Assembly: GCA_029834535.1 (NCBI GenBank)
Contig: JAQMWT010000130.1
Coordinates: 79,070-143,069, forward strand
Direction of reading: 5' to 3'
DNA length: 64,000 nucleotides
Source: Chrysophaeum taylorii
Lineage: Eukaryota > Sar > Pelagophyceae > Pelagomonadales > Pelagomonadaceae
Of the stretch, positions 1-64,000 are shown piece after piece. Both the position numbers and the translations under genes were made by a program. The notes under the pieces are model-generated. The model ran no database searches. It was not told where the DNA came from and was given only the letters and a program-made list of their open reading frames with translations. The number at the start of each line of letters is the position of its first letter. Within the stretch, counting starts at the first letter, position 1.

Positions 1-1
1 C

Positions 2-766
2 GTGGTGCGCACGACGGCGAACAGTACTTCGGTTCTCGGTCGTCACGCGAGACATTCCGACGATTCGTGCGACGACGGAATTCCCGAACCTCGCCAGTTC
101 TACCCTCAATCCTCCGCAAGGCACCGAGGGTCAAACACGCCCACCAATTTCGTCGTGGTTCGCGGGTGCGTCAAGAAAAAAGGATTCGCCGCGTCGTGTC
201 GAACCGAGAGAAAAAAACAGCTTCTCGCGCCGTCGCTTTACGTTCGAAGACGACGACCTCGAGTAGCCCTTCGAACCGCGTCGACGCCAACCACAACCAA
301 GCCGCGAATTGTTGGTGTCGTCGCGCCCGACTCCTCCTCCGTACCCTACGCGCCGCACCTTCTTCGCGACTCGATCTTCCTCGCGGAGGTCCCGATTTCA
401 TCCCCTTCGGAAATAGTTGTGCCAAAACCCGACGCTACCGAAGCCGTTCTCGCTGCCAAGTCCGGGAATATCGAAAAGGTCGAAGACGCCCTCGAACAAG
501 ACGTCTTCGTCGACCAAACAGACAAACACGGAAACTCTCTTCTGATTCTCGCGGCGCAAACGAACAACAAGCGCATGATCAAGGCTCTCCTTCGCCGCGG
601 AGCTAACGTCAACTTCCAGAACGCTCTCGGCAACACCGCCCTCCACTACTGCTGCGAGTACCAGTACCACGACCTCGCCGACTACCTCACGGCAAAAGGC
701 GCGGACACCTCCCTCCTCAACGCCAACGGCCTCACCTGCTTCGAGGGACTCGCCCTCGCTAATTAG
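2..766 (+). CDS. Ankyrin-repeat protein, 3' part
   Basis: Open from the window edge to a TAG at 764-766. The last ~110 codons (about residues 143-250) hold ankyrin repeats: one unit contains HGNSLLILAAQTNNKRMIKALLRRGANVN-type sequence (read here as the G-N-S-L-L-I-L-A-A core followed by LLRRGANVN), the next contains GNTALHYCCEYQYHDLADYL and GADTSLLNANG. Ankyrin repeats mediate protein binding, so the specific role cannot be told. The upstream ~140 codons are rich in Arg, Ser and Thr and have no ATG before the repeats, so the true 5' end is outside the window or this part includes an intron or leader. Sure of the repeats, not of the N-terminus. Confidence 0.75.
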   Translation: MVRTTANSTSVLGRHARHSDDSCDDGIPEPRQFYPQSSARHRGSNTPTNFVVVRGCVKKKGFAASCRTERKKQLLAPSLYVRRRRPRVALRTASTPTTTKPRIVGVVAPDSSSVPYAPHLLRDSIFLAEVPISSPSEIVVPKPDATEAVLAAKSGNIEKVEDALEQDVFVDQTDKHGNSLLILAAQTNNKRMIKALLRRGANVNFQNALGNTALHYCCEYQYHDLADYLTAKGADTSLLNANGLTCFEGLALAN

Positions 767-2640
767 GAGGAGGAGGAGGAGGAGGAGGATATCTCAACTT
801 CTGTCGCGACTTTTTTTTTATCGTCATCACGGACTTGCTGCTGTCTTAAAGAGACGCTCCTGCGTTTCAGCAGCAGCAGCAGCAGCGGCACGAGACTCCC
901 GTATGCTTGGTCAGAGGGTTGATCGCCAACGCTGTGTAGAGGTGGGAACACGTCCGGTGGTTGGCGCCTCGACCGCGAGTTTCGACGTTCGATTTGACCA
1001 AAATCTTCGACGACGTAGTTCGCGCGAAGACTTCTTTTCTTCAGGGACGTCGTCGACCACACGACCTCCTCGAATCGAAGAACTCCAAGATCATCCTTTC
1101 TGTGATTTATTTCTTTCACCCCAAATTGAATTTCTGGCCGCGCAGTGGAAGACAAGACAAGACAAGACAAGACAGGACAGGACAGGACCGCCGGGGGCAC
1201 GTTCCGGCCACCCCACTCGCGCTCGTCACCCAATCTTTCTTCGCTCAAGCCAGGAAAGTCATCACTTTTTATCACGACCGACACTTTGGCAAATTTGGTA
1301 ATTTCCGGTAATAATTACCTTACCGTAGCCTCATCTCATCAAAACCTCAAAGATGGTCAGTTTCAGTTTTACTACTCTGAGCACTCATTCTTTTTGCCGG
1401 CCTGTGGCGAACTGCCAGCATCTGTGCGGCTCCCGGGGATTGCCAAGCCCTCGGTAGACCTCGCGGGAGTCCGTCCTGGCGACGACGGAGACGTGCGATC
1501 ATGTCGTTGTCGGGCGAAAAGTCGATCCGAGTGCCGCTTCCGCGTCGAAGGAGGCAGCGCGAGCCGCCGGCATTCACAGCTTTGTCGAACTCCCAACGAA
1601 TGAATGAAATCTTGGATCCTGGCAAACGTGCCAACAGCCGAGCCCTCGGGGCGGCCTTTGTCGTCGTGCCGCGTCGAGTCGCGTTCGGCAAGGGTCGCGA
1701 CGCGAGCGCGGATCGCCATTTCGAGGCAGTGTTTGCGTCGTACGCGGCGTTCGAGGACCACAGCAGGCACGCCGCCTTGCCTTTTGCGACCGCTGCGAGA
1801 TTGTCACCGCTCGACCGAGACCGCAGGTGGGCCGGGCTATTCTGCAGCCAAATCCATGGATAGCCGCCGAGCCCTCCGGCTTTCGAGAAATGGAAACCCA
1901 AACGACGAGATGGCTGCGCGCGAGGCTGACCCGGTCGCCGCTGGCGCTGCCAGCTCGGGAGCCGCCGCCCTGCCGTGCGCGCCATGGACAATAAGCCGCG
2001 GCGGTCGACGCTCCCCATCCCCGGCACTTTCGCGCTCTTCTCTCCGCGAGCGCGGCCGCGGCGCGCGCTTTGCGCCACGGTCATTCCCTGTGCGCTCGGG
2101 GTGTTCCCCGTGACATGCGATGAGCTTGTCGTCGTTAGGAGACCCGCGCCATGCACTCCTTCCTCCTTCAAGCTCCCTGTGAACAGTACTCCGGGATTTC
2201 AGCTCAGCTCTTCGTCGAGTCCAGGACGCGAGACGCAGCAGCTTCGGCAAATTATTTGGATCGCCTTCGTCGTCGTCGAAAGAAAGACAGACAAACCCAC
2301 CTCGAAATTTCAGCAACGAGTCCGACGGCGTCGGAGCACACAGCCTTTTTTTTGCGCCGGCGGTCTCTCCCATCAGCTGTCGTCCAGGAATTCTCGTGGC
2401 GTCCCTAAATTGTGTCGATTAAAAGCCGGTTATCATTAATAATAAATAACTGGGGCGGCTGCTTTCGGTTGATGACGTTCGTCTTATATCTCATCCCTGT
2501 GGGGCTGCTTGCTTGTCGTGAAAAAGGATGTGCGAGAGACCTTGGCGAGGAGTGGCGAGCGGGCTATTGGATCTCTCGGCGCCGGAACTTTGGCGGAAGA
2601 TGGACTGACTGTCCTGGGGATAAATGAAAGTGGCGATGAT
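767..2640. other. Gene-poor stretch with simple repeats
   Basis: Starts with a (GGA)n run at 766-789, directly after the ankyrin stop. A (GACAA)n then (GACAG)n pentamer run lies at about 1147-1187. Both strands stay open between 1350 and 2170 because of high GC, with a 120-codon plus-strand frame (1501-1863) and a 274-codon minus-strand frame (1347-2171). Neither shows a domain, a signal peptide or repeats I recognise, so no gene is called. Confidence 0.4.
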
Positions 2641-3249
2641 TGATGGCCGTCAAAGATAATATTAATTCGCGTTTAACCTATAAAAAATCTAGAATCATCT
2701 GCCCCGGGAAAAAAAGGGGGTTGAGCTTTTGTCGAGATCCTGGGCACGCGCGACGAGGAGAAGAAGAGGGTTCGTGACGGACTCGCCTTGTTACAGCAGT
2801 CCCTCGGACTGACTGACTGACTGACTCGGAGGGGTTAAAAAAAAAAAAAAAGCTTAAACGTTTTTTTAGAACATGCCAACAAAATATAATATCGTTTTAT
2901 GTCGATATTTAATATTATATCGTTTCGTTTGTACAAATTTTGTTCAATTTTCGCTTTGGAAAACGAAAACCGGTGTGGGCTGTTGTTGGTTTGTCTAATT
3001 TTGTATAGGCGTTTTTTTTTTTAATAGCTTCTTCTATATAATATCAGTATAAAACGAAAAAAAATGAAGGATATTATATTTTTGGTAATATAATATAGCG
3101 CCGTTCAATAGTAAAACGACGCCAAAAAAGTAAGTAGTTCGATAGATAAAAAAAAAGAGAGGTTCCAAACCCCCTACTTGAGCCGAATTCCTAGGAGCCG
3201 AATTCTTCGGGCGAACAGTTCCTATACATTTACAAGAGTATAGGGTGAC
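2641..3249. promoter_or_regulatory. AT-rich upstream region of the tyrosinase gene
   Basis: Composition drops sharply to AT-rich here, with many A and T homopolymers and a (GACT)n run near 2810-2826. No coding frame is supported. It is the only candidate region for the promoter of the downstream tyrosinase gene. A TATA-like stretch CTATACATTTACAAG sits about 30 bases before the first ATG at 3250. The regulatory role is inferred from position only. Confidence 0.35.
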
Positions 3250-5032
3250 GTGATCGAAGTTCGTCTTCTTCGAATGAAGAAGTCGTACGGCGCGGTCGCG
3301 CGCGAGGTCGCGACCCCCCAGCGGCGCGCGCTCGGGCTAGTGATTGCGATCTTCCTGGTGGGCGTCCAGGTCCGTCCGCGTCCGCAGCTCGTCTCCGTCA
3401 AGGTACGCCCCAAAGTCCTTGTCACGAATGAATGAATGAATGAGCGAAGGCCAGGTGGAGGCAATGAACGACTACGAAAAACGGTTCGGGCGCATCATGA
3501 ACGGCGCGCAGGACGAGCTCGGGTTCGTGGTATTGGAGCTTTTTCAGCCGACGACCCTCCGGCTGGAGGCGACGCGGTGCGAGTGGCATTTGGCTTTTTT
3601 GGACGACGACGCGAGGACTCGCGTCGGTTGCGAGATCGAGGTGGAGGCGACACAAGTCGGGGAATACGAGAGTTACGTTGCGTACGCCGGCGGACGCGCG
3701 AACTTTGTGATATTGGCGAGATACGTGCGGCGCGAGATGAGGGACCTCACGCGGAGAGATTTTGATTTGTATCTGAACGGCGTGCACGCCATGTGGAAAA
3801 GTTCGTCGTACCTCGCCAACAAGCATCTCATTCACTCGGCGCAGAAGGAGTGCGACAGCTGGCACGGAAACGCGAATTTTCTCGTCGCCCACGTCGCGTT
3901 TACGATGGAGTTCGAACAACTCCTTCAGGCGAAGGAGCCGAGGACGTGCGCGCATTATTGGGACTACACGATCGACGCCGCGAGGGGGGAGGGCTGGGTC
4001 GATTCGCCGGTTTTTGAGTGGTACGGGAGAGCGAACAATAGAGATCACATCGTCTCGACCTCGACGTGGGCGTACACGCCGCTGACGCGCGGAGGTAACG
4101 TGACGAACGCTTACGGGCTGCTGATGGCGCCGTGGAATACGATACGGACACCTTTCGTGACCCGATCCCAGCAACTCTGGGGCTGGCACCACAACGGAAA
4201 ACTCGTCGATTGCGCTAAATTTAAGTACGGGGCGTCGCAACCATCTTTTGCGGCTCTGATCTCCTTCGTCGACGTAAAACTGCACTCGAAAGTGCACGCG
4301 TGGCTCGGCGGCGCCTGGAACAACGTCCCGGAAATCATCGCCTCGGAGCAACTCGTCCTCGATCAGCTGACGATCACAAACTTGCCGCTGCTCCTCGAGA
4401 TCAAAAAGCGTCTCTGGAGGAGCGGAGTCGCGCGGTGTCCAGACTACTGCGGCTTTGATGGCCCTTGCGAATGCGTGCTCAACTCGTATTTTGAAAACAT
4501 GACTGCCTTCCAAATTCTTGACTATACCGGTGCCTTTCTAGACCTCTGGGACGTCAACATCACCAACGTCACGGCCTGGGACGAAATTCTCCACGAGGCC
4601 ACCAACACGGGCTGGATGGGGACCATGTTGTCGGACGGGAGTCCTCAGGACCCCATGTTCTGGATCATTCATCAGATGCAAGAACGCTTGTTTTTTGCGC
4701 TTCGCTGGTACAAGTGGACCGGGGGTCTCGTCTTCGACGACCACTACGGCGACCCGTTGCCCCACCACTACTTTGATTGGTCCGTCGTCGACGGCTACCC
4801 CTATCTCCCGAACATGACCTGGTCCCGTTCCTGTCCCGGGACCCTCCCCGGCGACCTCATGGCCTTCGAAAACCTCCTTCGCAACACCCCAACAAGCTCC
4901 CGACACACGAACGTCGAGTTCTACAACATGACTGGTCCCTTTTCGATTCACACAAACTACGTCTACGACCACCTCACCAACTTTACGCAGTGCGGTGACA
5001 TCGTCAAGCAAGAGGGCACCTTTTCCTCTTGA
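3250..5032 (+). CDS. Tyrosinase-family copper protein (spliced, signal anchor)
   Basis: Tyrosinases are type-3 copper enzymes oxidising phenols to quinones. The main frame (3440-5032) shows a CuA-like region with H142 in SWHGN and H151 in FLVAHVAFTMEFEQ, with H129 or H132 as a third candidate, then WDYTID. A CuB-like pair is H282 and H286 (LHSKVHAW), and DPMFWIIHQMQER (from 404) matches the family's DPxFxxHHxxxDR motif, but the first of the paired histidines is Ile; H411 keeps the ligand position. I prefer a two-exon model: exon 1 3250-3402, intron 3403-3454, exon 2 from 3455. This adds a hydrophobic segment (LGLVIAIFLVG), giving a signal anchor or leader. Start could also be the ATG at 3274. 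Convergent with FabG 106 bp downstream. Confidence 0.75.
3403..3454 (+). other. Candidate 52-bp spliceosomal intron
   Basis: Donor AAG|GTACGC at 3402/3403 and acceptor GGCCAG|GTGG at 3454/3455. The upstream frame (from 3250) ends at a whole codon at 3402 and the downstream frame begins at a whole codon at 3455, so splicing joins the hydrophobic leader to the tyrosinase body. The intron contains four AATG units that bring stop codons into both flanking frames, so without splicing the leader cannot be used. Inferred from sequence, no transcript seen. Confidence 0.55.
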
Positions 5033-5138
5033 TTAAAACAATCAATCAATCAATCGTCTTTTTCTTTTGCTTTCGAACGAAGTCTCGTTGTCGTCGTCGT
5101 TGCTGTTTTTCGCATATCTAATTATCGGAAAATAATTA

Positions 5139-5954
<816 letters not shown>

Positions 5955-6437
5955 TCAACAGCGAGGGTCGAGGGTCATCATCACGTTTTGATGTTCCGTC
6001 AAGGTGAGCAGAAGGATAATCCACGATTCGAACGCCGAGGCCTTCGACGACGCCTCGAGATCCCATTTCCTCGGTCGGCCAAGCTGTGACGTCGTGGCCG
6101 TTTGCTCAACTCTCCGACTGACGCCAATCATCCAGAGATCATGCTCGACGCGCTCCAGGCCTGTGGCCGCCGCCGCGGCATGTTCGAAGGGGCGGTTCGT
6201 TGGTACCCCGACCTTCAAAAGGCTGTCCAAGGAGCTCCTTGGATCGAGAAGGGTTTCGAGCGCCTCGCGAAGGCATTCCGGCTGGTGCTTCCTGTCCGAG
6301 GACGACGAAATCGGAGAGACGGAGACGTTAACAACGCCGACGACGTCGCATAGCGGACGCCGGTCTTCTTCCCCGACCGAGGACGCACTTTCGATGTCGA
6401 CTGCAACTTTTGAAGAGGTACCCCCCAGGATGTTCAC
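5955..6437 (-). CDS. Hypothetical protein, 160 aa
   Basis: A frame ending 18 bases before the FabG start on the same strand. It contains plausible amphipathic segments (ECLREALETLLDPRSSLDSLL) and no recognised domain. It may be the last exon of a gene extending upstream through the Ser- and Arg-rich minus-strand frames at 6760-7140, or just noncoding sequence ahead of FabG. High GC keeps the opposite strand open as well, so the call is weak. Confidence 0.25.
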   Translation of the reverse strand: MNILGGTSSKVAVDIESASSVGEEDRRPLCDVVGVVNVSVSPISSSSDRKHQPECLREALETLLDPRSSLDSLLKVGVPTNRPFEHAAAAATGLERVEHDLWMIGVSRRVEQTATTSQLGRPRKWDLEASSKASAFESWIILLLTLTEHQNVMMTLDPRC

Positions 6438-7572
6438 AAACCCGAGGCCTAGTTGGAGTCATCGTCGAGAGGCGAAGAGAGGAGCCACAGGTCGTGCGCG
6501 TTGTGCCGCCGGGACGCGGAGTGCGACAAACAATCTTGCTTGGTTCCAGGGCTACCCGAGGCGGCGACGTTGCCACTCTCGAGGGCGGCCAAGGCGCGGC
6601 GCGACAGGCATTGGCGACCTGAAAGGAAGGCAGGCTTGGTTGTGCGCGGGCGGCCTCCTTTCCAGGGCTGCCCGAGGTCGGCGCGTCCACTCGCGGGTGC
6701 GGCGAAGTTGGCGCCACACCGCGCTGCGATTTTTGCCGCAGATTGTTGCCTGGCCTCACCAAAAGTGCCAAAGACGACCCGGAGACTGTGTCGTAGCTGC
6801 TGCTGCGACTGGAGGACCCGAGAGATTTGGGCTGGTGGTCGCATCGATGGTGCGCGCGTTTTGAATGTTGCCGATCGACGGGAGCGAAGGAAGGGGCTTC
6901 TCGGGTGCTGCCCCAGACGACGAGCCCCCTGAAAGTGACACGACCGTGCGTTGTGATAGATATGCCGTCGAGGAGAGACGCGAGGCCTCGCCGAGGGGAG
7001 GTAGACTGTCCGTTGAAGAGGCGCGTCGTCGTCGTCGAGAATGGCGTCCAAATACCCCGGAAGAAGAAGGACTGGACTGCCTGCGAAGATAGCGACGAAT
7101 ACTTAGGCCACGCTGCCGCGAAGCGTCGTCGCGCAGCAGCAAGTGGTCTGTTGCCAGTCGTCGCAGAGAATAAATCCCCCCTGGCTTGGCAGCGACAAGC
7201 GTTTCGACTCACCTGGCCGCGTGCTTGATGAGAAGAGAGACGGGTCCCCCCCGCAGACATCCGTCCTCGGCGACGCGAGGTTTGTTGTTGTTCTAGGTCC
7301 TTTGAGCTAAACCGCAGGTCGCGTCGGAAGTTCCACGAGAAGGCGGCGTGACGACTCGGTCCTTCCCCGGGGACAGGTGGTGGCGCGCGATCATATCCGT
7401 CGTCTTCTGACGCGAACCGGTGTCCGGGGAGGTGAGCGCCCGCCGCAACAAGTCTAGCGGAAAGGATGACAGACGCGAGACGATTCTCGAGCTTCGAGGC
7501 GACGAGTTTAGCTCCACCTCAAGCCTTGCCGCTCACCGCGCGATGGCGGACGCTTGTTCTACGAGCGACACT
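6438..7572. other. GC-rich stretch, no supported gene
   Basis: Long frames are open on both strands (6004-6864 plus, 6328-7260 minus), all Arg-, Ser- and Ala-rich, with no recognisable domain. This pattern is expected of GC-rich noncoding DNA. A 104-codon plus-strand frame (7420-7734) overlaps the opposite-strand relic described next and is probably not real. Confidence 0.35.
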
Positions 7573-8345
7573 TCAAAGGAAGGAAGGAAGGACCGGCCTA
7601 TTCGTCGTTGTCGCAAGGCCGAGGATGCTCTCGCAGATCTTTGCGACGACGTTCTTGAAATCGAAGCGAAGTCCAGCAGACTGGCCTGCTGCGCGTCCTT
7701 TATCGACTTTCTCGCCGGATCCGAGCGTTCTTGAGCGTGCCGTGCGGGATAATGCTTCGACGTCGTCGACGCGGTACGACGTTCGGAATTTCTGGTCCAA
7801 CTCTTTTGCCAACCGACCGACCGACCGCCGCCGTCGTCACCTCGTCGCGCTTCGACCAGTTAGTCCGCGTTGCCTTCGCCCTGGCCGTCGTGGGCGGCGG
7901 CGCGGCGTAGGCGCGCTTCGACTCCTTCTTCGTCGTCGACTCCTTCTTCGTCGTCGACCCCTTCGGACGGACGGACGGACGGACGGACGGACGGACGACC
8001 CCGGTCTTGGGCTCGAGAAACCTCGTAGTCAACGAGTTTCCGGAGGAGGAGGAGGAGGCCTTCGCTCTTTTGAGCTTCTTCGACGGTCTGCCTTTCGCGC
8101 CTCGTCGTCTGAGTCTATTGGCGTCCTCCTCGCCTTCAAGCACCTCTCCGTCGTCGTCGCCAGCCGCGGCGGCGCGCTCGGTCCCGTCGACGGGATCAAG
8201 ACGAAAGCAGCCTTCTCCATATGTCTGTAAGTTCGCACGCAGCGCTTTCTTCTTCTTCTTCTTCTGGCGCACCTCTGCTCGAAATGCGGAATAAAGCGCT
8301 TATCCTCAAACGTCGCCGCCGTCGTTGTCCCCCAGAGCCGAAGTC
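7573..8345 (-). pseudogene. Decayed coding relic, inverted copy of 25.4-26.5 kb
   Basis: Read on the minus strand this matches the plus-strand sequence at 25439-26440 in several blocks: the bases around the CGGCTCTGGGGGAC stretch, a basic segment GRPSKKLKRAKA (GRPSKKF-like in the partner), FLEPKTG against ILEPNTK, then VVPRRRRRS, IIPHGTLKN and QQASLLDF. The IPxGTLKxY-like block resembles helix-turn-helix segments in DNA-binding and transposase-type proteins of algae, but I cannot name the family. Frameshifts break both copies. A (GGAC)n run at about 7968-7997 has expanded inside this copy, giving a VRPS repeat. Probably a dead mobile-element ORF. Confidence 0.5.
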
Positions 8346-8549
8346 ATAATATACTACCCATACATGATGATTCAAAATTAGTCGTCTCCCGTCGGTCAGG
8401 GGAGGGGATGGGAGGGCTGGAATAAAAATAAGGTCCAAGATCGCCTTTGGCGCTGCTGCCGGCATTGTGGCGGTAGCACGGGAGTCTCCCTGACGACTGT
8501 TGTCGATGGTCTTCTTCTCTCTTCTAGATGTCTCGATCACGCAGAGTTC
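8346..8549. other. Short spacer before the gypsy LTR
   Basis: No gene, repeat or motif is recognised between the relic homology, which fades near 8380, and the LTR edge at 8550. Confidence 0.4.
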
Positions 8550-8911
8550 TGTAGTGGTTTTTCTCTCAGACACCCGCCCCTCTTGGCCAGGCCAGAGGCC
8601 TCAACAACCCTTTCTCCCAACCCGAACCGCGGGTGAAACCACCACACGCCCCCGATCTCAGCGCAACCACCTCACACGCCATCACGAAAATCGGACAATC
8701 AAAAATGAGGGTAATAGCAAGAATAGACAGCAAGAAAGCAATACAAATGCCCGGTACGCGTTGGGTTCTTCAGTGGAAGCGCAGCAGGTGAGGATGTCAA
8801 GATGACACCCCCCCCCCCCCATAATTGCCAAGGTCAGTAGTCAGGGCAACAATCAGGATAATAAGTCAGGTGGCAGGCAAGCAAGTGGGGGGAATGGGCG
8901 TTACTGCCACA
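8550..8911 (-). repeat. 3' LTR of Ty3/gypsy element 1
   Basis: On the minus strand the repeat begins TGTGGCAGTAACGCC and ends AACCACTACA, i.e. TG...CA. It matches the solo LTR at 35429-35766 almost throughout, differing by short indels and substitutions. Just before it, on the coding strand, is a purine-containing stretch AGTAGGGGGCTCCTCTCC that fits a polypurine tract for plus-strand priming. It contains a run of 13 C at about 8809-8821. Confidence 0.85.
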
Positions 8912-9091
8912 GGAGAGGAGCCCCCTACTTGAGATGAAGTCGTCCTCGATCGACTTCAAGGGTGACTGACGAAGGTCCACACGCTCACGAATGGTACACG
9001 ATAAGCTCGGTCAGCTACATCAGCAGCAGGAACTTTGTTGCTGTGGAGGCCGAAGTTAGTGACGAGGACGTCGATTTCATCCGGTCGGAAG

Positions 9092-10480
9092 TCAGTTCAC
9101 ACAGGGTTCACAACTCTCCATGTTTGGTCGTAGGCGTGTGAAGCTACCTCCGTCGGGGTCCTTGTATTCTGGTCTTAAGCGTCGCTCGGCCAGAGGCTTA
9201 GTAGGAGGATCAAAAAGACGAGGATCATCGATCGCGCGGTCCCAAATCGGTATAGTGGTAAAGCGCAACCGTATCATTGTCGTGGTCATATTCTTCTTCG
9301 TAGACTTCGGCAACATCATATATACGCTTCTTCCACGCGTTGGATCGTCCTTTAACCCTGAAAAAAATCACGAACTTACCACGTTTGAAACGGTCTGAAG
9401 GTAAATGCAGAGGGGCTGAAGAAGTGCCGATGGTTGGCACTTTTCAAAGGCACAATTTGTTGTACAGATACTACAACCGAATCAGCATCATCGTCGTGAA
9501 CGTCTTGAATTTCGTAAACGACGGGAGAGATCTTTCTGGTAACTGGATCTTTCTGGTAACTATGTAAGGTCCGCGCCAAATGGGTCGTAGCTTGTGGCGC
9601 GTCTTAGGCACGAAACGCAGAACATAATCAATCACCTGGGGAAAAAAACTGGATGTCACTTTGGTGGGCATCATAGTTGAGTTTTTTGGCTCTCCTGTGC
9701 TTTGCGATGAGCTCGCGTAACGAGTCGACTATAAAATTCAAACTTGTTCTTAAAGTCCATCAAAAAAATCTGTTGACGTGACTGCGGTGTAGATCACGCT
9801 GTTCACTCAAAAGATTGTAATCGGGTGGTAACAGGGGTTGCTTGCCAGTACGCATCATGAAAGGTAAAAAATCTTCGTTCTTCCCGGAATGTACATCCTA
9901 TTGTACGTGAATGCCACATATGGGAGGAAATTCGACCAATCTGGCTGTCAGCGGTTCATCGATCGCAGCTCTCAAGAAGGCTTTGATAAATCGTCTTTGA
10001 CACGTTCAGTGTGGTTACTCTGAGGGTGATACGGAAGGGTAGTACGATAACGTACGTTGAATTGACGAACAAACGTGCGAAATAACCTGTTCGCGAACTC
10101 ATTTCCATTATCCGTGACTATGCACCGCGGGAGACATCCCTCAAATCGCGAGTATGTACGTGTACAGGTCAGCGCCTCGCAGAGGTCCAATCAGATCCAT
10201 ACCTAGGACATATAGCAATCTCCGACGCGATTCGGCTGACAGAGCAAGCCATGACGCTTAGGCATGGTGGATCGAATCTTCTGGCAAATAATGCAGGCAT
10301 TGACGAACTCATTAACTGACGATGAGACGTTTGGCCACCAATACCGTTATAAGATTTTATTCGCTGTGGAATCTCGTCCTACATGGCCTCCGAACAATCC
10401 TCGGTGATGCATGGCGATTACACGCTTTCGCATCGACCGAGGCACCACAATAAGACGTTGAGAATCCGAATCATCGACCT
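9092..10480 (-). pseudogene. Gypsy 1 integrase region, broken
   Basis: Fragments in several frames align with the integrase of gypsy element 2. The catalytic core piece (10190-9972) has IVTDNGNEF and LPYHPQSNHTERV, giving the second Asp and the Glu of the DDE triad; the stretch holding the first Asp is partly deleted. Downstream are RPIWRGPYIVTRKI (GPY/F-like), then the extra module HGKFVIF / AEVYEEEYDHDNDTVALYHY and a tail RPEYKDPDGGSFT also found in element 2. Integrase inserts the cDNA into the host genome. Frameshifts and deletion make it non-functional. Confidence 0.75.
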
Positions 10481-10602
10481 CATACAACACGTTGCTATCA
10501 ACTTCATACAAGGTACGGACGACTGATCATCTTGATCTTTCTGCTCAGAATCCATATTTTGTCTGATTCGCTTGCATGTGTCATCTTCAGCTTGTTCTTT
10601 CG

Positions 10603-11397
10603 CTATCTCATCAAGAGTGATCTCATCCTCCGCTTGATCCGCAAAAGGGAGACGTTCGACACGGAGTCAACTGGCTCAGACTCGTACCAGAATTGAGGCG
10701 GTTGTACGTTCTGTCGCGTACTAACTGCTGCCATAGCTGCGGTGGGTCCGCTGTCCGTCGGTATAGGCATCGTCACCGAAGAGAAGGTAAAACAAGCTGT
10801 GCCAGGTACATCGGTGGGGATTTCTTGGAAGATCAAATAAGCTTCATTGATCGGTTCCCCGTCTTCGTCTTTCTCGATCAACTTGTCGATAGGGTTGCGC
10901 GACAGACAATCCGGGATGCGCATGCCAGGGGAATTTCCAGGCTTGTATCCGAGCTCCCGGTCGAACGCAGCAAGCCGCATAGCCCATCGTGCTAACTGTC
11001 CAGACGTATGATTCGAATCCCGAAGAAACGTTAAATTACGATGACCTGTCTCTAATTTCGTCTGGTGACCTTCGATATAAAATCGGAAATTTTCGAGAGC
11101 AGAGAGTACTGCGAGGAGTTCCAAGCGCCGAGGATCATACTTCCTCATCGACTTAGGCACGGTTCGACTCCAGTACTCGATAACTCTCTCTTCGATTCTT
11201 TCTCTTCCATCGTCGTCAACGACTGGTACTTTTTGAAATAGGTAAGCACCCAACCCATGTGCGGAAGCATCAGTTCGAATGTAAAAAGGTAACGAGTAAT
11301 CAGGATGATAGCCGCCCTTCGAAGTGACAATAGCCTCGATGATGGCATCCCAAGCTTCCTGACACTCGTTCGTCCACCTGAATTTCACGTCCGGCAA
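10603..11397 (-). pseudogene. Gypsy 1 RNase H and linker
   Basis: 264 codons open. The start is the RT connection (FRWTNECQEAWDAI), followed by RNase H with LPFYIRTDASAHGLGAYLFQ (first catalytic Asp), RRLELLAVLSALENFRFYI (catalytic Glu) and TGHRNLTFL (the family's TDHxxL, here TGH, so this catalytic Asp is lost). The rest is a spacer toward the integrase zinc-binding domain with PGMRIPDCLSRNP, a typical gypsy sequence. RNase H removes the RNA template during reverse transcription. Confidence 0.8.
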
Positions 11398-11542
11398 CGT
11401 CAGTTGTCTTCATGGCTCTGCAACTTTCGCAAAATTCCTTACATAACGCCGGCAAAACTCCCCATTCCAAGGAAAGACCACACTTGCTTCTTAGGGTCAG
11501 CATCCGACAAAGTGCCAGGGATTGGCATGTGTCTAATGGCTT

Positions 11543-12588
11543 CTAAAGACCTCGGTGATGGAAGAAGTCCGTTCGGGGTGTGGATAAATGACCCAAAAAC
11601 TCAATGCCTTCTTGCATAAAATTGATCTTCTTGGTCTTGGCGCTGTACCCCTTCAAGGCGAGATGGGGAATAACTTGCACAAGGCACTGCAAGTGATTCT
11701 TTGTATCTGCGTGACCGGCGAGAATATCGTCGATATATGCCACGAGATCACGATATAGCCATTGCGATAAGTCAGTGTTCAACTGCTTGCAAAATAAACT
11801 TCCGGCTGGTTTGACTCCCAAAGGTAGACGCATGTAGCTGTACGCTCCCAGAGGACTAGTGAAGGTGACCACATCTTGTGCATCCAGGGACAATCGTAAA
11901 TTGTGATAGCCCCAACGAATATCCAAACTGGAACGACAAAACTTGTCAATGAGAGAAACATCAACGCGTCAGCCATGCTCACACTCGGCCAGCTATCATC
12001 TTTGAGCAATGCATTGAGGCGCCGTAGGTCGACAGCTGCTCTGTAAGCAGTGGAAGTGCCAGGCTCAGCACCTTTCTTAGGCAACATCAAAATAAGGAAA
12101 CCCCATGGAGAATTCGCGGGACGAATAACTCCGTCTCGGGTCCATTCTTCAATCTGCATCCGCAAGCATTCAATCTTTTCTTTCGACAACCGATATGGCG
12201 AGAGTTTGACGGGAGTCGGGTTCTCTTCTTTGAACCGGAGCGTCACTTCAGGTGAATCAACAGGTCTCATCACATCATCGAAAAATGCCCACGAACGCGA
12301 GGTTTGGTGCTTCATCATCAGCTTTTCGTCATCATCTAAAGCAGGATGCTCTGTAACACCCAATTCAGTCATCACCTCTTCGACCTGCGCGACGGTCGGA
12401 GGGATGACCTGCATGCTCCCCTGATCCGCTAAATGAGGAGGCATCACCGGTAAAGGTTGACCATGTTCGTCGTGAGGCGCGTCCGCCCACGGAACGTCGT
12501 ACTTACTAAAATACGGAGGTCGCTCCTTCGCGGTGCCTTCTTCTTCAGCAGTTGCGGAGGGCTGGTTGTCGGCTTGGTTGCTCTGCAT
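11543..12588 (-). pseudogene. Gypsy 1 reverse transcriptase, frameshifted
   Basis: Two frames overlap at about 11780-11926. The first (12588-11779) has WTRDGVIRPANSPWGFLI and AAVDLRRLNALL (fingers and palm). The second (11926-11543) has DIRWGYHNLRL, SPLGAYSYMRLPLGV and the catalytic VAYIDDIL (YIDD at about 11737-11726), then IEFLGHLST. The frame change near 11930 shows a disabling indel. The first frame lies -1 relative to the methyltransferase frame upstream, the same offset seen in element 2. Confidence 0.82.
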
Positions 12589-13916
12589 AACAGCAGTGGC
12601 GACGGTGCCCCCTGCAAAAGATTGAGCCGTCCCAGGCGGTGTAACCGAAGGTGGTGGCGGGGTGGCGGGGGCAGCAGCTGATGGTGCAGGACTCGCAGGA
12701 GAGAGTAGAGTTCATCGGGCGAAATCCATGACACACTTCGAGTGGCAGGGTCGAGCGTTGGAATGCGCGACTCGACAGCAAAAGGTGAAAACCGTAGAAT
12801 ATGGTGATCGGGTTGGGCTATCGTAGTCGTCGCAATATTCCGCAACTTACCCAAATTTCGAAGTGAAGGGTCAAACGAATTGTGCACTGCTAGCGCGTTC
12901 CGCTTTGTAGTCGCGGGTGGCACAATACTGCCAAGCATCTTCATAGCTGCTGTCTCTGATACTTTCTCACCCCACTGCCACGTAGCAAGAACGGTCATAA
13001 TTTTCTCGTGCATTTGCAACGTGAGTGGACGGGTGTTCGAGAAATGAGGTCCCACCTGCAATTTGTTGCGCGTCACTGTGAAGGCAGGGCCTATAGCCGG
13101 ACGCGTAGATGAGAAACTATTTACTATAATGAGCGGGTGACCACCTGTAAATCCCAACGCTGGCCCAAAACGGTCCCGTAAATTCGGTGGTACACGCGAT
13201 AATAACGGCAGTTCCAAGCGAACATTGCAAGCAAGTAGGCGCGTGCGCTAGCACAGCAATTCTGGTGTGATACTATAAAAATCGACAACGCGCGGCACAT
13301 AAAATTGGTGATGCACAAAAGGGATCCCTGATGGTTCCTGCTCGAGCGTCCATCGTCCAATTACATAAGGTGCGTTGCGGAAATGACGCAGGATCCAAGA
13401 AGTAATAGTAGCACCCTTGCGAGCGTCCCTGTAGTGCAAATTGGCAGTCGACCCATAGATACACGGTGGACTTGCGTGAAAATAAGAATGCTTCCAAAAA
13501 TCTGAATGAAAATACGACAACACCAAGTCGTATGTACGACGATGAGATTTCCCCAACTCGTGCAAAACATAGGGAATCTTCGGAAAATTGAGCTCAAATG
13601 TGGCTCGGGCTTGGGGACAAGCATCCAAAGCCAAGACAATGCGAAATGCACTGCCATATAGGTCATTGCATCGCCGGATACCCAACGTTGATCCTCCAGC
13701 GCCAGCAAAGTAGACGACGACAAAGGTGTAGGTGATGGGTATCCAAACCAAGGAGGCGTGCTTAGATAGCAGCTCCTTAGCGGTCGCCTCCATCTCCATT
13801 TCTGGTGTTTTTTTCACTTCTTCATCTGGAGGTGGCTCAGGAGGAGGTCTGTCACTCAAGACATCCTCCACGACTTCACTCTCGTCAACAGCAGCCGTGA
13901 TGACAAACGTCCTCAA
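12444..13916 (-). CDS. Cytosine-5 DNA methyltransferase domain in gypsy 1 (one in-frame stop)
   Basis: One reading frame of about 490 codons interrupted only by TAG at 13248-13250. Motif I FAGAGGSTLG is at residues 70-79 (SAM binding), an acidic motif-II residue fits D98 (LALDA), and motif IV ASPPC puts the catalytic cysteine at residue 152. WTLEQ (about 190-194) sits where motif VI (ENV) is expected, and YVPRVV where motif VIII lies. After the stop, RPLTLQMHEKIM resembles motif IX and MLGSIVPP resembles motif X (GNxVPP). Order and spacing fit C5 methyltransferases, which methylate cytosine in DNA. The TAG, and weak motifs VI and VIII, make present activity doubtful. It lies between retropepsin and RT in the element. 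Confidence 0.8.
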
Positions 13917-14824
13917 TGGCTTCTAGCTGCATATTGACACACCCTTCGTGCGACATGATCTCACCTTCGACCACCGGGACTTCGGGGTCGATACCAATGG
14001 GTTCTTCACCAATGTGCTCCACGGCCACGTGAACTTCGTTGGGCTCGTCGGAGCAATACGACGAATAGGAGCCAGGTACGAGGCGGAGATCTGGGAGGAG
14101 TGACCGACGAGGTCGGGATACTTGACCCTTTTCCAGCGGCATATCGCACTCCATCTCCAAGAAGTACGGTTGGTTCGGAAGAAGATATCGAGTACTCGTC
14201 ACGTACGCGACATGAGGGATGATATCTTCTTCGTCCGCAGGGATTTAAGTTGGTCTTCCGCTTTTTCAGCAGTCATATCACTGCGGTGAGCATGATGGTG
14301 ATTCGCTCTGGCACGAATAGAGCGCAGCAGACTGTCATAACTCCACGGTTTACCGACTGGCGTCCACAAGTTTGGGTAATTCCCGCCTTGCATAGCGAGC
14401 TTAGCTGTCGGGAACATCTGCACTACCTGGGGAGTCGCATCGAATGCATCATTGTAAAGGACAACTCCATGCTGGCCTTGTGGCGAGGCGGAAGTCCGAT
14501 TCTTGAGAACTCCGATAGTCACTTCAGAACGCCGGAAAATAGCTCTCTCTCTGTTGTTGCATAATCCAAAATCGTACCCAAGAGTCGTAATTTTCGTGCT
14601 CCTAATAGTAACAGCCCTTTAGTTTGACCAACAAAGAACATGAGCAGTGTGGATGTCGTTGGCACCAAGGAGATCCGGAGAATGACCCATTCTCGAATAG
14701 CAGCTCCCGAACTTCCTGACCCATTCAGAGTACGAATCGTAGGGAGTGGCTGACGATAGATGATTTTGCCGTCACGATATGGAATATTTCGAACCATGTA
14801 GCGAAGAGACAGCCACGGGCTCAT
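13885..14824 (-). pseudogene. Gypsy 1 retropepsin half and acidic linker
   Basis: The first frame (14824-14519) ends with GLLLLGARKLRLLGTILDYA, the typical second half of a gypsy aspartic protease. The active-site half upstream is degraded: a frame near 14850-14870 has VRYDGTRSASLT, where D-T/S-G would be expected. Frameshifts at about 14520 and 14200 lead to a linker with LLPNQPYFLEMECDM and a strongly acidic stretch before the methyltransferase. Retropepsin would process the element's polyprotein. Confidence 0.6.
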
Positions 14825-15280
14825 ACGTCAAAGAGGCGGATCTCGTGCCATCGTACCTCACGGCTTTTATTTTCACGATGGTCGGGATCCTGAGTGGTAT
14901 TCAACGCAGTCTGAGGGCAGAAACTCTCAAAATCCGAAGAGATGGATTGGTGAGCGGCGTAACGCTCGGCACAGTCGTCCCTCGGTGGCACTATATCCGT
15001 AGCAACCAAGGTATCTCGTCCCACACGAGCGATCGTATATCCCAATCCATCACGATTATCTTCGTCTTCCGCGGGAACTCTGGGTGCAACTCCGGTCACT
15101 TCGGTACTTTGCCCCTGCTCCTCCACCCACGCATCTTCAGTGATGTGACCAAAAAGGAAGGAGGTTCCATGGGCTCACCATGGGAATAGCCTTCTGCAGA
15201 GAAGCTATCATCATCGTCACCGTGATACACGTTGCCCTCCATGAGCTCAGAATACTGTACAGTGCAGTAGTCCGCTCGCT
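14825..15280 (-). pseudogene. Gypsy 1 upstream coding remnant (gag-protease border)
   Basis: Open minus-strand sequence from about 15250 reads MEGNVYHGDDDSFSAEGY, then after a frame change EEQGQSTEVTGVAPRVPAE and a further acidic stretch to 14821. No zinc knuckle or capsid sequence is recognised. By position it is the region between gag and protease. It ends abruptly where hAT homology begins. Confidence 0.4.
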
Positions 15281-15420
15281 TAACGCCAGCGCCGGTCCCT
15301 GTCGCGCCCCGTCAGTTCCGTGCCCCTCGCGCGCTATTGCCTAGGTCTGGTGCTCTTAGATTCATTCGCATTTCGGGGCGAAGGAGGAGTTACCGTGGAT
15401 GGGGTTCAGTGTTTCTTACT

Positions 15421-16454
15421 TTAGGCGATGTGAACGACCTCGGTATCTTCGTCTGGTTCTTCCTCATCAACCTCCATCTCCGAAGAGTCTTCGGGGATGG
15501 TGCTCTCGGCGTTTTTGAACTCGGTCTCGTGTCCGAGGTCCCCGTACTTAATCCGGGCCGCCGCAATGAAATTCTTGTTCATGCGCAGTAGGGCAACTTT
15601 GTCCGTCTCGTCCGCGCTGAGCAACGTGTTTCCCTCAGTCAGGACAAGATTTCCAATGCTCAGGCAGCGCTCACAGTAGCTCTGCGCGCCATGTGTACCA
15701 ATTGAACCCTTAGAGGCTCTCGCCATCTCCGGAAGGAAGGAACCCATACTGCTCCTTGGTGAGCGGTCGATACAGCTTTCCAACGTCGAGCACGCCAGCA
15801 GTTGATAGTCCGAAAGTCAAGAAGGAAGGCAATCAGCTCGCGATCGTTGAATTCGTAGTCGAGGTGACGCACGTAGTTTTCATTATTCCCGCAAAACCGA
15901 CGCTCTCATTCGAGAATAGCCCGCTCAAGACAGATTTTGCCGGTCTCGCTGAGGTCGTCAACATCGACAGTCTTACGTGGCATGGATTTCGCAGTTATGT
16001 TCGGGAGATCAATGACTTCTAGCGTCCCAGCTTGCAGAGACTCGATCATGTTGTGCTTGATCAATGCGGCGCACGCCCCCATGTATAAGTGTTCATGTTG
16101 CACGAAAACAACGGCCTCATCCGTTATAGCAAAAATCGCCTCGAATTCAACCAACGCCACCCATTGCTCATCACTGATTGTCCAGGGGAGTCCAATGTTG
16201 GTAGCCGCGTACAGTTTGAGCACGTGGTGCATACGCAGCAAGGAACGAATAAGTTGGTATCGCGCCCGGAACCTCGTCTTATTGAGGTCGAGCTTGAGCT
16301 TCGGCGATTTCCCCGGCTGTAATGGCAAAAGCGCATGCAGATCCTTCAAACGTGTGCCGTAAGAAAAGTACTTTGCTCCATCGTGGGCACTGTTCAGCAG
16401 CTCCTGGCCAGCTGGGAATGGATTGATCACCTGCTTACCTTTGGATCGTGTCAA
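15421..16454 (-). pseudogene. hAT transposase, C-terminal half (copy 1)
   Basis: Frames at 16454-15906, 15872-15660 and 15783-15421 together give the transposase body and the hAT dimerisation segment. The latter reads YCERCLSIGNLVLTEGNTLL then DETDKVALLRMNKNFIAAA, matching the family pattern SER-FS-x-AG-x(n)-L-x(n)-LxxN. An acidic tail (MEVDEEEPDEDTE) follows. hAT transposases excise and insert the element; the C-terminus makes the oligomer. Frameshifts near 15880 and 15780 inactivate it. Confidence 0.72.
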
Positions 16455-17087
16455 GTCGAAAAATGCCGCTGCCGAGATCTTTGAGATATCTGCATGTCAC
16501 ACGCTTCGACCTCAACAAAAAAATCTTCGGCGACGCCAATTTGGGAGCCCGGTCTTGAACAATGGTTGCGGCCGCCAAATCGATATCGATTCCCGCACGC
16601 TCCGCGACCACAGAACGGAGCAGGGAAGCCGTGCCGGAATCGGTTCCGTCGTCAGCTGGAACGAGGCCCAAGCACACCGTCTCAACGCCACTCCAATCGG
16701 GCCAGATGAAGGATAGGCCAATGGCCTGTCGCTTGAACTAATCCTAAAGGGTTCCGCCGTCATGCAGCACCTGGGCGAATGGATTGCCGAAAGCCGCTTC
16801 ATAACACTCCGTAACGACGTGCTTCAAGATTCGAACAAAGCAACGAAAATCAGCGTCCACCCATTCTAACAGCGCCTTTCGATTCATGAACGGGCACTTG
16901 CCTTTCCCGCCACCGCCGCGGTAATACTACGCCTCGATTGGGTTGCGATGATCTTCGTCGTCAGTCAAAGGTGCGCTTGGAAATCCGCTGCGGCGTATAC
17001 ACGCAGTGCCGAGCCGAGAACGCCATCATCAGGGAAGAGTGCTTTGCCTGGCTGGGCATGGCCATGAAGTGTCTCGTAATATCCGAT

Positions 17088-17577
17088 TTACCCTTCGAGG
17101 CTGCCACAACGCCCACGGCCGTCATAAAAAACGCCATCTTTTTCTTGGTCTGTCTTCTGTTTCTTGGTGAGCTGTCGACGTCCCAGCTCGTCGAATCCTC
17201 CTCCGGATGCGCAGCCTTGAAATGGGCCCCAAGAGGGCTTGGTCGTCTGCCACGTGCCTTTCTTGAAGTCTCTCGTCACCACCTCGAGGCGCTCCCAGCA
17301 CCGGATACACACATGCGTCGTCGCCTTCCCACTGGTCAACGCGGTGGTCAGGATGATGTTCCTTCGGTCGACGCACTCAGTCCCACCACCACACCTTGGA
17401 AAAACCTGGTTGACTGTCCACTTTTGGTGCCGGGTGTGTTTGTTCCACGTCACAACATCGACGTCGCAGTGGGCTCGTTCTTGTGAACTTCCTCCTTCTG
17501 TTAACACCGCGTTTTAATTCCTCCTCATCATCAACATTATCCTCCACCTCCAGGTAGCGCGGCTCGACTTCGCTCAT
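17088..17577 (-). pseudogene. hAT transposase N-terminus with BED-like zinc finger (copy 1)
   Basis: Starts MSEVEPRYLEVEDNVDDEEE (acidic). After a frame change the sequence continues VDVVTWNKHTRHQKW and then CIRC with HFKAAH about 35 codons later in another frame. C-x2-C...H-x4-H is the BED-type zinc-finger pattern common at hAT N-termini, where it binds the element ends. The C and H parts are out of frame with each other in both copies in this window. Confidence 0.55.
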
Positions 17578-17736
17578 CAGACGGGGTCAGGGTCAGGCCG
17601 TCAGCCAAAAAGTGAATGAACGTGAAGTGAACATTGGACTTCGGACGACAAACTTCGGTGAAGTGAAGTGAAGTGAACCAAATTCAGTGAACCTCGTGAA
17701 GTGAGCCCAGTGAATTAATTCCCAACGCTGAAAAAA

Positions 17737-18050
17737 ACCAGGGTTGGTCGGCGCGGACGAAACGGACCAAGTTCATGCCCTGCTGCGCATGAAGAAGAAC
17801 TTCATCGCGGCGGCCCGGATCAAGCATGGCGAACTCGGAGTTCAAAAATGCCGGAAGCACCATCCCCGAAGAGAGATGAGGAAGAACAATACGAAGAAGA
17901 TACCGAGGAGGACATCGCTTAAGGCAAGAAATACAGAACACCATCCACCGTGCCCCGAATTTAACGCGAATGAAACTACGAGAGCGGGGGGCACGAAACT
18001 GACGTGTTCACTTCACCAGAGCCGTGGTGAACGCGTTCACTTAACCACGG
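17737..18050 (+). mobile_element. Third hAT fragment (C-terminal tail, plus strand)
   Basis: Begins inside the dimerisation region (VGADETDQVHALLRMKKNFIAAARIKHGELG) and continues through an acidic tail and the same 3' untranslated sequence as the full element (CCCCGAATTTAACGCGAATGAA), ending in TTCACTT-type subterminal repeats. It starts 6 bases after the 5' end of hAT copy 1, so two fragments of one family lie end to end in opposite orientation. No 3' TIR is visible. Confidence 0.7.
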
Positions 18051-18123
18051 TGTTACCCTTAAAGGTGATAAGATCCGGATCCAAGGCTGCATGCAAGCAT
18101 CCGAGTCTGAAAACTTCGAGGAG

Positions 18124-18405
18124 TCACCGCCGGCAGGTAATCGCGATGTCAGCAACGTTAGGGTGTCGAAGCATGCCTAGACAACCTCGACAACGTGAAC
18201 ATCGTTTTTCCCTCGGCCGGCATCGGACCTCCTCCACATCAGACGGCATCACACGACAACCTGCGCCGTCCGTCTCAATGTGCGGTTTCATTAACCCCTT
18301 GTTCTGACCCACGGGGGACGGGTCGTTGACGTCGCGTTCGTTCAGGGAACTGCAGTGGGAAGCAAGCAAGCATCCGAAGAGGAGAAGTGCAAGGGCCTTC
18401 TGCAT
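18124..18405 (-). CDS. Possible small secreted protein, 93 aa
   Basis: Begins MQKALALLLFGCLLASHCSS, a good signal peptide (positive residue, leucine core, small residues at the likely cut), followed by about 70 polar residues with four Cys in the last third (CRPREKRCSRCRGC). No domain recognised. It sits among transposon fragments without upstream features, so it could be a gene fragment carried into the region or a chance frame. Confidence 0.3.
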   Translation of the reverse strand: MQKALALLLFGCLLASHCSSLNERDVNDPSPVGQNKGLMKPHIETDGAGCRVMPSDVEEVRCRPREKRCSRCRGCLGMLRHPNVADIAITCRR

Positions 18406-19219
18406 GCTCTCGATAAGAGTTATTTGGCAGCAGCAGCAGCAGCAGCCCTAGGTCGCAACTCCTGCTACGTGTTGACGCTCGGGGGGAAAGTCCACCACTG
18501 AGCGATCATTTTCCCTAGCTCTCTGAGCTATACCACCATAACTGGTGCAGCTCATCTTCACGACGGGTGGGCAAAAATAAGATGTAGTTTGTCTCCGACT
18601 ATTTCTCGCACGTCGATGGTGTGCTTTGACATCTCGGGCGGTCATATCTGACTGTCGGAGGAGCCGCGAGCCGTCTCGGGCTACAAAACATGCCGCGCCG
18701 GCGTTTCAGGGGGTGGGTGATCGACTGATTAGTCGGCGCTCGAGACTTGTCTGGTATCGGTGACGCACGAACGTTGATGGGAAGCTGCGGAAAGTACGCA
18801 ACTTCGCTTTGAGCATCGATGGGTCCTTGATGTGTAGGCCAATTCATATGATCTCGTTTCGTCGACTGCCACCGACTCGCGTTTGGCATGTTGTTGAAGC
18901 AGGCTTCGAGGCGCGGCGACGCACGATCCTCTTCGCCTCTTGGCTTTGTCGACACCACAACTTCGTTGACGTAGGGGGATGACGTCGGGCACGCCGTACC
19001 GAAGGCGTAGCTTTGGGGAGACAAACGAACGGGAAGTAAGCAGCGCCGATTTGGAAGTGCCATGGTTCGAATTATTCCTCAACGGCATTCAAGATTCGCG
19101 AGAATTTAGCCGAATGTCCGGAACACATCCGGTATAAAGGAACAAGTGGCAAAAGAACTCTGGATTCCGTTGTGATTATAAAAACTATCTGGCGGATTTC
19201 GCGTAAATCATCTCGGAAG
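18406..19219. other. Intergenic stretch, little seen
   Basis: A (CAG)n run lies at about 18428-18447. Two overlapping minus-strand frames (18599-19063 and 18729-19088) show no domain. The last ~110 bases, from GAATGTCCGGA near 19111, are partly shared with the region upstream of the paralogous ORF at 22413 and may be its 5' untranslated or promoter sequence. Confidence 0.4.
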
Positions 19220-19462
19220 ATGATAGTGTCTGACGACGACGAGGAGGAGGAGGAGACGGTGACGACGACTATCGCGCCGCCTGTGTGCGGCCTCCACGCC
19301 TTCGTTCAACATCGCGGCGTCGAGCGCTCCGGCATCATCACGCGAACGGCCATGCGCGGAGCGAAGGGGACGGTCGAAATCTGCCTCGATGTCAGCGATG
19401 ACACAGTCGCGACGAGCATCGTCGTGCCCTGGCCAACGAATCTCCTTCGCATTCCTACTTGA
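19220..19462 (+). CDS. Conserved 80-aa protein, paralogue 1
   Basis: Starts at the ATG at 19220 (MIVSDDDEEEEE), where similarity to the second copy at 22413 is continuous. The acidic start is followed by CGLHAFVQHRGVERSGI, ITRTAMRGAKGTVEICLD and a C-terminal VPWPTNLLR. Substitutions between the copies fall largely at third positions or give similar residues, which suggests coding constraint, although this was judged by eye. Function unknown; the regular alternation of hydrophobic and charged residues could be a small beta-rich domain. It may be a host gene or an ORF carried by the neighbouring mobile elements. Confidence 0.5.
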   Translation: MIVSDDDEEEEETVTTTIAPPVCGLHAFVQHRGVERSGIITRTAMRGAKGTVEICLDVSDDTVATSIVVPWPTNLLRIPT

Positions 19463-19742
19463 TACCATCGGAACAAGATAATTTCTCGTGCTCTATGGGC
19501 TGAGTGAGTGAGTGAGCGATCTCCCCCGCGCCCCTCCCTGCCTTAGGTAGTGATGCGTTTTTGATGTGTTTTTCAGTTTTTCTTTAATAGTTCTGTATTC
19601 CACGAATTGGTGGTCACAGAAAGAATAAATCCACTGCCTTCTGCGTTGTAGAAATTACCAGACCTCTGCGTTGTAGAAATTACCAGACCTGAAAGAAAAA
19701 CCCATTGATTGTTCTTCTTTTCTTCTCACACGTAGATAATAA
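19463..19742. other. Spacer with a short tandem duplication
   Basis: Contains a (GAGT)n run near 19501-19514 and a direct duplication of the CTGCGTTGTAGAAATTACCA segment at about 19640-19690. No gene seen. Ends at the A of an A^T target next to the Helitron 3' end. Confidence 0.4.
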
Positions 19743-20689
19743 CAAGTGCAGGCCAGTAAGTTCACCTACTCCCAATCTCTAACCCTAGTAAGTTCGGCGT
19801 AAACCCACTCGTGCTCACACCCACACACCCCACTCTCCTTTGAGCTCGTCGCTCTCACCCCCGCCAATCCAAGCTGCTTTGATCCGCACGCGCCGCCAAC
19901 CCTTGAGTTTACTCTAAACACCCCAGTAAGTTCACCTGGTCCCAGTTAGTTCACCTGGTCCCAGTTAGTTCACCTGGTCACTATATTCACCTAGTCCCAA
20001 TCTCAAACCCCAGTAAGTTCACGTGGTCCCAGTAAGTTAACCTATAGTTCGCGTGTAGACGCCGGCAGGGGTCTTATCGGTATTGCGCAGCACGTGTGGG
20101 GTAGGGTGGAGTCGTCGACCCAGAAGAGGATATCCTCAGGGTTGCCGATCGACAGAGAGCCACGTAGAGCTGGACGTGGCAGTAGACGGGCTTCGCCAAG
20201 AGGACGCCGACCTCGCGGGGCGTCTGGCCCTGGCTCTTGGTGATCGTTTGGCGTCGGCGGGCCTTAAGTGATACAGGTTGGAGGAGCCTCGGTGACACGA
20301 CACGATCCGAAAAGAACTCCGACGCCTCGTCTCCGGGAAAAAAGGCCGCGGTCATGCGCGCGTTGTCAGCATCGACAACATCGTTTCGACGGGGCGTGAG
20401 AATGGCGCGCTGAAAGAGCCGCCGCGGGTCGTGGAAACAGTCTGCGAGGTCGCCGTAGACGGCTTGGAGGATCAATACCTGCTAGGTCGCGGGCCTACAT
20501 GATCCTTACCCTAAAGCGAGGGACCTACGGGCGGGGCCCGTCCTCTCTTCGCCTGCCCCACGCCTCGGCGATGACCCCGACTAGGTCCCGCGTACTTATC
20601 TCCGCCCGTCAGGCACATCCCTCATACCCTACAAACCCACCCACATCCTTCATGCTCCCCACACACCCCCCCCCTCTTAGCAGTCGACA
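19743..20689 (-). mobile_element. Helitron fragment A
   Basis: Minus-strand element. Its 3' end reads GGCCTGCACTTG|T at 19743, as in the other copies, and is preceded by an array of AGTAAGTTCACCTGGTC units (about 19780-20050). Next comes the C-terminal part of a Pif1-type helicase. The 5' terminal ~50 bp are missing: sequence stops at ATGTCGACTGC, which is internal in copy B, and copy B begins directly there. Rolling-circle transposon by its helicase type; the Rep/nuclease part is absent. Confidence 0.72.
20074..20475 (-). pseudogene. Helitron Pif1-like helicase C-terminus (A)
   Basis: Contains ILQAVYGDLAD, RAILTPRRNDVVDADNARM (LTPRN-D-VDxxN, typical of Helitron helicase), FPGDEASEFFS, then QTITKSQGQTPREVGVLL and VQLYVALCRSAT (helicase motifs V and VI, normally TxxKSQGQTL and LYVALSR). 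The block between them (about 65 codons present in copies B, C and D) is deleted here. Truncated and inactive. Confidence 0.75.
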
Positions 20690-20930
20690 TCCTAACTACT
20701 AATCGACAGATGTTTGTCTGTCTGTCTGTCTGTCTTTAAATGTCGACTGCTAAGAGGGGGGTGTGTGTGGGGAGCATGAAGGATGTGGGTGGGATATGTG
20801 TGCCTGACGGGCGGAGGACTACCTCTGTCTCTGTCTTTAAATGTCGACTGCTAAGAGGGGGGGGTGTGTGTGGGGAGCATGAAGGATGTGGGTGGGTTTG
20901 TGGGGTATGAGGGATGTGCCTGACGGGCGG
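20603..20930. repeat. Long inverted repeat at head-to-head Helitrons
   Basis: Left arm 20603-20689 (CGCCCGTCAGGCACATCCC ... GCAGTCGACAT) is the reverse complement of 20740-20814 and again of 20840-20930, which are themselves a tandem duplication of about 100 bp. The 50-bp centre is the Helitron 5' terminus with a (GTCT)n run. In single-stranded form the arms would fold into a long hairpin. Confidence 0.8.
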
Positions 20931-21935
20931 ACCTCGATTTAGGGTAAGGATCAGGTAGGCGCGAGAGTAAGGATCAGGTAGACGCGAGAGCCAGATAGTG
21001 ATCCTCCAAGCCGTCTACGGCGACCTCGCAGACTATTTCCACGACCCGCGGCGGCTCTTTCAGCGCGCCATTCTCACGCCCCGTTGAAACGATGTTGTCG
21101 ATGCTGACAACGCGCGCATGACTGCGGCCTTTTTTTCCCGCCTTTTTTCCCGGAGACGAGGCGTCGGAGTTCTTTTCGGCTGACTAGGCTGGGTCGGAAG
21201 ACGACGCCTCGCTCTTTACAGTAGAGTTTTCAACTCCCTGACAACCAACGGCATGCTGACTTTGATCGCGAGCTTAAAGTCTTCGCAACCTCGACCCGTC
21301 GCACGGCCACTGCAACGGTACCAGATACATGATCGATAGTGTCGTTGTCACCGAGGCTCCTCCAACCTGTATCCCGTAAGGCCCGCCGACGCCAAACGAT
21401 CACCAAGAGCTAGGGCCAGACGCCCCGCGAGGTCGGCGTCCTCTTGGCGAAGCCCGTCTTCTGCCACGTCCAGCTCTACGTGGCTCTCTGTCGATCGGCA
21501 ACCCCGATGATATCCTCTTCTGAGTCGACGACTCCACCCTACCCCACACGTGCTGCGCAATACCGATAAGCCCCCTCCCGGCGTCTACACGCGCACGGTA
21601 GGTGAACTTACTGGGACCAGGTGAACTTACTGGGGTTTGAGATTGGGACTAGGTGAACTAAGTGACCAGGTGAACTTACTGGGACCAAGTGAACTTACAG
21701 GGTTTTTTAGAGTAAACTCAAGGATTGGCGGCGCGTGCGGATCAAAGCAGCTTGGATTGGCGGGGGTGAGAGCGACGAGCTCAAAGAAGTGGGTGTGAGC
21801 ACGAGTGGGTTTACAGTGAAATTACACCGAACTTACTGGGGTTAGAGATTTGGACTAGGTGAACTTACTGACCAGGTGAGGTGAACTTACTGGGGTTAGA
21901 GATTGGGACTAGGTGAACTTACTGGCCTGCACTTG
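20690..21935 (+). mobile_element. Helitron fragment B
   Basis: Plus-strand copy with both ends: 5' TCCTAACTACTAATCG at 20690 and 3' GGCCTGCACTTG ending 21935, followed by T. It contains the (GTCT)n tract, a ~100-bp tandem duplication, the helicase C-terminus (about 20997-21600) and the array of AGTAAGTTCACC units before the 3' end. No Rep domain, so non-autonomous. Contacts copy A head to head and copy E tail to tail. Confidence 0.75.
20997..21600 (+). pseudogene. Helitron Pif1-like helicase C-terminus (B)
   Basis: Plus-strand homologue of copies A, C and D. Reads ILQAVYGDLADYFHDPRRL, a frame-broken LTPxNDVVDADNAR, then FNSLTTNGM and DRELKVFATSTRR-type sequence, and the KSQGQ / LYVALC motifs (the latter seen as ARCPRIAKTRLLPRPALRGS in a shifted frame). 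One-base differences relative to C and D shift the frame at the LTP block. Inactive remnant. Confidence 0.65.
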
Positions 21936-21936
21936 T

Positions 21937-21938
21937 AA

Positions 21939-21975
<37 letters not shown>

Positions 21976-21996
21976 TCTGTCGATTAGTAGTAAGGA
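21937..21996 (-). mobile_element. Helitron 5'-end fragment E
   Basis: Only the 5' terminus in minus orientation: a (GACA)n run followed by ACATCTGTCGATTAGTAGT and the reversed TCCTTACTACT end. It begins 2 bases after the 3' end of copy B, so a 3' end and an inverted 5' end lie next to each other. Confidence 0.65.
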
Positions 21997-22412
21997 TAAT
22001 AATAATAGAGTCACGAGCAAGGGTAAGGAATAGGATGTAGGGCAGAGGTAGGGTAATCGCGCCGCCACCACCCTCGACCGTTTCAAGGCTTCGCCAGACG
22101 CACCGTCGCCACCGCGGAGGTACCGACGATTTGCGTCTACCCGCCCGACAGTTCTCACGTTCGTGTCGATCCCTAACTTGGAACTGTCGGCGGTGCTATA
22201 ACGACGAGCGGAACCCAATCAAGCACAGCGCTAGGTCGTCGTCACATCCGACTGTTAGCGCCGTTTGATCCCCTCAACGGTCCGCCAGCTGAATGTCCGG
22301 AAAAATCCGCGAAAAAGGTAAAGGGCGTGGAAAAAGAACTCTGCCTGAAAGAGGAAAATGACTTCCGTTACGACTCAAGAGAACAACCATCTGCTGAAGT
22401 AACTTTCAGAAG
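21997..22412. other. Spacer upstream of paralogue 2
   Basis: No gene seen. The last ~130 bases (from GAATGTCCGGA near 22292) are partly alike to the region upstream of 19220, so the duplication includes flanking noncoding DNA. Confidence 0.4.
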
Positions 22413-22655
22413 ATGATAGTCTCTGACGACGAGGAGGAGGAGGAGACTGTGACGACTGTCGCGCCGCCTGCGTGCGGCCTCCACGCCTTCGTTAAGCACC
22501 GCGGCGTCGAGCGCTCCGGGATCATCACGCGAACGGCGATGCGCGGGGCGACGGGGACGGTCGAAATCTGCTTCGATGTCAGCGATGAGGCTTTCTCAAC
22601 GGGCATCGTCCTGCCCTGGCCAACGGACCTCCTTCGCTTTGCGCCCCCCCCTTAG
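22413..22655 (+). CDS. Conserved 80-aa protein, paralogue 2
   Basis: Same length and strand as 19220-19462. MIVSDDEEEEETVTT, then CGLHAFVKHRGVERSGI, ITRTAMRGATGTVEICFD and LPWPTDLLRF. Roughly four of five residues match paralogue 1. The shared upstream block suggests that the duplicated unit was larger than the ORF and that the Helitron cluster lies between the copies. Function unknown. Confidence 0.5.
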   Translation: MIVSDDEEEEETVTTVAPPACGLHAFVKHRGVERSGIITRTAMRGATGTVEICFDVSDEAFSTGIVLPWPTDLLRFAPPP

Positions 22656-22709
22656 GTGGCGTCATTTTTTCTTTTTTTGATATAGATTAATAATAATAAG
22701 AAGGGAAAA

Positions 22710-25175
22710 GTCAAGTTTCCAACCACCATATAAGTTTGGTCACCGTAAACCTTCAACAAGTTTGGTCACTTAAGTTTGGTCAATCCGTCTCTTGGTTGAC
22801 TAAACTTGTACTCTCAGAGAGCAAACATACGGTTCGATGACAAAACAAGGCCCGCCGTGATCAAGATTTCAGCGGTTCTGCACGTCGCGCTGTGACTCCG
22901 GATCGTCCTTCGACTTCGAAACGAACACGGTATCGATGCGGGCTTCGCTCAGGTCGAGCGGGAGCGTGGTGGTAACACGCCGACGTCGGTTGACCACGAC
23001 GCCGAGAAAGAAAACAAGAAGTCGCGTGCCCAGGCGAAGGTAAACGACTATGAGAGATCGCCGAGTACGCTGTCGCAGCTCAGAGCGCGCAAATACGAGG
23101 CTCCACTTTACTCGATCTGACCAAGATGCCAAGTTCAGCAGGTGTGTTCTCGAGGCCGACTTGCAGCAGATGATGTTCGACACGGGCGGCAAGTTGACGG
23201 CGTGTACAACATGGTCTACAGCGCGACAGCGCTGTCGTTCAAGTGCTATATGCAAGATGCAGCGTTTATGTGCGTGCTGCTCGTTGTGATGTGCAAGTAG
23301 AAAATACCGTCGCGTGTGCTAAAAGGCACACCTGCTCCGAACCTTCTTGCCGACAAAGATCCAGCTATCGCGCGAAGCACTTCTGCGAGGCCGTGTCGGT
23401 CCTCATCAAGGGCTTTATGGAGGGCAAGTCAGGCGGCTCGCTGGCCGGTTAGCACCCGGAAAGTCCGTGTTGGGATGGGGTTCGCTCGGTTGGGCAGAGC
23501 GCGACGGCCAGGTCGATTGTTCGTGGACCAACACGTCCGCGGCCTGCGACGCTTTTGCACGACCTCGCACAAGACCGCGCGCAGTGGCGGTCCACCATCA
23601 ACAAGTCCGTCCTCGTCCCTCGCCTCTGCCCCACAACTGCGTGATTTGCCTCTGTGATTCCGCACCGGCTCCTGCCGGTCCGGCCTGGCTCCCATGCTCG
23701 GGAGAGGTCTAAAGTTAGTTAGTTAGTTAATCAGTCTGTCAGGCGGCTCTTCTCAGCATATGCGCTTGATAGACATCTGCAACAATGTCATCCGCTAAAG
23801 GCACGAGATGACGAACCGGGATCGTTCGCTGTAGTCTGTCATAAACATCGAACTAATAAGGCGCATCCGAATAATCTTGGGCGACGAAACAGCGTGGTAT
23901 CAGCGTTTTCTTGCGCAGGCCTTGTTTGTATATGTTGTTCTGCGAGTGTTCGCATGTTGATGCGTGTGTATGGTCAAACTTGGAGGCATTCAATTTGGTG
24001 TGATCAAATTTCGAACAATCACATCAAACTTGTCATATTTTAGACTCGTACTGATGACTGGGTTAGAATTACAGGGGTGGTGTCGGCGATCTTCCGGAAC
24101 GAGGCTGTCGACGTCTTGACATCCCTTCGCGCCGCAGCTTGTATTTGCCGACTTTCTCGTACAGTGCTCGACGGTGCAGCAGCAGCTCCCGGGGAGATCT
24201 TGCGGCAGGGCGGGGTTGTCGAGATGCGCGAGGAGGAGGAGGATAAGGAGGTGTTCTCTTACGGTCGTGCGAGTTGTTTATGCTGGCGTAACGGCACGTG
24301 CTCGCGTTGCCGTCCCATGATCAAGCTGGACAGCTAACTCCGGGTCGGGTACGCGACGGTGAGGAACTCCTGAACGTGGTCCTGTACGGTCCCGCACAAC
24401 TGTGAGACTACAATCTTTGGGTGCTCGAGGGGCGTTGCTCGCGCAGTTTCTCGAGGTCGTCGAGTTTCGCGTTCTCAACCCCGAGTCGATTATCAAAGAC
24501 GCGCTCCCTCTCGAGTTTTGGGATGCAGAATGGGGTGATCCGTCTAACGCAGACCGTGTAAGTTTGGTGTCCTATGTCCGCTTGTTGTTGAAGAATGACG
24601 CACGACCACGGCAACACCACCGTGGTGAGTCGCGGTTTGGGTGGCTTCTACGAACGATGGAAGGTACGAGAATGGGCCCAGCTTAAGTACGCCAAGCCGT
24701 GGGAATCTGCTCTCGGGGCCGCGTGTCGCTGCCCGCTCTCCTTGCGTATCGCCGTGCTGTCTTAGGACGGACCTCCTTCTAAGGCGGTCATGGGGGGGTG
24801 TCCATGCCGCGCGTGTAACGCCACGGTAGATTCTGCGTAGCTGCAGCACCTAGCTCTCGTTTTTAAAGCATTTTCGCACCAAAAGCGCTCACGCGCCCCC
24901 TTAAAAAGCCTCCTTAAGTTTGATTTAAAAAGCCGAAGTTTGGTCAATACTGTGGAAGTTTGAGGAGTAGTGATCAAACTTGTTGACCAAACTTACAAGG
25001 AAATTAATCAAACTTGAAGGGTTGATTGATCAAACTTAATGCAACTTCGGAGTGACCAAACTTAACTGACCTAACTTCTATGGAAAGTGACCACACATGT
25101 GAGTTTTTCCTTAATCATACATCAAAATCGAGCAAACATGAAAGAAATTCACCAAACTTTTTGACCAAACTTGAC
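22710..25175. mobile_element. Unclassified element bounded by AAGTTTGGTCA iterations
   Basis: Left edge GTCAAGTTT at 22710 is followed by three AAGTTTGGTCA units within 120 bp; right edge AAACTTGAC at 25175 is preceded by about ten units in mostly opposite orientation (24900-25175). The inside holds broken coding sequence: VYNMVYSATALSFKCYMQDAA (about 23200-23270), SAIFRNEAVDVL with an acidic stretch (24077-24337), and ERWKVREWAQLKYAKPWES (about 24655-24712), plus a LINE tail. The layout recalls DNA transposons with iterated transposase-binding sites, but I cannot assign a superfamily and no target duplication is clear. Confidence 0.45.
23550..23729 (+). mobile_element. Non-LTR retrotransposon 3' end (copy 1)
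   Basis: Shares with 32942-33268 and 49432-49750 the coding end (HDLAQDRAQWRS-type sequence) and a 3' untranslated segment ending GGGAGAGGTC then AAGTTAGTTAGTTAGTTA. 5'-truncated copies with a fixed 3' end and a short tandem tail are typical of LINE insertions by target-primed reverse transcription. Confidence 0.7.
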
Positions 25176-25438
25176 GGATCCCTAATAAGAACCACCTGAA
25201 ATTCAGGGGACGGGGTTTTTTATATGCGCAAACCGTGCCAAACGACTTTGCCCCTTCCACCGCTCTACGCGTAGGTAAATCCAATTCGACGGTGTGTAAA
25301 AGTCTTATAGTTTACGACTAAAATCGCCCTCGTCCGACGTGTAATTAAGGTATTGACTTAATTAATTAAGAACTCTGCTTAATCGAGACTACTTCTAGAG
25401 TCGAGAAGACCACCACCCCCCCCTGTAGACGTGTTGAT
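25176..25438. other. Spacer, nothing recognised
   Basis: AT-rich, no coding frame and no repeat matched elsewhere in the window. Confidence 0.4.
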
Positions 25439-26440
25439 TTTGAATCTTGTATGGGTATATTACGACTTCGGCTCTGGGGGACGTCGTCGCTGCAGAGCAG
25501 ATGCCGGAAGTGCGAGACAATGACGACGGCGACGTTTGTGGATAAGCGCTTTATTCTGCATTTCGAGCAGAGGTGCGCCAGAAGAAGAAGAAAGCGCTGT
25601 GTGCGAACTTGCAGACATGGAGAAGGCAGCTTTCGACTCCAGCGCCAGATCCCGTCGTCGGACGCTGACCTCGTCGTCGTCCAGGCCGCGCATATCGACG
25701 GGACCAAGTGCCCCGCGGTTGTCGACGACAACTGAGAGTTGCTTGAAGAAGAGGGGGACGCCGATAGCCTCGACGACTCAGATGACGACGACGACGACGA
25801 CGACACGCTGGCCGAGGCGCGCAACGCAAGCAGACCGTCGAAGAAGTTCAAAAGCGCGAGCGCCGCGAAGGCCACCTCCTCCTTCGGTAACACGTTGATT
25901 ACGAGCATTCTCGAGCCCAACACCAAGCGGGGTCGTCCGTCCGAAGGGGTCGACCACGAAAAAGTCGAAGCGCGGCACGTCGCTTACAACCGCAATAGCC
26001 GTCGCGAACGACGCGCCGCCGCCCGCGACGCCCGCGCTTGCGACGGCCAGGGCAAAGGCACCGCGGACTTACTGGTCGAAGGGCGAGAAGTTACGGCGAC
26101 AAGCTGACGGCGCCGGTCGGTCAAAGAGTGGGACCAGTTGTACCACGACGCCGACGCCGTTCGCGGCCATGGTTGGGATCATCCCGCACGGCAGGCTCAA
26201 GAACTACATCCGGGACGACCTTCGGTCTCCGAAATCACGCGCATCAAGCAAACGGAGAGAAAGTCGAAAAAGAACGTGCAGCAGGCCAGTCTACTCGACC
26301 TCGCTCCCAAGAGCGTCGCCGCCAAACTCCAAGGGCAACGACGTCACAAAGATCACTGTCCGCGAGATCACCTCCATCCACGGCCGCTACTTCGGCGCGG
26401 CCGTGCTCACAAGGGCGACAAAGCGGCCCACGTCAAGGCC
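25439..26440 (+). pseudogene. Decayed coding relic, partner of 7.57-8.35 kb
   Basis: Plus-strand counterpart of the minus-strand relic. Blocks in order: FCISSRGAPEEEE, an acidic run (DDSDDDDDDDDTLAEA), RPSKKFKSASAAK, ILEPNTKRGRPSEGVD, VVPRRRRRS, GIIPHGRLKNYI, then KNVQQASLLDLAPKS and a further ~60 codons. The longer version here suggests an acidic/basic N-terminus before a helix-turn-helix-like IPHGRLKNY segment. Frameshifts between 26100 and 26200 separate the blocks. Family unknown; probably from a DNA transposon. Confidence 0.45.
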
Positions 26441-26562
26441 CTGCAGAAAGCTATCGAGGCCAAACCTGACGCCCTCAAAGCGGTCCAGTCGGCCGCCACC
26501 GGCATCGGCACGCTCGGGACGACGACAACGACGAAAAAAAATAGGCCGGTTCTTAATAATAA

Positions 26563-27588
26563 CAAGTGCAGGCCAGTAAGTTCACCTACTCCCAATCTCT
26601 AACCCCAGTAAGTTCACCTGGTCCCAGTAAGTTTCATATAAGTTCACCTGGTCAGTAAGTTCACATAGCTCACACCAACTCCTTTGACCTCGTCGCTCTC
26701 GCCTCCGCCAATCTAAGCTGCTTTGATCCGCACGCGCCGCCAACCTTTTAGTTTACTCTAAAAACCCTTTACTCTAAAATCTCCATTAAGTTCACACTTG
26801 GTCTCCGTAAGCTCACCTGGTCACTCAGTTCACCTAGTCCCAATCTCTAACCCCAGTAAGTTCACCTGGTCCCAGTAAGTTAACCTATAGTGCGCGTGTA
26901 GATGCCGGGAGGGGGCTTATCGGTACTGCGGAGCACGTGTGGAGTAGGGTGGAGTCGTCGACCAAGAAGAGGATATCCTCGGGGTTGCCGATCGACAGAG
27001 AGCCACGTAGAGCTGGACGTGGCAGAAGACGGGCTTGGGAAAGAGGACGCCGACCTCGCGGGGCGTCTGGCCCTGGCTCTTGTTGATCGTTTGGCGTAGG
27101 CGGGCCTTAAGGGATACAGGTTGGAGGAGCCTCGGTGACAACGACACGATCGATCATGTATCAGGTACCGTTGCAGTGGCCGTGCGACGGGTCGATGTTT
27201 CGAAGACCTCAAGCTCGCGCTCAAAGTCAGCATCCCGTTGGTTGTCAGGGAGTTGAAAACTCTACTGTAAAGAGCGAGGCGTCGTCTTCCGACCCAGCCT
27301 AGTCAGCCGAAAAGAACTCCGACGCCTCGTCTCCGGGAAAAAAAGGCCGCGGTCATGCGCGCGTTGTCAGCATCGACAACATCGTTTCGACGGGGCGTGA
27401 GAATGGCGCGCTGAAAGAGCCGCCGCGGCTCGTGGAAATAGTCTGCGAGGTCGCCGTAGACGGCTTGGAGGATCACATCACTGTCTGGCTCTCGCGCCTA
27501 CCTGATCCTTACTCTCGCGCCTACCTGATCCTTACCCTAAATCGAGGGACAGACAAACAAACAAACATCTGTCGATTAGTAGTTAAGA
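26563..27588 (-). mobile_element. Helitron copy C
   Basis: Both ends present in minus orientation: 5' TCTTAACTACTAATCGACAG at 27588 and 3' GGCCTGCACTTG at 26563. The flanking bases are A and T on the element's strand, i.e. an A^T target as for Helitrons. The AGTAAGTTCACC array is at about 26570-26890 and the helicase remnant at 26900-27475. Non-autonomous. Confidence 0.78.
26880..27475 (-). pseudogene. Helitron Pif1-like helicase C-terminus (C)
   Basis: From the upstream end: a frame with LQAVYGDLADYFHEPRRL and AILTPRRNDVVDADN, then FNSLTTNGMLTLSAS and QRYLIHDRSCR, and the motifs KSQGQTPREVGVLFPKPVF and VQLYVALCRSAT in a neighbouring frame. Order and motifs match the Helitron helicase C-terminal third. 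Frameshifted. Confidence 0.72.
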
Positions 27589-28077
27589 TCTAGTCTTCTT
27601 AATCCCGACTTTACAAGTAAAAAAAAAAAAAAACAAGTTCCTTTCCTATACCTATTTTACTTTACTTTACTTTACAATTACTTTACTTTCTTTTCAAAAC
27701 GCTAGATAGTAAAGGACAGTATTTACATTACCATATTTCATGTACACATCCGATACGTCACCCAAGTCGACCAATTGAGTTGAGCGACGTGGCTGGACCT
27801 ACGATCTCTGCGTTTCGGACCCCGCATGCGACGGCCAGGCCGGCCGACGCGGAGCAGTCGCCTCCGAAGGCGTGCCACAACGTGGAGGATGAGAGAGAGG
27901 GCGGTACTGATGACGACGCAGTGAGGAGGAGGAGGAGGAGGAGGAGGACGGCAACGCCTTCGTGCGACTGCGCCGGCTTCCGACTCAGATGACGATGGCG
28001 ACATCGAGCCCGACTGCTGGGTCGAAGCCAATCCTCAGCCCGAAGAGTAGTATCTAGCTGGGCAATCGGAGGAGGCG
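27589..28077. other. Spacer with TTTAC iterations and low-complexity sequence
   Basis: Repeated TTTAC pentamers occur at about 27654-27690, then a (GGA)n tract at about 27917-27950. Frames are open on both strands but compositionally biased (Pro- or Glu-runs). It may be the 5' half of the hAT relic that follows. Confidence 0.4.
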
Positions 28078-28510
28078 ATGCTGGACTTCAAGGTGGACTT
28101 CGAACGCGTCTTCGTGAAGCGAGTCCAGTACGCTCGCACCATCGAGTGGCTCAAGGAGTTTATTTATTTCCTGACGACACGACCTCTCGGAGATTCCTCA
28201 AACACCTCCCCAAGCTCTTGGACCCGATGTCGGTAAGCTCTACACGCGAATAGAAGGCAACCAGGAGTACGGCTACCTCTACCGGACGGCACTAGGTTCG
28301 AAGGGAACAATATCGGCGCGCTGCCTGTGCTGCGAGCTTCTGAGAGCGCATCATCTCAGCTGCCAACATCGTCATGACCGAGGGCAACACCCGCCCGAGC
28401 AACGATCTCGGAGCTGGACATGCTCGTGAGTGACCCTGCGCACGAACAAGGAATTTATTAAGTGGGCTCGAGACAAGTACGGCCACATCCTCAAGAAGTT
28501 CGAATTCTAA
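28078..28510 (+). pseudogene. hAT-type transposase tail, second family
   Basis: Pieces in different frames read LDFKVDFERVFVKRVQYART, RRFLKHLPKLLDPM, KLYTRIEGNQEYGYLYRTAL, then the hAT dimerisation signature SERIISAANIVMTEGNTRPS and LRTNKEFIKWARDKYGH. The signature parallels that of the 46.3 kb family (SIGNLVLTEGNTLLS) but the surrounding sequence differs, so this is another hAT lineage. No TIR found. Inactive. Confidence 0.55.
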
Positions 28511-28659
28511 TCCGAGATCATTCCCCCTCGAGGAAAACAAAGGGGACGACGGCGATTAACAATTAGCAAAAAGGCCAGGTCGCTCATCACATCGTTGCGT
28601 AGTGCTCCGTCCCTGAACGTGGTTTGGGACTGGAAAAGATATGCGGCAAAATTGAATTT

Positions 28660-29301
28660 TCAGCTTGGGCAGCCTTTACCTTTACCTTGCGCGGCACCTG
28701 GCTGTAATGCCCGGCCTTCCAGTATGACTGCCTTCACGACGGTCAAGTCAAAGTCAACATCACCAAAACGAGAAATGCTGCCGGCAGAGGCCGGAAACGT
28801 CCCAGACGCACAGCTCGCGTCTTCCTCGCCTTCCCTCGTCTCTCGTACCTCCCTCCGCCTGCAGAAGCAGAAGAAAACACAATCGCGCGACAGCTTTCTT
28901 GTCGGAGGAAAAGCCGTCGTCACCGAAATGTAGCCGTCCAAAGTACCGCTGGTCTTCCTTCCTCCCTCCCTCCTCGGCATCGCAGCAGTTCGTAACGCGT
29001 CGCGCCCCTTTTCGGATCGCGATAGATGCAGCAGTGCGTCGTTTTGTCGCAGTCCATGTCTTTCTTCTCTGGGTAATCCCCTGTCAGGCGCTTGACGTGC
29101 TTCCAAACCCCTGATGGCGCCGTTCTCCTCCCGCGGCGTGTTATCCCGATACTGCTCCGGTGGAATGTACGTCCTCACACCGTATTCCGCATCCTCCGCC
29201 CCGCTCACATTCTCATCAAACACGACCCGGCGCGCAGGCACTGGGGAAGAAAGGACAAGGGGTGTGGGAGCAGAAGCAGGGGGCCAAGGGAGGGATTTCA
29301 A
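28660..29301 (-). CDS. Hypothetical protein, 213 aa, next to copia insertion
   Basis: Open frame with no recognised domain. The first part (RRVVFDENVSGAEDAEYGVR, then YIPPEQYRDN) looks protein-like, while the rest is Arg- and Glu-rich. The copia element starts 18 bases upstream of its first codon, so any original 5' part would now lie beyond 34716. It may equally be chance. Confidence 0.25.
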   Translation of the reverse strand: MKSLPWPPASAPTPLVLSSPVPARRVVFDENVSGAEDAEYGVRTYIPPEQYRDNTPREENGAIRGLEARQAPDRGLPREERHGLRQNDALLHLSRSEKGRDALRTAAMPRREGGRKTSGTLDGYISVTTAFPPTRKLSRDCVFFCFCRRREVRETREGEEDASCASGTFPASAGSISRFGDVDFDLTVVKAVILEGRALQPGAAQGKGKGCPS

Positions 29302-29319
29302 GGGGGGGACATGGAGAAG

Positions 29320-29415
29320 TGTGAGGAAGCTATGACACTTACCCCTGCACCACGTATCCAGTATCCCTACGTCATTCTCTTATCGCTAGTCTAACGCCTC
29401 ATTCCATTCGTAACA
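29320..29415 (+). repeat. Copia 5' LTR
   Basis: 96 bp, TG...CA ends, base-for-base the same as the 3' LTR. Short for a copia LTR. Identity implies insertion recent relative to the mutation rate, but 96 bp gives little resolution. Confidence 0.9.
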
Positions 29416-29424
29416 TGGTACCAG

Positions 29425-30330
29425 GTGTCGTCCGCGGTCGAACGACTGCTTGACTTCACGGATAACGGCGACTCCTCCTCGGCTTCAGTTCATTGCTACG
29501 TGTTCGGTTCGTTGTCGTCTATCATGTCCTCGATCGAAATTCAAGCTAGCAAGCTTTCGCACAAACTTGATGCCTTCAGCGGTGCGCGACATCTTTTCCA
29601 CCACTGGCCACGTCGTCTCGCGAACATGATCATCTCTACCGGCGATCACATTATCTCGATCAACGATCCTTGGACTAGCATCTCAGCATCTCGCTGCTCT
29701 GAAGAAGACTTTCGCGTCAAGCAACAACGTTGATATCCATGAAAACCGCGACATGAACTTCACGCGAACAACATGACAACCGCGACATGAACTTCACGCG
29801 ACTTTACAAGCGCATTACCGATGTCTACATGGGCCGTGGGGATCGCGTAGCGAACTACCTCAACAAGTTCATCATCGGAGTATACAAGTTGCTCGGCATT
29901 GTACCTATCACCGGCGTTCAAGTTGCTCGGCATTTTACCTATCACCGGAGTTCAAGTTGCTCGGCATTGTACCTGATCCGACGCACCCTCGAGTGTGTCC
30001 TCGCATTTGACTACGTGCATCGTGCTTCAAGCCTTACTGGCTTTGTTTTATCGTCTCGCGTTTCGTACCGATGAATGTGGTTGTACCCTTGAGAAGTTCA
30101 ACAGCAACCAATTTCGATGGCATGCACAACCACTTCCGCCGCGCTATCCGCCGCGTCGTCAGCCACGACTTCAGACTCTTCCAACTGACCTACCCTAGAC
30201 GCCCCCCTTTCCCACCAACCTGGCTCTACTCGATTCCGACGCACTACCCAATGTCCTTTTGGCGGCTGCTGCAAGGATCATCACTTTAAGAGGGACTGCC
30301 GCAAGTTTCAAAGTTCCTAGCTATTCCACG
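29425..30330 (+). pseudogene. Copia gag-like region
   Basis: Frames are broken. Readable pieces include NFTRLYKRITDVYMGRGDRV and VANYLNKFI, then near 30260 CCKDHHFKRDCRKF, which gives the Hx4C end of a CCHC zinc knuckle as in copia gag. Two short tandem duplications lie inside (about 29735-29800 and 29880-29965). Gag would form the particle that packages element RNA. Confidence 0.5.
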
Positions 30331-32500
30331 ACAACGCCCTAACCACCATCGCCGTTCTTCTCAACAGCGCAACACTTCCAATGACTCCAAAAACACCCAA
30401 CAACACCAACCCAAACCCACCACCACTAACACTACCTTTTCTGCTCCTATGCCTACTCCCACCTTGACTGATTCTAGTTCCACTCCGCCGCTTTTCTTAA
30501 TACCACCACCTATTACACCCCCCTTCACCGCCGTAAACGGCCACACCCACCGTCTCACGTACACTTCCCGATTCTCCATCTTATCATCTTTGCACCTTTC
30601 TGCCAATCAAGATAATTCCAAGTCAGCGTGTGTACCGCCGAATGTCTGATGCAAGCACATCAACAACCCCATCCCACGGAAGCCCCTCGTTTTTGCTTTT
30701 AGCTCCCATTGCACAGGCGCCTCGTTCTGTATTTTCCGCTATTCGTTGCTCCACCCCTCGTTCTGCATTTTCCCCTCGTCGTTGCTCCTCTCCTCGTTCT
30801 GTCTTTTCACCTCGTCGTTGCTCACCTCCTCGTTGTCTTTTCACCTCGTCGTTGCTCCTCTCCTCGTTCTGTCTTTTCACCTCGTCGTTGCTCCCCTCCT
30901 CGTTCTGTATTTCGCCTATTCGTTGCTCCACTCCCCGTTGTGCATTTTCAGCTATTCGTTAATCCACTCCTCGTTGTGCTTGTCGGTTTTGGCAAAACCA
31001 GCGAATCACGTTCCATCGCGCATTTCACCTGCCACAACTAAGCTGTGCCTGTCAATTTTTCGCGTGCGCAGTTTTCGTGCTTCCTATGTGGTTGGATCGC
31101 TCATCTTCGGGATCCTGGACAGACGCTTCTTTGCTGTGTGATTTGTGGTTGTCCTTCACGCACTTTTTCGCCGCTTTTCTGACCTTTAAAATTCGGTTTT
31201 GTTATCGACGTGAATTCCGTGCTCAGCACCCGCGACGCTATCTGCAATGTTCTTACGTGCCACTGCGACGCTATCTGCAAGCTATCTGCAACGTTCTTAC
31301 GTGCCACAACTTTTTTTTGCCACTGTCGCCAACTTCTACCGCAGTCTATTCGAGTATGACGAACGAAGCTCGCCGCTTGCTCCTCCAACGTTGGCCCATA
31401 TGGCAACTTCGCGAATGCGAAAACGGGCCACTTTCTTATCTGTCACAGCAGGCTGGCATACAGCAGCCTGGTCTACCTGTGTTCGTTCCTTACACCGCTG
31501 GCGCGTCCGAAGTCTTCCATCTTCGCGTACAGGACGCGGTCGTGCCCATGGCAACTTGCTCGCGCCACGACAACCAAACACCCAACGTTCGCATCAACCC
31601 TGTTTACGCCTGTTTTTTTGCTTCAGTCGCCTCCGACCATCGTCATAACCTGGTCACCATACAACATATCTGCCCAAAGGCAACGTTCTCATCAGACGTC
31701 TGGTACACCGCCATCATATGTACCAGCCTGTGTTTCCGCTATCTTTGCCCCGCTGCGATCCTCGGTGGCAACAATCGTCTAACGTACGTCATCCCAGGCA
31801 CTTTTGTCGCTATTGTTCTTCAGACCTCGATTTTGCTGACAGTTTCACTTACCCGATTTCCTGCAATGTCAACCACCGAAGGCACTTCAACGTTGTTCTG
31901 ACTTTCTCGAATCACGCTTCCAAGCTCTCGTCTATTGTTGCCCCATTGTCACCTGTTCCTGCTGTTGCCCGATTGTCACCTGTTCTTCTTCCGCTGTTAC
32001 CCCCTTGTCCGCTGTTGCCCCCTTGCCCCTTGTTTGATGAGAATGCGCCGGTTTCACTGGGAGTGATCACCCCATCACGTGAACCGACCATTCTACGAGC
32101 TCACAAACTCCGACGCACCAAAGAGAGAAAACAACAGAAAGTGCAAAAGAGCACCAAAGAGAGAAAACAACAGAAAGTGCAAAACAAAGTCGAGCAAACC
32201 AGAGCCGACAAAACCAAAGAGCCCAAAACCTCCTGAGGAAAGTGCAAAACAAAGTCGCGCCAAACGGAGCCGACCGCGCAAAGTCGACCAAAGCGCATTA
32301 CAACAACCAACAAACTTTCATACTGGCGTTTGTCAACAACGCAATGTCGATTCTGTTTCATCCTGTCACGATGTTCATTCTGTTTCCTCTGTCGCTTCTG
32401 TTTCCTCCTGTAACTCTTTGTATGTCTCTTCTGTTAGCTTTCGTTTGTTAGTTTATTATGTCTTCCTTCCCCTTTGTTTAGCTAACACCCTTGTTGATCC
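30331..32500 (+). pseudogene. Copia middle region, decayed, with minisatellites
   Basis: Protease and integrase are expected here, but no clear DSG or DDE motifs could be read. A Pro/Thr-rich stretch (30370-30560) is followed by about seven diverged 36-bp units of CTCGTTCTGTCTTTTCACCT type (30720-30985), a duplicated ACGTGCCAC segment near 31253-31310, and a tandem pair of AAAGAGAGAAAACAACAG units (32122-32190) in a Lys-rich frame. The original integrase appears to be largely replaced or unrecognisable. Confidence 0.4.
30720..30985 (+). repeat. 36-bp minisatellite in copia interior
   Basis: About seven imperfect units with the core TCGTCGTTGCTC and CTCGTTCTGT. Unit length of 36 keeps all three frames open, so long low-complexity frames appear on both strands here. 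Confidence 0.75.
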
Positions 32501-32535
32501 CCATGCACACGTTTATTACTCTGCTTCCGAAGAAA

Positions 32536-34456
32536 TGTCTCAGTATTCAGACCTTGACGAAACTACTATTACTTCCACCCATTTACGTAGAGCTTTAGCT
32601 CAGACCAATCCTGAGCGTCCTGGCTGGTTGCAAGCCATCGCCAAAGAGTATCGCTCCCTTGGTCAGCTTGGTTGCTGGGATGTTGTTCGCCTTCCTTCGA
32701 CTTTTTCTGGCAACATTTGTACCCTCAAGTGGATCCTCCGCACGAACTATGACTCTGGCCGCTTCAAATCGTACAAGGCTCGCCTCGTTGTCCGCGGTTA
32801 CACGCGGGTTCACGGCATTGCTTACCACGACACGTGCCGTCCTGTAGATGTCATCTCTGCTTTCATACAAGCCCCTGTCTGGCGTTGCTGTTCACGACTG
32901 GGATTTGCATAAGTTGGATGTCAACTCCGCTTTTATTCAAGCTGGGCCGGTCACGTCGCCCGCATGCCCTTCTCCCGACTCCCTCGCAAGATGCTCTCGT
33001 CTTGGGTCCGCTCCAAGCGCCCACCGGGGCTCCGCAGATGACGTACGGGAGGTCGCTCGCCAAGGCACTCCGGAAATGCGACATCCCCTTCAACTCGTGG
33101 CACGACCTCGCACAAGACCGCGCGCAGTGGCGGTCCGCCATCCATGCAATTTCTTCCCAAGCTTCTACCCCAACTGTGTGATTTTTTGCTCTGTGATCCT
33201 GGACCGGCTACTACCGGCCCAGCCTGGCTCCCATGCCCGGGAGAGGTCCGAAGTTAGTTAGTTAGTTATTGACGAAGACATCTATGTCTGGCCACCCGAA
33301 GGCTATGCTCCTCGCCAACCCACCGATGGTTCCAAAATCGTTTACAAGCTCCGTCGCTCTTGGTATGGTTGCAAACAAGCTTGTCGTAATTGGTGGCTTT
33401 ATTTGGCACGCTTTCTCGTCAATGACTGTGGCTTCGTCCGCGGATCTGGTGACATTTGCAGTTGCAAGCTCGTGCTTAATTCTACCGTTGTCCTACGTCT
33501 CGTTCTTGTCGTTGATGATCTTCTTGTGGCGCACCCTCGTCCTTGCCTTGGTCATTACCAAGCCTTCTTCCTCCGTTTCCGAACCTTCACTGATGTCAAC
33601 GAGCTTGATCTGACCACTTACGTTGGTCTCCGCATTACGCGTGATCGCGCACAACCAGACTTGACTCCCGCTCCCAAAGTTCTTCCTCTTTCTGCGGCTG
33701 ATTGTCCTGCTCCTGGTTCTCCAGATCACGTCTTCATGGCACGCATCCCTTTTCGTCGTCTTGTTGGCTGTGTCCTATTTATCTCCATCATGACTCGCCC
33801 TGATATCACTTGGTCCATCAGGACTCGCCCTGATATCACTTGGTCCGTCAATCAGTGTGCGCGTTTTTCCCACAATCCTGGTAAACCCCACTGGCACGAT
33901 TGGCACGCTTTATCTCCCACTCTGCGTTATCTCAATGGCTCTCACGATCTTGCCCTTGTTCTTGGTCGCGATTCTACCCTTCGTCTCTGTGGTTATTCCG
34001 ACTCCAGCTGGGCCGACGACCCTGATGACCGCCACTCCACAACTGTTTCTTTGTTTTCTCCTTGCTGGCTCTATGATCGCCTACTGCTCCCGCTCGCAGT
34101 ACTTACTTGCTCGCTCTTCTTTTGAAGCTGAATTGCTCGCTCTTTACGCCGCTACTGCTGAGCTCTCTTGGCTTCTCAAACTTTTTGATGACTTTGATCT
34201 CCCTCGTCACACGGTCCCAATGTATGTCGATAATAGCACCACCGTCACCCAAGTCCGTCTCCAATGTCTCACACGGCGCACCCGCCATCTTGACATTTGC
34301 TTTTACAGCACCGCCGAATATCATCGCAACCACATCATTAATCTCCAACACATTACTCGTCTTGACACCCTTAGCGATATTTTCACCCGCCGTACGGAAG
34401 CTCCTTCCTTCCTCCGGCTTCGTGCTCGTTACCTCACTTCGCGATCTTCGCCCTGA
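32536..34456 (+). pseudogene. Copia reverse transcriptase and RNase H
   Basis: RT reads PGWLQAIAKEYRSL, KWILRTNYDSGRFKSYKARL and VRGYTRVHGIAYHDT, then after a frameshift near 32845 VAVHDWDLHKLDVNSAFIQA. A LINE tail interrupts it (32942-33268), after which it continues DIYVWPPEGYAPRQP, RSWYGCKQACRNWW, VLRLVLVVDDLLVAH (the catalytic DD) and ARIPFRRLVGCVLFI. RNase H follows: LRLCGYSDSSWADD, SSFEAELLALYAATAE and VPMYVDNSTTV. Family assignment is clear from the YVWPPEG and VDDLL motifs. Frameshifts near 32845 and 34040 and the insertion inactivate it. Confidence 0.88.
32942..33268 (+). mobile_element. Non-LTR retrotransposon 3' end (copy 2) inside copia RT
   Basis: Begins right after the copia codons for AFIQA and ends with GTTA units before IDEDIYVWPPEG. 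Encodes the end of a LINE protein: GHVARMPFSRLPRKML, then in another frame MTYGRSLAKALRKCDIPF and NSWHDLAQDRAQWRS, then a stop and 3' untranslated sequence ending GAGAGGTCCGAAGTTAGTTA. The nesting shows the LINE inserted after the copia ancestor formed. Confidence 0.82.
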
Positions 34457-34516
34457 TCTCTGTTGTCTCTTTCTGCCACAATGCCTTTCCTGGCGTCTTC
34501 CATCAAGCTTCTCTTC

Positions 34517-34619
34517 TGTGAGGATCTCACTTACCCCCTTTTTCCTTTTCTTTCTTTTCCAGCACCTGTGTGAGGACCTCACTTACCCCTTTTTCCTTTT
34601 CTTTCTTTTCCAGCACCTG
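34517..34619 (+). repeat. Tandem pair of ~52-bp units before the 3' LTR
   Basis: The segment TGTGAGGACCTCACTTACCC followed by a pyrimidine tract (CTTTTTCCTTTTCTTTCTTT) is repeated twice directly before the 3' LTR, which itself starts TGTGAGG. The units look like LTR-start duplicates fused to the pyrimidine tract. TGAGGACCTCA is an 11-base palindrome. Confidence 0.6.
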
Positions 34620-34715
34620 TGTGAGGAAGCTATGACACTTACCCCTGCACCACGTATCCAGTATCCCTACGTCATTCTCTTATCGCTAGTCTAACGCCTC
34701 ATTCCATTCGTAACA
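34620..34715 (+). repeat. Copia 3' LTR
   Basis: Identical to 29320-29415. Followed by the AGAAG target duplication. Confidence 0.9.
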
Positions 34716-35428
34716 AGAAGAACGGCAAAGAAAGGAGACAACACGGTGAGGAAGGTGAGAGGTTCATCAACGCAGCAGACTCGAGAAACAGACGTCGGCG
34801 AAGGACCAGAAGGACGAAGAATTGGAGAAAGCCCACGAGAGGGGGGAAAAGACACGGTCCCGATTAGATCCGAGTACGATGCCTCCTCACTAATCGGCAA
34901 AACAAGCTTTTCTGGGCGAGGCGGCCGCGTTGATGACTCATGTTGTCGCAAATTAGGCAGCAGCACACACGCTGCCTCGTGGGAATTGATCTTCGTGGCG
35001 CGTCGTCGGACTTACTACAAGGGCCTACATATCATTCTTACTTACTTCAGGGGCAGCAGCCTCCTAGCTCGAAGAGTCAGAATGTCGCAAATACGGACAA
35101 AGGAGCACGAGCTGGGCGTCGATCGATCGATCCGCGGGGACAAAGTGGCTTCCCACGTTACCCAACATGCGAGTCGTGTTGTGTCTAGGGGGCGGGCCAA
35201 TCAGCAAGCTGGCTTATACATAAAGCAGAGGCACGCCCAAGCATTATTGCAAAAGGAACCTCGGAATAGAGGATCGCAAATGATTTGACAAGAGAAGATT
35301 ATCAAACAGTCGCGAGTCATTCATTTATTCAAAAGACTGGGGCTAGGGCTTTGGCACCAAGCCTTTGGAGGGAAAAAAAAACACAACCCGTTTTAGCGAG
35401 GGTCATCCCGCTTTTATTAGTCGGACTT
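34716..35428. other. Spacer between copia and solo LTR
   Basis: Frames of about 180 codons on the plus strand (34746-35288) and 91 on the minus strand lack any domain. No repeats matched elsewhere in the window. Probably the original host or older transposon sequence into which both LTR elements inserted. Confidence 0.35.
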
Positions 35429-35766
35429 TGTGGCAGTAACGCCCATTCCCCCCACTTGCCTGACTTACCCTGATTGTTGCCCTGGTATTGACCTTGCAAT
35501 TATGGGGGGGGGTGTCATCTCGACACCTTCACCTGCGCTTCCACTGAAGAACCCAACGCGTACCAGGCATTTTTGTATTGCTTTCTTGCTGTCTCTTCTT
35601 GCTATTACCCTCATTTTTGATTGTCCGATTTTCGTGATGGCGTGTGAGGTATTACGCTGAGATCGGGCGTGTGGTGGTTTCACCCGCGGTTCGGGTTGGG
35701 AGAAAGGGTTGTTGAGGCCCCTGGTCCGGCCACAAGGGGCGGGTGTCTGAGAGAAAAACCACTACA
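35429..35766 (+). repeat. Solo LTR of the gypsy family
   Basis: 338 bp, begins TGTGGCAGTAACGCCC and ends AACCACTACA, matching the LTR of gypsy element 1 with small indels. Flanked by the 4-bp repeat ACTT (35425-35428 and 35767-35770), a candidate target duplication. No internal element sequence adjoins it, so it fits a solo LTR left by LTR-LTR recombination. Confidence 0.82.
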
Positions 35767-36199
35767 ACTTTTTTGCTTGAAAAGCCGCCGCCAAATCTCA
35801 ACAGGGGTTAGTGAAAGAATTCGTTGCCCGAAGGGTTAGGATTATTGTGTGGTTCTCACAAGCGAGAGCGCTGCCTGCCCAAGAAAGTCGTCGACCTCTT
35901 CGACAAAAAAATCGGCGACGATGGCATCGCGGCCGATCCGCAAGTGACGCAACTCAATTTGTGGCTGTGAGTTTTAGAAGAACGGATTTAGTGACATGAC
36001 CTAGTTTCGAGAAATTAATAATCGACCAAAAAGGTATTTGGGCGGGTCACTTTTAATTCCCCTCGGATCAGTCGCGTCGGGTTCCGCCGTTGGTGCCGCC
36101 GTGAGGATCAGATGGCTGTCCGGCGGCGGCCGTTGGCCGACCTCGACTTGCACGACCGAATGGATCGACTACTTACGGCAGGCCAGGAGAAGAGGCTGT
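35767..36199. other. Spacer with a short coding remnant
   Basis: At about 35876-35968 the plus strand reads LPKKVVDLFDKKIGDDGIAA then QVTQLNLWL and a stop, which looks like the C-terminus of a real protein. Source not recognised. Nothing else seen. Confidence 0.3.
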
Positions 36200-37480
36200 T
36201 GGATCTCTGCCCGCATGCGCGTTGGAGCAGGCCGTCGATGACGACGAGGAGTCCGAGGTCGATGACGACGAGTCGGAGATTCAACGAGGGTGCGCGCGGT
36301 CCACCTCCGCGCTAGCGACGCAGAGCAGCTGCAGCCAGCACTCGCGCGGAGAGCGTTGTTGTCCGTGGTGTGTTGCTCGTCGGCGGGTCGAAGACGATCT
36401 GGAAGGTCGGATCCGGTGCAGCGTAGATGCTCGACTGGAACCGAACCTCCAGGGGTAGGAAGCGGAGCTCGACGTCTTCTCTTCCGTCTCCGACGAGCGG
36501 GTCGTCTGCGTCGTCCGGCCCGCTCGGGCCCGCCGCACTCGAGGTGACCGCGTCCGCCCATACCTTCAGCCCATCACCGAGCAGTGCGCGTTGGCTTTGC
36601 GGTCGGTCGGCCAAGGAGAAAGCACGGTGCAAGCGGCCTACTCGCTACAACTACGCGCGGCTTCGAGCGTGCTTGTCACACGGCTCCGCCTTCGGTAACT
36701 ACGTAGTCTACCAGTCTTGCTTCTGCGCTACCTTCTTCGGCGTCCCGCAAGACTTTCTCACAACAGGAACCCACCACTACATCGTCCACGAACTGTGATG
36801 CCAGCCAGGGGGGATTCGCTTTGCGGTGGTGGCTGATGGCCCTTTGGGGTCGTTCTTCTTCGCAAGTCTTGATCATGCCGATGGCCGCTTCAATCTTCTC
36901 CGGGGGGGCGAGCTTCCAGCTTGTGGTATATGTTTCCTGCTCGACGCAGAGTCACGGCGGCGCTGTCCTCCTTTGGAAGCTTGAAGAGGCGGACCCAGCG
37001 GGCTGCCGCGGGAAGCAGGCTCGGTGCCGGCGGGGCCGTAGAGGCTCGCGTCGCCGATGCCGCGATATATACCCCGCACGGCGCATGACCTTCTTTTTTC
37101 GAGACCGAAATGCGCGAGATTATTTGTTCGCCGCCTTCCTGACAGAGGCCGACGCGAAGTTCGGTCGTCGGCCAATCCACCGGCGGGTCGGCGACAAACT
37201 CTCATCCGACACCTGGCCGTCGTCGTCGGCAAGGAAGATGAAGGTGCGAGAACTTGGTGATGTCGCCCACGGCCTCTTCGAAGAAGACCTCGCCCGTGGC
37301 CTCCCGTAGAGTTTTAATTCTGTCGTAGGAGTCGCGTACCGAGAGAACGCCTCGTTCAACATCCCGTGGTTGAAGAAGACGTCCTGGCGGTTGAAGGCCC
37401 CAGCCGTCTTTTGGGCAGTGATGTCGAACTTGGTGTCCACAACAACCCGGGATCATGAAGTGGATGAAGTGTGCGTCTGC
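36200..37480 (-). pseudogene. Decayed unidentified coding region
   Basis: Minus-strand pieces in changing frames look protein-like: VDTKFDITAQKTAGAFNRQD and FFNHGMLNEAFSRY (about 37440-37340), DSYDRIKTLREATGEVFFEE and AVGDITKFSHLHL (37335-37240), RISVSKKEGHAPCGVYIAAS (37110-37050), WVRLFKLPKEDSAAVTL (36990-36940), and further on LKVWADAVTSSAAG and LEVRFQSSIYAAPDPTFQIV (36580-36400). Together they suggest one gene of 300 or more residues with several frameshifts. I do not recognise the family. Confidence 0.35.
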
Positions 37481-38222
37481 AACTTTCTAGGTCAGCACCT
37501 GCTCCACGGCCACCAAAGCGCCGAAGTAATATATTGAGATTTGTTCGCGCCGGTGCAGTTATATCCAGCACCAGGATTTATTTATTAAACCCGGATGAAG
37601 GGATGCGGCGGCACGCAGGAGAAAGGACGTTCGCTGGGCCGCTCAACGGAGCTAGTCGCAAAAAAAACCCCTCTGAGCCGCCATCTGCACTCTCGGCACC
37701 CCTGTTAAAATAAATCCCCCACAAATAAATAGCGCGTCGGGGAACGATGGCGCGACCGTCTCGAGGTCGTAACTCGGGGTTTTGCCCGCCGCTCGAGCGC
37801 AAGAAGATGCGCCGAGCCTAGCCCGTCATGGCTGACGACAAAACTACTTCAACATGAATCCGTTGTTCTCAAACCCTCAGCGGCCACAAAATTTTGTATA
37901 ATAATAATACATACAGGCCTTGATAGAATTGGAGGGTGAGTAATGGGTTGTTCGAGCAGATGGTACCGGCGTCCGAAGGTACCGGAACAGGAATCTCCCC
38001 GCCGCCGCAACCCGCCCGAGGAGAAGGGACAATTTGCGCACGCTGGTCGTGTGGCTCGTGCACGAGTAATTCAGTCCAGTTCCGGTCGTCGTCGTCGCCG
38101 TCAAGACGGAATCGCCGACCCACTTCTCTTCCTTGCCCGTATTCTTAAAAATAGACTTCTTGTTGATGCTCGTTCTCTCGACGAACGGACGGGACGAAGG
38201 AGAGCGGTGGTGGTGCATCTGC
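37481..38222. other. Spacer downstream of the acyltransferase gene
   Basis: No supported gene. Several frames of 70-110 codons are open on both strands without domains. Confidence 0.35.
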
Positions 38223-39557
38223 TTAAACTTTCGAGGAGGCGGCGGCGGCGGCGGCTAGGTCAGTAGCGCCGTACTTGGAGGAAGGAGGAGGGGGAGCGAC
38301 GACGAGTTTCTTGCGGAGGTGGGCGGCGACGGGGACGGAGAAGCCGTAGTGGGCCGCGAAGGAGAGAAAGAAGAGGGTGCCCGGGAGGACGAGCTGGAAG
38401 GAGGGGGTGCCGTAGGGCCGCGACGCGAAGTAACGGGGGTTGGTGGTGCGGGCGATATGGTAGGATATGCCCACGAGACGAAAGACAACGGCCTGGAGAA
38501 TGTATTGGGCGTAAGATATGTTTCCGATCGTCGCGAGTCTGGCAAAAAAAGCGCTCAAAGGATCTTTGGTGCACAAACCAGAAACGATGAGGGCATGAAC
38601 GGGCATCAAGCCGCCGTTGTGGAGGAAGTAGAAGAGCCCCGTTTCGTATGGTTCGTGGCGGTTCTTCATTCCGGTCAATTCGCGAACGGACGTCGAACAA
38701 GCTAAAGTTACGAAAAAAAAGTAAGCCGGCGACGCCAAAAAGGAGGGCGCCTTCGCGTACAATCTCGCGAAGACCATTCCCGCCGCAAAAATATGGAGCG
38801 ACATGAGCGGATTGTAGCGGTAAAAGTCGTGGTGAACTCTCGAGGGCGGCAAGTTTCGTATTTTCATATCCAAAGCGGCCGTCCACGACGTCATCCACAG
38901 ACCGCAAAAAACAACCCACAACAAGTTGTCGGGGATTTTGCGCAGCACCCGATACAACGGTTTGAAGAGAATCCAGTAGAAGGCGAGAGCACTCATGAAC
39001 CACGCAGGAACATTCCAGTGAAACAATCCGGTGTCGAATTCTCGCGAAAACAATTTTTGTTCGACCGAAGAAGCGCACACCATCTGCGGCCACCACGCCT
39101 GGAGGAGGCCAACGTGGAGTCCGAGGTTGATCCAATCCGCTCTCGTCGCGTAATACAAATCCGGCAGCCGGTTAAAAACCATAATGACCAACGATAGAAA
39201 GTACAACGGATACGTCGTCGTCAGACGCTCGGCGAGAAACAACCAAGTCGGCTTGAGTTCGTCGGGCTTGGCCGACTTCAGTCGCGCGACGGCGAGCACA
39301 AATCCGCTCAGGAAAAAAAAGTACTGAGTCCACATCGTTCCCCAGGAGAAAACCCGCAAAACGAGCCGTTCATCTCCATCGGACAACTTCACCCCCGCCG
39401 TCTGAGGCTGAGGGTCGCCCACGTTCAACTGACCGTAAAAGTGGTACGCGACGATCCAGCAGCTCGCGACATATCGCGAAAACACAAGCCCATCGAACCG
39501 CGGCGCCTTGGTGGGGGTGGTGCTAGTCGTCGTCGTCGTCGTCGTCGCCGCGCTCAT
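38223..39557 (-). CDS. Acyltransferase-3 family membrane protein
   Basis: 444 aa multi-pass protein of the acyltransferase-3 (OafA/YrhL, NRF-6-like) family, which moves acyl groups, commonly acetyl, onto sugars or other acceptors across a membrane. The first helix has FDGLVFSRYVASCWIVAYHF with the conserved His at 39, followed by YFFFLSGFVLA (the F-x-L-SGF motif) and WNVPAWFMSALAFYWILF, both characteristic. About ten hydrophobic segments run to AAHYGFSVPVAAHLRKK. The N-terminus is a short Thr run and the C-terminus an Ala/Ser tail. Length is normal for the family. No neighbouring gene suggests the acceptor. Confidence 0.88.
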   Translation of the reverse strand: MSAATTTTTTTSTTPTKAPRFDGLVFSRYVASCWIVAYHFYGQLNVGDPQPQTAGVKLSDGDERLVLRVFSWGTMWTQYFFFLSGFVLAVARLKSAKPDELKPTWLFLAERLTTTYPLYFLSLVIMVFNRLPDLYYATRADWINLGLHVGLLQAWWPQMVCASSVEQKLFSREFDTGLFHWNVPAWFMSALAFYWILFKPLYRVLRKIPDNLLWVVFCGLWMTSWTAALDMKIRNLPPSRVHHDFYRYNPLMSLHIFAAGMVFARLYAKAPSFLASPAYFFFVTLACSTSVRELTGMKNRHEPYETGLFYFLHNGGLMPVHALIVSGLCTKDPLSAFFARLATIGNISYAQYILQAVVFRLVGISYHIARTTNPRYFASRPYGTPSFQLVLPGTLFFLSFAAHYGFSVPVAAHLRKKLVVAPPPPSSKYGATDLAAAAAASSKV

Positions 39558-39695
39558 GACACTACTATGACGTCAAAGAAATGAAGCGCGACGCACCGCC
39601 TACGTACGCGTACTACGCTAACCCACAACTCTAGGGGGGGGACTTTTACTAAATTCCCAAAGGTCGACTCGACTCGACTCGATTTGAAGCGAGTC
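39558..39695. promoter_or_regulatory. Upstream region of the acyltransferase gene
   Basis: 138 bases between the ATG and the (TCGAC)n run at about 39663-39682. Contains ATGACGTCA-like TATGACGTCAAAG at 39566-39578, an exact TGACGTCA palindrome as bound by bZIP factors of the ATF/CREB type. Role inferred from position. Confidence 0.35.
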
Positions 39696-40290
39696 GTCAC
39701 TTCGACCGACGAGCCTTCGCGGCGGACGACCGGAAAAAGGCGGACGAGGCAGCGAAGCTCGTCTCGGAGACCAAGTCGAAGCTGTTTGCGACGGCGGCGA
39801 TCGCCGTCGTCGTTGCCGACCGCGGACTCATGCCGCGCCTAGTATCTCTAGCACCAAGACCGTGCGCGACCGCTCGCGACTGTCGCGAACGCCCTCTTCT
39901 CAACCCTTCGGGCCAGATCGGCACTGGAGATCGAGCCCGCGATCCCAAAGATCGAGCTCGGCTCCTTCGGCGGGGCGCCGGCTTGTGTGGCACTCTGTAA
40001 CATAGCCTTCGACCTCATCGAGGGCTCCCAGCTCGCGCTACGATCTCTCTACGCGGCGAGCCCGACGGCCATCGCGGCTAGGTGGTGTGTGCGAGGAGGA
40101 CGCGACTCCCTGACGCCCCCTTCCAAGCGGCCGCATCGAGCCCTTGTTCAACGCGCTCGAGCGGCGGACGATGCGGTCCGTTCTCGCCGTGCCCGCGAAA
40201 TCGAGGCATGGAGGCTATCGGCATCGACGTCAACGCGGGCGAGCACGACCGGCCGTGCTGTCCCCATATAGTCTGGTAAAGTTCCGACTT
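39696..40290 (+). pseudogene. Coding remnant, unidentified
   Basis: Plus-strand pieces: RRAFAADDRKKADEAAKLVS and ETKSKLFATAAIAVVVADRG (39705-39830), then in another frame LEIEPAIPKIELGSFGGAPA and CNIAFDLIEGSQLALRSLYA (39925-40060). These look like parts of one protein with frameshifts. GACTTTTACTAAA occurs at both edges (39640-39652 and 40287-40299), a possible insertion footprint. Family unknown. Confidence 0.3.
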
Positions 40291-40506
40291 TTACTAAAAT
40301 CTACCAGTCACCGCAGTCGTTCGTTGACCTGCAGCAGCGAACTGCGTCCTGAGGGTGTCGGGGGGCCGGGGCCGGACTTTGAGTTGTCGGCGGGACCGAT
40401 TCTCGCTTTATTTCTTGGGGGGGGGGGGTGTTGTAGTAAAACGACGAAAGTCCCCCCCAAACAGGTTTTTTTTTTACAAGTAGACGGTCGGACGGCCGCC
40501 CCCGTT

Positions 40507-40609
40507 ATTCGATTTCGTGGTTGTTAATGGAACTCGGTTCCATCAACAACAGGATTATTCGATTCGTGGTGGTTGTTGTTAATGGAACTCGGTTCCATCA
40601 ACAACAGGA
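40507..40609. repeat. Tandem duplicated hairpin
   Basis: A ~50-bp unit (ATTCGATTTCGTGG ... CAACAACAGG) is present twice in a row. Each unit holds an imperfect palindrome: GTTGTTAATGGAAC against GTTCCATCAACAAC, separated by a 3-base loop, with one mismatch. Could be a remnant of a foldback element. Confidence 0.7.
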
Positions 40610-41000
40610 TGGTGCAACTCCCGGGGAGGCAGGCTCATAGAGCCATTATGATCGCAGAGGAGGAGAGAGAGAGAGAGAGCACAGACGACACGAGCAAGAA
40701 TCTGCAAATGGAAAGAGGCAGTATAGAAGAAAAGAGGGGCAACGCAAGAAGAGCACACTAGATATTTACGGGGCCAGGATGAGAGGTAAGGACGCCGCGA
40801 CCGCAGTCGCAGCCAATACCATTATTTGGCAATCCAAGTCCGCCGGTTAGAGACTACTAAGGCGGGCGTGTGATCCCACTGAACGCAGGTTCAACGAACA
40901 CAGATTATAAAACATTTATTACGAGGCTTTGTTTTTTATTCAGAGCGCGGCGACGTCGAGAGTCGCAATCGTCATAGGTTGGCGTGAAAGAAAGGACATC
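40610..41000. other. Spacer
   Basis: A (GA)n run at about 40660-40678. A 62-codon plus-strand frame shows no domain. Nothing else seen. Confidence 0.35.
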
Positions 41001-41408
41001 TCATTCAGTCTTGGTGGTCGAGGCGAGGGTGGCGAGGTACGCGAAGGAGGCGAGGCCAAAAGCGTGGGTGATGACGTAGGCCAAGTGCATCTCGCTCCAG
41101 ACAAAATACTCGGGATGTTCGCGGAGGTAGCACCAGAGGTGGTGCGTCCCGGCGAAGCCTTGGAAGACGGCGCACGAGACGTACGTAAGATACCGTTCCT
41201 TGAGCGGTTTCTTCGAGGCCAGGACCACGCCGACGAGCAAACCTGCGATGGCAGCACCCTTTGCTTTGGTTGAATACGACCAGATCGAATCCATCGGCCG
41301 CGATCGGTGCAACTCCCAGAGCATCTCCGGATGGATCAGCGTCAAGTACACGAACGAGCAATAGACCGCCGCGTTCGCCATTGGCAGGACGTCCACAAGC
41401 TTGGCCAT
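41001..41408 (-). CDS. Small four-helix membrane protein, unknown function
   Basis: 135 aa with hydrophobic segments at about 8-25 (LPMANAAVYCSFVYLTLI), 52-64 (AAIAGLLVGVVLA), 75-92 (YVSCAVFQGFAGTHHLW) and 110-128 (AYVITHAFGLASFAYLATLA). Several His lie near the third helix (GTHHLW, HPEYFVW). The length and even helix spacing suggest a genuine gene; no family is recognised. The opposite frame is open but less protein-like. Starts at MAKLVD. Confidence 0.65.
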   Translation of the reverse strand: MAKLVDVLPMANAAVYCSFVYLTLIHPEMLWELHRSRPMDSIWSYSTKAKGAAIAGLLVGVVLASKKPLKERYLTYVSCAVFQGFAGTHHLWCYLREHPEYFVWSEMHLAYVITHAFGLASFAYLATLASTTKTE

Positions 41409-41800
41409 TTTCTCGTGACACTCTTCAACCTTCGGTCAAGTACATCGAAATTGAATCACAGCTTTCTTCTTTTTTCGGTGGTGAGACAATTCCTCAATTC
41501 CTGGAACTTTCTATGTTCGTCGTCGTCGCAGTACCTCCTCCTCCCCAGCAGCTTGTGGCTCTCTATCTGAACGTGCGACGACGTCGTTGAGAGACACCAC
41601 CGCATCTTTGGACAGACATCCCGCGTTGCAGTTCATCTGGTGGGAAAAAAATGCAGCCGAGGTCGCTGCGCTGTGTGGGTCGAGGAGGAGTCGCCGCCGA
41701 TATCACCATGCAATGATGACGCCATGCCGCCGCCGCCGCCGCCAGGTTGTCTTCGAATGACTGGTTGGTCGTCGGCAGCTCCGCACGCTATAAGTATAAT
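41409..41800. promoter_or_regulatory. Upstream region of the small membrane protein
   Basis: No coding frame supported. It carries the presumed promoter of the minus-strand gene. No motif stands out. Confidence 0.3.
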
Positions 41801-42230
41801 AAATGCCGGGACATCCTGAAGAGGAGGCTACAGCAGCAGATCCCCGAACAGCTCTAGCGAGGCTCCGCGACGGGCGGCACGAGCCACTACCGGCGTTCTC
41901 GCTCGCGCTAATCGTGGCCGGGTGGTGCCGAGACAGCGTGGCGTCGGAGGATGGTCGAGGCGAGCGGGTTATTATTAGGCTCGGGTCGCCAGAGCCACAG
42001 GAGACTAGGTGGTCGTCGTCGTCGCACTCGGCGTCGTACGGCCTTCCAGCGAGGACGATGGCGATGGTGTGGGCGTCGAGGTCGGCCTCCTCAGCGGCGT
42101 AGCTAGTGGCGACGAAAGCGGGCTGGTTCGGGCAGAGGAGTAGTCGGGGTAGCCCCCCCAGAAGCCCGGGTGGACGCAAACGACGAGGTCGGGCGTCTCT
42201 TGTCGTGGCGGAGCCCTCGGACGCACTCGA
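41801..42230 (-). pseudogene. Possible MYND/Mss51-associated domain remnant
   Basis: Minus-strand frame 1 (from 42226) reads TPDLVVCVHPGFWGGYPDYS; a frame change then gives LLCPNQPAFVATSYAAEEAD and a more acidic continuation. The order D-L-V-x(n)-HPG-x(n)-P-x-x-x-TSY-x-x-EE-x-x-D resembles the C-terminal domain found after MYND zinc fingers and in Mss51-like proteins. The zinc finger itself is not seen. The assignment rests on two short blocks. Confidence 0.3.
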
Positions 42231-42439
42231 GGTCGCTTTGCTTTCTACGTGCTTTCATCGTTGGGCCGACGATGCGCCGGCGAAGCGCGAGACAATCGTC
42301 TCGACCAGCTCTGTACACATCCTTTCGTCGCCTTCCTGCGCTTCATCGTCGCCGACGCGGTGGACGGGCTGGCGAAAGTTGCAAAAAAATGGACTTGGCA
42401 AATTTTGCAACCTGTAGAGAACGGGCCGACCCATGCATG

Positions 42440-43340
42440 CATCGAGCCGGTCCTTTCTCATCGTCAGGTGATGGCGGCTTCCGAAGACGCCCTGCCGGCC
42501 CTGCTCGAGACCCATCTTACCCCTGAGCCGGCGTGGGACGTCGCCTTCCCGATCAATCGACTGGTGGGGTCTGATGCCGTGCGCGAAGGCCTGTTCCGGT
42601 AGCTTCGCCGGGCACTGTCCCTCGTCAGGCGCCGGGACGAGATCTTCATCGGCGGGGAGAACCGACGAGGTGCCAGCCCATGGCTCGCCGCGGTCGCCCA
42701 ATATGTCGGCATAAAAATTTATCGCCGCGCCGCTCTTGGGCGTCGCGCCGCACTTGGCTCTTGGGCGTCGCGCCGCTCTTGGCTCTTGGGCGTCGCGCCG
42801 CTCTTGGCTCTTGGGCGTCGCGCCGCTCTTGGCTCTTGGGCGTCGCACCATCGCATCGCTTGGCATTCCTGCGCTCAGGCGAATTTTTTCTATCGGAATG
42901 AAGACGGACGCATCGCCGAAGCCAAGGTGATCATCGACTTTCTCTTCTCGATATGATGCGTCAGGCGGGCAGGCTGCCGCTACCGCCCATGTTGGGCACC
43001 GAGATGCGGTTCCCCGGCCCCGCCACCCACGATGACGTGCTCCCGGACAACCCCATGCAAACAAAGCGAGATCTCGCTTGACGTTGTTGTCGAGGCCATG
43101 CTAGCCGATCTCCGGCTCTTCGATCGTCCCGAGACGCATTCATCATCGAAAGGTGTCAGACCGGCAAGGAATTGGTATGACGACATGCTCTGGTGTGGCC
43201 CGGCCGGCATCGGATCCAACTATCGCTGGGAGGGGTTCGTCAGAGATCATCCCCAGTCGTTTCTCCAGGCCTTCCCCGACTGCAGCAGCAGCAAGGGTGG
43301 CAATCACGATCATGTACAGCATCATCGGGTACACCATAAT
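42440..43340 (+). pseudogene. SnoaL-like (NTF2-fold) two-domain protein of bacterial type, frameshifted
   Basis: Blocks in order: ALLETHLTPEPAWDVAFPIN and RLVGSDAVREGL (42495-42600), LRRALSLVRRRDEIFIGGEN (after a stop), FFYRNEDGRIAEAKVIIDFL (42885-42945), MRQAGRLPLPPMLGTEMRFP with GPATHDDV (42955-43035), then VVVEAMLADLRLFDRPETHS and WYDDMLWCGPAGIGSNYRWE through FVRDHPQSFLQAFPD (43082-43280). This block order is that of bacterial tandem SnoaL-like proteins, related to polyketide cyclases and ester cyclases. At least three frame changes and a minisatellite inside it show a dead copy. The source is inferred to be bacterial. Confidence 0.6.
42730..42846 (+). repeat. 27-bp minisatellite inside the SnoaL-like pseudogene
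   Basis: Four to five units of CTTGGGCGTCGCGCCGCTCT plus TTGGCT, nearly identical. The unit is a multiple of three, giving repeats such as SWASRR in one frame and LGVAPLL in another. It lies where the first SnoaL domain should carry its middle strands. Confidence 0.8.
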
Positions 43341-43749
43341 GGCGCACAGCCTTGCTCAAAAAACAGCCGAGCCGCATCTGCAGCGCCGCCCCTCTCAGGT
43401 ACCTACCTATCTACGCCCGTCGTCGTCGTCGTCGAGGGCGTTCAGAAGCGCGAGCGCGTCCATATCTATCAGCATCCGCAGCACGCGTCGGTGTAAGTCG
43501 ACGGTCTTTGTTCGCTTCTTCGGTGGGCGCGGCTCGTCGCCCATCCTTGCGCATCCACTCGGTCACAAATCCCTTTCGTGCTGCGAGGGTGCTTCGTTCT
43601 CTGTTCGACACGAAAGGGTCACAGCGCTGCGGCCATAGGCAGGTGCCTGAGGACAGTACTTTATTTCTCAGACGTCCCAATTCTGGTCAAATCCCACACA
43701 CGCTTTCGTGCTGCGCTCGCGCAGACACACTCATTTTTCGAAGGGTACA
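43341..43749. other. Spacer
   Basis: Frames on both strands without domains. Nothing recognised. Confidence 0.35.
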
Positions 43750-43815
43750 CAAGTGCAGGCCACGAAGTTCACCTAGTCCCAGTTAGGTCACCTACAGTGC
43801 GCGTGTAGACGCCTG
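43750..43815 (-). mobile_element. Helitron 3'-end fragment F
   Basis: CAAGTGCAGGCCACGAAGTT, the reversed 3' terminus, followed by two GTTCACCTAGTCCC-type units and GTGCGCGTGTAGACGC, the sequence that in the other copies comes directly after the helicase. It is therefore a short internally deleted 3' end, 64 bp before the full copy D. Confidence 0.65.
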
Positions 43816-43878
43816 GACTCGGACACTTTGGTGACTTGTAGAAAGGGCGTTATTCTTCCGTTGATAAATAAATAAAAA

Positions 43879-44919
43879 CAAGTGCAGGCCAGTAAGTTCA
43901 CCTACTCCCAATCTCTAACCCCAGTAAGTTCACCTGGTTAGTAAGTTCACCTAGTCCAAATCTCTAACCCCAGTAAAAGTTCGGTGTAAACCCACTCGTG
44001 CTCACACCACTCCTTCGAGCTCGTCGCTGTCGCCTCCGCCAATCTAAGCTGCTTCGATCCGCTTACGCCGCTAACCTTTCAGTTTACTCTAAAACCCCCA
44101 GTAAGTTCATCTGGTCCCAGTAAGTTCACCTGGTCACTATATTCACCTAATCCCAATCTCCAACCCCAGTAAATTCACCTGGTCCCAGTAAGTTCACCTA
44201 TAGTGCGCGTGTAGACGCCGGGAGGGGGCTTATCGGTATTGCGCAGCACGTGTGGGGTAGGGTGGAGTCGTCGACTCAGAAGAGCATATCCTCGGGGTTG
44301 CCGATCGACAGAGAGCCACGTAGAGCTGGACGTGACAGAAGACGGGCTTGGGCAAGAGGACGCCGACCTCGCGGGGCGTCTGGCCCTGGCTCTTGGTGAT
44401 CGTTTGGCGTCGGTGGGGCTTGAGGGATACAGGTTGGAGGAGCCTCGGTGACACGACACTATCGATGATGTATCTGGTACCGTTGCAGTGGCCGTGCGAC
44501 GGGTCGAGGTTGCGAAGACATTAAGCTCGCGCTCAAAGTCAGCATCCCGTTGGTTGTCAGGGAGTTGAAAACTCTACTGTAAAGAGCGAGGCGTCGGCTT
44601 CCGACCCAACCTAGTCGGCCGAAAAGAACTCCGACGCCTCGTCTTCGGGAAAAAAAGGCCGCGGTCATGCGCGCGTTGTCAGCATCGACAACATCGTTTC
44701 GACGGGGAGTGAGAATGGCGCGCTGAAAGAGCCGCCGCGGGTCGTGGAAATAGTCTGCGAGGTCGCCGTAGACGGCTTGGAGGATCACTGTCTGGCTCTC
44801 GCGCCTACCTGATCCTTACTCTCGCGCCTACCTGATCCTTACCCTAAATCGAGGGACAAACAGACAAACAGACAAACAAACAGACAGACAGACAAACATC
44901 TGTCGATTAGTAGTTAGGA
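43879..44919 (-). mobile_element. Helitron copy D
   Basis: Both termini: 5' TCCTAACTACTAATCGACAG at 44919 and 3' GGCCTGCACTTG at 43879, in an A^T target. Contains the iterated AGTAAGTTCACC array (43890-44210), the helicase remnant (44205-44790) and a (GACA/AACA)n tract near the 5' end. Its 5' end lies 40 bp before the ATG of the next gene. Confidence 0.78.
44175..44788 (-). pseudogene. Helitron Pif1-like helicase C-terminus (D)
   Basis: Best-preserved copy. The upstream frame reads ILQAVYGDLADYFHDPRRLF, QRAILTPRRNDVVDADNARM and, after a frameshift, FNSLTTNGMLTLSASLMSSQ with LQRYQIHHR. A second frame gives TITKSQGQTPREVGVLLPKP and VFCHVQLYVALCRSAT. These are the last motifs of a Pif1-family helicase (KSQGQT and LYVALSR, with C for S here). 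The helicase would unwind the element during rolling-circle replication. Truncated and frameshifted. Confidence 0.78.
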
Positions 44920-44959
44920 TTCCCCCTCCAAGTTCAAGGATCCCCCTTGATTTAATTGA

Positions 44960-45523
44960 ATGATCTTCTTCTTCTTGTGCTCGTTGATCGCAGCGACCGA
45001 CGGTCTCGCGCCGGCTGGTTTCGCCGGAACCTCCGGGGCCGAGGCGTACCTCGCCGCCAAGAGCTGCCTGTCGGGCTACGAGGCGTGCTCTTTGGAGACG
45101 TTGGAAGCTGCTTACAGGGCCCTCGACAGCGAATCGATCCGTTCCGAGGCGAGCGAGTCGCAACAAGCGGACATCGACGAGCTCTGGCGCGTGATCAAGA
45201 TGGTCTACGGGGGTGCGAGCCTCGAGCAAGCCCTGTACCGCCGCGACTTCTCGGGCGAGTCGGGGGCCGAGGCTTATATTCGATCGATAGACTGTCTAGA
45301 TCCGTCGACCGACAACTGCGAGCTATTTGAACTCGAAGCCGCCTTTCGCGTCTTGGACCGCGAACACATCCGTGCCGAGTGCTCGCCCGCGCAGATGCAG
45401 GTCATCGATCAGCTCTGGACCACGATTAAGTACTGCTACGATGGCGTCGACGCTAAAACCGCCGTCGCCCTCGCCTGGCGAGATCGCAACCAACGCGCCC
45501 TAAACCGCCTCTACGACCCGTGA
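44960..45523 (+). CDS. Secreted or plastid-targeted protein with a duplicated domain
   Basis: 187 aa. N-terminal signal peptide (MIFFFLCSLIAATDGLAP). Two tandem domains of about 72 residues follow: SGAEAYLAAKSCL...LEAAYRALDSESIRSE...DELWRVIKMVYGG (about 24-90) and SGAEAYIRSIDCL...LEAAFRVLDREHIRAE...DQLWTTIKYCYDG (about 98-165). Each has the pattern SGAEAY-C-x(n)-C-LE-A-LD-IR-E-ID-LW-IK-Y, so two Cys per unit could pair. I do not know this domain. The start is chosen because the signal peptide follows at once. Helitron D ends 40 bp upstream, so the promoter may lie in or beyond the element. Confidence 0.75.
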   Translation: MIFFFLCSLIAATDGLAPAGFAGTSGAEAYLAAKSCLSGYEACSLETLEAAYRALDSESIRSEASESQQADIDELWRVIKMVYGGASLEQALYRRDFSGESGAEAYIRSIDCLDPSTDNCELFELEAAFRVLDREHIRAECSPAQMQVIDQLWTTIKYCYDGVDAKTAVALAWRDRNQRALNRLYDP

Positions 45524-45794
45524 AGAGGTGCCACGCCTGTCTTGTTTGTTGTTCGTTGCGTACTATCTTTCAAAACCCGACTGCCTTCCTGCCTATAATA
45601 AATGAAGCGACGTTCTTCCGCCGCGGCCCGACCAAACTAATAACCTGCCCTCGAAGAAGAACGTGTTTATCGCTGATTTTTTTCGCTACCTTCGTATATG
45701 GGATAATGAGCGCCGTCAGTCTTGCAAGTATGTGGGCCTCATGTTATTTATAACCAAGCGTGGCGGTAACTGCCGCGCCAAGCTCTGCCCCCAC

Positions 45795-45835
<41 letters not shown>

Positions 45836-46319
45836 TAAGAGTCGATGGATTTTCAGCCGGCGTCCCTTTCGACACGTCAGTGGATTCGACAAGAGTTGGT
45901 TACGTGGTGATTCTTCATCTACTCTCGTCCGATAGTGTAGTTGCACGAGTTTTTAGACCACTACATTTCCAATGGTTCTTTTGGTCCGAATCTAGACGAG
46001 CCCGTAAGTTCAAGGAACAAGCAAACAAGCTAACAAACAAACAAACGCTATGTGTCTGTCGTTCAGCAGTACGCCCCCGCGCATTTTAAACGCGCAAGTG
46101 GAGCGTCCTCCTTTGCTGTCCTCACCTATGCTTTCTGTAGTCCATACTCTTCCAATGCGATCTGACTCTTTGGGCTTTGCAAATAAAGTAGTTTGTGACC
46201 TTTCGGAGGTGTCGTCACTTTGATGATTTTCTCACGCGGCTTGGAGTTGCGCGTCTTCGTGCGATGTATAGCGAACGTCCATCATCATCATCTTCGCACA
46301 TCGGCCCATGCAGTAAGCC
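45524..46319. other. Spacer with a (CAT)n microsatellite
   Basis: (CATCAT)n at 45795-45835 yields poly-Ser, poly-His or poly-Asp depending on the frame; none is taken as coding. A (AAAC)n run is near 46023-46045. Ends with AGTAAGCC, the left target duplication of the hAT element. Confidence 0.4.
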
Positions 46320-46479
46320 CAGCGTTGGGAATTCACTAGGTTCGCTGAACTTGGTTCACTTCACTTCACTTCACTTCACCGAAAAAATTTTTTTTTCGAA
46401 GTCCAGTGTTCACTTCATATTCAGTCACTTTGGCTGACGGCCTGGCCCTGACCCCGTCTGATAAGCGAAGTCGAGCCGC

Positions 46480-47100
46480 GCTACCTGGAGGTGGAGGCTA
46501 ATGTTGATGATGAGGAGGAATTTAAACGCGGTGTTAACTCAAGGAGGAAGTTCACAAGAACGAGCCGATTGCGACGTCGATGTTGTGACGTGGAACAAAC
46601 ACGCGCGCGGGCAACAAAAGTGGACGATCAACCAGGTTTTTCCAAGGTGTGGTGTTGGGACTGCGTGCGTCGACCGAAGGAAAATCATCCTGACCACCGC
46701 GTTGACCGGTGGGAAGGCGACGACGCATGTGTGTATCCGGTGCTCTGAGCGCCTCAAGGTGGTGACGAGAGACTTCAAGAAAGGCACGTGGCAGACAGAC
46801 AGACGACCAAGCCCTCTTGGGGCCGGCCCACTTCAAGGCTGCGCATCCGGAGGAGGATTCGACGAGCTGGGACGTCAACAGCTCACCAAGAAACAGAAGA
46901 CAGACCAAGAAAAGGAGGGCGTTTTTTATGACGGCCGTGGGCGTTGTGGCAGCCTCGAAGGGTAAATCGGATATTACGAGACACTTCATGGCCATGCCCA
47001 GCCAGGCAAAGCACTCTTTCCTCATGATGGCATTCTCGGCTCGGCACTACGTGTACACGCCGCAGCGGATTTCCAAGCGCACCTTTGACTGACGACGAAG
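46480..47100 (+). pseudogene. hAT transposase N-terminus (copy 2)
   Basis: Acidic start SEVEPRYLEVEANVDDEEEF, then VDVVTWNKHARGQQKW, VCIRCSERLKVVTRDFKKGT and, in another frame, AHFKAAHPEEDSTSWD, giving C-x2-C and H-x4-H as in BED zinc fingers. An expanded (GACA) run at 46793-46803 adds to the frame break. No ATG is kept before SEVEPR (TAAGCG replaces ATGAGCG-like sequence in copy 1). Then KGKSDITRHF and YTPQRISKRTFD. Confidence 0.6.
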
Positions 47101-49110
47101 ATCATCGCAACCTTCTTGAAGCGTAATATTACCGCGGCGGTGGCGGCGGGAAAGGCAAGTGCCCGTTCGTTCACGACTCGAAAGGCGCTGTTTGATGAAT
47201 GGGTGGACGCCGAATATCGTTGTTTTGTTGTTCGAATCTTGAAGCACGTCGTTACGGAGTGCTATGAAGCGGCTTTTGGCAATCCATTCGCCCAGATGCT
47301 GCGTGACGGCGGGACCCTTTAGGATAAGTTCAAGCGACGGGCCATTGGCCTATCCTTCATCTGGCCCGATTGGAGTGGCGTTGAGACGGCGTGCGTGGAC
47401 CTCGTTCCAGCTGACGACGGAACCCCGATGCCGGCACGGCTTCTCTGCTCCGTTCTGTGGTCGCGGAGCGTGCGGGAATCGATATCGATTTGGCGGGCGC
47501 AACCATTGTTCAAGACCGGGCTGTAATTGGCGTCGCCGAAGAATTTTTTGTTGAGGTCGAAGCGTGTGACATGCATGATATGTCTCAAAAATCTCGGCAG
47601 CGGCATGTGGCGACTTGACACGATCCAGAGGCAAGCAGGTGATCAATCCATTCCCAGCTGGCCAGGAGCTGCTGAACAGTGCCCACGATGGAGCCAAGTA
47701 CTTTTCGTACGGCACCACACGTTTGAAGGATCTGCATGCGCTTTTGCCATTACAGCCGGGGATATAAATCGCCGAAGCTCAAGCTCGACCTCAATAAGAC
47801 GAGGTTCCGGGCGCGATACCAACTTATTCGTCCATTGCTGCGTATGCACCACGTGCTCAAACTGTACACGGCTACCAACATTGGACTCCTCTGGACAATC
47901 AGTGATGAGCAATGGGTGGCGTTTGCTTTGAATTCGAGGCGATTTTTGCTATAACGGATGCGGCCGTTGTTTTCGTGCAACACGAACACGTATACCTGGG
48001 GGCGTGCGCCGCATTGATCAGGCACAACATGATCGAGTCTCTGCGAGCTGGGACGCTAGAAGTCATTGATCTCCCGAACATAAATAACTGCGAAATCCAT
48101 GCCACGTAAGACTGTCGATGTTGACGACCTCAGCGAGACCGGCAAAATCTGTCTTGAACAGGACTATTCTCGAATGTGAGCGTCGTTTTTTTGGCGGGTA
48201 TAATGAAAACAACTACGTGCGTCACTTCGACTACGACTTCGACTACGAATTTAACGATCGCGAGCTGATTGCCTTCCTTCTTGACTTTCGGACTATCAAC
48301 TGCCGGGACCTGTCGTCCGTCCAATCAGAGAGCTTAGGCCAGGAAGTTGCTCGCTCAAGGAAGAGTACGTGATTTACGCACGGACTGCATTCCACCACCA
48401 CGAAAAGGCAAAGAGTTCCTCAGAGCCTGCGCCGCCCTCCGAGCCTGCGCCTGCCCGCAGTCTCTTGGCGGCACTCGACGCACCCGGCGCTTGGGACGAC
48501 GACATTTGTGGCCACGTGCCTTCTTTTGCTATGCCTGAGAACCAGATGCCCGATTTCAATGTGGAGGAGTTTGAACAGGTCTTCACTCAATGAATCAGGC
48601 CCTCGAGATCGCTCAACCGGAAAGAGCATTATCCTGAGCTGGAGACGAAGGATGAAGTCGGCTTCACAGATCTGGCTGTGCTCGACGTTGGAAAGCCGTA
48701 TCGACCGCTCACCAAGGAGCAGTATGGGTTCCTTCCTTCCGGACATGGCGAGAGCCTCCTCTGAGGGATTTTTCAATTTGTAGTACACATGGCGGCGCGC
48801 AGAGCTACTACTGTGAGCGCTGCCTGGGCATTGGAAATCTTGTCCTGACCGAGGGAAACACGCTGCTCGGCGCGGACGAGACGGACAAAGTTGCCAGCAT
48901 ACTGCGCATGAACAAGAATTTCTTCATTGCGGCGGAGACGGTCCGGATTAAGTAGTACGGGGACCTCGGACACGAGACCGAGTTTTTCAAAAACGCCGGG
49001 GGCACCATGATTCCTTCCCCGAAGGCTCTTTGGAGATGGAGGTTGATGAGGAAGAACCAGACGAAGATACCGAGGTCGTTCGTTCGTTCACATCGCCTAA
49101 AGTAGTAAGA
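47101..49110 (+). pseudogene. hAT transposase body and dimerisation tail (copy 2)
   Basis: Readable pieces: TFLKRNITAAVAAGKASARS (47110-47170), YRCFVVRILKHVVTECYEAA, LSFIWPDWSGVETACVDL in a shifted frame, FRARYQLIRPLLRMHHVLKL with YTATNIGLLWTISDEQWVAF (47805-47925), VVFVQHEHVYLGACAALIRH (47970-48030), VRHFDYDFDYEFNDRELIAF (48220-48275) and the dimerisation part YCERCLGIGNLVLTEGNTLL then LRMNKNFFIAAE (48810-48940). Many frameshifts, so it could move only with a transposase supplied elsewhere. Confidence 0.7.
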
Positions 49111-49431
49111 AACACTGAACCCCATCCACGGTAACTAACTCCTCCTTCGCCCCGAATTTAACGCGAATGAATCTAAGAGCACCAGACCTAGGAGGCAATA
49201 GCGCGCGGGAGGCACGGAACTGACGGGGCGCGGCAGGGACCGGCGCTGGCGTTACCAACAAAAAAAAAGTGAAGGGTTCACTTCACGATAGCCGCCACGT
49301 GGGAAGGCGACGTGTTCACTTCAAAACCCAAAAAAAATGCGTGTGGCTGCTGGTGAAGTGGTTCACGTACACTTGCTGAAGTGAATTCCCAACGCTGAGT
49401 AAGTCCTTCATGACAGGTTTCTCATGGCACC

Positions 49432-49750
49432 ATCCGTCGCCCGCATGCCCTTCTCCCGACTCTCTCGCAAGATGCTCTCGTCTTGGGTCCGCTCCAAGCG
49501 CCCACCGGGGGCTCCGCAGATGAGATGACGTACGGGAGGACGCTCGCCACGGCACTCCGGAAATGCGACATCCCCTTCAACTCGTGGCACGACCTCGCAC
49601 AAGACCGCGCGCAGTGGCGGTCCGCCATCAACGCCTTTTCATCCCTCGCCTCTACCCCAACTGTGTGATTTTGCTCTGTGATCCTGGACCGGCTCCTGCC
49701 GGCCCAGCCTGGCTCCCATGCCTAGGAGAGGTCCGAAGTTAGTTAGTTAG
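49432..49750 (+). mobile_element. Non-LTR retrotransposon 3' end (copy 3)
   Basis: Same sequence as copy 2 (VARMPFSRLSRKMLSSWVRS, MTYGRTLATALRKCDIPFNS, WHDLAQDRAQWRSAINAF), a stop, and a tail of GTTA units ending 49750. Lies 27 bp downstream of the hAT target duplication. 5'-truncated at nearly the same point as copy 2. Confidence 0.82.
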
Positions 49751-49818
49751 TCCATCCGACTGCTCGTTTTTTTTTAAAGCAGCCTTTGGCTTTGAATGTC
49801 GTCGTCCCTGATCGATCG

Positions 49819-49849
<31 letters not shown>

Positions 49850-49882
49850 TCAGACCTCTCCCGAGCATGGGAGCCAGGCCGG
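49819..49882 (-). mobile_element. Non-LTR retrotransposon tail (copy 4, inverted)
   Basis: (CTAA)n of about eight units followed by TTCAGACCTCTCCCGAGCAT and GGGAGCCAGGCCGG, the reverse complement of the LINE 3' end. Only ~30 bp of element besides the tail, so a very short 5'-truncated insertion or the remains of a longer one. It faces copy 3, tail to tail, 68 bp apart. Confidence 0.75.
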
Positions 49883-50464
49883 AATCACGGGCCCGTAGAC
49901 GAGGAGCGCCGAAAGGTCGATCGATCGATCGATCGATCATCATCCAACTTTGGGGCGCACCAGAGTTAACTACTCTGGTGCTCACCCTCGTGTTATGCTT
50001 CGCAAAACTTCTGGTCTCTCTACTCACCAGCCTTGCTCTTGATTTCTACGCTCTACCCGCGACTTATAACTTCGTAGCGCAGGAATATTACCGTCGGAGC
50101 TAGTTAATATCGTCATCCTCGTGCCATTTCCCTGGATTCATTAATGTGACTGTCTATCATCTGGCCGCCTCGTCCGGAATACCAAATTGTGGCGCGAGCT
50201 GTTGTTGTTTGGGAAATCTGGCATCGTGCTGCTGCGACAGCATCATCTTCCAAATCATGTCGTTTTTTGCATAGAAAAGACGAGTCTGCTTCTTTTCTGC
50301 CCTCTCCTTTCATCATCACTTGATTATGCACGTTCGCTCTCCTCCCAATTCATTCTACCGTCTTTCATACCTTTGCTTTTTCACAACCTCCTCGTTGGTC
50401 TTTCTTCTTTCACTTCCTCTGCGATCATGCTCCATTCTGGCTCAGGTTTGCGCATTGGCAATAG

Positions 50465-50499
<35 letters not shown>

Positions 50500-51354
50500 C
50501 GGGTTGAGACCAAAATATGCGTATTTATTGCGCCAGGCGATGGCACCACCACGCGCTCGACGAGCGAGGCCGCCGACGTGACCAAGGATGCATGCCTCTG
50601 ACAGACAGCCTCCCCCCCCGATTCTTTTTTCGACCTGCCCCGAGCAGTTTATTATATCTACGCGAGCTTTGGCCGACCAAGAATATGAGACAGACAACGC
50701 ATGGATCTAAAGAGTGATGGTCGAAGTTCTGCTGTGCACAATGGTCGACACGTTTGTACGGAGAGTAATAAGTCTCACCCACACAGGTCAGACGGGATTT
50801 ATGTATTTCTCATCAAAGCCAAATAATTGGCCTCGTCTCCCGGGCAATGCGGGCAGCCTCCCGAACATAGATGAAATCGAATTTTCATTTTAGTGTTCCT
50901 GGTCATCCATCTCCAGGATAATGTTTGTTGACTATGGTTTGCAATCAAAAGGCTCGAAGGAGCCACGAGACGACGCAAAAAAAAGGTCGATGCCAGACCT
51001 CCCAAACGCTGAGGCCTCCTCCGCCGACAAACGACGTTCGTACTACAAAGTGTGCAACGGTTCGGAGACAGACGAGCTCGTAAATCAAGGGAAAAGGGAG
51101 TTTTTTGGGGATGTTCGACGAGAGAACCGTGTACTGTACCAAAATCACCCACCCGAGTGTTTGCACAGGAGGATGGCAGAGTCCCATAACTCAAGTTTTT
51201 TTCTCGCGCCCGAAAATGCCAAGCTTGCATGCGTGCAAGAAGGGTCATCCGCTCCACACCAGGCCAGGGTTTGGCGACCCCCCCATAAAATTTTTAAACC
51301 GCGGCGTTAAAAGAGGTCTGTGACGTCGTCATCATAAACAAGTAGGGTCATACG
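49883..51354. other. Spacer with simple repeats
   Basis: (GATC)n at 49919-49938 and (GTGC)n at 50464-50500. A 129-codon plus-strand frame (50921-51310) and a 152-codon minus-strand frame (50799-51257) overlap and show no domain. No gene called. The part next to 51355 would hold the sulfotransferase promoter. Confidence 0.4.
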
Positions 51355-52473
51355 ATGCTCTTTCAGATGATGATGATTGCAGCCGCAGACGATCCGTTTC
51401 GCGTCGCGAGGCGCGCTGCGAACATCGGAGGTCCCGCGCTCGTTGACCATCCGTGTCCTTCGGGGCCGGACCCCTGCGCGTGTCAGATTCGCTGCCGCGA
51501 AGAGAGTTGTGCTGCTGCTCGCAGGAAATGCGAATCTTTGGAGTGGTGTCGAGAAATTGACACAAACAATGCTGCGAAAAGGAAAATCGCTACCCTGAAG
51601 ACTTACGGCCCCCCCTGGGCCACGGTTCCGCTTTTTTCTGGAAATTTGTCGTTTATTATTGGCGAACAGAAGTGCGGCACGACTCTAGCTTTCGATTTAC
51701 TTCAAAAAAAAACTCCTCCTCCTCGAGTTCGTAAAGAAATTCACTTCTTCGACCACCACCACGTCATCACGGAATGTCGCGCGAGGACCTACGACGTCAT
51801 GACGATCGACGCGACGCCAGATTACCTTTCAGATCCCATCGCCGCGATCCACGTGGCTTCGGCTTTTCCGCTTTCGAAGATCGTCGCGCTCACGCGAGAC
51901 CCCGTCGATCGCGCGCACGCAGCGTGGGACCAAAACAGACGCGCGGGCGCCGAAACAAGAGAGTTTGAGAAGGCGGTGAAGGACGAGCTCCCGACGGCGA
52001 GGAAATGCGGCGCGTTGGCCGCGACGCTTCTAAATTCGTCGGACGCGATTCTCCAGTACACGGAGAATTGCGTTTTGTTTGCAAGAGGAAAGCCTCGGAA
52101 CTGTTGGGCGTCCTCGCGCCTCACCTCCCCCGCCTGCAAGCGATATCTCCAAAAAGGATTCTACGGCGACCATTTGGCGTTTTGGGCAGCTCTGTATCCG
52201 CCCTCGCAACTCGGACACTTAACGTCCGAGCGACTCTTCCGGGGTTTGGCAACCACCAACCTCGCGACCTTCCTCGGGACACCTCTTTCTTCATCATCAG
52301 GGAGACCGCAGTCTGCACCCTCTTCGTGCTGGCACGACTGCGGCGTCAAGAAGCGGCGGCCCGCGGACGACGTTTCCTCGTCGCTCCGGGCCGCGTTAAC
52401 ACAATCCCTCTATTCCCCCTCCGCCGCCCGCCTCGACGCCCTCCTCCGGCACAAACAGCTGACCGCTTTGTGA
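51355..52473 (+). CDS. Sulfotransferase-domain protein
   Basis: 372 aa. Sulfotransferases move sulfate from PAPS to a sugar or other acceptor, usually in the Golgi. The 5'-phosphosulfate-binding motif IIGEQKCGTT is at 101-110, KEIHFFD at 127-133, and the 3'-phosphate-binding region KIVALTRDPVDRAHAAWDQN at 175-194 (R and the S-like position replaced by A, as HAAW for HSAY). Before it, a Cys-rich segment (CPSGPDPCACQIRCREESCA, 34-53) resembles a small disulfide-bonded module. This order is like heparan-sulfate-type sulfotransferases. The N-terminus is short and only weakly hydrophobic (MLFQMMMIAAA). Convergent with the MYB gene 39 bp downstream. Confidence 0.85.
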   Translation: MLFQMMMIAAADDPFRVARRAANIGGPALVDHPCPSGPDPCACQIRCREESCAAARRKCESLEWCREIDTNNAAKRKIATLKTYGPPWATVPLFSGNLSFIIGEQKCGTTLAFDLLQKKTPPPRVRKEIHFFDHHHVITECRARTYDVMTIDATPDYLSDPIAAIHVASAFPLSKIVALTRDPVDRAHAAWDQNRRAGAETREFEKAVKDELPTARKCGALAATLLNSSDAILQYTENCVLFARGKPRNCWASSRLTSPACKRYLQKGFYGDHLAFWAALYPPSQLGHLTSERLFRGLATTNLATFLGTPLSSSSGRPQSAPSSCWHDCGVKKRRPADDVSSSLRAALTQSLYSPSAARLDALLRHKQLTAL

Positions 52474-52512
52474 AAAAATATAATAAAAGAGTATACACAA
52501 CACACCACAAAG

Positions 52513-52872
52513 CTAGCACTTCACGCGCTTGGAGAGCATCTCGAGGGCGATGAGCTCGTTATCCCCGAGTTCCCGGCGTTTGCGACGCTTCGTCGAACGG
52601 AGCTGGGAAAGGGTGTCGTCGATTATCGCCAAAGCTTCGTCCGTTGTCGGCCTCGGCTTGGGCCTTGCGATCGTCCGGTGAACGTGATCTTCTACGGATT
52701 GAACTTTCTTAAAGTACTTCTGGGCGTGCGAACGGATCTGCGCGGCTGTCCTGCTCGTGATGCGCTGCGACACCTTCTTCCATTCGCGACCATAAATCGC
52801 CAGACACTTTAAAAATTCCTCGTGCTCCGCACGACTCCATCGCCCGCTAGTGCGCTCCTCATCCATCATCAA
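52513..52872 (-). CDS. SHAQKYF-class single-repeat MYB factor
   Basis: 119 aa DNA-binding protein. The MYB repeat covers about 10-57: GRWSRAEHEEFLKCLAIYGR, then EWKKVSQRI, with SHAQKYF at 48-54. W12 and W31 are two of the usual core aromatic residues. The tail (KRRKRREL) is a likely nuclear signal. This class regulates circadian and stress genes in plants and occurs widely in stramenopiles and oomycetes. The small size is common in algal members. Start at the first of three Met codons. Confidence 0.92.
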   Translation of the reverse strand: MMMDEERTSGRWSRAEHEEFLKCLAIYGREWKKVSQRITSRTAAQIRSHAQKYFKKVQSVEDHVHRTIARPKPRPTTDEALAIIDDTLSQLRSTKRRKRRELGDNELIALEMLSKRVKC

Positions 52873-53040
52873 AGAAAGAACACGTTTGTTCTTGACCGTT
52901 CGACCGTTCCTTGAACCCTAACGGAACTATTCACGCCTCTTACTTTTCAAACCCTATATAATAACGGACGGAAGTGTGTGTGTGTTTTTTTTTAAAAACA
53001 CACACACACAGTTTTTTTTTGTTGCTGGGTCGTCGGTCCC
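52873..53040. promoter_or_regulatory. Upstream region of the MYB gene with inverted GT/CA repeats
   Basis: (GT)n at 52974-52984 and (AC)n at 52997-53010 are separated by T8 and A5 tracts, so they can pair as a hairpin. CCTATATAATAA at 52953-52964 is a TATA-like element for the minus or plus strand. Position suggests a promoter region; no proof. Confidence 0.4.
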
Positions 53041-55116
53041 AATAATATGTTGGGAAGAACGTCGTCGTCGTCCTGCGTCAATCAATCAATGTTGCGATTA
53101 ACCCGCGCCGTCCTCCATTCTCAAGGCAGCCCGTTGAAGAAGAAGAAGATTGCCGCCAGCCGTCAAATAAATCATCAGGCTGCAGGAGTTCACAAAGCGT
53201 CCCTCCTCGTCGCGAGCCGCTGTGGCACAGGAATCTTGAGCGCGCACAACTCGGTCAAAACGTTTTCGGTCGCGCGGATGCGAAGGACTGGGGCCTCGCG
53301 TTGAGTGCGACTGGGACACGCGCTGTCGCCGCCGCGCGTAGTCCTGTCTCCAAAAAAAAAAGTTGATTCGCACCGCATATTTCGAGGACGCCGAGGTCGT
53401 GGGAGGAGGCGAGGAACGGTGAGCTTGTCGTCGACCGACGACCTCGTTCGCCGCGAGCAAAAACGTTCCTCCTCAACTCGGAGCTGCCTCCTGGCCTGGA
53501 CGCGGCCTTCGACAGCAGCGGCGGCGCGCTCGATTCCCGCGTGCTTCGCTTTTTTTTTGTTATTGATCAGTTGGTTCCTCTTTCGGGGCGCGAGATCAGG
53601 ACCCGACGCGCGGCCTCCCCCATGAACTTCCGTGAGACTAATGAGCCAACTCTCGGCATCTCGAGAGAGACGGTTGGTTTAGCTCGCGCTCCCGCATCGC
53701 CCTTCTCGCGCCGCCGCCGCCGCCTCGGTTGTCTTGAACTGCTGGATTTCTCTTAGCACGACCGAAGTTGGTGCGATGACGAGAATTGTCAGAGCCCCCG
53801 ACGCTGACGGTCCGGGGGTGATCTTATTGTCGCGAAAATTAGTCTCGAAAGGCGTGGATGCTATCGACGTGTTCCCAACAACTCCTCGTTGGAATAATAA
53901 TGATTTTTTCAGTCCTGGACATCGCCAGGATACGAATCTTCTTTAATTGAGAGCGTCCGACAGACAGGATTGCTCGAGATTGATTGCTGTTTCTAAATTA
54001 ATCTTCGACAAGCCGTCGAGCAGCAGCAGGCGTGAAACCGGAAGTCGCAGATCTGGCGTTCGAGATCCAGGGCCGTTTATTCGCATATCCGAACGCTTCG
54101 CGCAGCATGCACGCTCAACCAAATCGTCGTCGCGTACCGGCATGCTTCTCTCCGGCGCCGATTACATCTGATCGGATGGATGGGTGGGTGCGAAACCGGC
54201 ACGTTTTTTTGACAGCCTACGCGCGGTGATCTGCCGCCGCTCGAGCACCTTTTGGACGGCCTTGGCGTCTATGATGGATGGCCAGGTGGAGCCTTTCTTT
54301 CCGAGACGCGCATCGCCGCGAGATCGTCCTGCTCGTTTCTTCTTCTCCTCCGTCGCGTCGCTGTCGTTGACACCGTTTTGGAGCTTCACCGCGCCGGATG
54401 ACGGCCTATGAGATGCTGATGACCTCATTTAAGGTGATGAAGAGATGCGGCAAATTCCTTCTCCTCGAGCGATTTCCTACTATTTTTCACAAAAAGTTTG
54501 AAAGCAATCGCGTTGCGACTAACAGCAGCGCGGCGGTCATCGAATCGGTCAAAGGGCTTCGATCAACACTCCGAATTCGCCTTCCTTCGCCGCCTCTATC
54601 GCGCTTTGCAGGAGCCAAGGCCTCCTCGGCTGCTCTGCGTCTCCTTGATGATGATCTTGTCCTTCTTCGCTGCTTTCGAGAAGCAAACGGCAAAGTCTGG
54701 CTGGGCACATCGGTCGAAGCTACGCGTGTCTTGCAGGACGGTTTTTCTCGTTCTCTGCGCTGTCTTGATGGCTCGTCTTATCGACAGCGCAGCCCGTGAC
54801 GCATCTTCTGAACCAATCCCAAAAAACCGTCGCTTCGAAGAGAGCAAACACAAAAGTGGATGGAGGATGTGACGAGCAGCTCTCGTTTTCGTCGTCGTCG
54901 TCGTTCGAGCTCTTGGCAACGCAGCAACAACAACACACCGGCCGGGGGATCCGCCGCGTCGGCGTCGGCAGGCTGATCTCCCCGCATCGACCGCAGACCG
55001 AACACCGGCTCTTGGTGGGGTGCAAACCACGTTTGCACCAAGACGACTGACTGACTTTTGGAAGTCTCGTTTGTTGTCGATACGGCAAGTCTTATAATAA
55101 TAATAATAATAATAAG
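53041..55116. other. Region of uncertain coding content
   Basis: The minus strand has several protein-like pieces: WCKRGLHPTKSRCSVCGRCG (about 55035-54980), which has clustered Cys like a zinc-binding motif; FSKAAKKDKIIIKE (54690-54650); and GKKGSTWPSIIDAKAVQKVL with ERRQITARRLSKKRAGFAP (54300-54190). They could be exons of one gene, but I cannot place splice sites with confidence. (TAA)n at 55095-55110. No gene is called. Confidence 0.3.
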
Positions 55117-56220
55117 CTACGAGTAGTAGTAGATGTCTCTCAAGGTGAGGATGACCGAGAGGAAGGAGAGGGATAGCCCCAGGAAGAGGGCGATACACTG
55201 GGAAAGGTGGGTCATTAAAGAAGAAGAAGAAGAAGACGAATCATGGCGGCGGCCCCGCCAGTGCGCGAGGACCGGGATGACGTAGCAGGTGGCGCAGACA
55301 CCCGTCGCGCCGGTTAGAGAAAAGAGGACGAGGGAGGCCTCGTAGGTGCTCGAGACCGCAGCAATCACGAGGATCGCGGTCGTCGTTACGTCACCGCCAC
55401 CCAGGCCGCGGACAGCGTCCCGGAGTGGCTTCAACATGGTGGTGAGCGAGAGGGCGAGATAGAGAGCCGTTGCGGCGGCGACTTTTGCCCCAAAAACGGT
55501 CGCGAGGTCCGCGGGGGGATCGCCGAGCCACAACGTCCCCCCGACCCCCAACGCGACGTACGCTACAAAAGTGCAGGCAAAGGTCCAGCGCGTCGCTGCG
55601 AGAACCGCCGGTTTACCGAGGGGACCTACGAGGCTGAGGGCGACGGGGGCGAGATAAAACGAATACCCTAAAGTCGCGAACGACCGAGGAGCTTCGATCA
55701 ACGCGAACTTCGTGCTCGCGCAACACTGCGTGGCGCAGGCGACCAGGACGGCTACCACCAAAAACAAGAGGAACAAAACGCCAATTCCGCTGGTCCATTG
55801 CATGAACTTGTACTCGCGCGTCCCCACCAAACCCACAAAAGCGATACCGACCCACGGGGCCAACGGTCGCCAACGTGCATCAACGCGCCCGCAAGACTCG
55901 GCGAGGGCCGCGAGGCACGCCGCAAAGGTCCCCGCGAGGAGTAGGGTCGAGGCAGCTTCGCATGCGACGGCCGAGAGCCCCGCGAGGCGCGCCACTTCCG
56001 TATACGTTTCGCCTTGGCAATCCACGAGCCACAACGTCGTCGCGGCGTTCAACCAGCACACCACTACGCACACGCTCACGCCCGCGACGACTCCGACCCC
56101 CGAAAACGCCCGCGCAACCGGCAGAGCGCCGCTGCCGCTGATGGCGAGCTGCAGCGTGGCGAACGATTCGATGAAAGGATCGTCATAAAACGATGCCATT
56201 TCCGGAACAACAACGAACAC
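55117..56220 (-). CDS. Amino acid permease, AAAP family
   Basis: 367 aa, about ten to eleven hydrophobic segments. The family takes up amino acids by proton or sodium coupling. Early sequence SFATLQLAISGSGALPVARAF fits the first helix with its unwound small-residue stretch, and SFATLGYSFYLAPVALSLVG is like the F-A-F-x-x-H/Y region of helix 6 that binds substrate in AAAP members. A long Ser run (SSSSSSS, about 330-336) separates the last helix. It is shorter than the usual 400-500 aa. Its ATG lies 101 bp from that of the LRR gene, in divergent orientation. Confidence 0.78.
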   Translation of the reverse strand: MFVVVPEMASFYDDPFIESFATLQLAISGSGALPVARAFSGVGVVAGVSVCVVVCWLNAATTLWLVDCQGETYTEVARLAGLSAVACEAASTLLLAGTFAACLAALAESCGRVDARWRPLAPWVGIAFVGLVGTREYKFMQWTSGIGVLFLLFLVVAVLVACATQCCASTKFALIEAPRSFATLGYSFYLAPVALSLVGPLGKPAVLAATRWTFACTFVAYVALGVGGTLWLGDPPADLATVFGAKVAAATALYLALSLTTMLKPLRDAVRGLGGGDVTTTAILVIAAVSSTYEASLVLFSLTGATGVCATCYVIPVLAHWRGRRHDSSSSSSSLMTHLSQCIALFLGLSLSFLSVILTLRDIYYYS

Positions 56221-56321
56221 ACCAGGTCGGAAATAGTACTATTATTTTCAAAAAAGTTTGGGGGGAGTGTTGGGGGAATGACGTCATCGATCCTCAGATC
56301 TCTGGATACAACAAATCCCAT
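56221..56321. promoter_or_regulatory. Short divergent intergenic region
   Basis: 101 bases separate the permease and LRR start codons, so one region should serve both genes. It contains an A6 run and a G-rich stretch (GTTTGGGGGGAGTGTTGGGG). No TATA element near a consensus distance is obvious except GGAAATAGTACTATTATTTT on the permease side. Confidence 0.4.
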
Positions 56322-56918
56322 ATGGACGACGACGACGACGAGGACGTTGTCGAGGTCGACGAGGCCGTCGTGTGGCGCGACGGTCGCGTCGCCAAAATCG
56401 ATCTTCACGGCAAGAACTTGAGGGGGCGGCTGCCAGGGCTCGAGCACTTGAGCGGCTGCCGCGCGGCCATTATGTTCGGGAACAGCCTCAAGGGCCAGAT
56501 CGAGACAAAACGGCTTCCGACGTCTTTGACACACCTCGACTTGTCGCACAACAATCTATCCGGGCCGCTGCCGGCGTCGATCGGCGCGCTTCGCAAATTG
56601 CGGGGACTTTTCCTCGAGCGAAACGATCTTTCTGGGTGTCTCCCCGATTCTCTCGGGGACCTCCGTTTTCTCGAGATACTAAAGCTCAACCACAACGACT
56701 TCGAGGGCCGCCTGCCTTCCCTTGGCGGCTGCCGCAATCTCACCACGCTCTGGCTCCATCAGAACCCGAAACTCGCCGGCGATCTTCCTGTCGCCCTGGC
56801 CGCTCTCGCTACGGTCTATTTGACGCATACCAAAGTTAAGACGACGCCTGCCACACTGCAGCACTTCATCTCGAAGGGCTGCAATCTCCAACTTGGCGGT
56901 GGTCTCGAGGAGGACTAG
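56322..56918 (+). CDS. Leucine-rich-repeat protein
   Basis: 198 aa from the ATG at 56322 (MDDDDDEDVVEVDEA). An earlier ATG at 56193 would overlap the divergent permease gene, so I prefer 56322. LRRs are of plant type: LDLSHNNLSGPLPASIGALR, LFLERNDLSGCLPDSLGDLR, LKLNHNDFEGRLPSLGGCRN and LWLHQNPKLAGDLPVALAAL, about five units in all after an N-terminal cap (VVWRDGRVAKIDLHGKNLRG). No signal peptide, so it is cytosolic or nuclear. LRRs bind proteins; partner unknown. Confidence 0.85.
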   Translation: MDDDDDEDVVEVDEAVVWRDGRVAKIDLHGKNLRGRLPGLEHLSGCRAAIMFGNSLKGQIETKRLPTSLTHLDLSHNNLSGPLPASIGALRKLRGLFLERNDLSGCLPDSLGDLRFLEILKLNHNDFEGRLPSLGGCRNLTTLWLHQNPKLAGDLPVALAALATVYLTHTKVKTTPATLQHFISKGCNLQLGGGLEED

Positions 56919-58004
56919 AAATAGAGGCGTCCCTTTGCCTGATTTTTTTTTTTCGTCGTCGCGAAGGAGCGTCCCGTAGAGTTTCGAACCTCGGAGGGAG
57001 GACCCGGCAACGTCCGGGGCGGCGATTGATTTTGTGGCTTCGTAATAAAGTCGTGATATATGTTTCCGACGAGGGCCATAAGCTCGCTCGCTTTGTTGCG
57101 GGATATAGAGCGATGCGCGTGGTGATCGCCACCTTGGTGGTGGTTTTCGCACGCGAGTAGCGCATGCGAGGCGAGCGACAGGCAGCGGGTTAACAGCACA
57201 GCAGTGGACTCGAAGATGATGAGGACGAGTTGATTGGCAGTCATCTGCGCCTCGGTGCGGACGTCGCGGCGACGGTAGTACTCCTCGGACTTGCCCCCAC
57301 CCGTACTATACACCGTCACTGGAGGAGGTTCTTTCTTTTAAATCCTTCAAGTCGTTGCAGTTCTTTCCAGGATCCGTCGTGATTCTGTGCTTGGTGCGGT
57401 CGAGCGAACTGCAAGCTACTAGAGGTGCGGCGGCGAGGCGCCCGGCGGGAGCTCCGAGGAGTGAAGCGAAGCCGCCGCTGCCGCGCGCGCCTTCTTCGCT
57501 GGCGAACCGCTTCGGCCTCTTTCGTCGTATTCTTCTTGCGATCGGCAGCGTCGGCCTTGAGCTCACGCGTGAGGCGATGCTCGTCGACGAGCAGGACGCC
57601 GCGTCGCAGATAACACCCACGATCTCGGTCCTTCCTCTTTCCAGCTCTCGCTCGAGGTAGTCAAAGCACAAAGCGAAGTACTTCCCCGCGTGCTTGCTTG
57701 TGCGACTTGGAGTATTATCGCCCTGCCTTGAGTGGGTCAAAAGACTCATTCTCCCGTGCCTTTGGAGGCCAGCAGAGAGCACGGTTTGTCGTCTGGTGAT
57801 GTACTCCGTCTCTTCACCTCCGACTGCCTGTGATGACGAAAGCCACCAGAACGCGTGGATGCATCGACACTGCGCTCGGACTCGGCGCGTCAGGCGTCGG
57901 ACACACGCCGCAACTCTTCTCCATTTTTGTGATGAAAGAAACGAGGTAAAATCGGTCCGTTGCGTGTTAGAATGCGCGCCCAAGACGGACGAAAAAGCTT
58001 CCAA
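56915..58004 (-). CDS. Hypothetical protein, possibly spliced
   Basis: Two minus-strand frames nearly join: 58004-57306 (232 codons, with HAGKYFALCFDYLERELERG) and 57319-56915, which has no ATG at its start and contains EEYYRRRDVRTEAQMTANQL, VLIIFESTAVLLTRCLSLAS and ELMALVGNIYHDFITK. The second part is helical and protein-like. A third frame (GVLLVDEHRLTRELKADAAD) competes between 57620 and 57340, so exon borders are uncertain. Ends convergent with, and overlapping by 4 bases, the LRR gene. No family recognised. Confidence 0.35.
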
Positions 58005-58640
58005 AGATCGTCGTCACCTGTTCTGACGGCCCCCGAAAGTCGAGACTGGTAAGGCCTATCGATCGGCACCTAGAGTCTGACCCGCGATTCTCGACCCCGA
58101 ATTTCGGAGTCCCAAGACATCTGATGTCCCCACTGCCTTAAAAAATAACGGGGGCATTTATATTTATTTATTTATTTATTATCCAGGTCTCCAGGTGCCG
58201 ATCGACGCACTTTGAGGCGTACTCGACACTGGCCAAGCGGCGTTGGTGGGGCGGTCGATCTGCAGTCGGGTTTATGCTCAAACCCCCTCGTAGGGTTGTT
58301 ATGTTCAGGGGGACAAACAATGCTAGGAATATCACTGAAAGTGGTACACCGAAGTCAGACGGGGGGGCATTATTAGAGAGCGCCCCGTAGAAGCAAAGCG
58401 CAATCACAGCCTGCTATCGCGCCGCATGCTCAGTAGTCGCCTCTCGAACAGCGTCAACCACGTACTTCTCTCTCTCTCTATGAGCTGTGGCGCCACATGA
58501 CCCATAGGTGCAAAAGAATGACCCGACCCGACCCGACCTGAGGTATGATGTCACTAAGAAGATCGGGAAAGGTGTTCCGGGGTATCAAGCCTCGAGAGAG
58601 GGGGGGTAAGCCTTTGCGGTCAGGAGTTGCCGCCACCACA
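58005..58640 (-). repeat. Probable 3' LTR region of gypsy element 2
   Basis: On the minus strand CACCAGGGGAGTCC is followed by TGTGGTGGCGGCAACTCC at 58640, matching in layout the polypurine tract and LTR start of element 1 (GGGGGCTCCTCTCC then TGTGGCAGTAACGCCC). The other LTR edge cannot be set because the 5' LTR lies outside the window. (TTTA)n at 58160-58180. The integrase frame reads into this region before stopping at 58478. Confidence 0.5.
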
Positions 58641-60605
58641 GGACTCCCCTGGTGAGAATACGAGCTGCCCTCAGCGAGTCCTCCGGCGAGAATAGTACGA
58701 GCCTTGGCAGAATGAGCGTCTCGGGAAATACGAATCTTCTTGTAGACACGTTCAACGACAGGTTCTTCGGGAACGCGTCCACTACGCAAAGTGAACTTGG
58801 GAATCAACACATCGGTCTCATGCGGAGCGAAGTCGGTGACACAAGGAGTGGTACTGTTGTTGACCTTGGACTTGTCGGTGAAACTGCGACCGTCCACGTC
58901 CTTGTACTCCGGCTTGAGCTTGCGAGTAGAGAGATGTGAAGTAGGCTTGTAATAAGAAACCTTGTCATGGGGACCACCGAGATCGGCATCAAAATGCAGA
59001 GCGACTCGATCATTCACAAAATCGTGATAGGGCTCATAAACTTCAGCGACATAAATCTTCTTTCGCCAATCGGACCGTTTATTATCCGGAATCCGAAAGA
59101 TAACGAACTTACCATGCTTGTAATCATCCCGAAAGGTCTCCTTGGGCTTGGGCACAGCTCGATCGACCACTGGAGAAACCATCACAGGGGTAATCTGACT
59201 AACATGAACACAACGGCGTTCGGGAGGAGAATCAAGAGACTCAATCCTGTAAGTGACCGGGGACAAGCGTTCCAAAATAACGAATGGACCGCGCCATTCC
59301 GGTCGAAGCTTGTTCTGAAGAAAAGGGATGTAGAGCAGCACAAGTGAACCTTCTTCATACTCCACATCAACATGGTCCGCGTTATAGGCGAGACGCTGTT
59401 TACGAAGAGCCTTCTCGCGAGCTTCGTTCACCGTGGCGGTATAGAACTTCAGCCTCTCGCGAGTCTCTGCCACAACATCGGAGCGAGTTTTCGGCAGGCG
59501 GCGGACATCAAGATCCATGATCGTGTAATCGGCTGGCAATAAAGGCTGCCGGTTAAGACGAAGCATGAAAGGAGAGATCTGAGTCCCCGGAATAAATTTA
59601 CGATTGTAACAGAAAGCAATGTACTCCGCGAATTCGGGCCATTCCGTGATCTTGCGGTTTTGAAGGCACGCACGGAGGAAAGCCTTGATAAAGCGGTTGA
59701 CCCTTTCCGCAGGATTAGCCTGAGCATGATACGGAATCGTGGTACTATACCGAACATTGAAAAGATGATAAAACTCTTCCATCAACTTGTTGACGAAATC
59801 TTTCCCAGTGTCGGTACGAATCCTCTGAGGTAGATAACCTTTGAGTAATATATTCGCGACAAAAGACTCGAGGATTGACTCAGCAGTATTATGGTGTAGT
59901 ACGTCAAGAATCAAGAAACGAGAAAATGGATCAAAAAAGACGATGAGATATGTCTCGGGACCAGCACTAGGCAAAGGTCCAAACAAATCCATACAAAGGA
60001 CGACACAATCACCATCATACACCGGTTGCTGAAGCAGACCTGCTCTCTTTGGTTCAGGCGTACGCACAGGGGTACATATAGCCCCGGGCACTCGCGCTCA
60101 CCAGGACCGGCATTCCTACCCTCACCTTTTGGTTATGGGCCATCAAAGCGCTCGAGGTGGCTCGCACGTTCGAATCAGCCCCACCGCTGCGCCGCAAGAA
60201 GTGTGTGAGTGCCTTCGCAGCAGTTGCCGTCGCCAACTGCTGGAGCCCCATCGTCTAGAACACACACTAGACCCCCCTCATCCGGGCGCTTTCACTTACC
60301 AGGACCGGATGTTCATCTCCGACGCAGATGTTCATCTTAAGCAGATGGCGTCGTCGTCTGCTGGGTCCCCAGTGTGTGCGAGTGCCCGGGGCTATATGTA
60401 CCCCTGTGGTGCGAGCTTTCTTGCACACTATGCAACCAGATATGTAAGCACCCACCTCATTAGACATATGGGGCCACCAAAAACGTTCAAGTATCGACTG
60501 CACTGTACTTTGACGACCCATATGACCACCATTGAGAGGTATGTCATGGGACAATCGGATGATGCGCGTCCGTAAAGTTCGGGGTGCGACTATCATCGGG
60601 TGCAA
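58478..60605 (-). pseudogene. Gypsy 2 integrase, split by an insertion
   Basis: The HHCC part (60605-60420) reads HDIPLNGGHMGRQSTVQSIL and ISGCIVCKKARTTG. After the insertion the catalytic core has CMDLFGPLPSAG (first Asp), RIRTDTGKDFVNKLM (second Asp) and YHAQANPAERVNRFI (Glu), so the DDE triad is complete. Then NKLRPEWRGPFVILERLSPV (GPY/F module) and a C-terminal extension with HGKFVIFRIPDN, KKIYVAEVYEPYHDFVNDRV and ALHFDADLGGP. The core frame is open for 537 codons. Function: cDNA insertion into chromosomes. Confidence 0.85.
60065..60408. mobile_element. MITE-like insertion in gypsy 2 integrase
   Basis: 344 bp with perfect 31-bp terminal inverted repeats, starting CACAGGGGTACATATAGCCC at both ends. 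Inside, ACCAGGACCGG occurs twice as a direct repeat (60100 and 60300 regions). It splits the integrase between CKKARTT and VRTPEPKRAG. No clear target duplication; at best an imperfect 6-bp one. No coding frame of its own, so non-autonomous. Superfamily not set. Confidence 0.75.
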
Positions 60606-61152
60606 GTCGGGTGCGGCAACGGTAGAGAACTCCTTTCACCACTTGATAGCGATAGTTGGCTCCGTACCGACGAAGAGAATAGCCCTGAGCCATGCGATAA
60701 CGAATGTCCTCGCAAGTAGCATCAGTGATCTGCTCTTTGGCTATCTCTTCCAAAGTCAAATTATCCGGAATCTTGTCGATGTACTCTTGGTAATCATCGG
60801 CATCGCGTAAAATACTAGGCTGGGTCTGCAGTCGTTGCTTCTGACGTTGTTTCGTAGCATGAGACGTGACCAATTGCATCGGATCATCTAGGTCTTCTTC
60901 CTCTTCCTCCACAGGCAACTCAGTCGTAACAAACGACAGAATGACATGGCACCCAGGTAAAGGTACTCCTTCATCATCAACAGAACGAGGGAGTTCTTGG
61001 GACACCAGATACGCGTGGTTCAAGAGTTCACCAAACTCGTCCGTCTCGATGACATGATCTATAGGATTGCGAGAGAGACAGTCGGGGATGCTCATTTCCG
61101 GCGACTTCCCTGGCTTGTAACCCAATTCAGGATCAAAATTGGCGAGCCGCAT
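60606..61152 (-). pseudogene. Gypsy 2 RNase H-integrase linker
   Basis: Open frame beginning LANFDPELGYKPGKSPEMSI and PDCLSRNPIDHVIE, the same segment as in element 1, then an acidic spacer (EEEEEDLDDP), and EQITDATCEDIRYRMAQGYS leading into the HHCC domain. A stop at 61153-61155 (TGA) separates it from the RNase H frame: a single nonsense change at the position where element 1 reads ARWAMRLAAFD. Confidence 0.7.
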
Positions 61153-61155
61153 CGC

Positions 61156-61596
61156 TCATCGAGCCAACTGCCCAGACGAGTGCTTCGCCTTTCGTAAAAA
61201 CGTCAAGTTGCGATGATCTGTTTCAAGGATCGTCTTGTGACCTTCGATATAAGAGCGGAAATGCTCAAGAGAAAGAATAACTGCCAGGAGCTCTAGCCGG
61301 CGAGTCTCATAGTTCCGCATCTCCTTCGGCACAGCTCGGCTCCAATACTCAATTACTCGTTCCTCTCGTGTCACCTTGCCGGTTTCGTCCTTGATTTCCA
61401 CGAGCTGAAAAAGATACGCACCCAGACCATCCTTGGAAGCATCCGAGCGGATCTGAAAGGGAAGATCGTAGTCAGGATGATAAACTCCACGAGAATCCAC
61501 CAAAGCTTCGATGATCGTGTCCCATGCCTTTTTGGCACTCAGGCGTCCATTCAAACTTAACGCCTTCAAGACACAATCGCCTAAGCGGCTCCACAA
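61156..61596 (-). pseudogene. Gypsy 2 RNase H
   Basis: LPFQIRSDASKDGLGAYLFQ (first Asp), RRLELLAVILSLEHFRSYIE (Glu) and LETDHRNLTFLRKAKHSSGQ (TDHxxL, Asp kept), so the catalytic set looks complete. Frame-shifted relative to RT by an indel near 61560, where RT reads WTPECQKGMG and this frame continues AWDTIIEALVDSRG. Confidence 0.8.
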
Positions 61597-62788
61597 TCTT
61601 CGAATAATTCTTCACATATCGGCGGCAATAGTTGCTCATACCAATGAAAGATCGAATCTGGGTCTTATTGGGCAACGTACCGGGAATCGGCATCTGCTGC
61701 AACGCTTCTAACGTCTTGGGATTCGGCTTCAAGCCTTCCGGAGTCGAAATATGTCCCAAAAACTCGATTTCATCCTTGAGGAGGTGGAACTTCGAAGTTC
61801 GTCCACTATATCCTCGCTGTGCTAAATGGCACAACACTTCAATCAAAACTTGTAAATGTCGATGGAGTTCATCCGATCCCATCATAATATCGTCGACAAA
61901 CGCGACCAAGTCCTTATACATCCATGTGGACAAATCGCTAGCCATCTGCTTACAAAAGAGAGCTCCTGCTGTTTTTACTCCTAGAGGCAAGCGCAAGAAA
62001 CTATGGGCTCCCAGTGGACTAACCATCGTAACAGCGTCCTGAGCAGCGGCGTCCAAACGTAAGTTATGATAACCCCATCGAATATCAATGCACGTCCGCC
62101 AACGGCGCATGGCAAGAAAAGCCAAAGCATCATCTTGACGAATATTCGGCCAACTGGCATTGACCAGCTGATCATTGAGCTGACGCAAGTCAACGGCAGC
62201 ACGAAAAGCATTCGACGTCCCGGCCTCGGCTCCCTTCTTAGGCAGCATCAGTACAGGAAATCCCCACGGAGAGTTCGCCGGTCGGATGACTCCATCGCGA
62301 CACCACTCAGTGATCTGCTTTCTGAGACACTCGAGCTTTGCTGGCGTCAACCTATAAGGCGTCATCTTGATCGGTCTTGGGTTTGCGTCTTTAAAGCGTA
62401 GAGAAACCGGTGGCGAGTCCACGGGTCTCATAATCGGATCAAAGAAAGCCCGCGCGTATTGCATGCAATGGCTCAACATCATCTTCGCGTCATCATCCAG
62501 ATGCGGGTTGTCGGGAATTCCTAGATCTCGAACAACCTTCTCAACTTCTTCCTTCGTCGGAATTACGACTTTCATCGCATCATTGTCCTTGACGTGCTTG
62601 GGAATCTGCGGTAACGGTACACCGTCCGCATCGCGCGGCGCATCCTTCCATGGCACATCGAAATTTTCTTCGTATTTGAACCTCACCTCAGGGTGGCTCT
62701 TATTGATCTTTTCACCTTTGACGCGCACATTCGGCTCGCAACTTACTTTCGGCTCCTGTTCAGGTTCAGGATCCGGCGGAACGTCCAC
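61472..62788 (-). CDS. Gypsy 2 reverse transcriptase
   Basis: 438 open codons. RT motifs: WCRDGVIRPANSPWGFPVLM, AAVDLRQLNDQL, CIDIRWGYHNLRL, SPLGAHSFLRLPLGV, then VAFVDDIMMG (catalytic FVDD) and DEIEFLGHISTPEG, with the thumb RSFIGMSNYCRRYV. All catalytic Asp are present. The frame begins at a GTG, without ATG, consistent with expression as part of a polyprotein by frameshifting from the methyltransferase frame upstream. Ends in the frameshift to RNase H. Confidence 0.88.
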   Translation of the reverse strand: MDVPPDPEPEQEPKVSCEPNVRVKGEKINKSHPEVRFKYEENFDVPWKDAPRDADGVPLPQIPKHVKDNDAMKVVIPTKEEVEKVVRDLGIPDNPHLDDDAKMMLSHCMQYARAFFDPIMRPVDSPPVSLRFKDANPRPIKMTPYRLTPAKLECLRKQITEWCRDGVIRPANSPWGFPVLMLPKKGAEAGTSNAFRAAVDLRQLNDQLVNASWPNIRQDDALAFLAMRRWRTCIDIRWGYHNLRLDAAAQDAVTMVSPLGAHSFLRLPLGVKTAGALFCKQMASDLSTWMYKDLVAFVDDIMMGSDELHRHLQVLIEVLCHLAQRGYSGRTSKFHLLKDEIEFLGHISTPEGLKPNPKTLEALQQMPIPGTLPNKTQIRSFIGMSNYCRRYVKNYSKIVEPLRRLCLEGVKFEWTPECQKGMGHDHRSFGGFSWSLSS

Positions 62789-62877
62789 TTTTGATTGTCG
62801 GGGGGGGCAGGAGAAAACGCATGAGCCGTCCCCGGCGCATATGTAGGAAGCGGAAGCATAGGAACTTCTGGCGGTTC

Positions 62878-63930
62878 TTATTTAGCAGGATCCTGGAGAT
62901 CATCCTTTGACACCCACTTAACGACACGAGTACGCGTATTTAACAGCGGAATCACTACGTGACGAAAGGTGGTGTCGGAGATTCGTAAATACTGCTCAAA
63001 GGATCGATCTGTCGGGCTCGATGCGGTCGGCAGGACTTCGCCACTTTGGCAGAAACCTCTGGTCACGGAGTTGTGTAGATCGACTGCTAAAATCGCAAGA
63101 GTATCTGGAGGGACGACAGACGTTAAATCTTTGAACGAATCTGTCTTAGACAAGCTAGCCCAATCATGATCCGCCGGCATCGTGAGCGACTCGGCCGTCA
63201 TCTCGAGAGTCAAAGGCTGAGTGTCCGCGCGATGCGGCCCCAAACGAAGAGGAACTCGCGTAACGGTGTAAGCCGTATCTGTTGCTTCTCGGGACGAGCC
63301 AAGATTATTCAGCTGGAGAAGGTGGCGTTCATGAGCATAACCTAAAGCTGCAGCAATTTTTGTGCATGTTCACACATGTCTTCGGAGCTCTTTTTGCAAG
63401 TGCAGTGGGTGACTGGAAACCAACAATCGCACGGAGAGCTCATCAGAGTAGGTGTGATATCATGAAAATTGACAGACGTGCAGGGAAAAATAACGTAAGG
63501 GGGGAAGCGCGCTAGGTACGAATAATGGAAGCTCTAACCTCCCGTTTCAATACGGCAGCACTCATGAAGCAAGCCATTTTGCAAGCTCGACATCGTCCAA
63601 GTTAGTGGCCCGCTCACACCTTGCCAACCTTCTGGCTATCAAGTTGCGAAGTGCGGGAAGGACGCGGCGAGAGACGCTATAAACATCGACGATGACCATT
63701 CCGCTTGAGGCAAAATAAGCTGTCATACCGGAAGGGTCGAGGTCATATCGGCCACAGAGCGGTGCTGGACCACCAGGTAATTCTTCGGAAAATTTGTGAG
63801 AACCTTGTTGGCAGTGTGCAGAGGTCAAGAGCAAGGAGATCGGAAAACGACGTCCCGCAAAACGTCACTTTCTTCGATCGTTGCGAGTACCTAAAGTATT
63901 CTGCCCGGCAGCCGTGAAGAGTGCATCACG
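62878..63930 (-). pseudogene. DNA methyltransferase remnant in gypsy 2
   Basis: Aligns in order with the methyltransferase of element 1. ALFTAAGQNTLGTRNDRR stands where motif I is FAGAGGSTLGIRRCND; YFASSGMVIVDVYS where the catalytic FHASPPCIYGSTAN is; VIFPCTSVNFHDITPTLM where YVPRVVDFYSITPELL is; then TAYTVTRVPLRLGPHRADTQ and PLTLEMTAESLT (motif-IX-like), and LTSVVPPDTLAILAVDLHNS (motif-X-like). The SAM-binding Gly and the catalytic Cys appear lost. Stops and frameshifts lie between 63560 and 63280. It cannot be catalytic as it stands. Confidence 0.6.
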
Positions 63931-64000
63931 AACCTTGCGATACGTACGTATCGGCACCCGTGGACCTTTTTCAAAACCGATTAGTTATCTACTTCGAATT

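Follow-up and report, generated by a model that had tools for sequence, protein, structure and literature searches.

The window, as we call the whole stretch of 64,000 nucleotides analysed here, carries on its minus strand the remaining part of a Ty3/gypsy element (8549..15282) whose family we refer to as gypsy-A. This copy is truncated at its 5′ end: positions 2937-9657 of a sister element, L011 (9657 bp from LTR to LTR), align by blastn with window positions 15282-8549 in three pieces at 87-93% identity. Taken in the direction of the element, its parts are a protease remnant at 14561..14803, comprising the part behind the active site (tblastn with residues 991-1070 of the polyprotein of a second subfamily, gypsy-B, 36%), a C5 cytosine methyltransferase (MTase) domain with motifs I-X at 12726..13796 (tblastn and Pfam), a frameshifted reverse transcriptase (RT) and RNase H at 10606..12567 (tblastn 12567-10753; Pfam RVT_1, 50.3 bits in 11543-11926, and RT_RNaseH, 87.9 bits in 10603-11397), a decayed integrase region at 9231..10508 (tblastn with the gypsy-B polyprotein, 33%) and, at 8549..8907, the 3′ LTR, which is the sole LTR left (85% to the L011 LTR). 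A second LTR of the family lies on the plus strand at 35433..35766 (88% to the L011 LTR); it is solo LTR-like, with no match to the interior of L011 next to it.

The sequence-only reading had quoted the motifs of a C5 MTase at this place, and they are present there: read on the minus strand, they share one frame, which a single in-frame TAG (13248-13250) breaks between motifs VII and VIII. The motifs are named, and their canonical forms given, as is usual for C5 MTases. The frame at 13251..13922 holds motifs I-VII (FAGAGGSTLG, ALDACPQA, ASPPC, WTLEQ), that at 12447..13247 holds motifs VIII-X (RTRLL, RPLTLQM, GSIVPP), and the domain (copy L001, from which the coordinates were converted) is 93.8% identical by tblastn to that of the intact copy L009. 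Chance motifs were rejected as an explanation, since a pattern of the ordered motifs, composed after they had been seen, matched once in the window and not at all in 150 simulated windows (9.6 Mb). The profile check proposed with the original reading gave a divided result: against Pfam DNA_methylase (PF00145, curated cut-off 22 bits) the two window pieces stay under the cut-off, at 19.8 bits (E 6e-4) for motifs I-IV and 11.3 bits (E 0.23) for motifs IX-X, whereas the complete polyproteins of L009 and L013 clear it, at 30.7 and 31.2 bits. The whole gypsy-B polyprotein, L055, falls below it at 18.9 bits, and the domains cut out of L009, L013 and L055 all exceed it (35.4, 37.7 and 25.7 bits). The placing of the MTase between a retropepsin and a gypsy RT was right as to position, but the "retropepsin" of the window is a remnant without the active-site segment (about 64 element bases have no blastn match with L011 at 14775-14778), and sister copies of gypsy-A (L009) and gypsy-B (L055) read DGMAD as the protease-like motif, not D-T/S-G-A.

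Further copies had been expected in the genome, and a search of its 70.8 Mb gave 159 MTase matches from the 150 that were scored of 762 candidates, with 149 match rows collapsing to at least 134 places. For 80 of the 105 gypsy-A RTs, counted as RTs at 77% identity or more, an MTase match lies upstream on the same strand at 0.2-4.5 kb, with a median gap of 943 bp. Uninterrupted frames of 1812 aa (L009) and 2129 aa (L013/L014) occur in the family; behind the RT, L009 has Integrase_H2C2 at 60 bits and rve at 28 bits, below the rve cut-off of 32.6. Beyond the integrase comes a conserved tail, whose sole family matches, all below cut-off, were to integrase C-terminal/SH3 families; no PDB chain matched it. 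The gag-like part is named by position, the Retrotrans_gag match in L009 being weak (14.6 bits, cut-off 24.1), and no Pfam protease match was reported for the element polyproteins. Paired direct LTRs are found in L009, L011, L013, L015, L017 and L021; L017 is flanked by the 5-bp sequence GTACG, as read by eye. The two LTRs differ from each other at 2/352 sites in L017 and at 2/329 in L021, and from this near-identity the two insertions are recent. The identification as a Ty3/gypsy retrotransposon with a C5 MTase is borne out by an in-frame domain and by single protease-MTase-RT frames in sister copies. It is almost certain that the window holds a decayed Ty3/gypsy copy of a family whose polyprotein has a protease-like motif, a C5 MTase, RT and RNase H, with integrase behind.

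At the far end of the window, also on the minus strand, lies a degraded gypsy-B element (58597..63975; 75% DNA identity to L055), in which tblastn finds integrase at 58694-60079, RT/RNase H at about 60598-62833 and a decayed MTase at 62800-63975, the last at 46% with stops. The subfamily is abundant, with many near-identical copies. In L055 one frame of at least 2993 aa contains MTase, RT, RNase H and integrase, and the Pfam order is RVT_1 (45.7 bits), RT_RNaseH (88.4), H2C2 (64.6) and rve (43.4). Since this layout is the same as that of gypsy-A, the simplest reading is that the MTase was captured before the two subfamilies split.

The element MTases keep the order of motifs I, IV (PC), VI (Glu), VIII (RxR) and IX-X. 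In the gypsy elements the domain retains the methyl-donor motif's glycines, the catalytic Pro-Pro-Cys, Glu in motif VI and RxR in motif VIII. Across the 24 gypsy-A loci examined, the GG of motif I and SPPC are each present in 23, the motif VI Glu in 20 and RTR in 22; VPP is kept in 17 of the 21 readable loci. Both subfamilies read LEQ/IEQ instead of ENV in motif VI, and motif X reads GSMVPP, with S in place of N. The gypsy-A and gypsy-B domains share 38% identity, and in an alignment of five sequences their catalytic motifs do not vary. After the RT, the MTase is the most conserved region of the element: between A1 and A2 its dN/dS is 0.059 (dN 0.10), against 0.023 (dN 0.06) for the RT, ratios that are indicative only as dS is saturated, and dN in the gag-like part is 0.47. 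These values are indicative of purifying selection on the gypsy-A MTase.

The MTase belongs to the element. That a host methyltransferase gene had come by chance to lie inside a broken element, the outcome that the sequence-only reading itself named as fatal to its claim, would agree with the truncated and frameshifted state of the window copy; its probability is negligible, and we exclude it on the copy number, the conserved spacing to the RT, the intact fused frames, the same layout in two gypsy subfamilies and the purifying selection.

A second LTR superfamily in the same genome, Ty1/copia, carries a different C5 MTase directly after a protease-like motif. In L044 the whole polyprotein scores 32.1 bits against PF00145 and the cut-out copia domain 36.0 bits; rve lies at residues 1016-1110 (17.2 bits, below the cut-off of 32.6), upstream of RVT_2 at 1686-1933 (133.2 bits), and the LTR pair (208 bp, 88.9%) has CTCAC flanks. 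LPCQ is present in 18/18 and ENV in 17/18 copia MTases, in a sample chosen by PF00145 score and so biased towards good motifs; motif I is degenerate (AGGLHQEGF). Where a pair has dS above 0.3, its dN/dS is 0.10-0.16. Together the two families of MTase-bearing retrotransposons amount to hundreds of copies.

Relatives of these enzymes were looked for elsewhere. With one gypsy MTase as query, none of 3395 candidates from 5.8 billion proteins reached E<=0.01, and a gypsy A/B profile gave a single metagenome protein, P0001, out of 6906 candidates (E 5e-35, 34%). The best match of P0001 in the genome is the gypsy-B MTase (36%); it reads PSC for PPC and has no PF00145 match. The copia profile found no relative among 6511 candidates from the same 5.8 billion proteins, no relative of the element MTases was confirmed in viral or genome contigs, and the best phage match of the gypsy MTase had E 3. 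Of the families in Pfam, PHROGs and NCBIfam, those that match the element domains best bear the name DNA methyltransferase or methylase. Among PDB chains at E<=10 the gypsy profile had just two matches, 8yf3 (E 0.019) and 3g7u (E 0.85), and the copia MTase matched other cytosine methyltransferases weakly and none named DNMT3. The copia MTase also weakly matches virus methyltransferases, including an archaeal-virus MTase at 25% (E 1e-6). In these profile and database matches neither enzyme is tied to DNMT3, and a comparison of the gypsy with the copia profile gave E 0.46; the two are apparently from different sources.

Turning to the host, a six-frame PF00145 search gave 57 matches, and the 20 loci inspected among them held no enzymes outside the elements other than DNMT2 and an SNF2-fused DNMT5. 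The latter scores 482 bits against 7r76, an entry listed as Rad8 that we take to be Cryptococcus DNMT5, and has an SNF2 match of 51 bits; the Cryptococcus enzyme has maintenance activity and is not known to act de novo. The profile of the gypsy MTase against host DNMT5 gave E 0.41. Host PsaB is nearer to structures that we take to be of the red lineage than to green ones, and the plastid is probably of the red lineage.

The substitution record at CpG was considered as evidence of methylation and dropped, the signal being unclear. C>T changes per site in gypsy-A copies are 0.0125 at CpG (52/4145) and 0.0133 at all C (210/15815); in six copia copies they are 0.0257 and 0.0231, and of the 30 transitions in six LTR pairs, 5 fall at CpG, which holds 179 of 1791 sites. 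These counts allow a slight CpG excess at most and do not clearly point to long-lasting methylation at CG. Nine element loci have a CpG observed/expected of 1.0-1.3; in the gypsy-A part of the window it is 1.07-1.11, lower than in the gene-rich parts (1.3-1.4), which could reflect codon composition or mild decay.

Our preferred reading, to which we give a probability of 0.5-0.6, is that the element would use its MTase to methylate its own cDNA, or insertions newly made, de novo. It would be made as part of Gag-Pol and then packaged, and would methylate de novo, in cis, cytosines of the double-stranded cDNA or of the freshly integrated copy. Methylated cDNA might then resemble host DNA, or the chromatin state of new insertions might be set, and marks in CG, if that were their context, could be maintained by host DNMT5. 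The hypothesis that the element could hide from, or use, host silencing had been raised from the sequence at the outset.

The fold might instead have been kept for a catalytically weak module of the particle, structural or binding nucleic acid, for example RNA or cDNA near the RT. The LEQ/IEQ of motif VI, the S of motif X, the degenerate copia motif I and P0001, with its altered catalytic motif and missing Pfam match, would fit such a module, as would the lack of a clear CpG signature; we nevertheless think it rather unlikely, given that SPPC, the motif VI Glu and RxR are so widely kept in gypsy-A and are invariant across subfamilies of such low identity, and that the copia sample, for all its bias, retains LPCQ and ENV. 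LTR elements prime with tRNA, and the target could be RNA, either the element's genomic RNA or its tRNA primer for reverse transcription. This would account for the missing CpG signature, and hhalign does pair the gypsy MTase with the DNMT2 of the host across motifs I-VIII (E 0.0015), both reading SPPC; however, the probability of that alignment is only 16% and it may reflect just shared motifs, the copia MTase gave E 0.12 with DNMT2, and the best family matches carry DNA methyltransferase or methylase names. DNMT2-type enzymes of the same fold do methylate tRNA (PMC3145265), and RNA methylation was raised for SymbioLINE by de Mendoza et al. (PMC5890265). An RNA target is, on balance, unlikely. 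Two further roles have been proposed for transposon-borne methylases (PMC6338049, PMC5890265): help for host or element against rival DNA viruses, and a damping of transposition that lets the element persist. The numerous near-identical gypsy-B copies look undamped, and we consider such a role very improbable here.

In this one genome, two LTR superfamilies have each acquired a C5 MTase, and both hold it at the same position, just after the protease; this, with apparently different sources and no sign of DNMT3, has the appearance of recurrent, adaptive capture. With a maintenance-type DNMT5 in the host, and with some of the elements young and numerous, this alga is a natural test of whether heritable methylation can be written by mobile elements. 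It is improbable that retrotransposons supply the alga's de novo DNA methylation; were it so, gypsy and copia enzymes of two origins would write marks that the host maintenance enzyme copies, and the methylome would be seeded by mobile elements.

Capture of C5 MTases by retrotransposons is known from two lineages, Klebsormidium and Symbiodinium (PMC5890265). KnitGypsy-Dnmt3 of Klebsormidium nitens has in common with gypsy-A and gypsy-B a C5 MTase inside a Ty3/gypsy Pol frame, several intronless copies and purifying selection on the MTase. It differs in that its MTase is DNMT3-related and its repeats have a DIRS-like arrangement (PMC5890265), whereas the gypsy MTase here has no DNMT3 affinity by profile matches and its elements have ordinary direct LTRs at both ends; the present host carries DNMT5, and its plastid is probably of the red lineage. 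The host DNMT5, the affinity of PsaB, the ordinary LTRs and the lack of DNMT3 affinity make an acquisition separate from the Klebsormidium one likely, so that the suggestion of a perhaps independent capture gains ground while falling short of proof.

The dinoflagellate elements had been given as copia; those published are DIRS and LINE (PMC5890265). LTR "Copia" DNMT3 elements are mentioned in PMC12344493 with reference to the 2018 paper (PMC5890265), which may be a slip, since the 2018 paper describes a Gypsy element; they too would be LTR retrotransposons with a C5 MTase, and the copia MTase here is without a match named DNMT3 among PDB chains at E<=10. DIRS elements with a Dam-type adenine methylase (PMC5890265, PMC6338049) are also retrotransposon carriers of a methylase, but one that is structurally unrelated and in a tyrosine-recombinase element. 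In a yeast experiment the SymbioDIRS MTases methylated CG de novo, and those of KnitGypsy and SymbioLINE gave no detectable methylation, a result judged inconclusive (PMC5890265). SymbioDIRS-Dnmt3 and SymbioLINE-Dnmt of Symbiodinium are DIRS and LINE elements where ours are LTR gypsy and copia, their MTases are DNMT3 or of an orphan lineage, and they have a tyrosine recombinase or an endonuclease, not an rve integrase; they are alike in reaching hundreds of copies and in occurring as more than one element class in a single genome (PMC5890265).

The methyltransferase (MTase) motifs of the sequence-only reading all lie, in order, in a single minus-strand frame (13922-12447) interrupted by one TAG at 13248-13250, and Pfam places RVT_1 (50 bits) and then RT_RNaseH (88 bits) downstream on the same strand, which bears out the proposed association with a reverse transcriptase (RT). 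The ordered-motif pattern, which was composed only after the motifs had been seen, matched once in the window and not at all in 150 first-order Markov windows. Comparison with L011, a sister element of 9657 bp from LTR to LTR that served as reference for its extent, places this gypsy-A copy at 15282-8549 on the minus strand, with its 3′ LTR at 8549-8907 (minus strand); the 5′ LTR and gag-like part are absent and the copy is dead. The retropepsin of the earlier reading is a remnant in this copy (14561-14803, minus strand), which lacks about 64 bp where sister copies hold the protease active site; those sisters carry a protease-like motif, DGMAD. The two pieces of the window MTase scored 19.8 (N-terminal) and 11.3 bits (C-terminal) against PF00145 (DNA_methylase), both below the cut-off of 22, whereas the proteins of the gypsy-A loci L009 and L013 passed at 30.7 and 31.2 bits, and their cut-out MTase domains reached 35.4 and 37.7 bits.

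The truncated 5′ end directly adjoins an inverted repeat pair (15281-17700 and 46332-49254; 86-91% identical stretches with ORFs), which looks like another repeat because the L011 element has no match to it. The window also contains a repeat family of about 1 kb in both orientations (19213-22640, 26555-27567 and 43871-44874; aligned pieces 84-98% identical), the remnant of another copia RT at 33262-34122 (RVT_2, 25.7 bits, below cut-off) and, by Pfam, host-like genes for a tyrosinase domain (3440-5029), a short-chain reductase with a leader-like N-terminus (5142-5954), an acyltransferase (38226-39572), a sulfotransferase (51346-52470) and an amino-acid transporter (55120-56238).

In the 70.8 Mb assembly (697 contigs), a query of the first 222 residues gave at least 159 matches with the best 150 of 762 candidates scored, and 149 match rows collapsed to at least 134 places. 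Long open frames are common (1812 aa in L009, 2129 aa in L013/L014) and run from a gag-like part, so named from where it lies and from a single weak match of 14.6 bits, through the protease-like motif and MTase to the RT. For 80 of 105 RT matches of at least 77% identity, the same strand holds an MTase match at an upstream distance of 0.2-4.5 kb (median gap 943 bp); since each search scored only its best 150 candidates, absence of the MTase from the other 25 is not implied. LTR pairs differ at 9/272 sites in L009, 17/325 in L011, 25/338 in L013, 6/175 in L015, 2/352 in L017 and 2/329 in L021, the lowest of which indicate that some insertions are recent.

Comparison of gypsy subfamilies A1 and A2 by NG86 gave a dN of 0.10 for the MTase, 0.06 for the RT, 0.47 for the gag-like part and 0.31 for the stretch behind the RT, the end of which is out of frame in L009; dN/dS was 0.059 for the MTase and 0.023 for the RT, with dS saturated. 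Among 24 gypsy-A loci, 10 of them picked for greater divergence, GG and SPPC are each kept in 23, RTR in 22, and the D and E in 20 each, and VPP is kept in 17 of the 21 where it is readable. The replicating lineage therefore maintains the MTase.

The gypsy-A copy L017 directly adjoins, and by position is nested inside, a more divergent MTase element (gypsy-B), of which a 101-residue query found at least 150 matches, dozens identically scored, among the best 150 of 644 candidates. The gypsy-B locus L055 is one uninterrupted frame of at least 2993 aa, with a protease-like motif at residue 979, MTase at 1353-1702, RT at 1927-2091, RNaseH behind it and then integrase at 2482-2651. Its MTase scored 25.7 bits against PF00145 when cut out alone and 18.9, below cut-off, in the whole polyprotein. 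The motif I glycines, motif II Asp, ASPPC, motif VI Glu, both motif VIII Arg and the motif X VPP are invariant between the subfamilies. With 38% identity in the MTase, 63% in the RT and the same layout, one ancestral capture is the simplest reading. A degraded gypsy-B copy with a decayed MTase occupies 58597-63975 of the window. Both subfamilies (L009, L055) have DGMAD, not D-T/S-G-A, at the active site of the protease. Behind the integrase, both share a tail, W..KKIYVAEVYE...ALHFY.DL (L055:923-1564, minus strand; end of the L009 integrase frame), which has only weak SH3/integrase C-terminal matches and is possibly a chromatin-reader-like module.

A PF00145 search of the genome gave at least 57 matches with 123 of 474 candidates scored, and 18 of the 20 loci fetched contain a different MTase, marked by TLPCQ; of 18 loci scored for motifs, 17 have ENV and 15 have SENAR. 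In L044 (the same locus as L040), a 1952-aa frame has the Ty1/copia layout: a protease-like motif (residue 82), MTase (residues 273-614), a weak match to rve (17 bits) and one to RVT_2 (133 bits), within an LTR pair of 208 bp, 88.9% identical, with CTCAC on either side. That protease-like motif, DGGAS, like the gypsy DGMAD, has an unusual change beside the presumed catalytic Asp. The copia MTase domain alone scored 36.0 bits against PF00145, and pairwise dN/dS was 0.10-0.16 at dS above 0.3 and up to 0.37 at smaller dS. The gypsy and copia MTase profiles, both thin, had no similarity beyond the motifs (E 0.46), which makes two captures likely.

Concerning origins, matches of the gypsy profile among PDB chains were limited to 8yf3 (E 0.019) and 3g7u (E 0.85), and the copia profile matched 8yf3, 8c56 and 4dkj (E 0.03-0.06); all are listed as cytosine-specific methyltransferases and none as DNMT3. 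The phage DNA methyltransferase families phrog_116 and phrog_363 (PHROGs) matched all four element domains tested (E 4e-12 to 0.04), and the copia MTase aligns at 25% identity with one from an archaeal virus (E 1e-6). P0001, a metagenome protein on a 2598-base contig, has no Pfam match; it shares 34% identity with the gypsy MTase and has PSC at the PPC position. By eye, the sequence ahead of its MTase looks like the gypsy-A protease-MTase spacer, so P0001 may come from a similar element of another protist.

The host itself probably has a red-lineage plastid, judging from psaB, which shares a plastid-type contig with psaA: its product PsaB scored best against 9ygv, 9m4f and 7y7b (1502-1490 bits), then 6l4u and 6ly5 (1459-1456 bits), and lower against 6ijj and 5l8r (about 1390 bits), 7y7b being a cryptophyte structure, 6l4u and 6ly5 diatom ones and 6ijj and 5l8r green-lineage ones. 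Inspection of 20 of the 57 PF00145 matches, which intron-split genes could escape, identified DNMT2 (L024, C634:8824-9801; 138 bits to 1g55) and an SNF2-fused DNMT5 (L025/L057, C621; 482 bits to 7r76, presumably Cryptococcus DNMT5). Both are long frames without intron interruption.

The element MTase is fused into the polyprotein, keeps its catalytic residues, is under purifying selection and has spread recently. Most probably it would be packaged together with the RT and would methylate the cDNA of its own element or the newly inserted copy, from which the element would gain self-like marking or a chromatin setting, with possible upkeep by the host DNMT5. Cryptococcus DNMT5 is described as maintaining and not initiating methylation, its preferences elsewhere being undetermined (PMC9246332), and heavy linker methylation is reported to accompany DNMT5 in some algae (PMC9998398). 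Neither CpG ratios nor substitutions in gypsy-A copies, copia copies and six LTR pairs point clearly to CG methylation that lasts and is followed by deamination. The window as a whole has a CpG observed/expected ratio of 1.2, and nine element loci with their flanks lie at 1.0-1.3; C>T was 0.0125 per CpG site and 0.0133 over all C in gypsy-A copies, and 0.0257 and 0.0231 in six copia copies; and 5 of 30 LTR transitions fell at CpG, which makes up 179 of 1791 sites. Within the window, the gypsy-A part has a lower ratio (1.07-1.11) than gene-rich parts (1.3-1.4) and more TpG and CpA, which composition or mild decay could explain. Transient cDNA methylation, methylation in another context, good repair or no methylation would each fit these data.

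Retrotransposons carrying an MTase are an already described kind of element (PMC5890265, PMC6338049, PMC12344493). Among the papers listed by searches of the open literature, which hardly cover subscription papers and preprints, none was seen to report C5 MTases in two LTR superfamilies of one genome, or a gypsy MTase that is not DNMT3; PMC12344493 mentions 'LTR Copia' DNMT3 elements, citing the 2018 paper (PMC5890265). Published retrotransposon MTases are described as DNMT3-related or of an orphan lineage (PMC5890265), whereas the missing DNMT3 matches suggest that the gypsy and copia MTases described here are not DNMT3. The role proposed here is the same as that put forward for the published elements, of which the MTases of KnitGypsy (Klebsormidium nitens) and SymbioLINE (Symbiodinium) are reported to have given inconclusive results and those of SymbioDIRS (Symbiodinium) to have carried out de novo CG methylation in yeast (PMC5890265).
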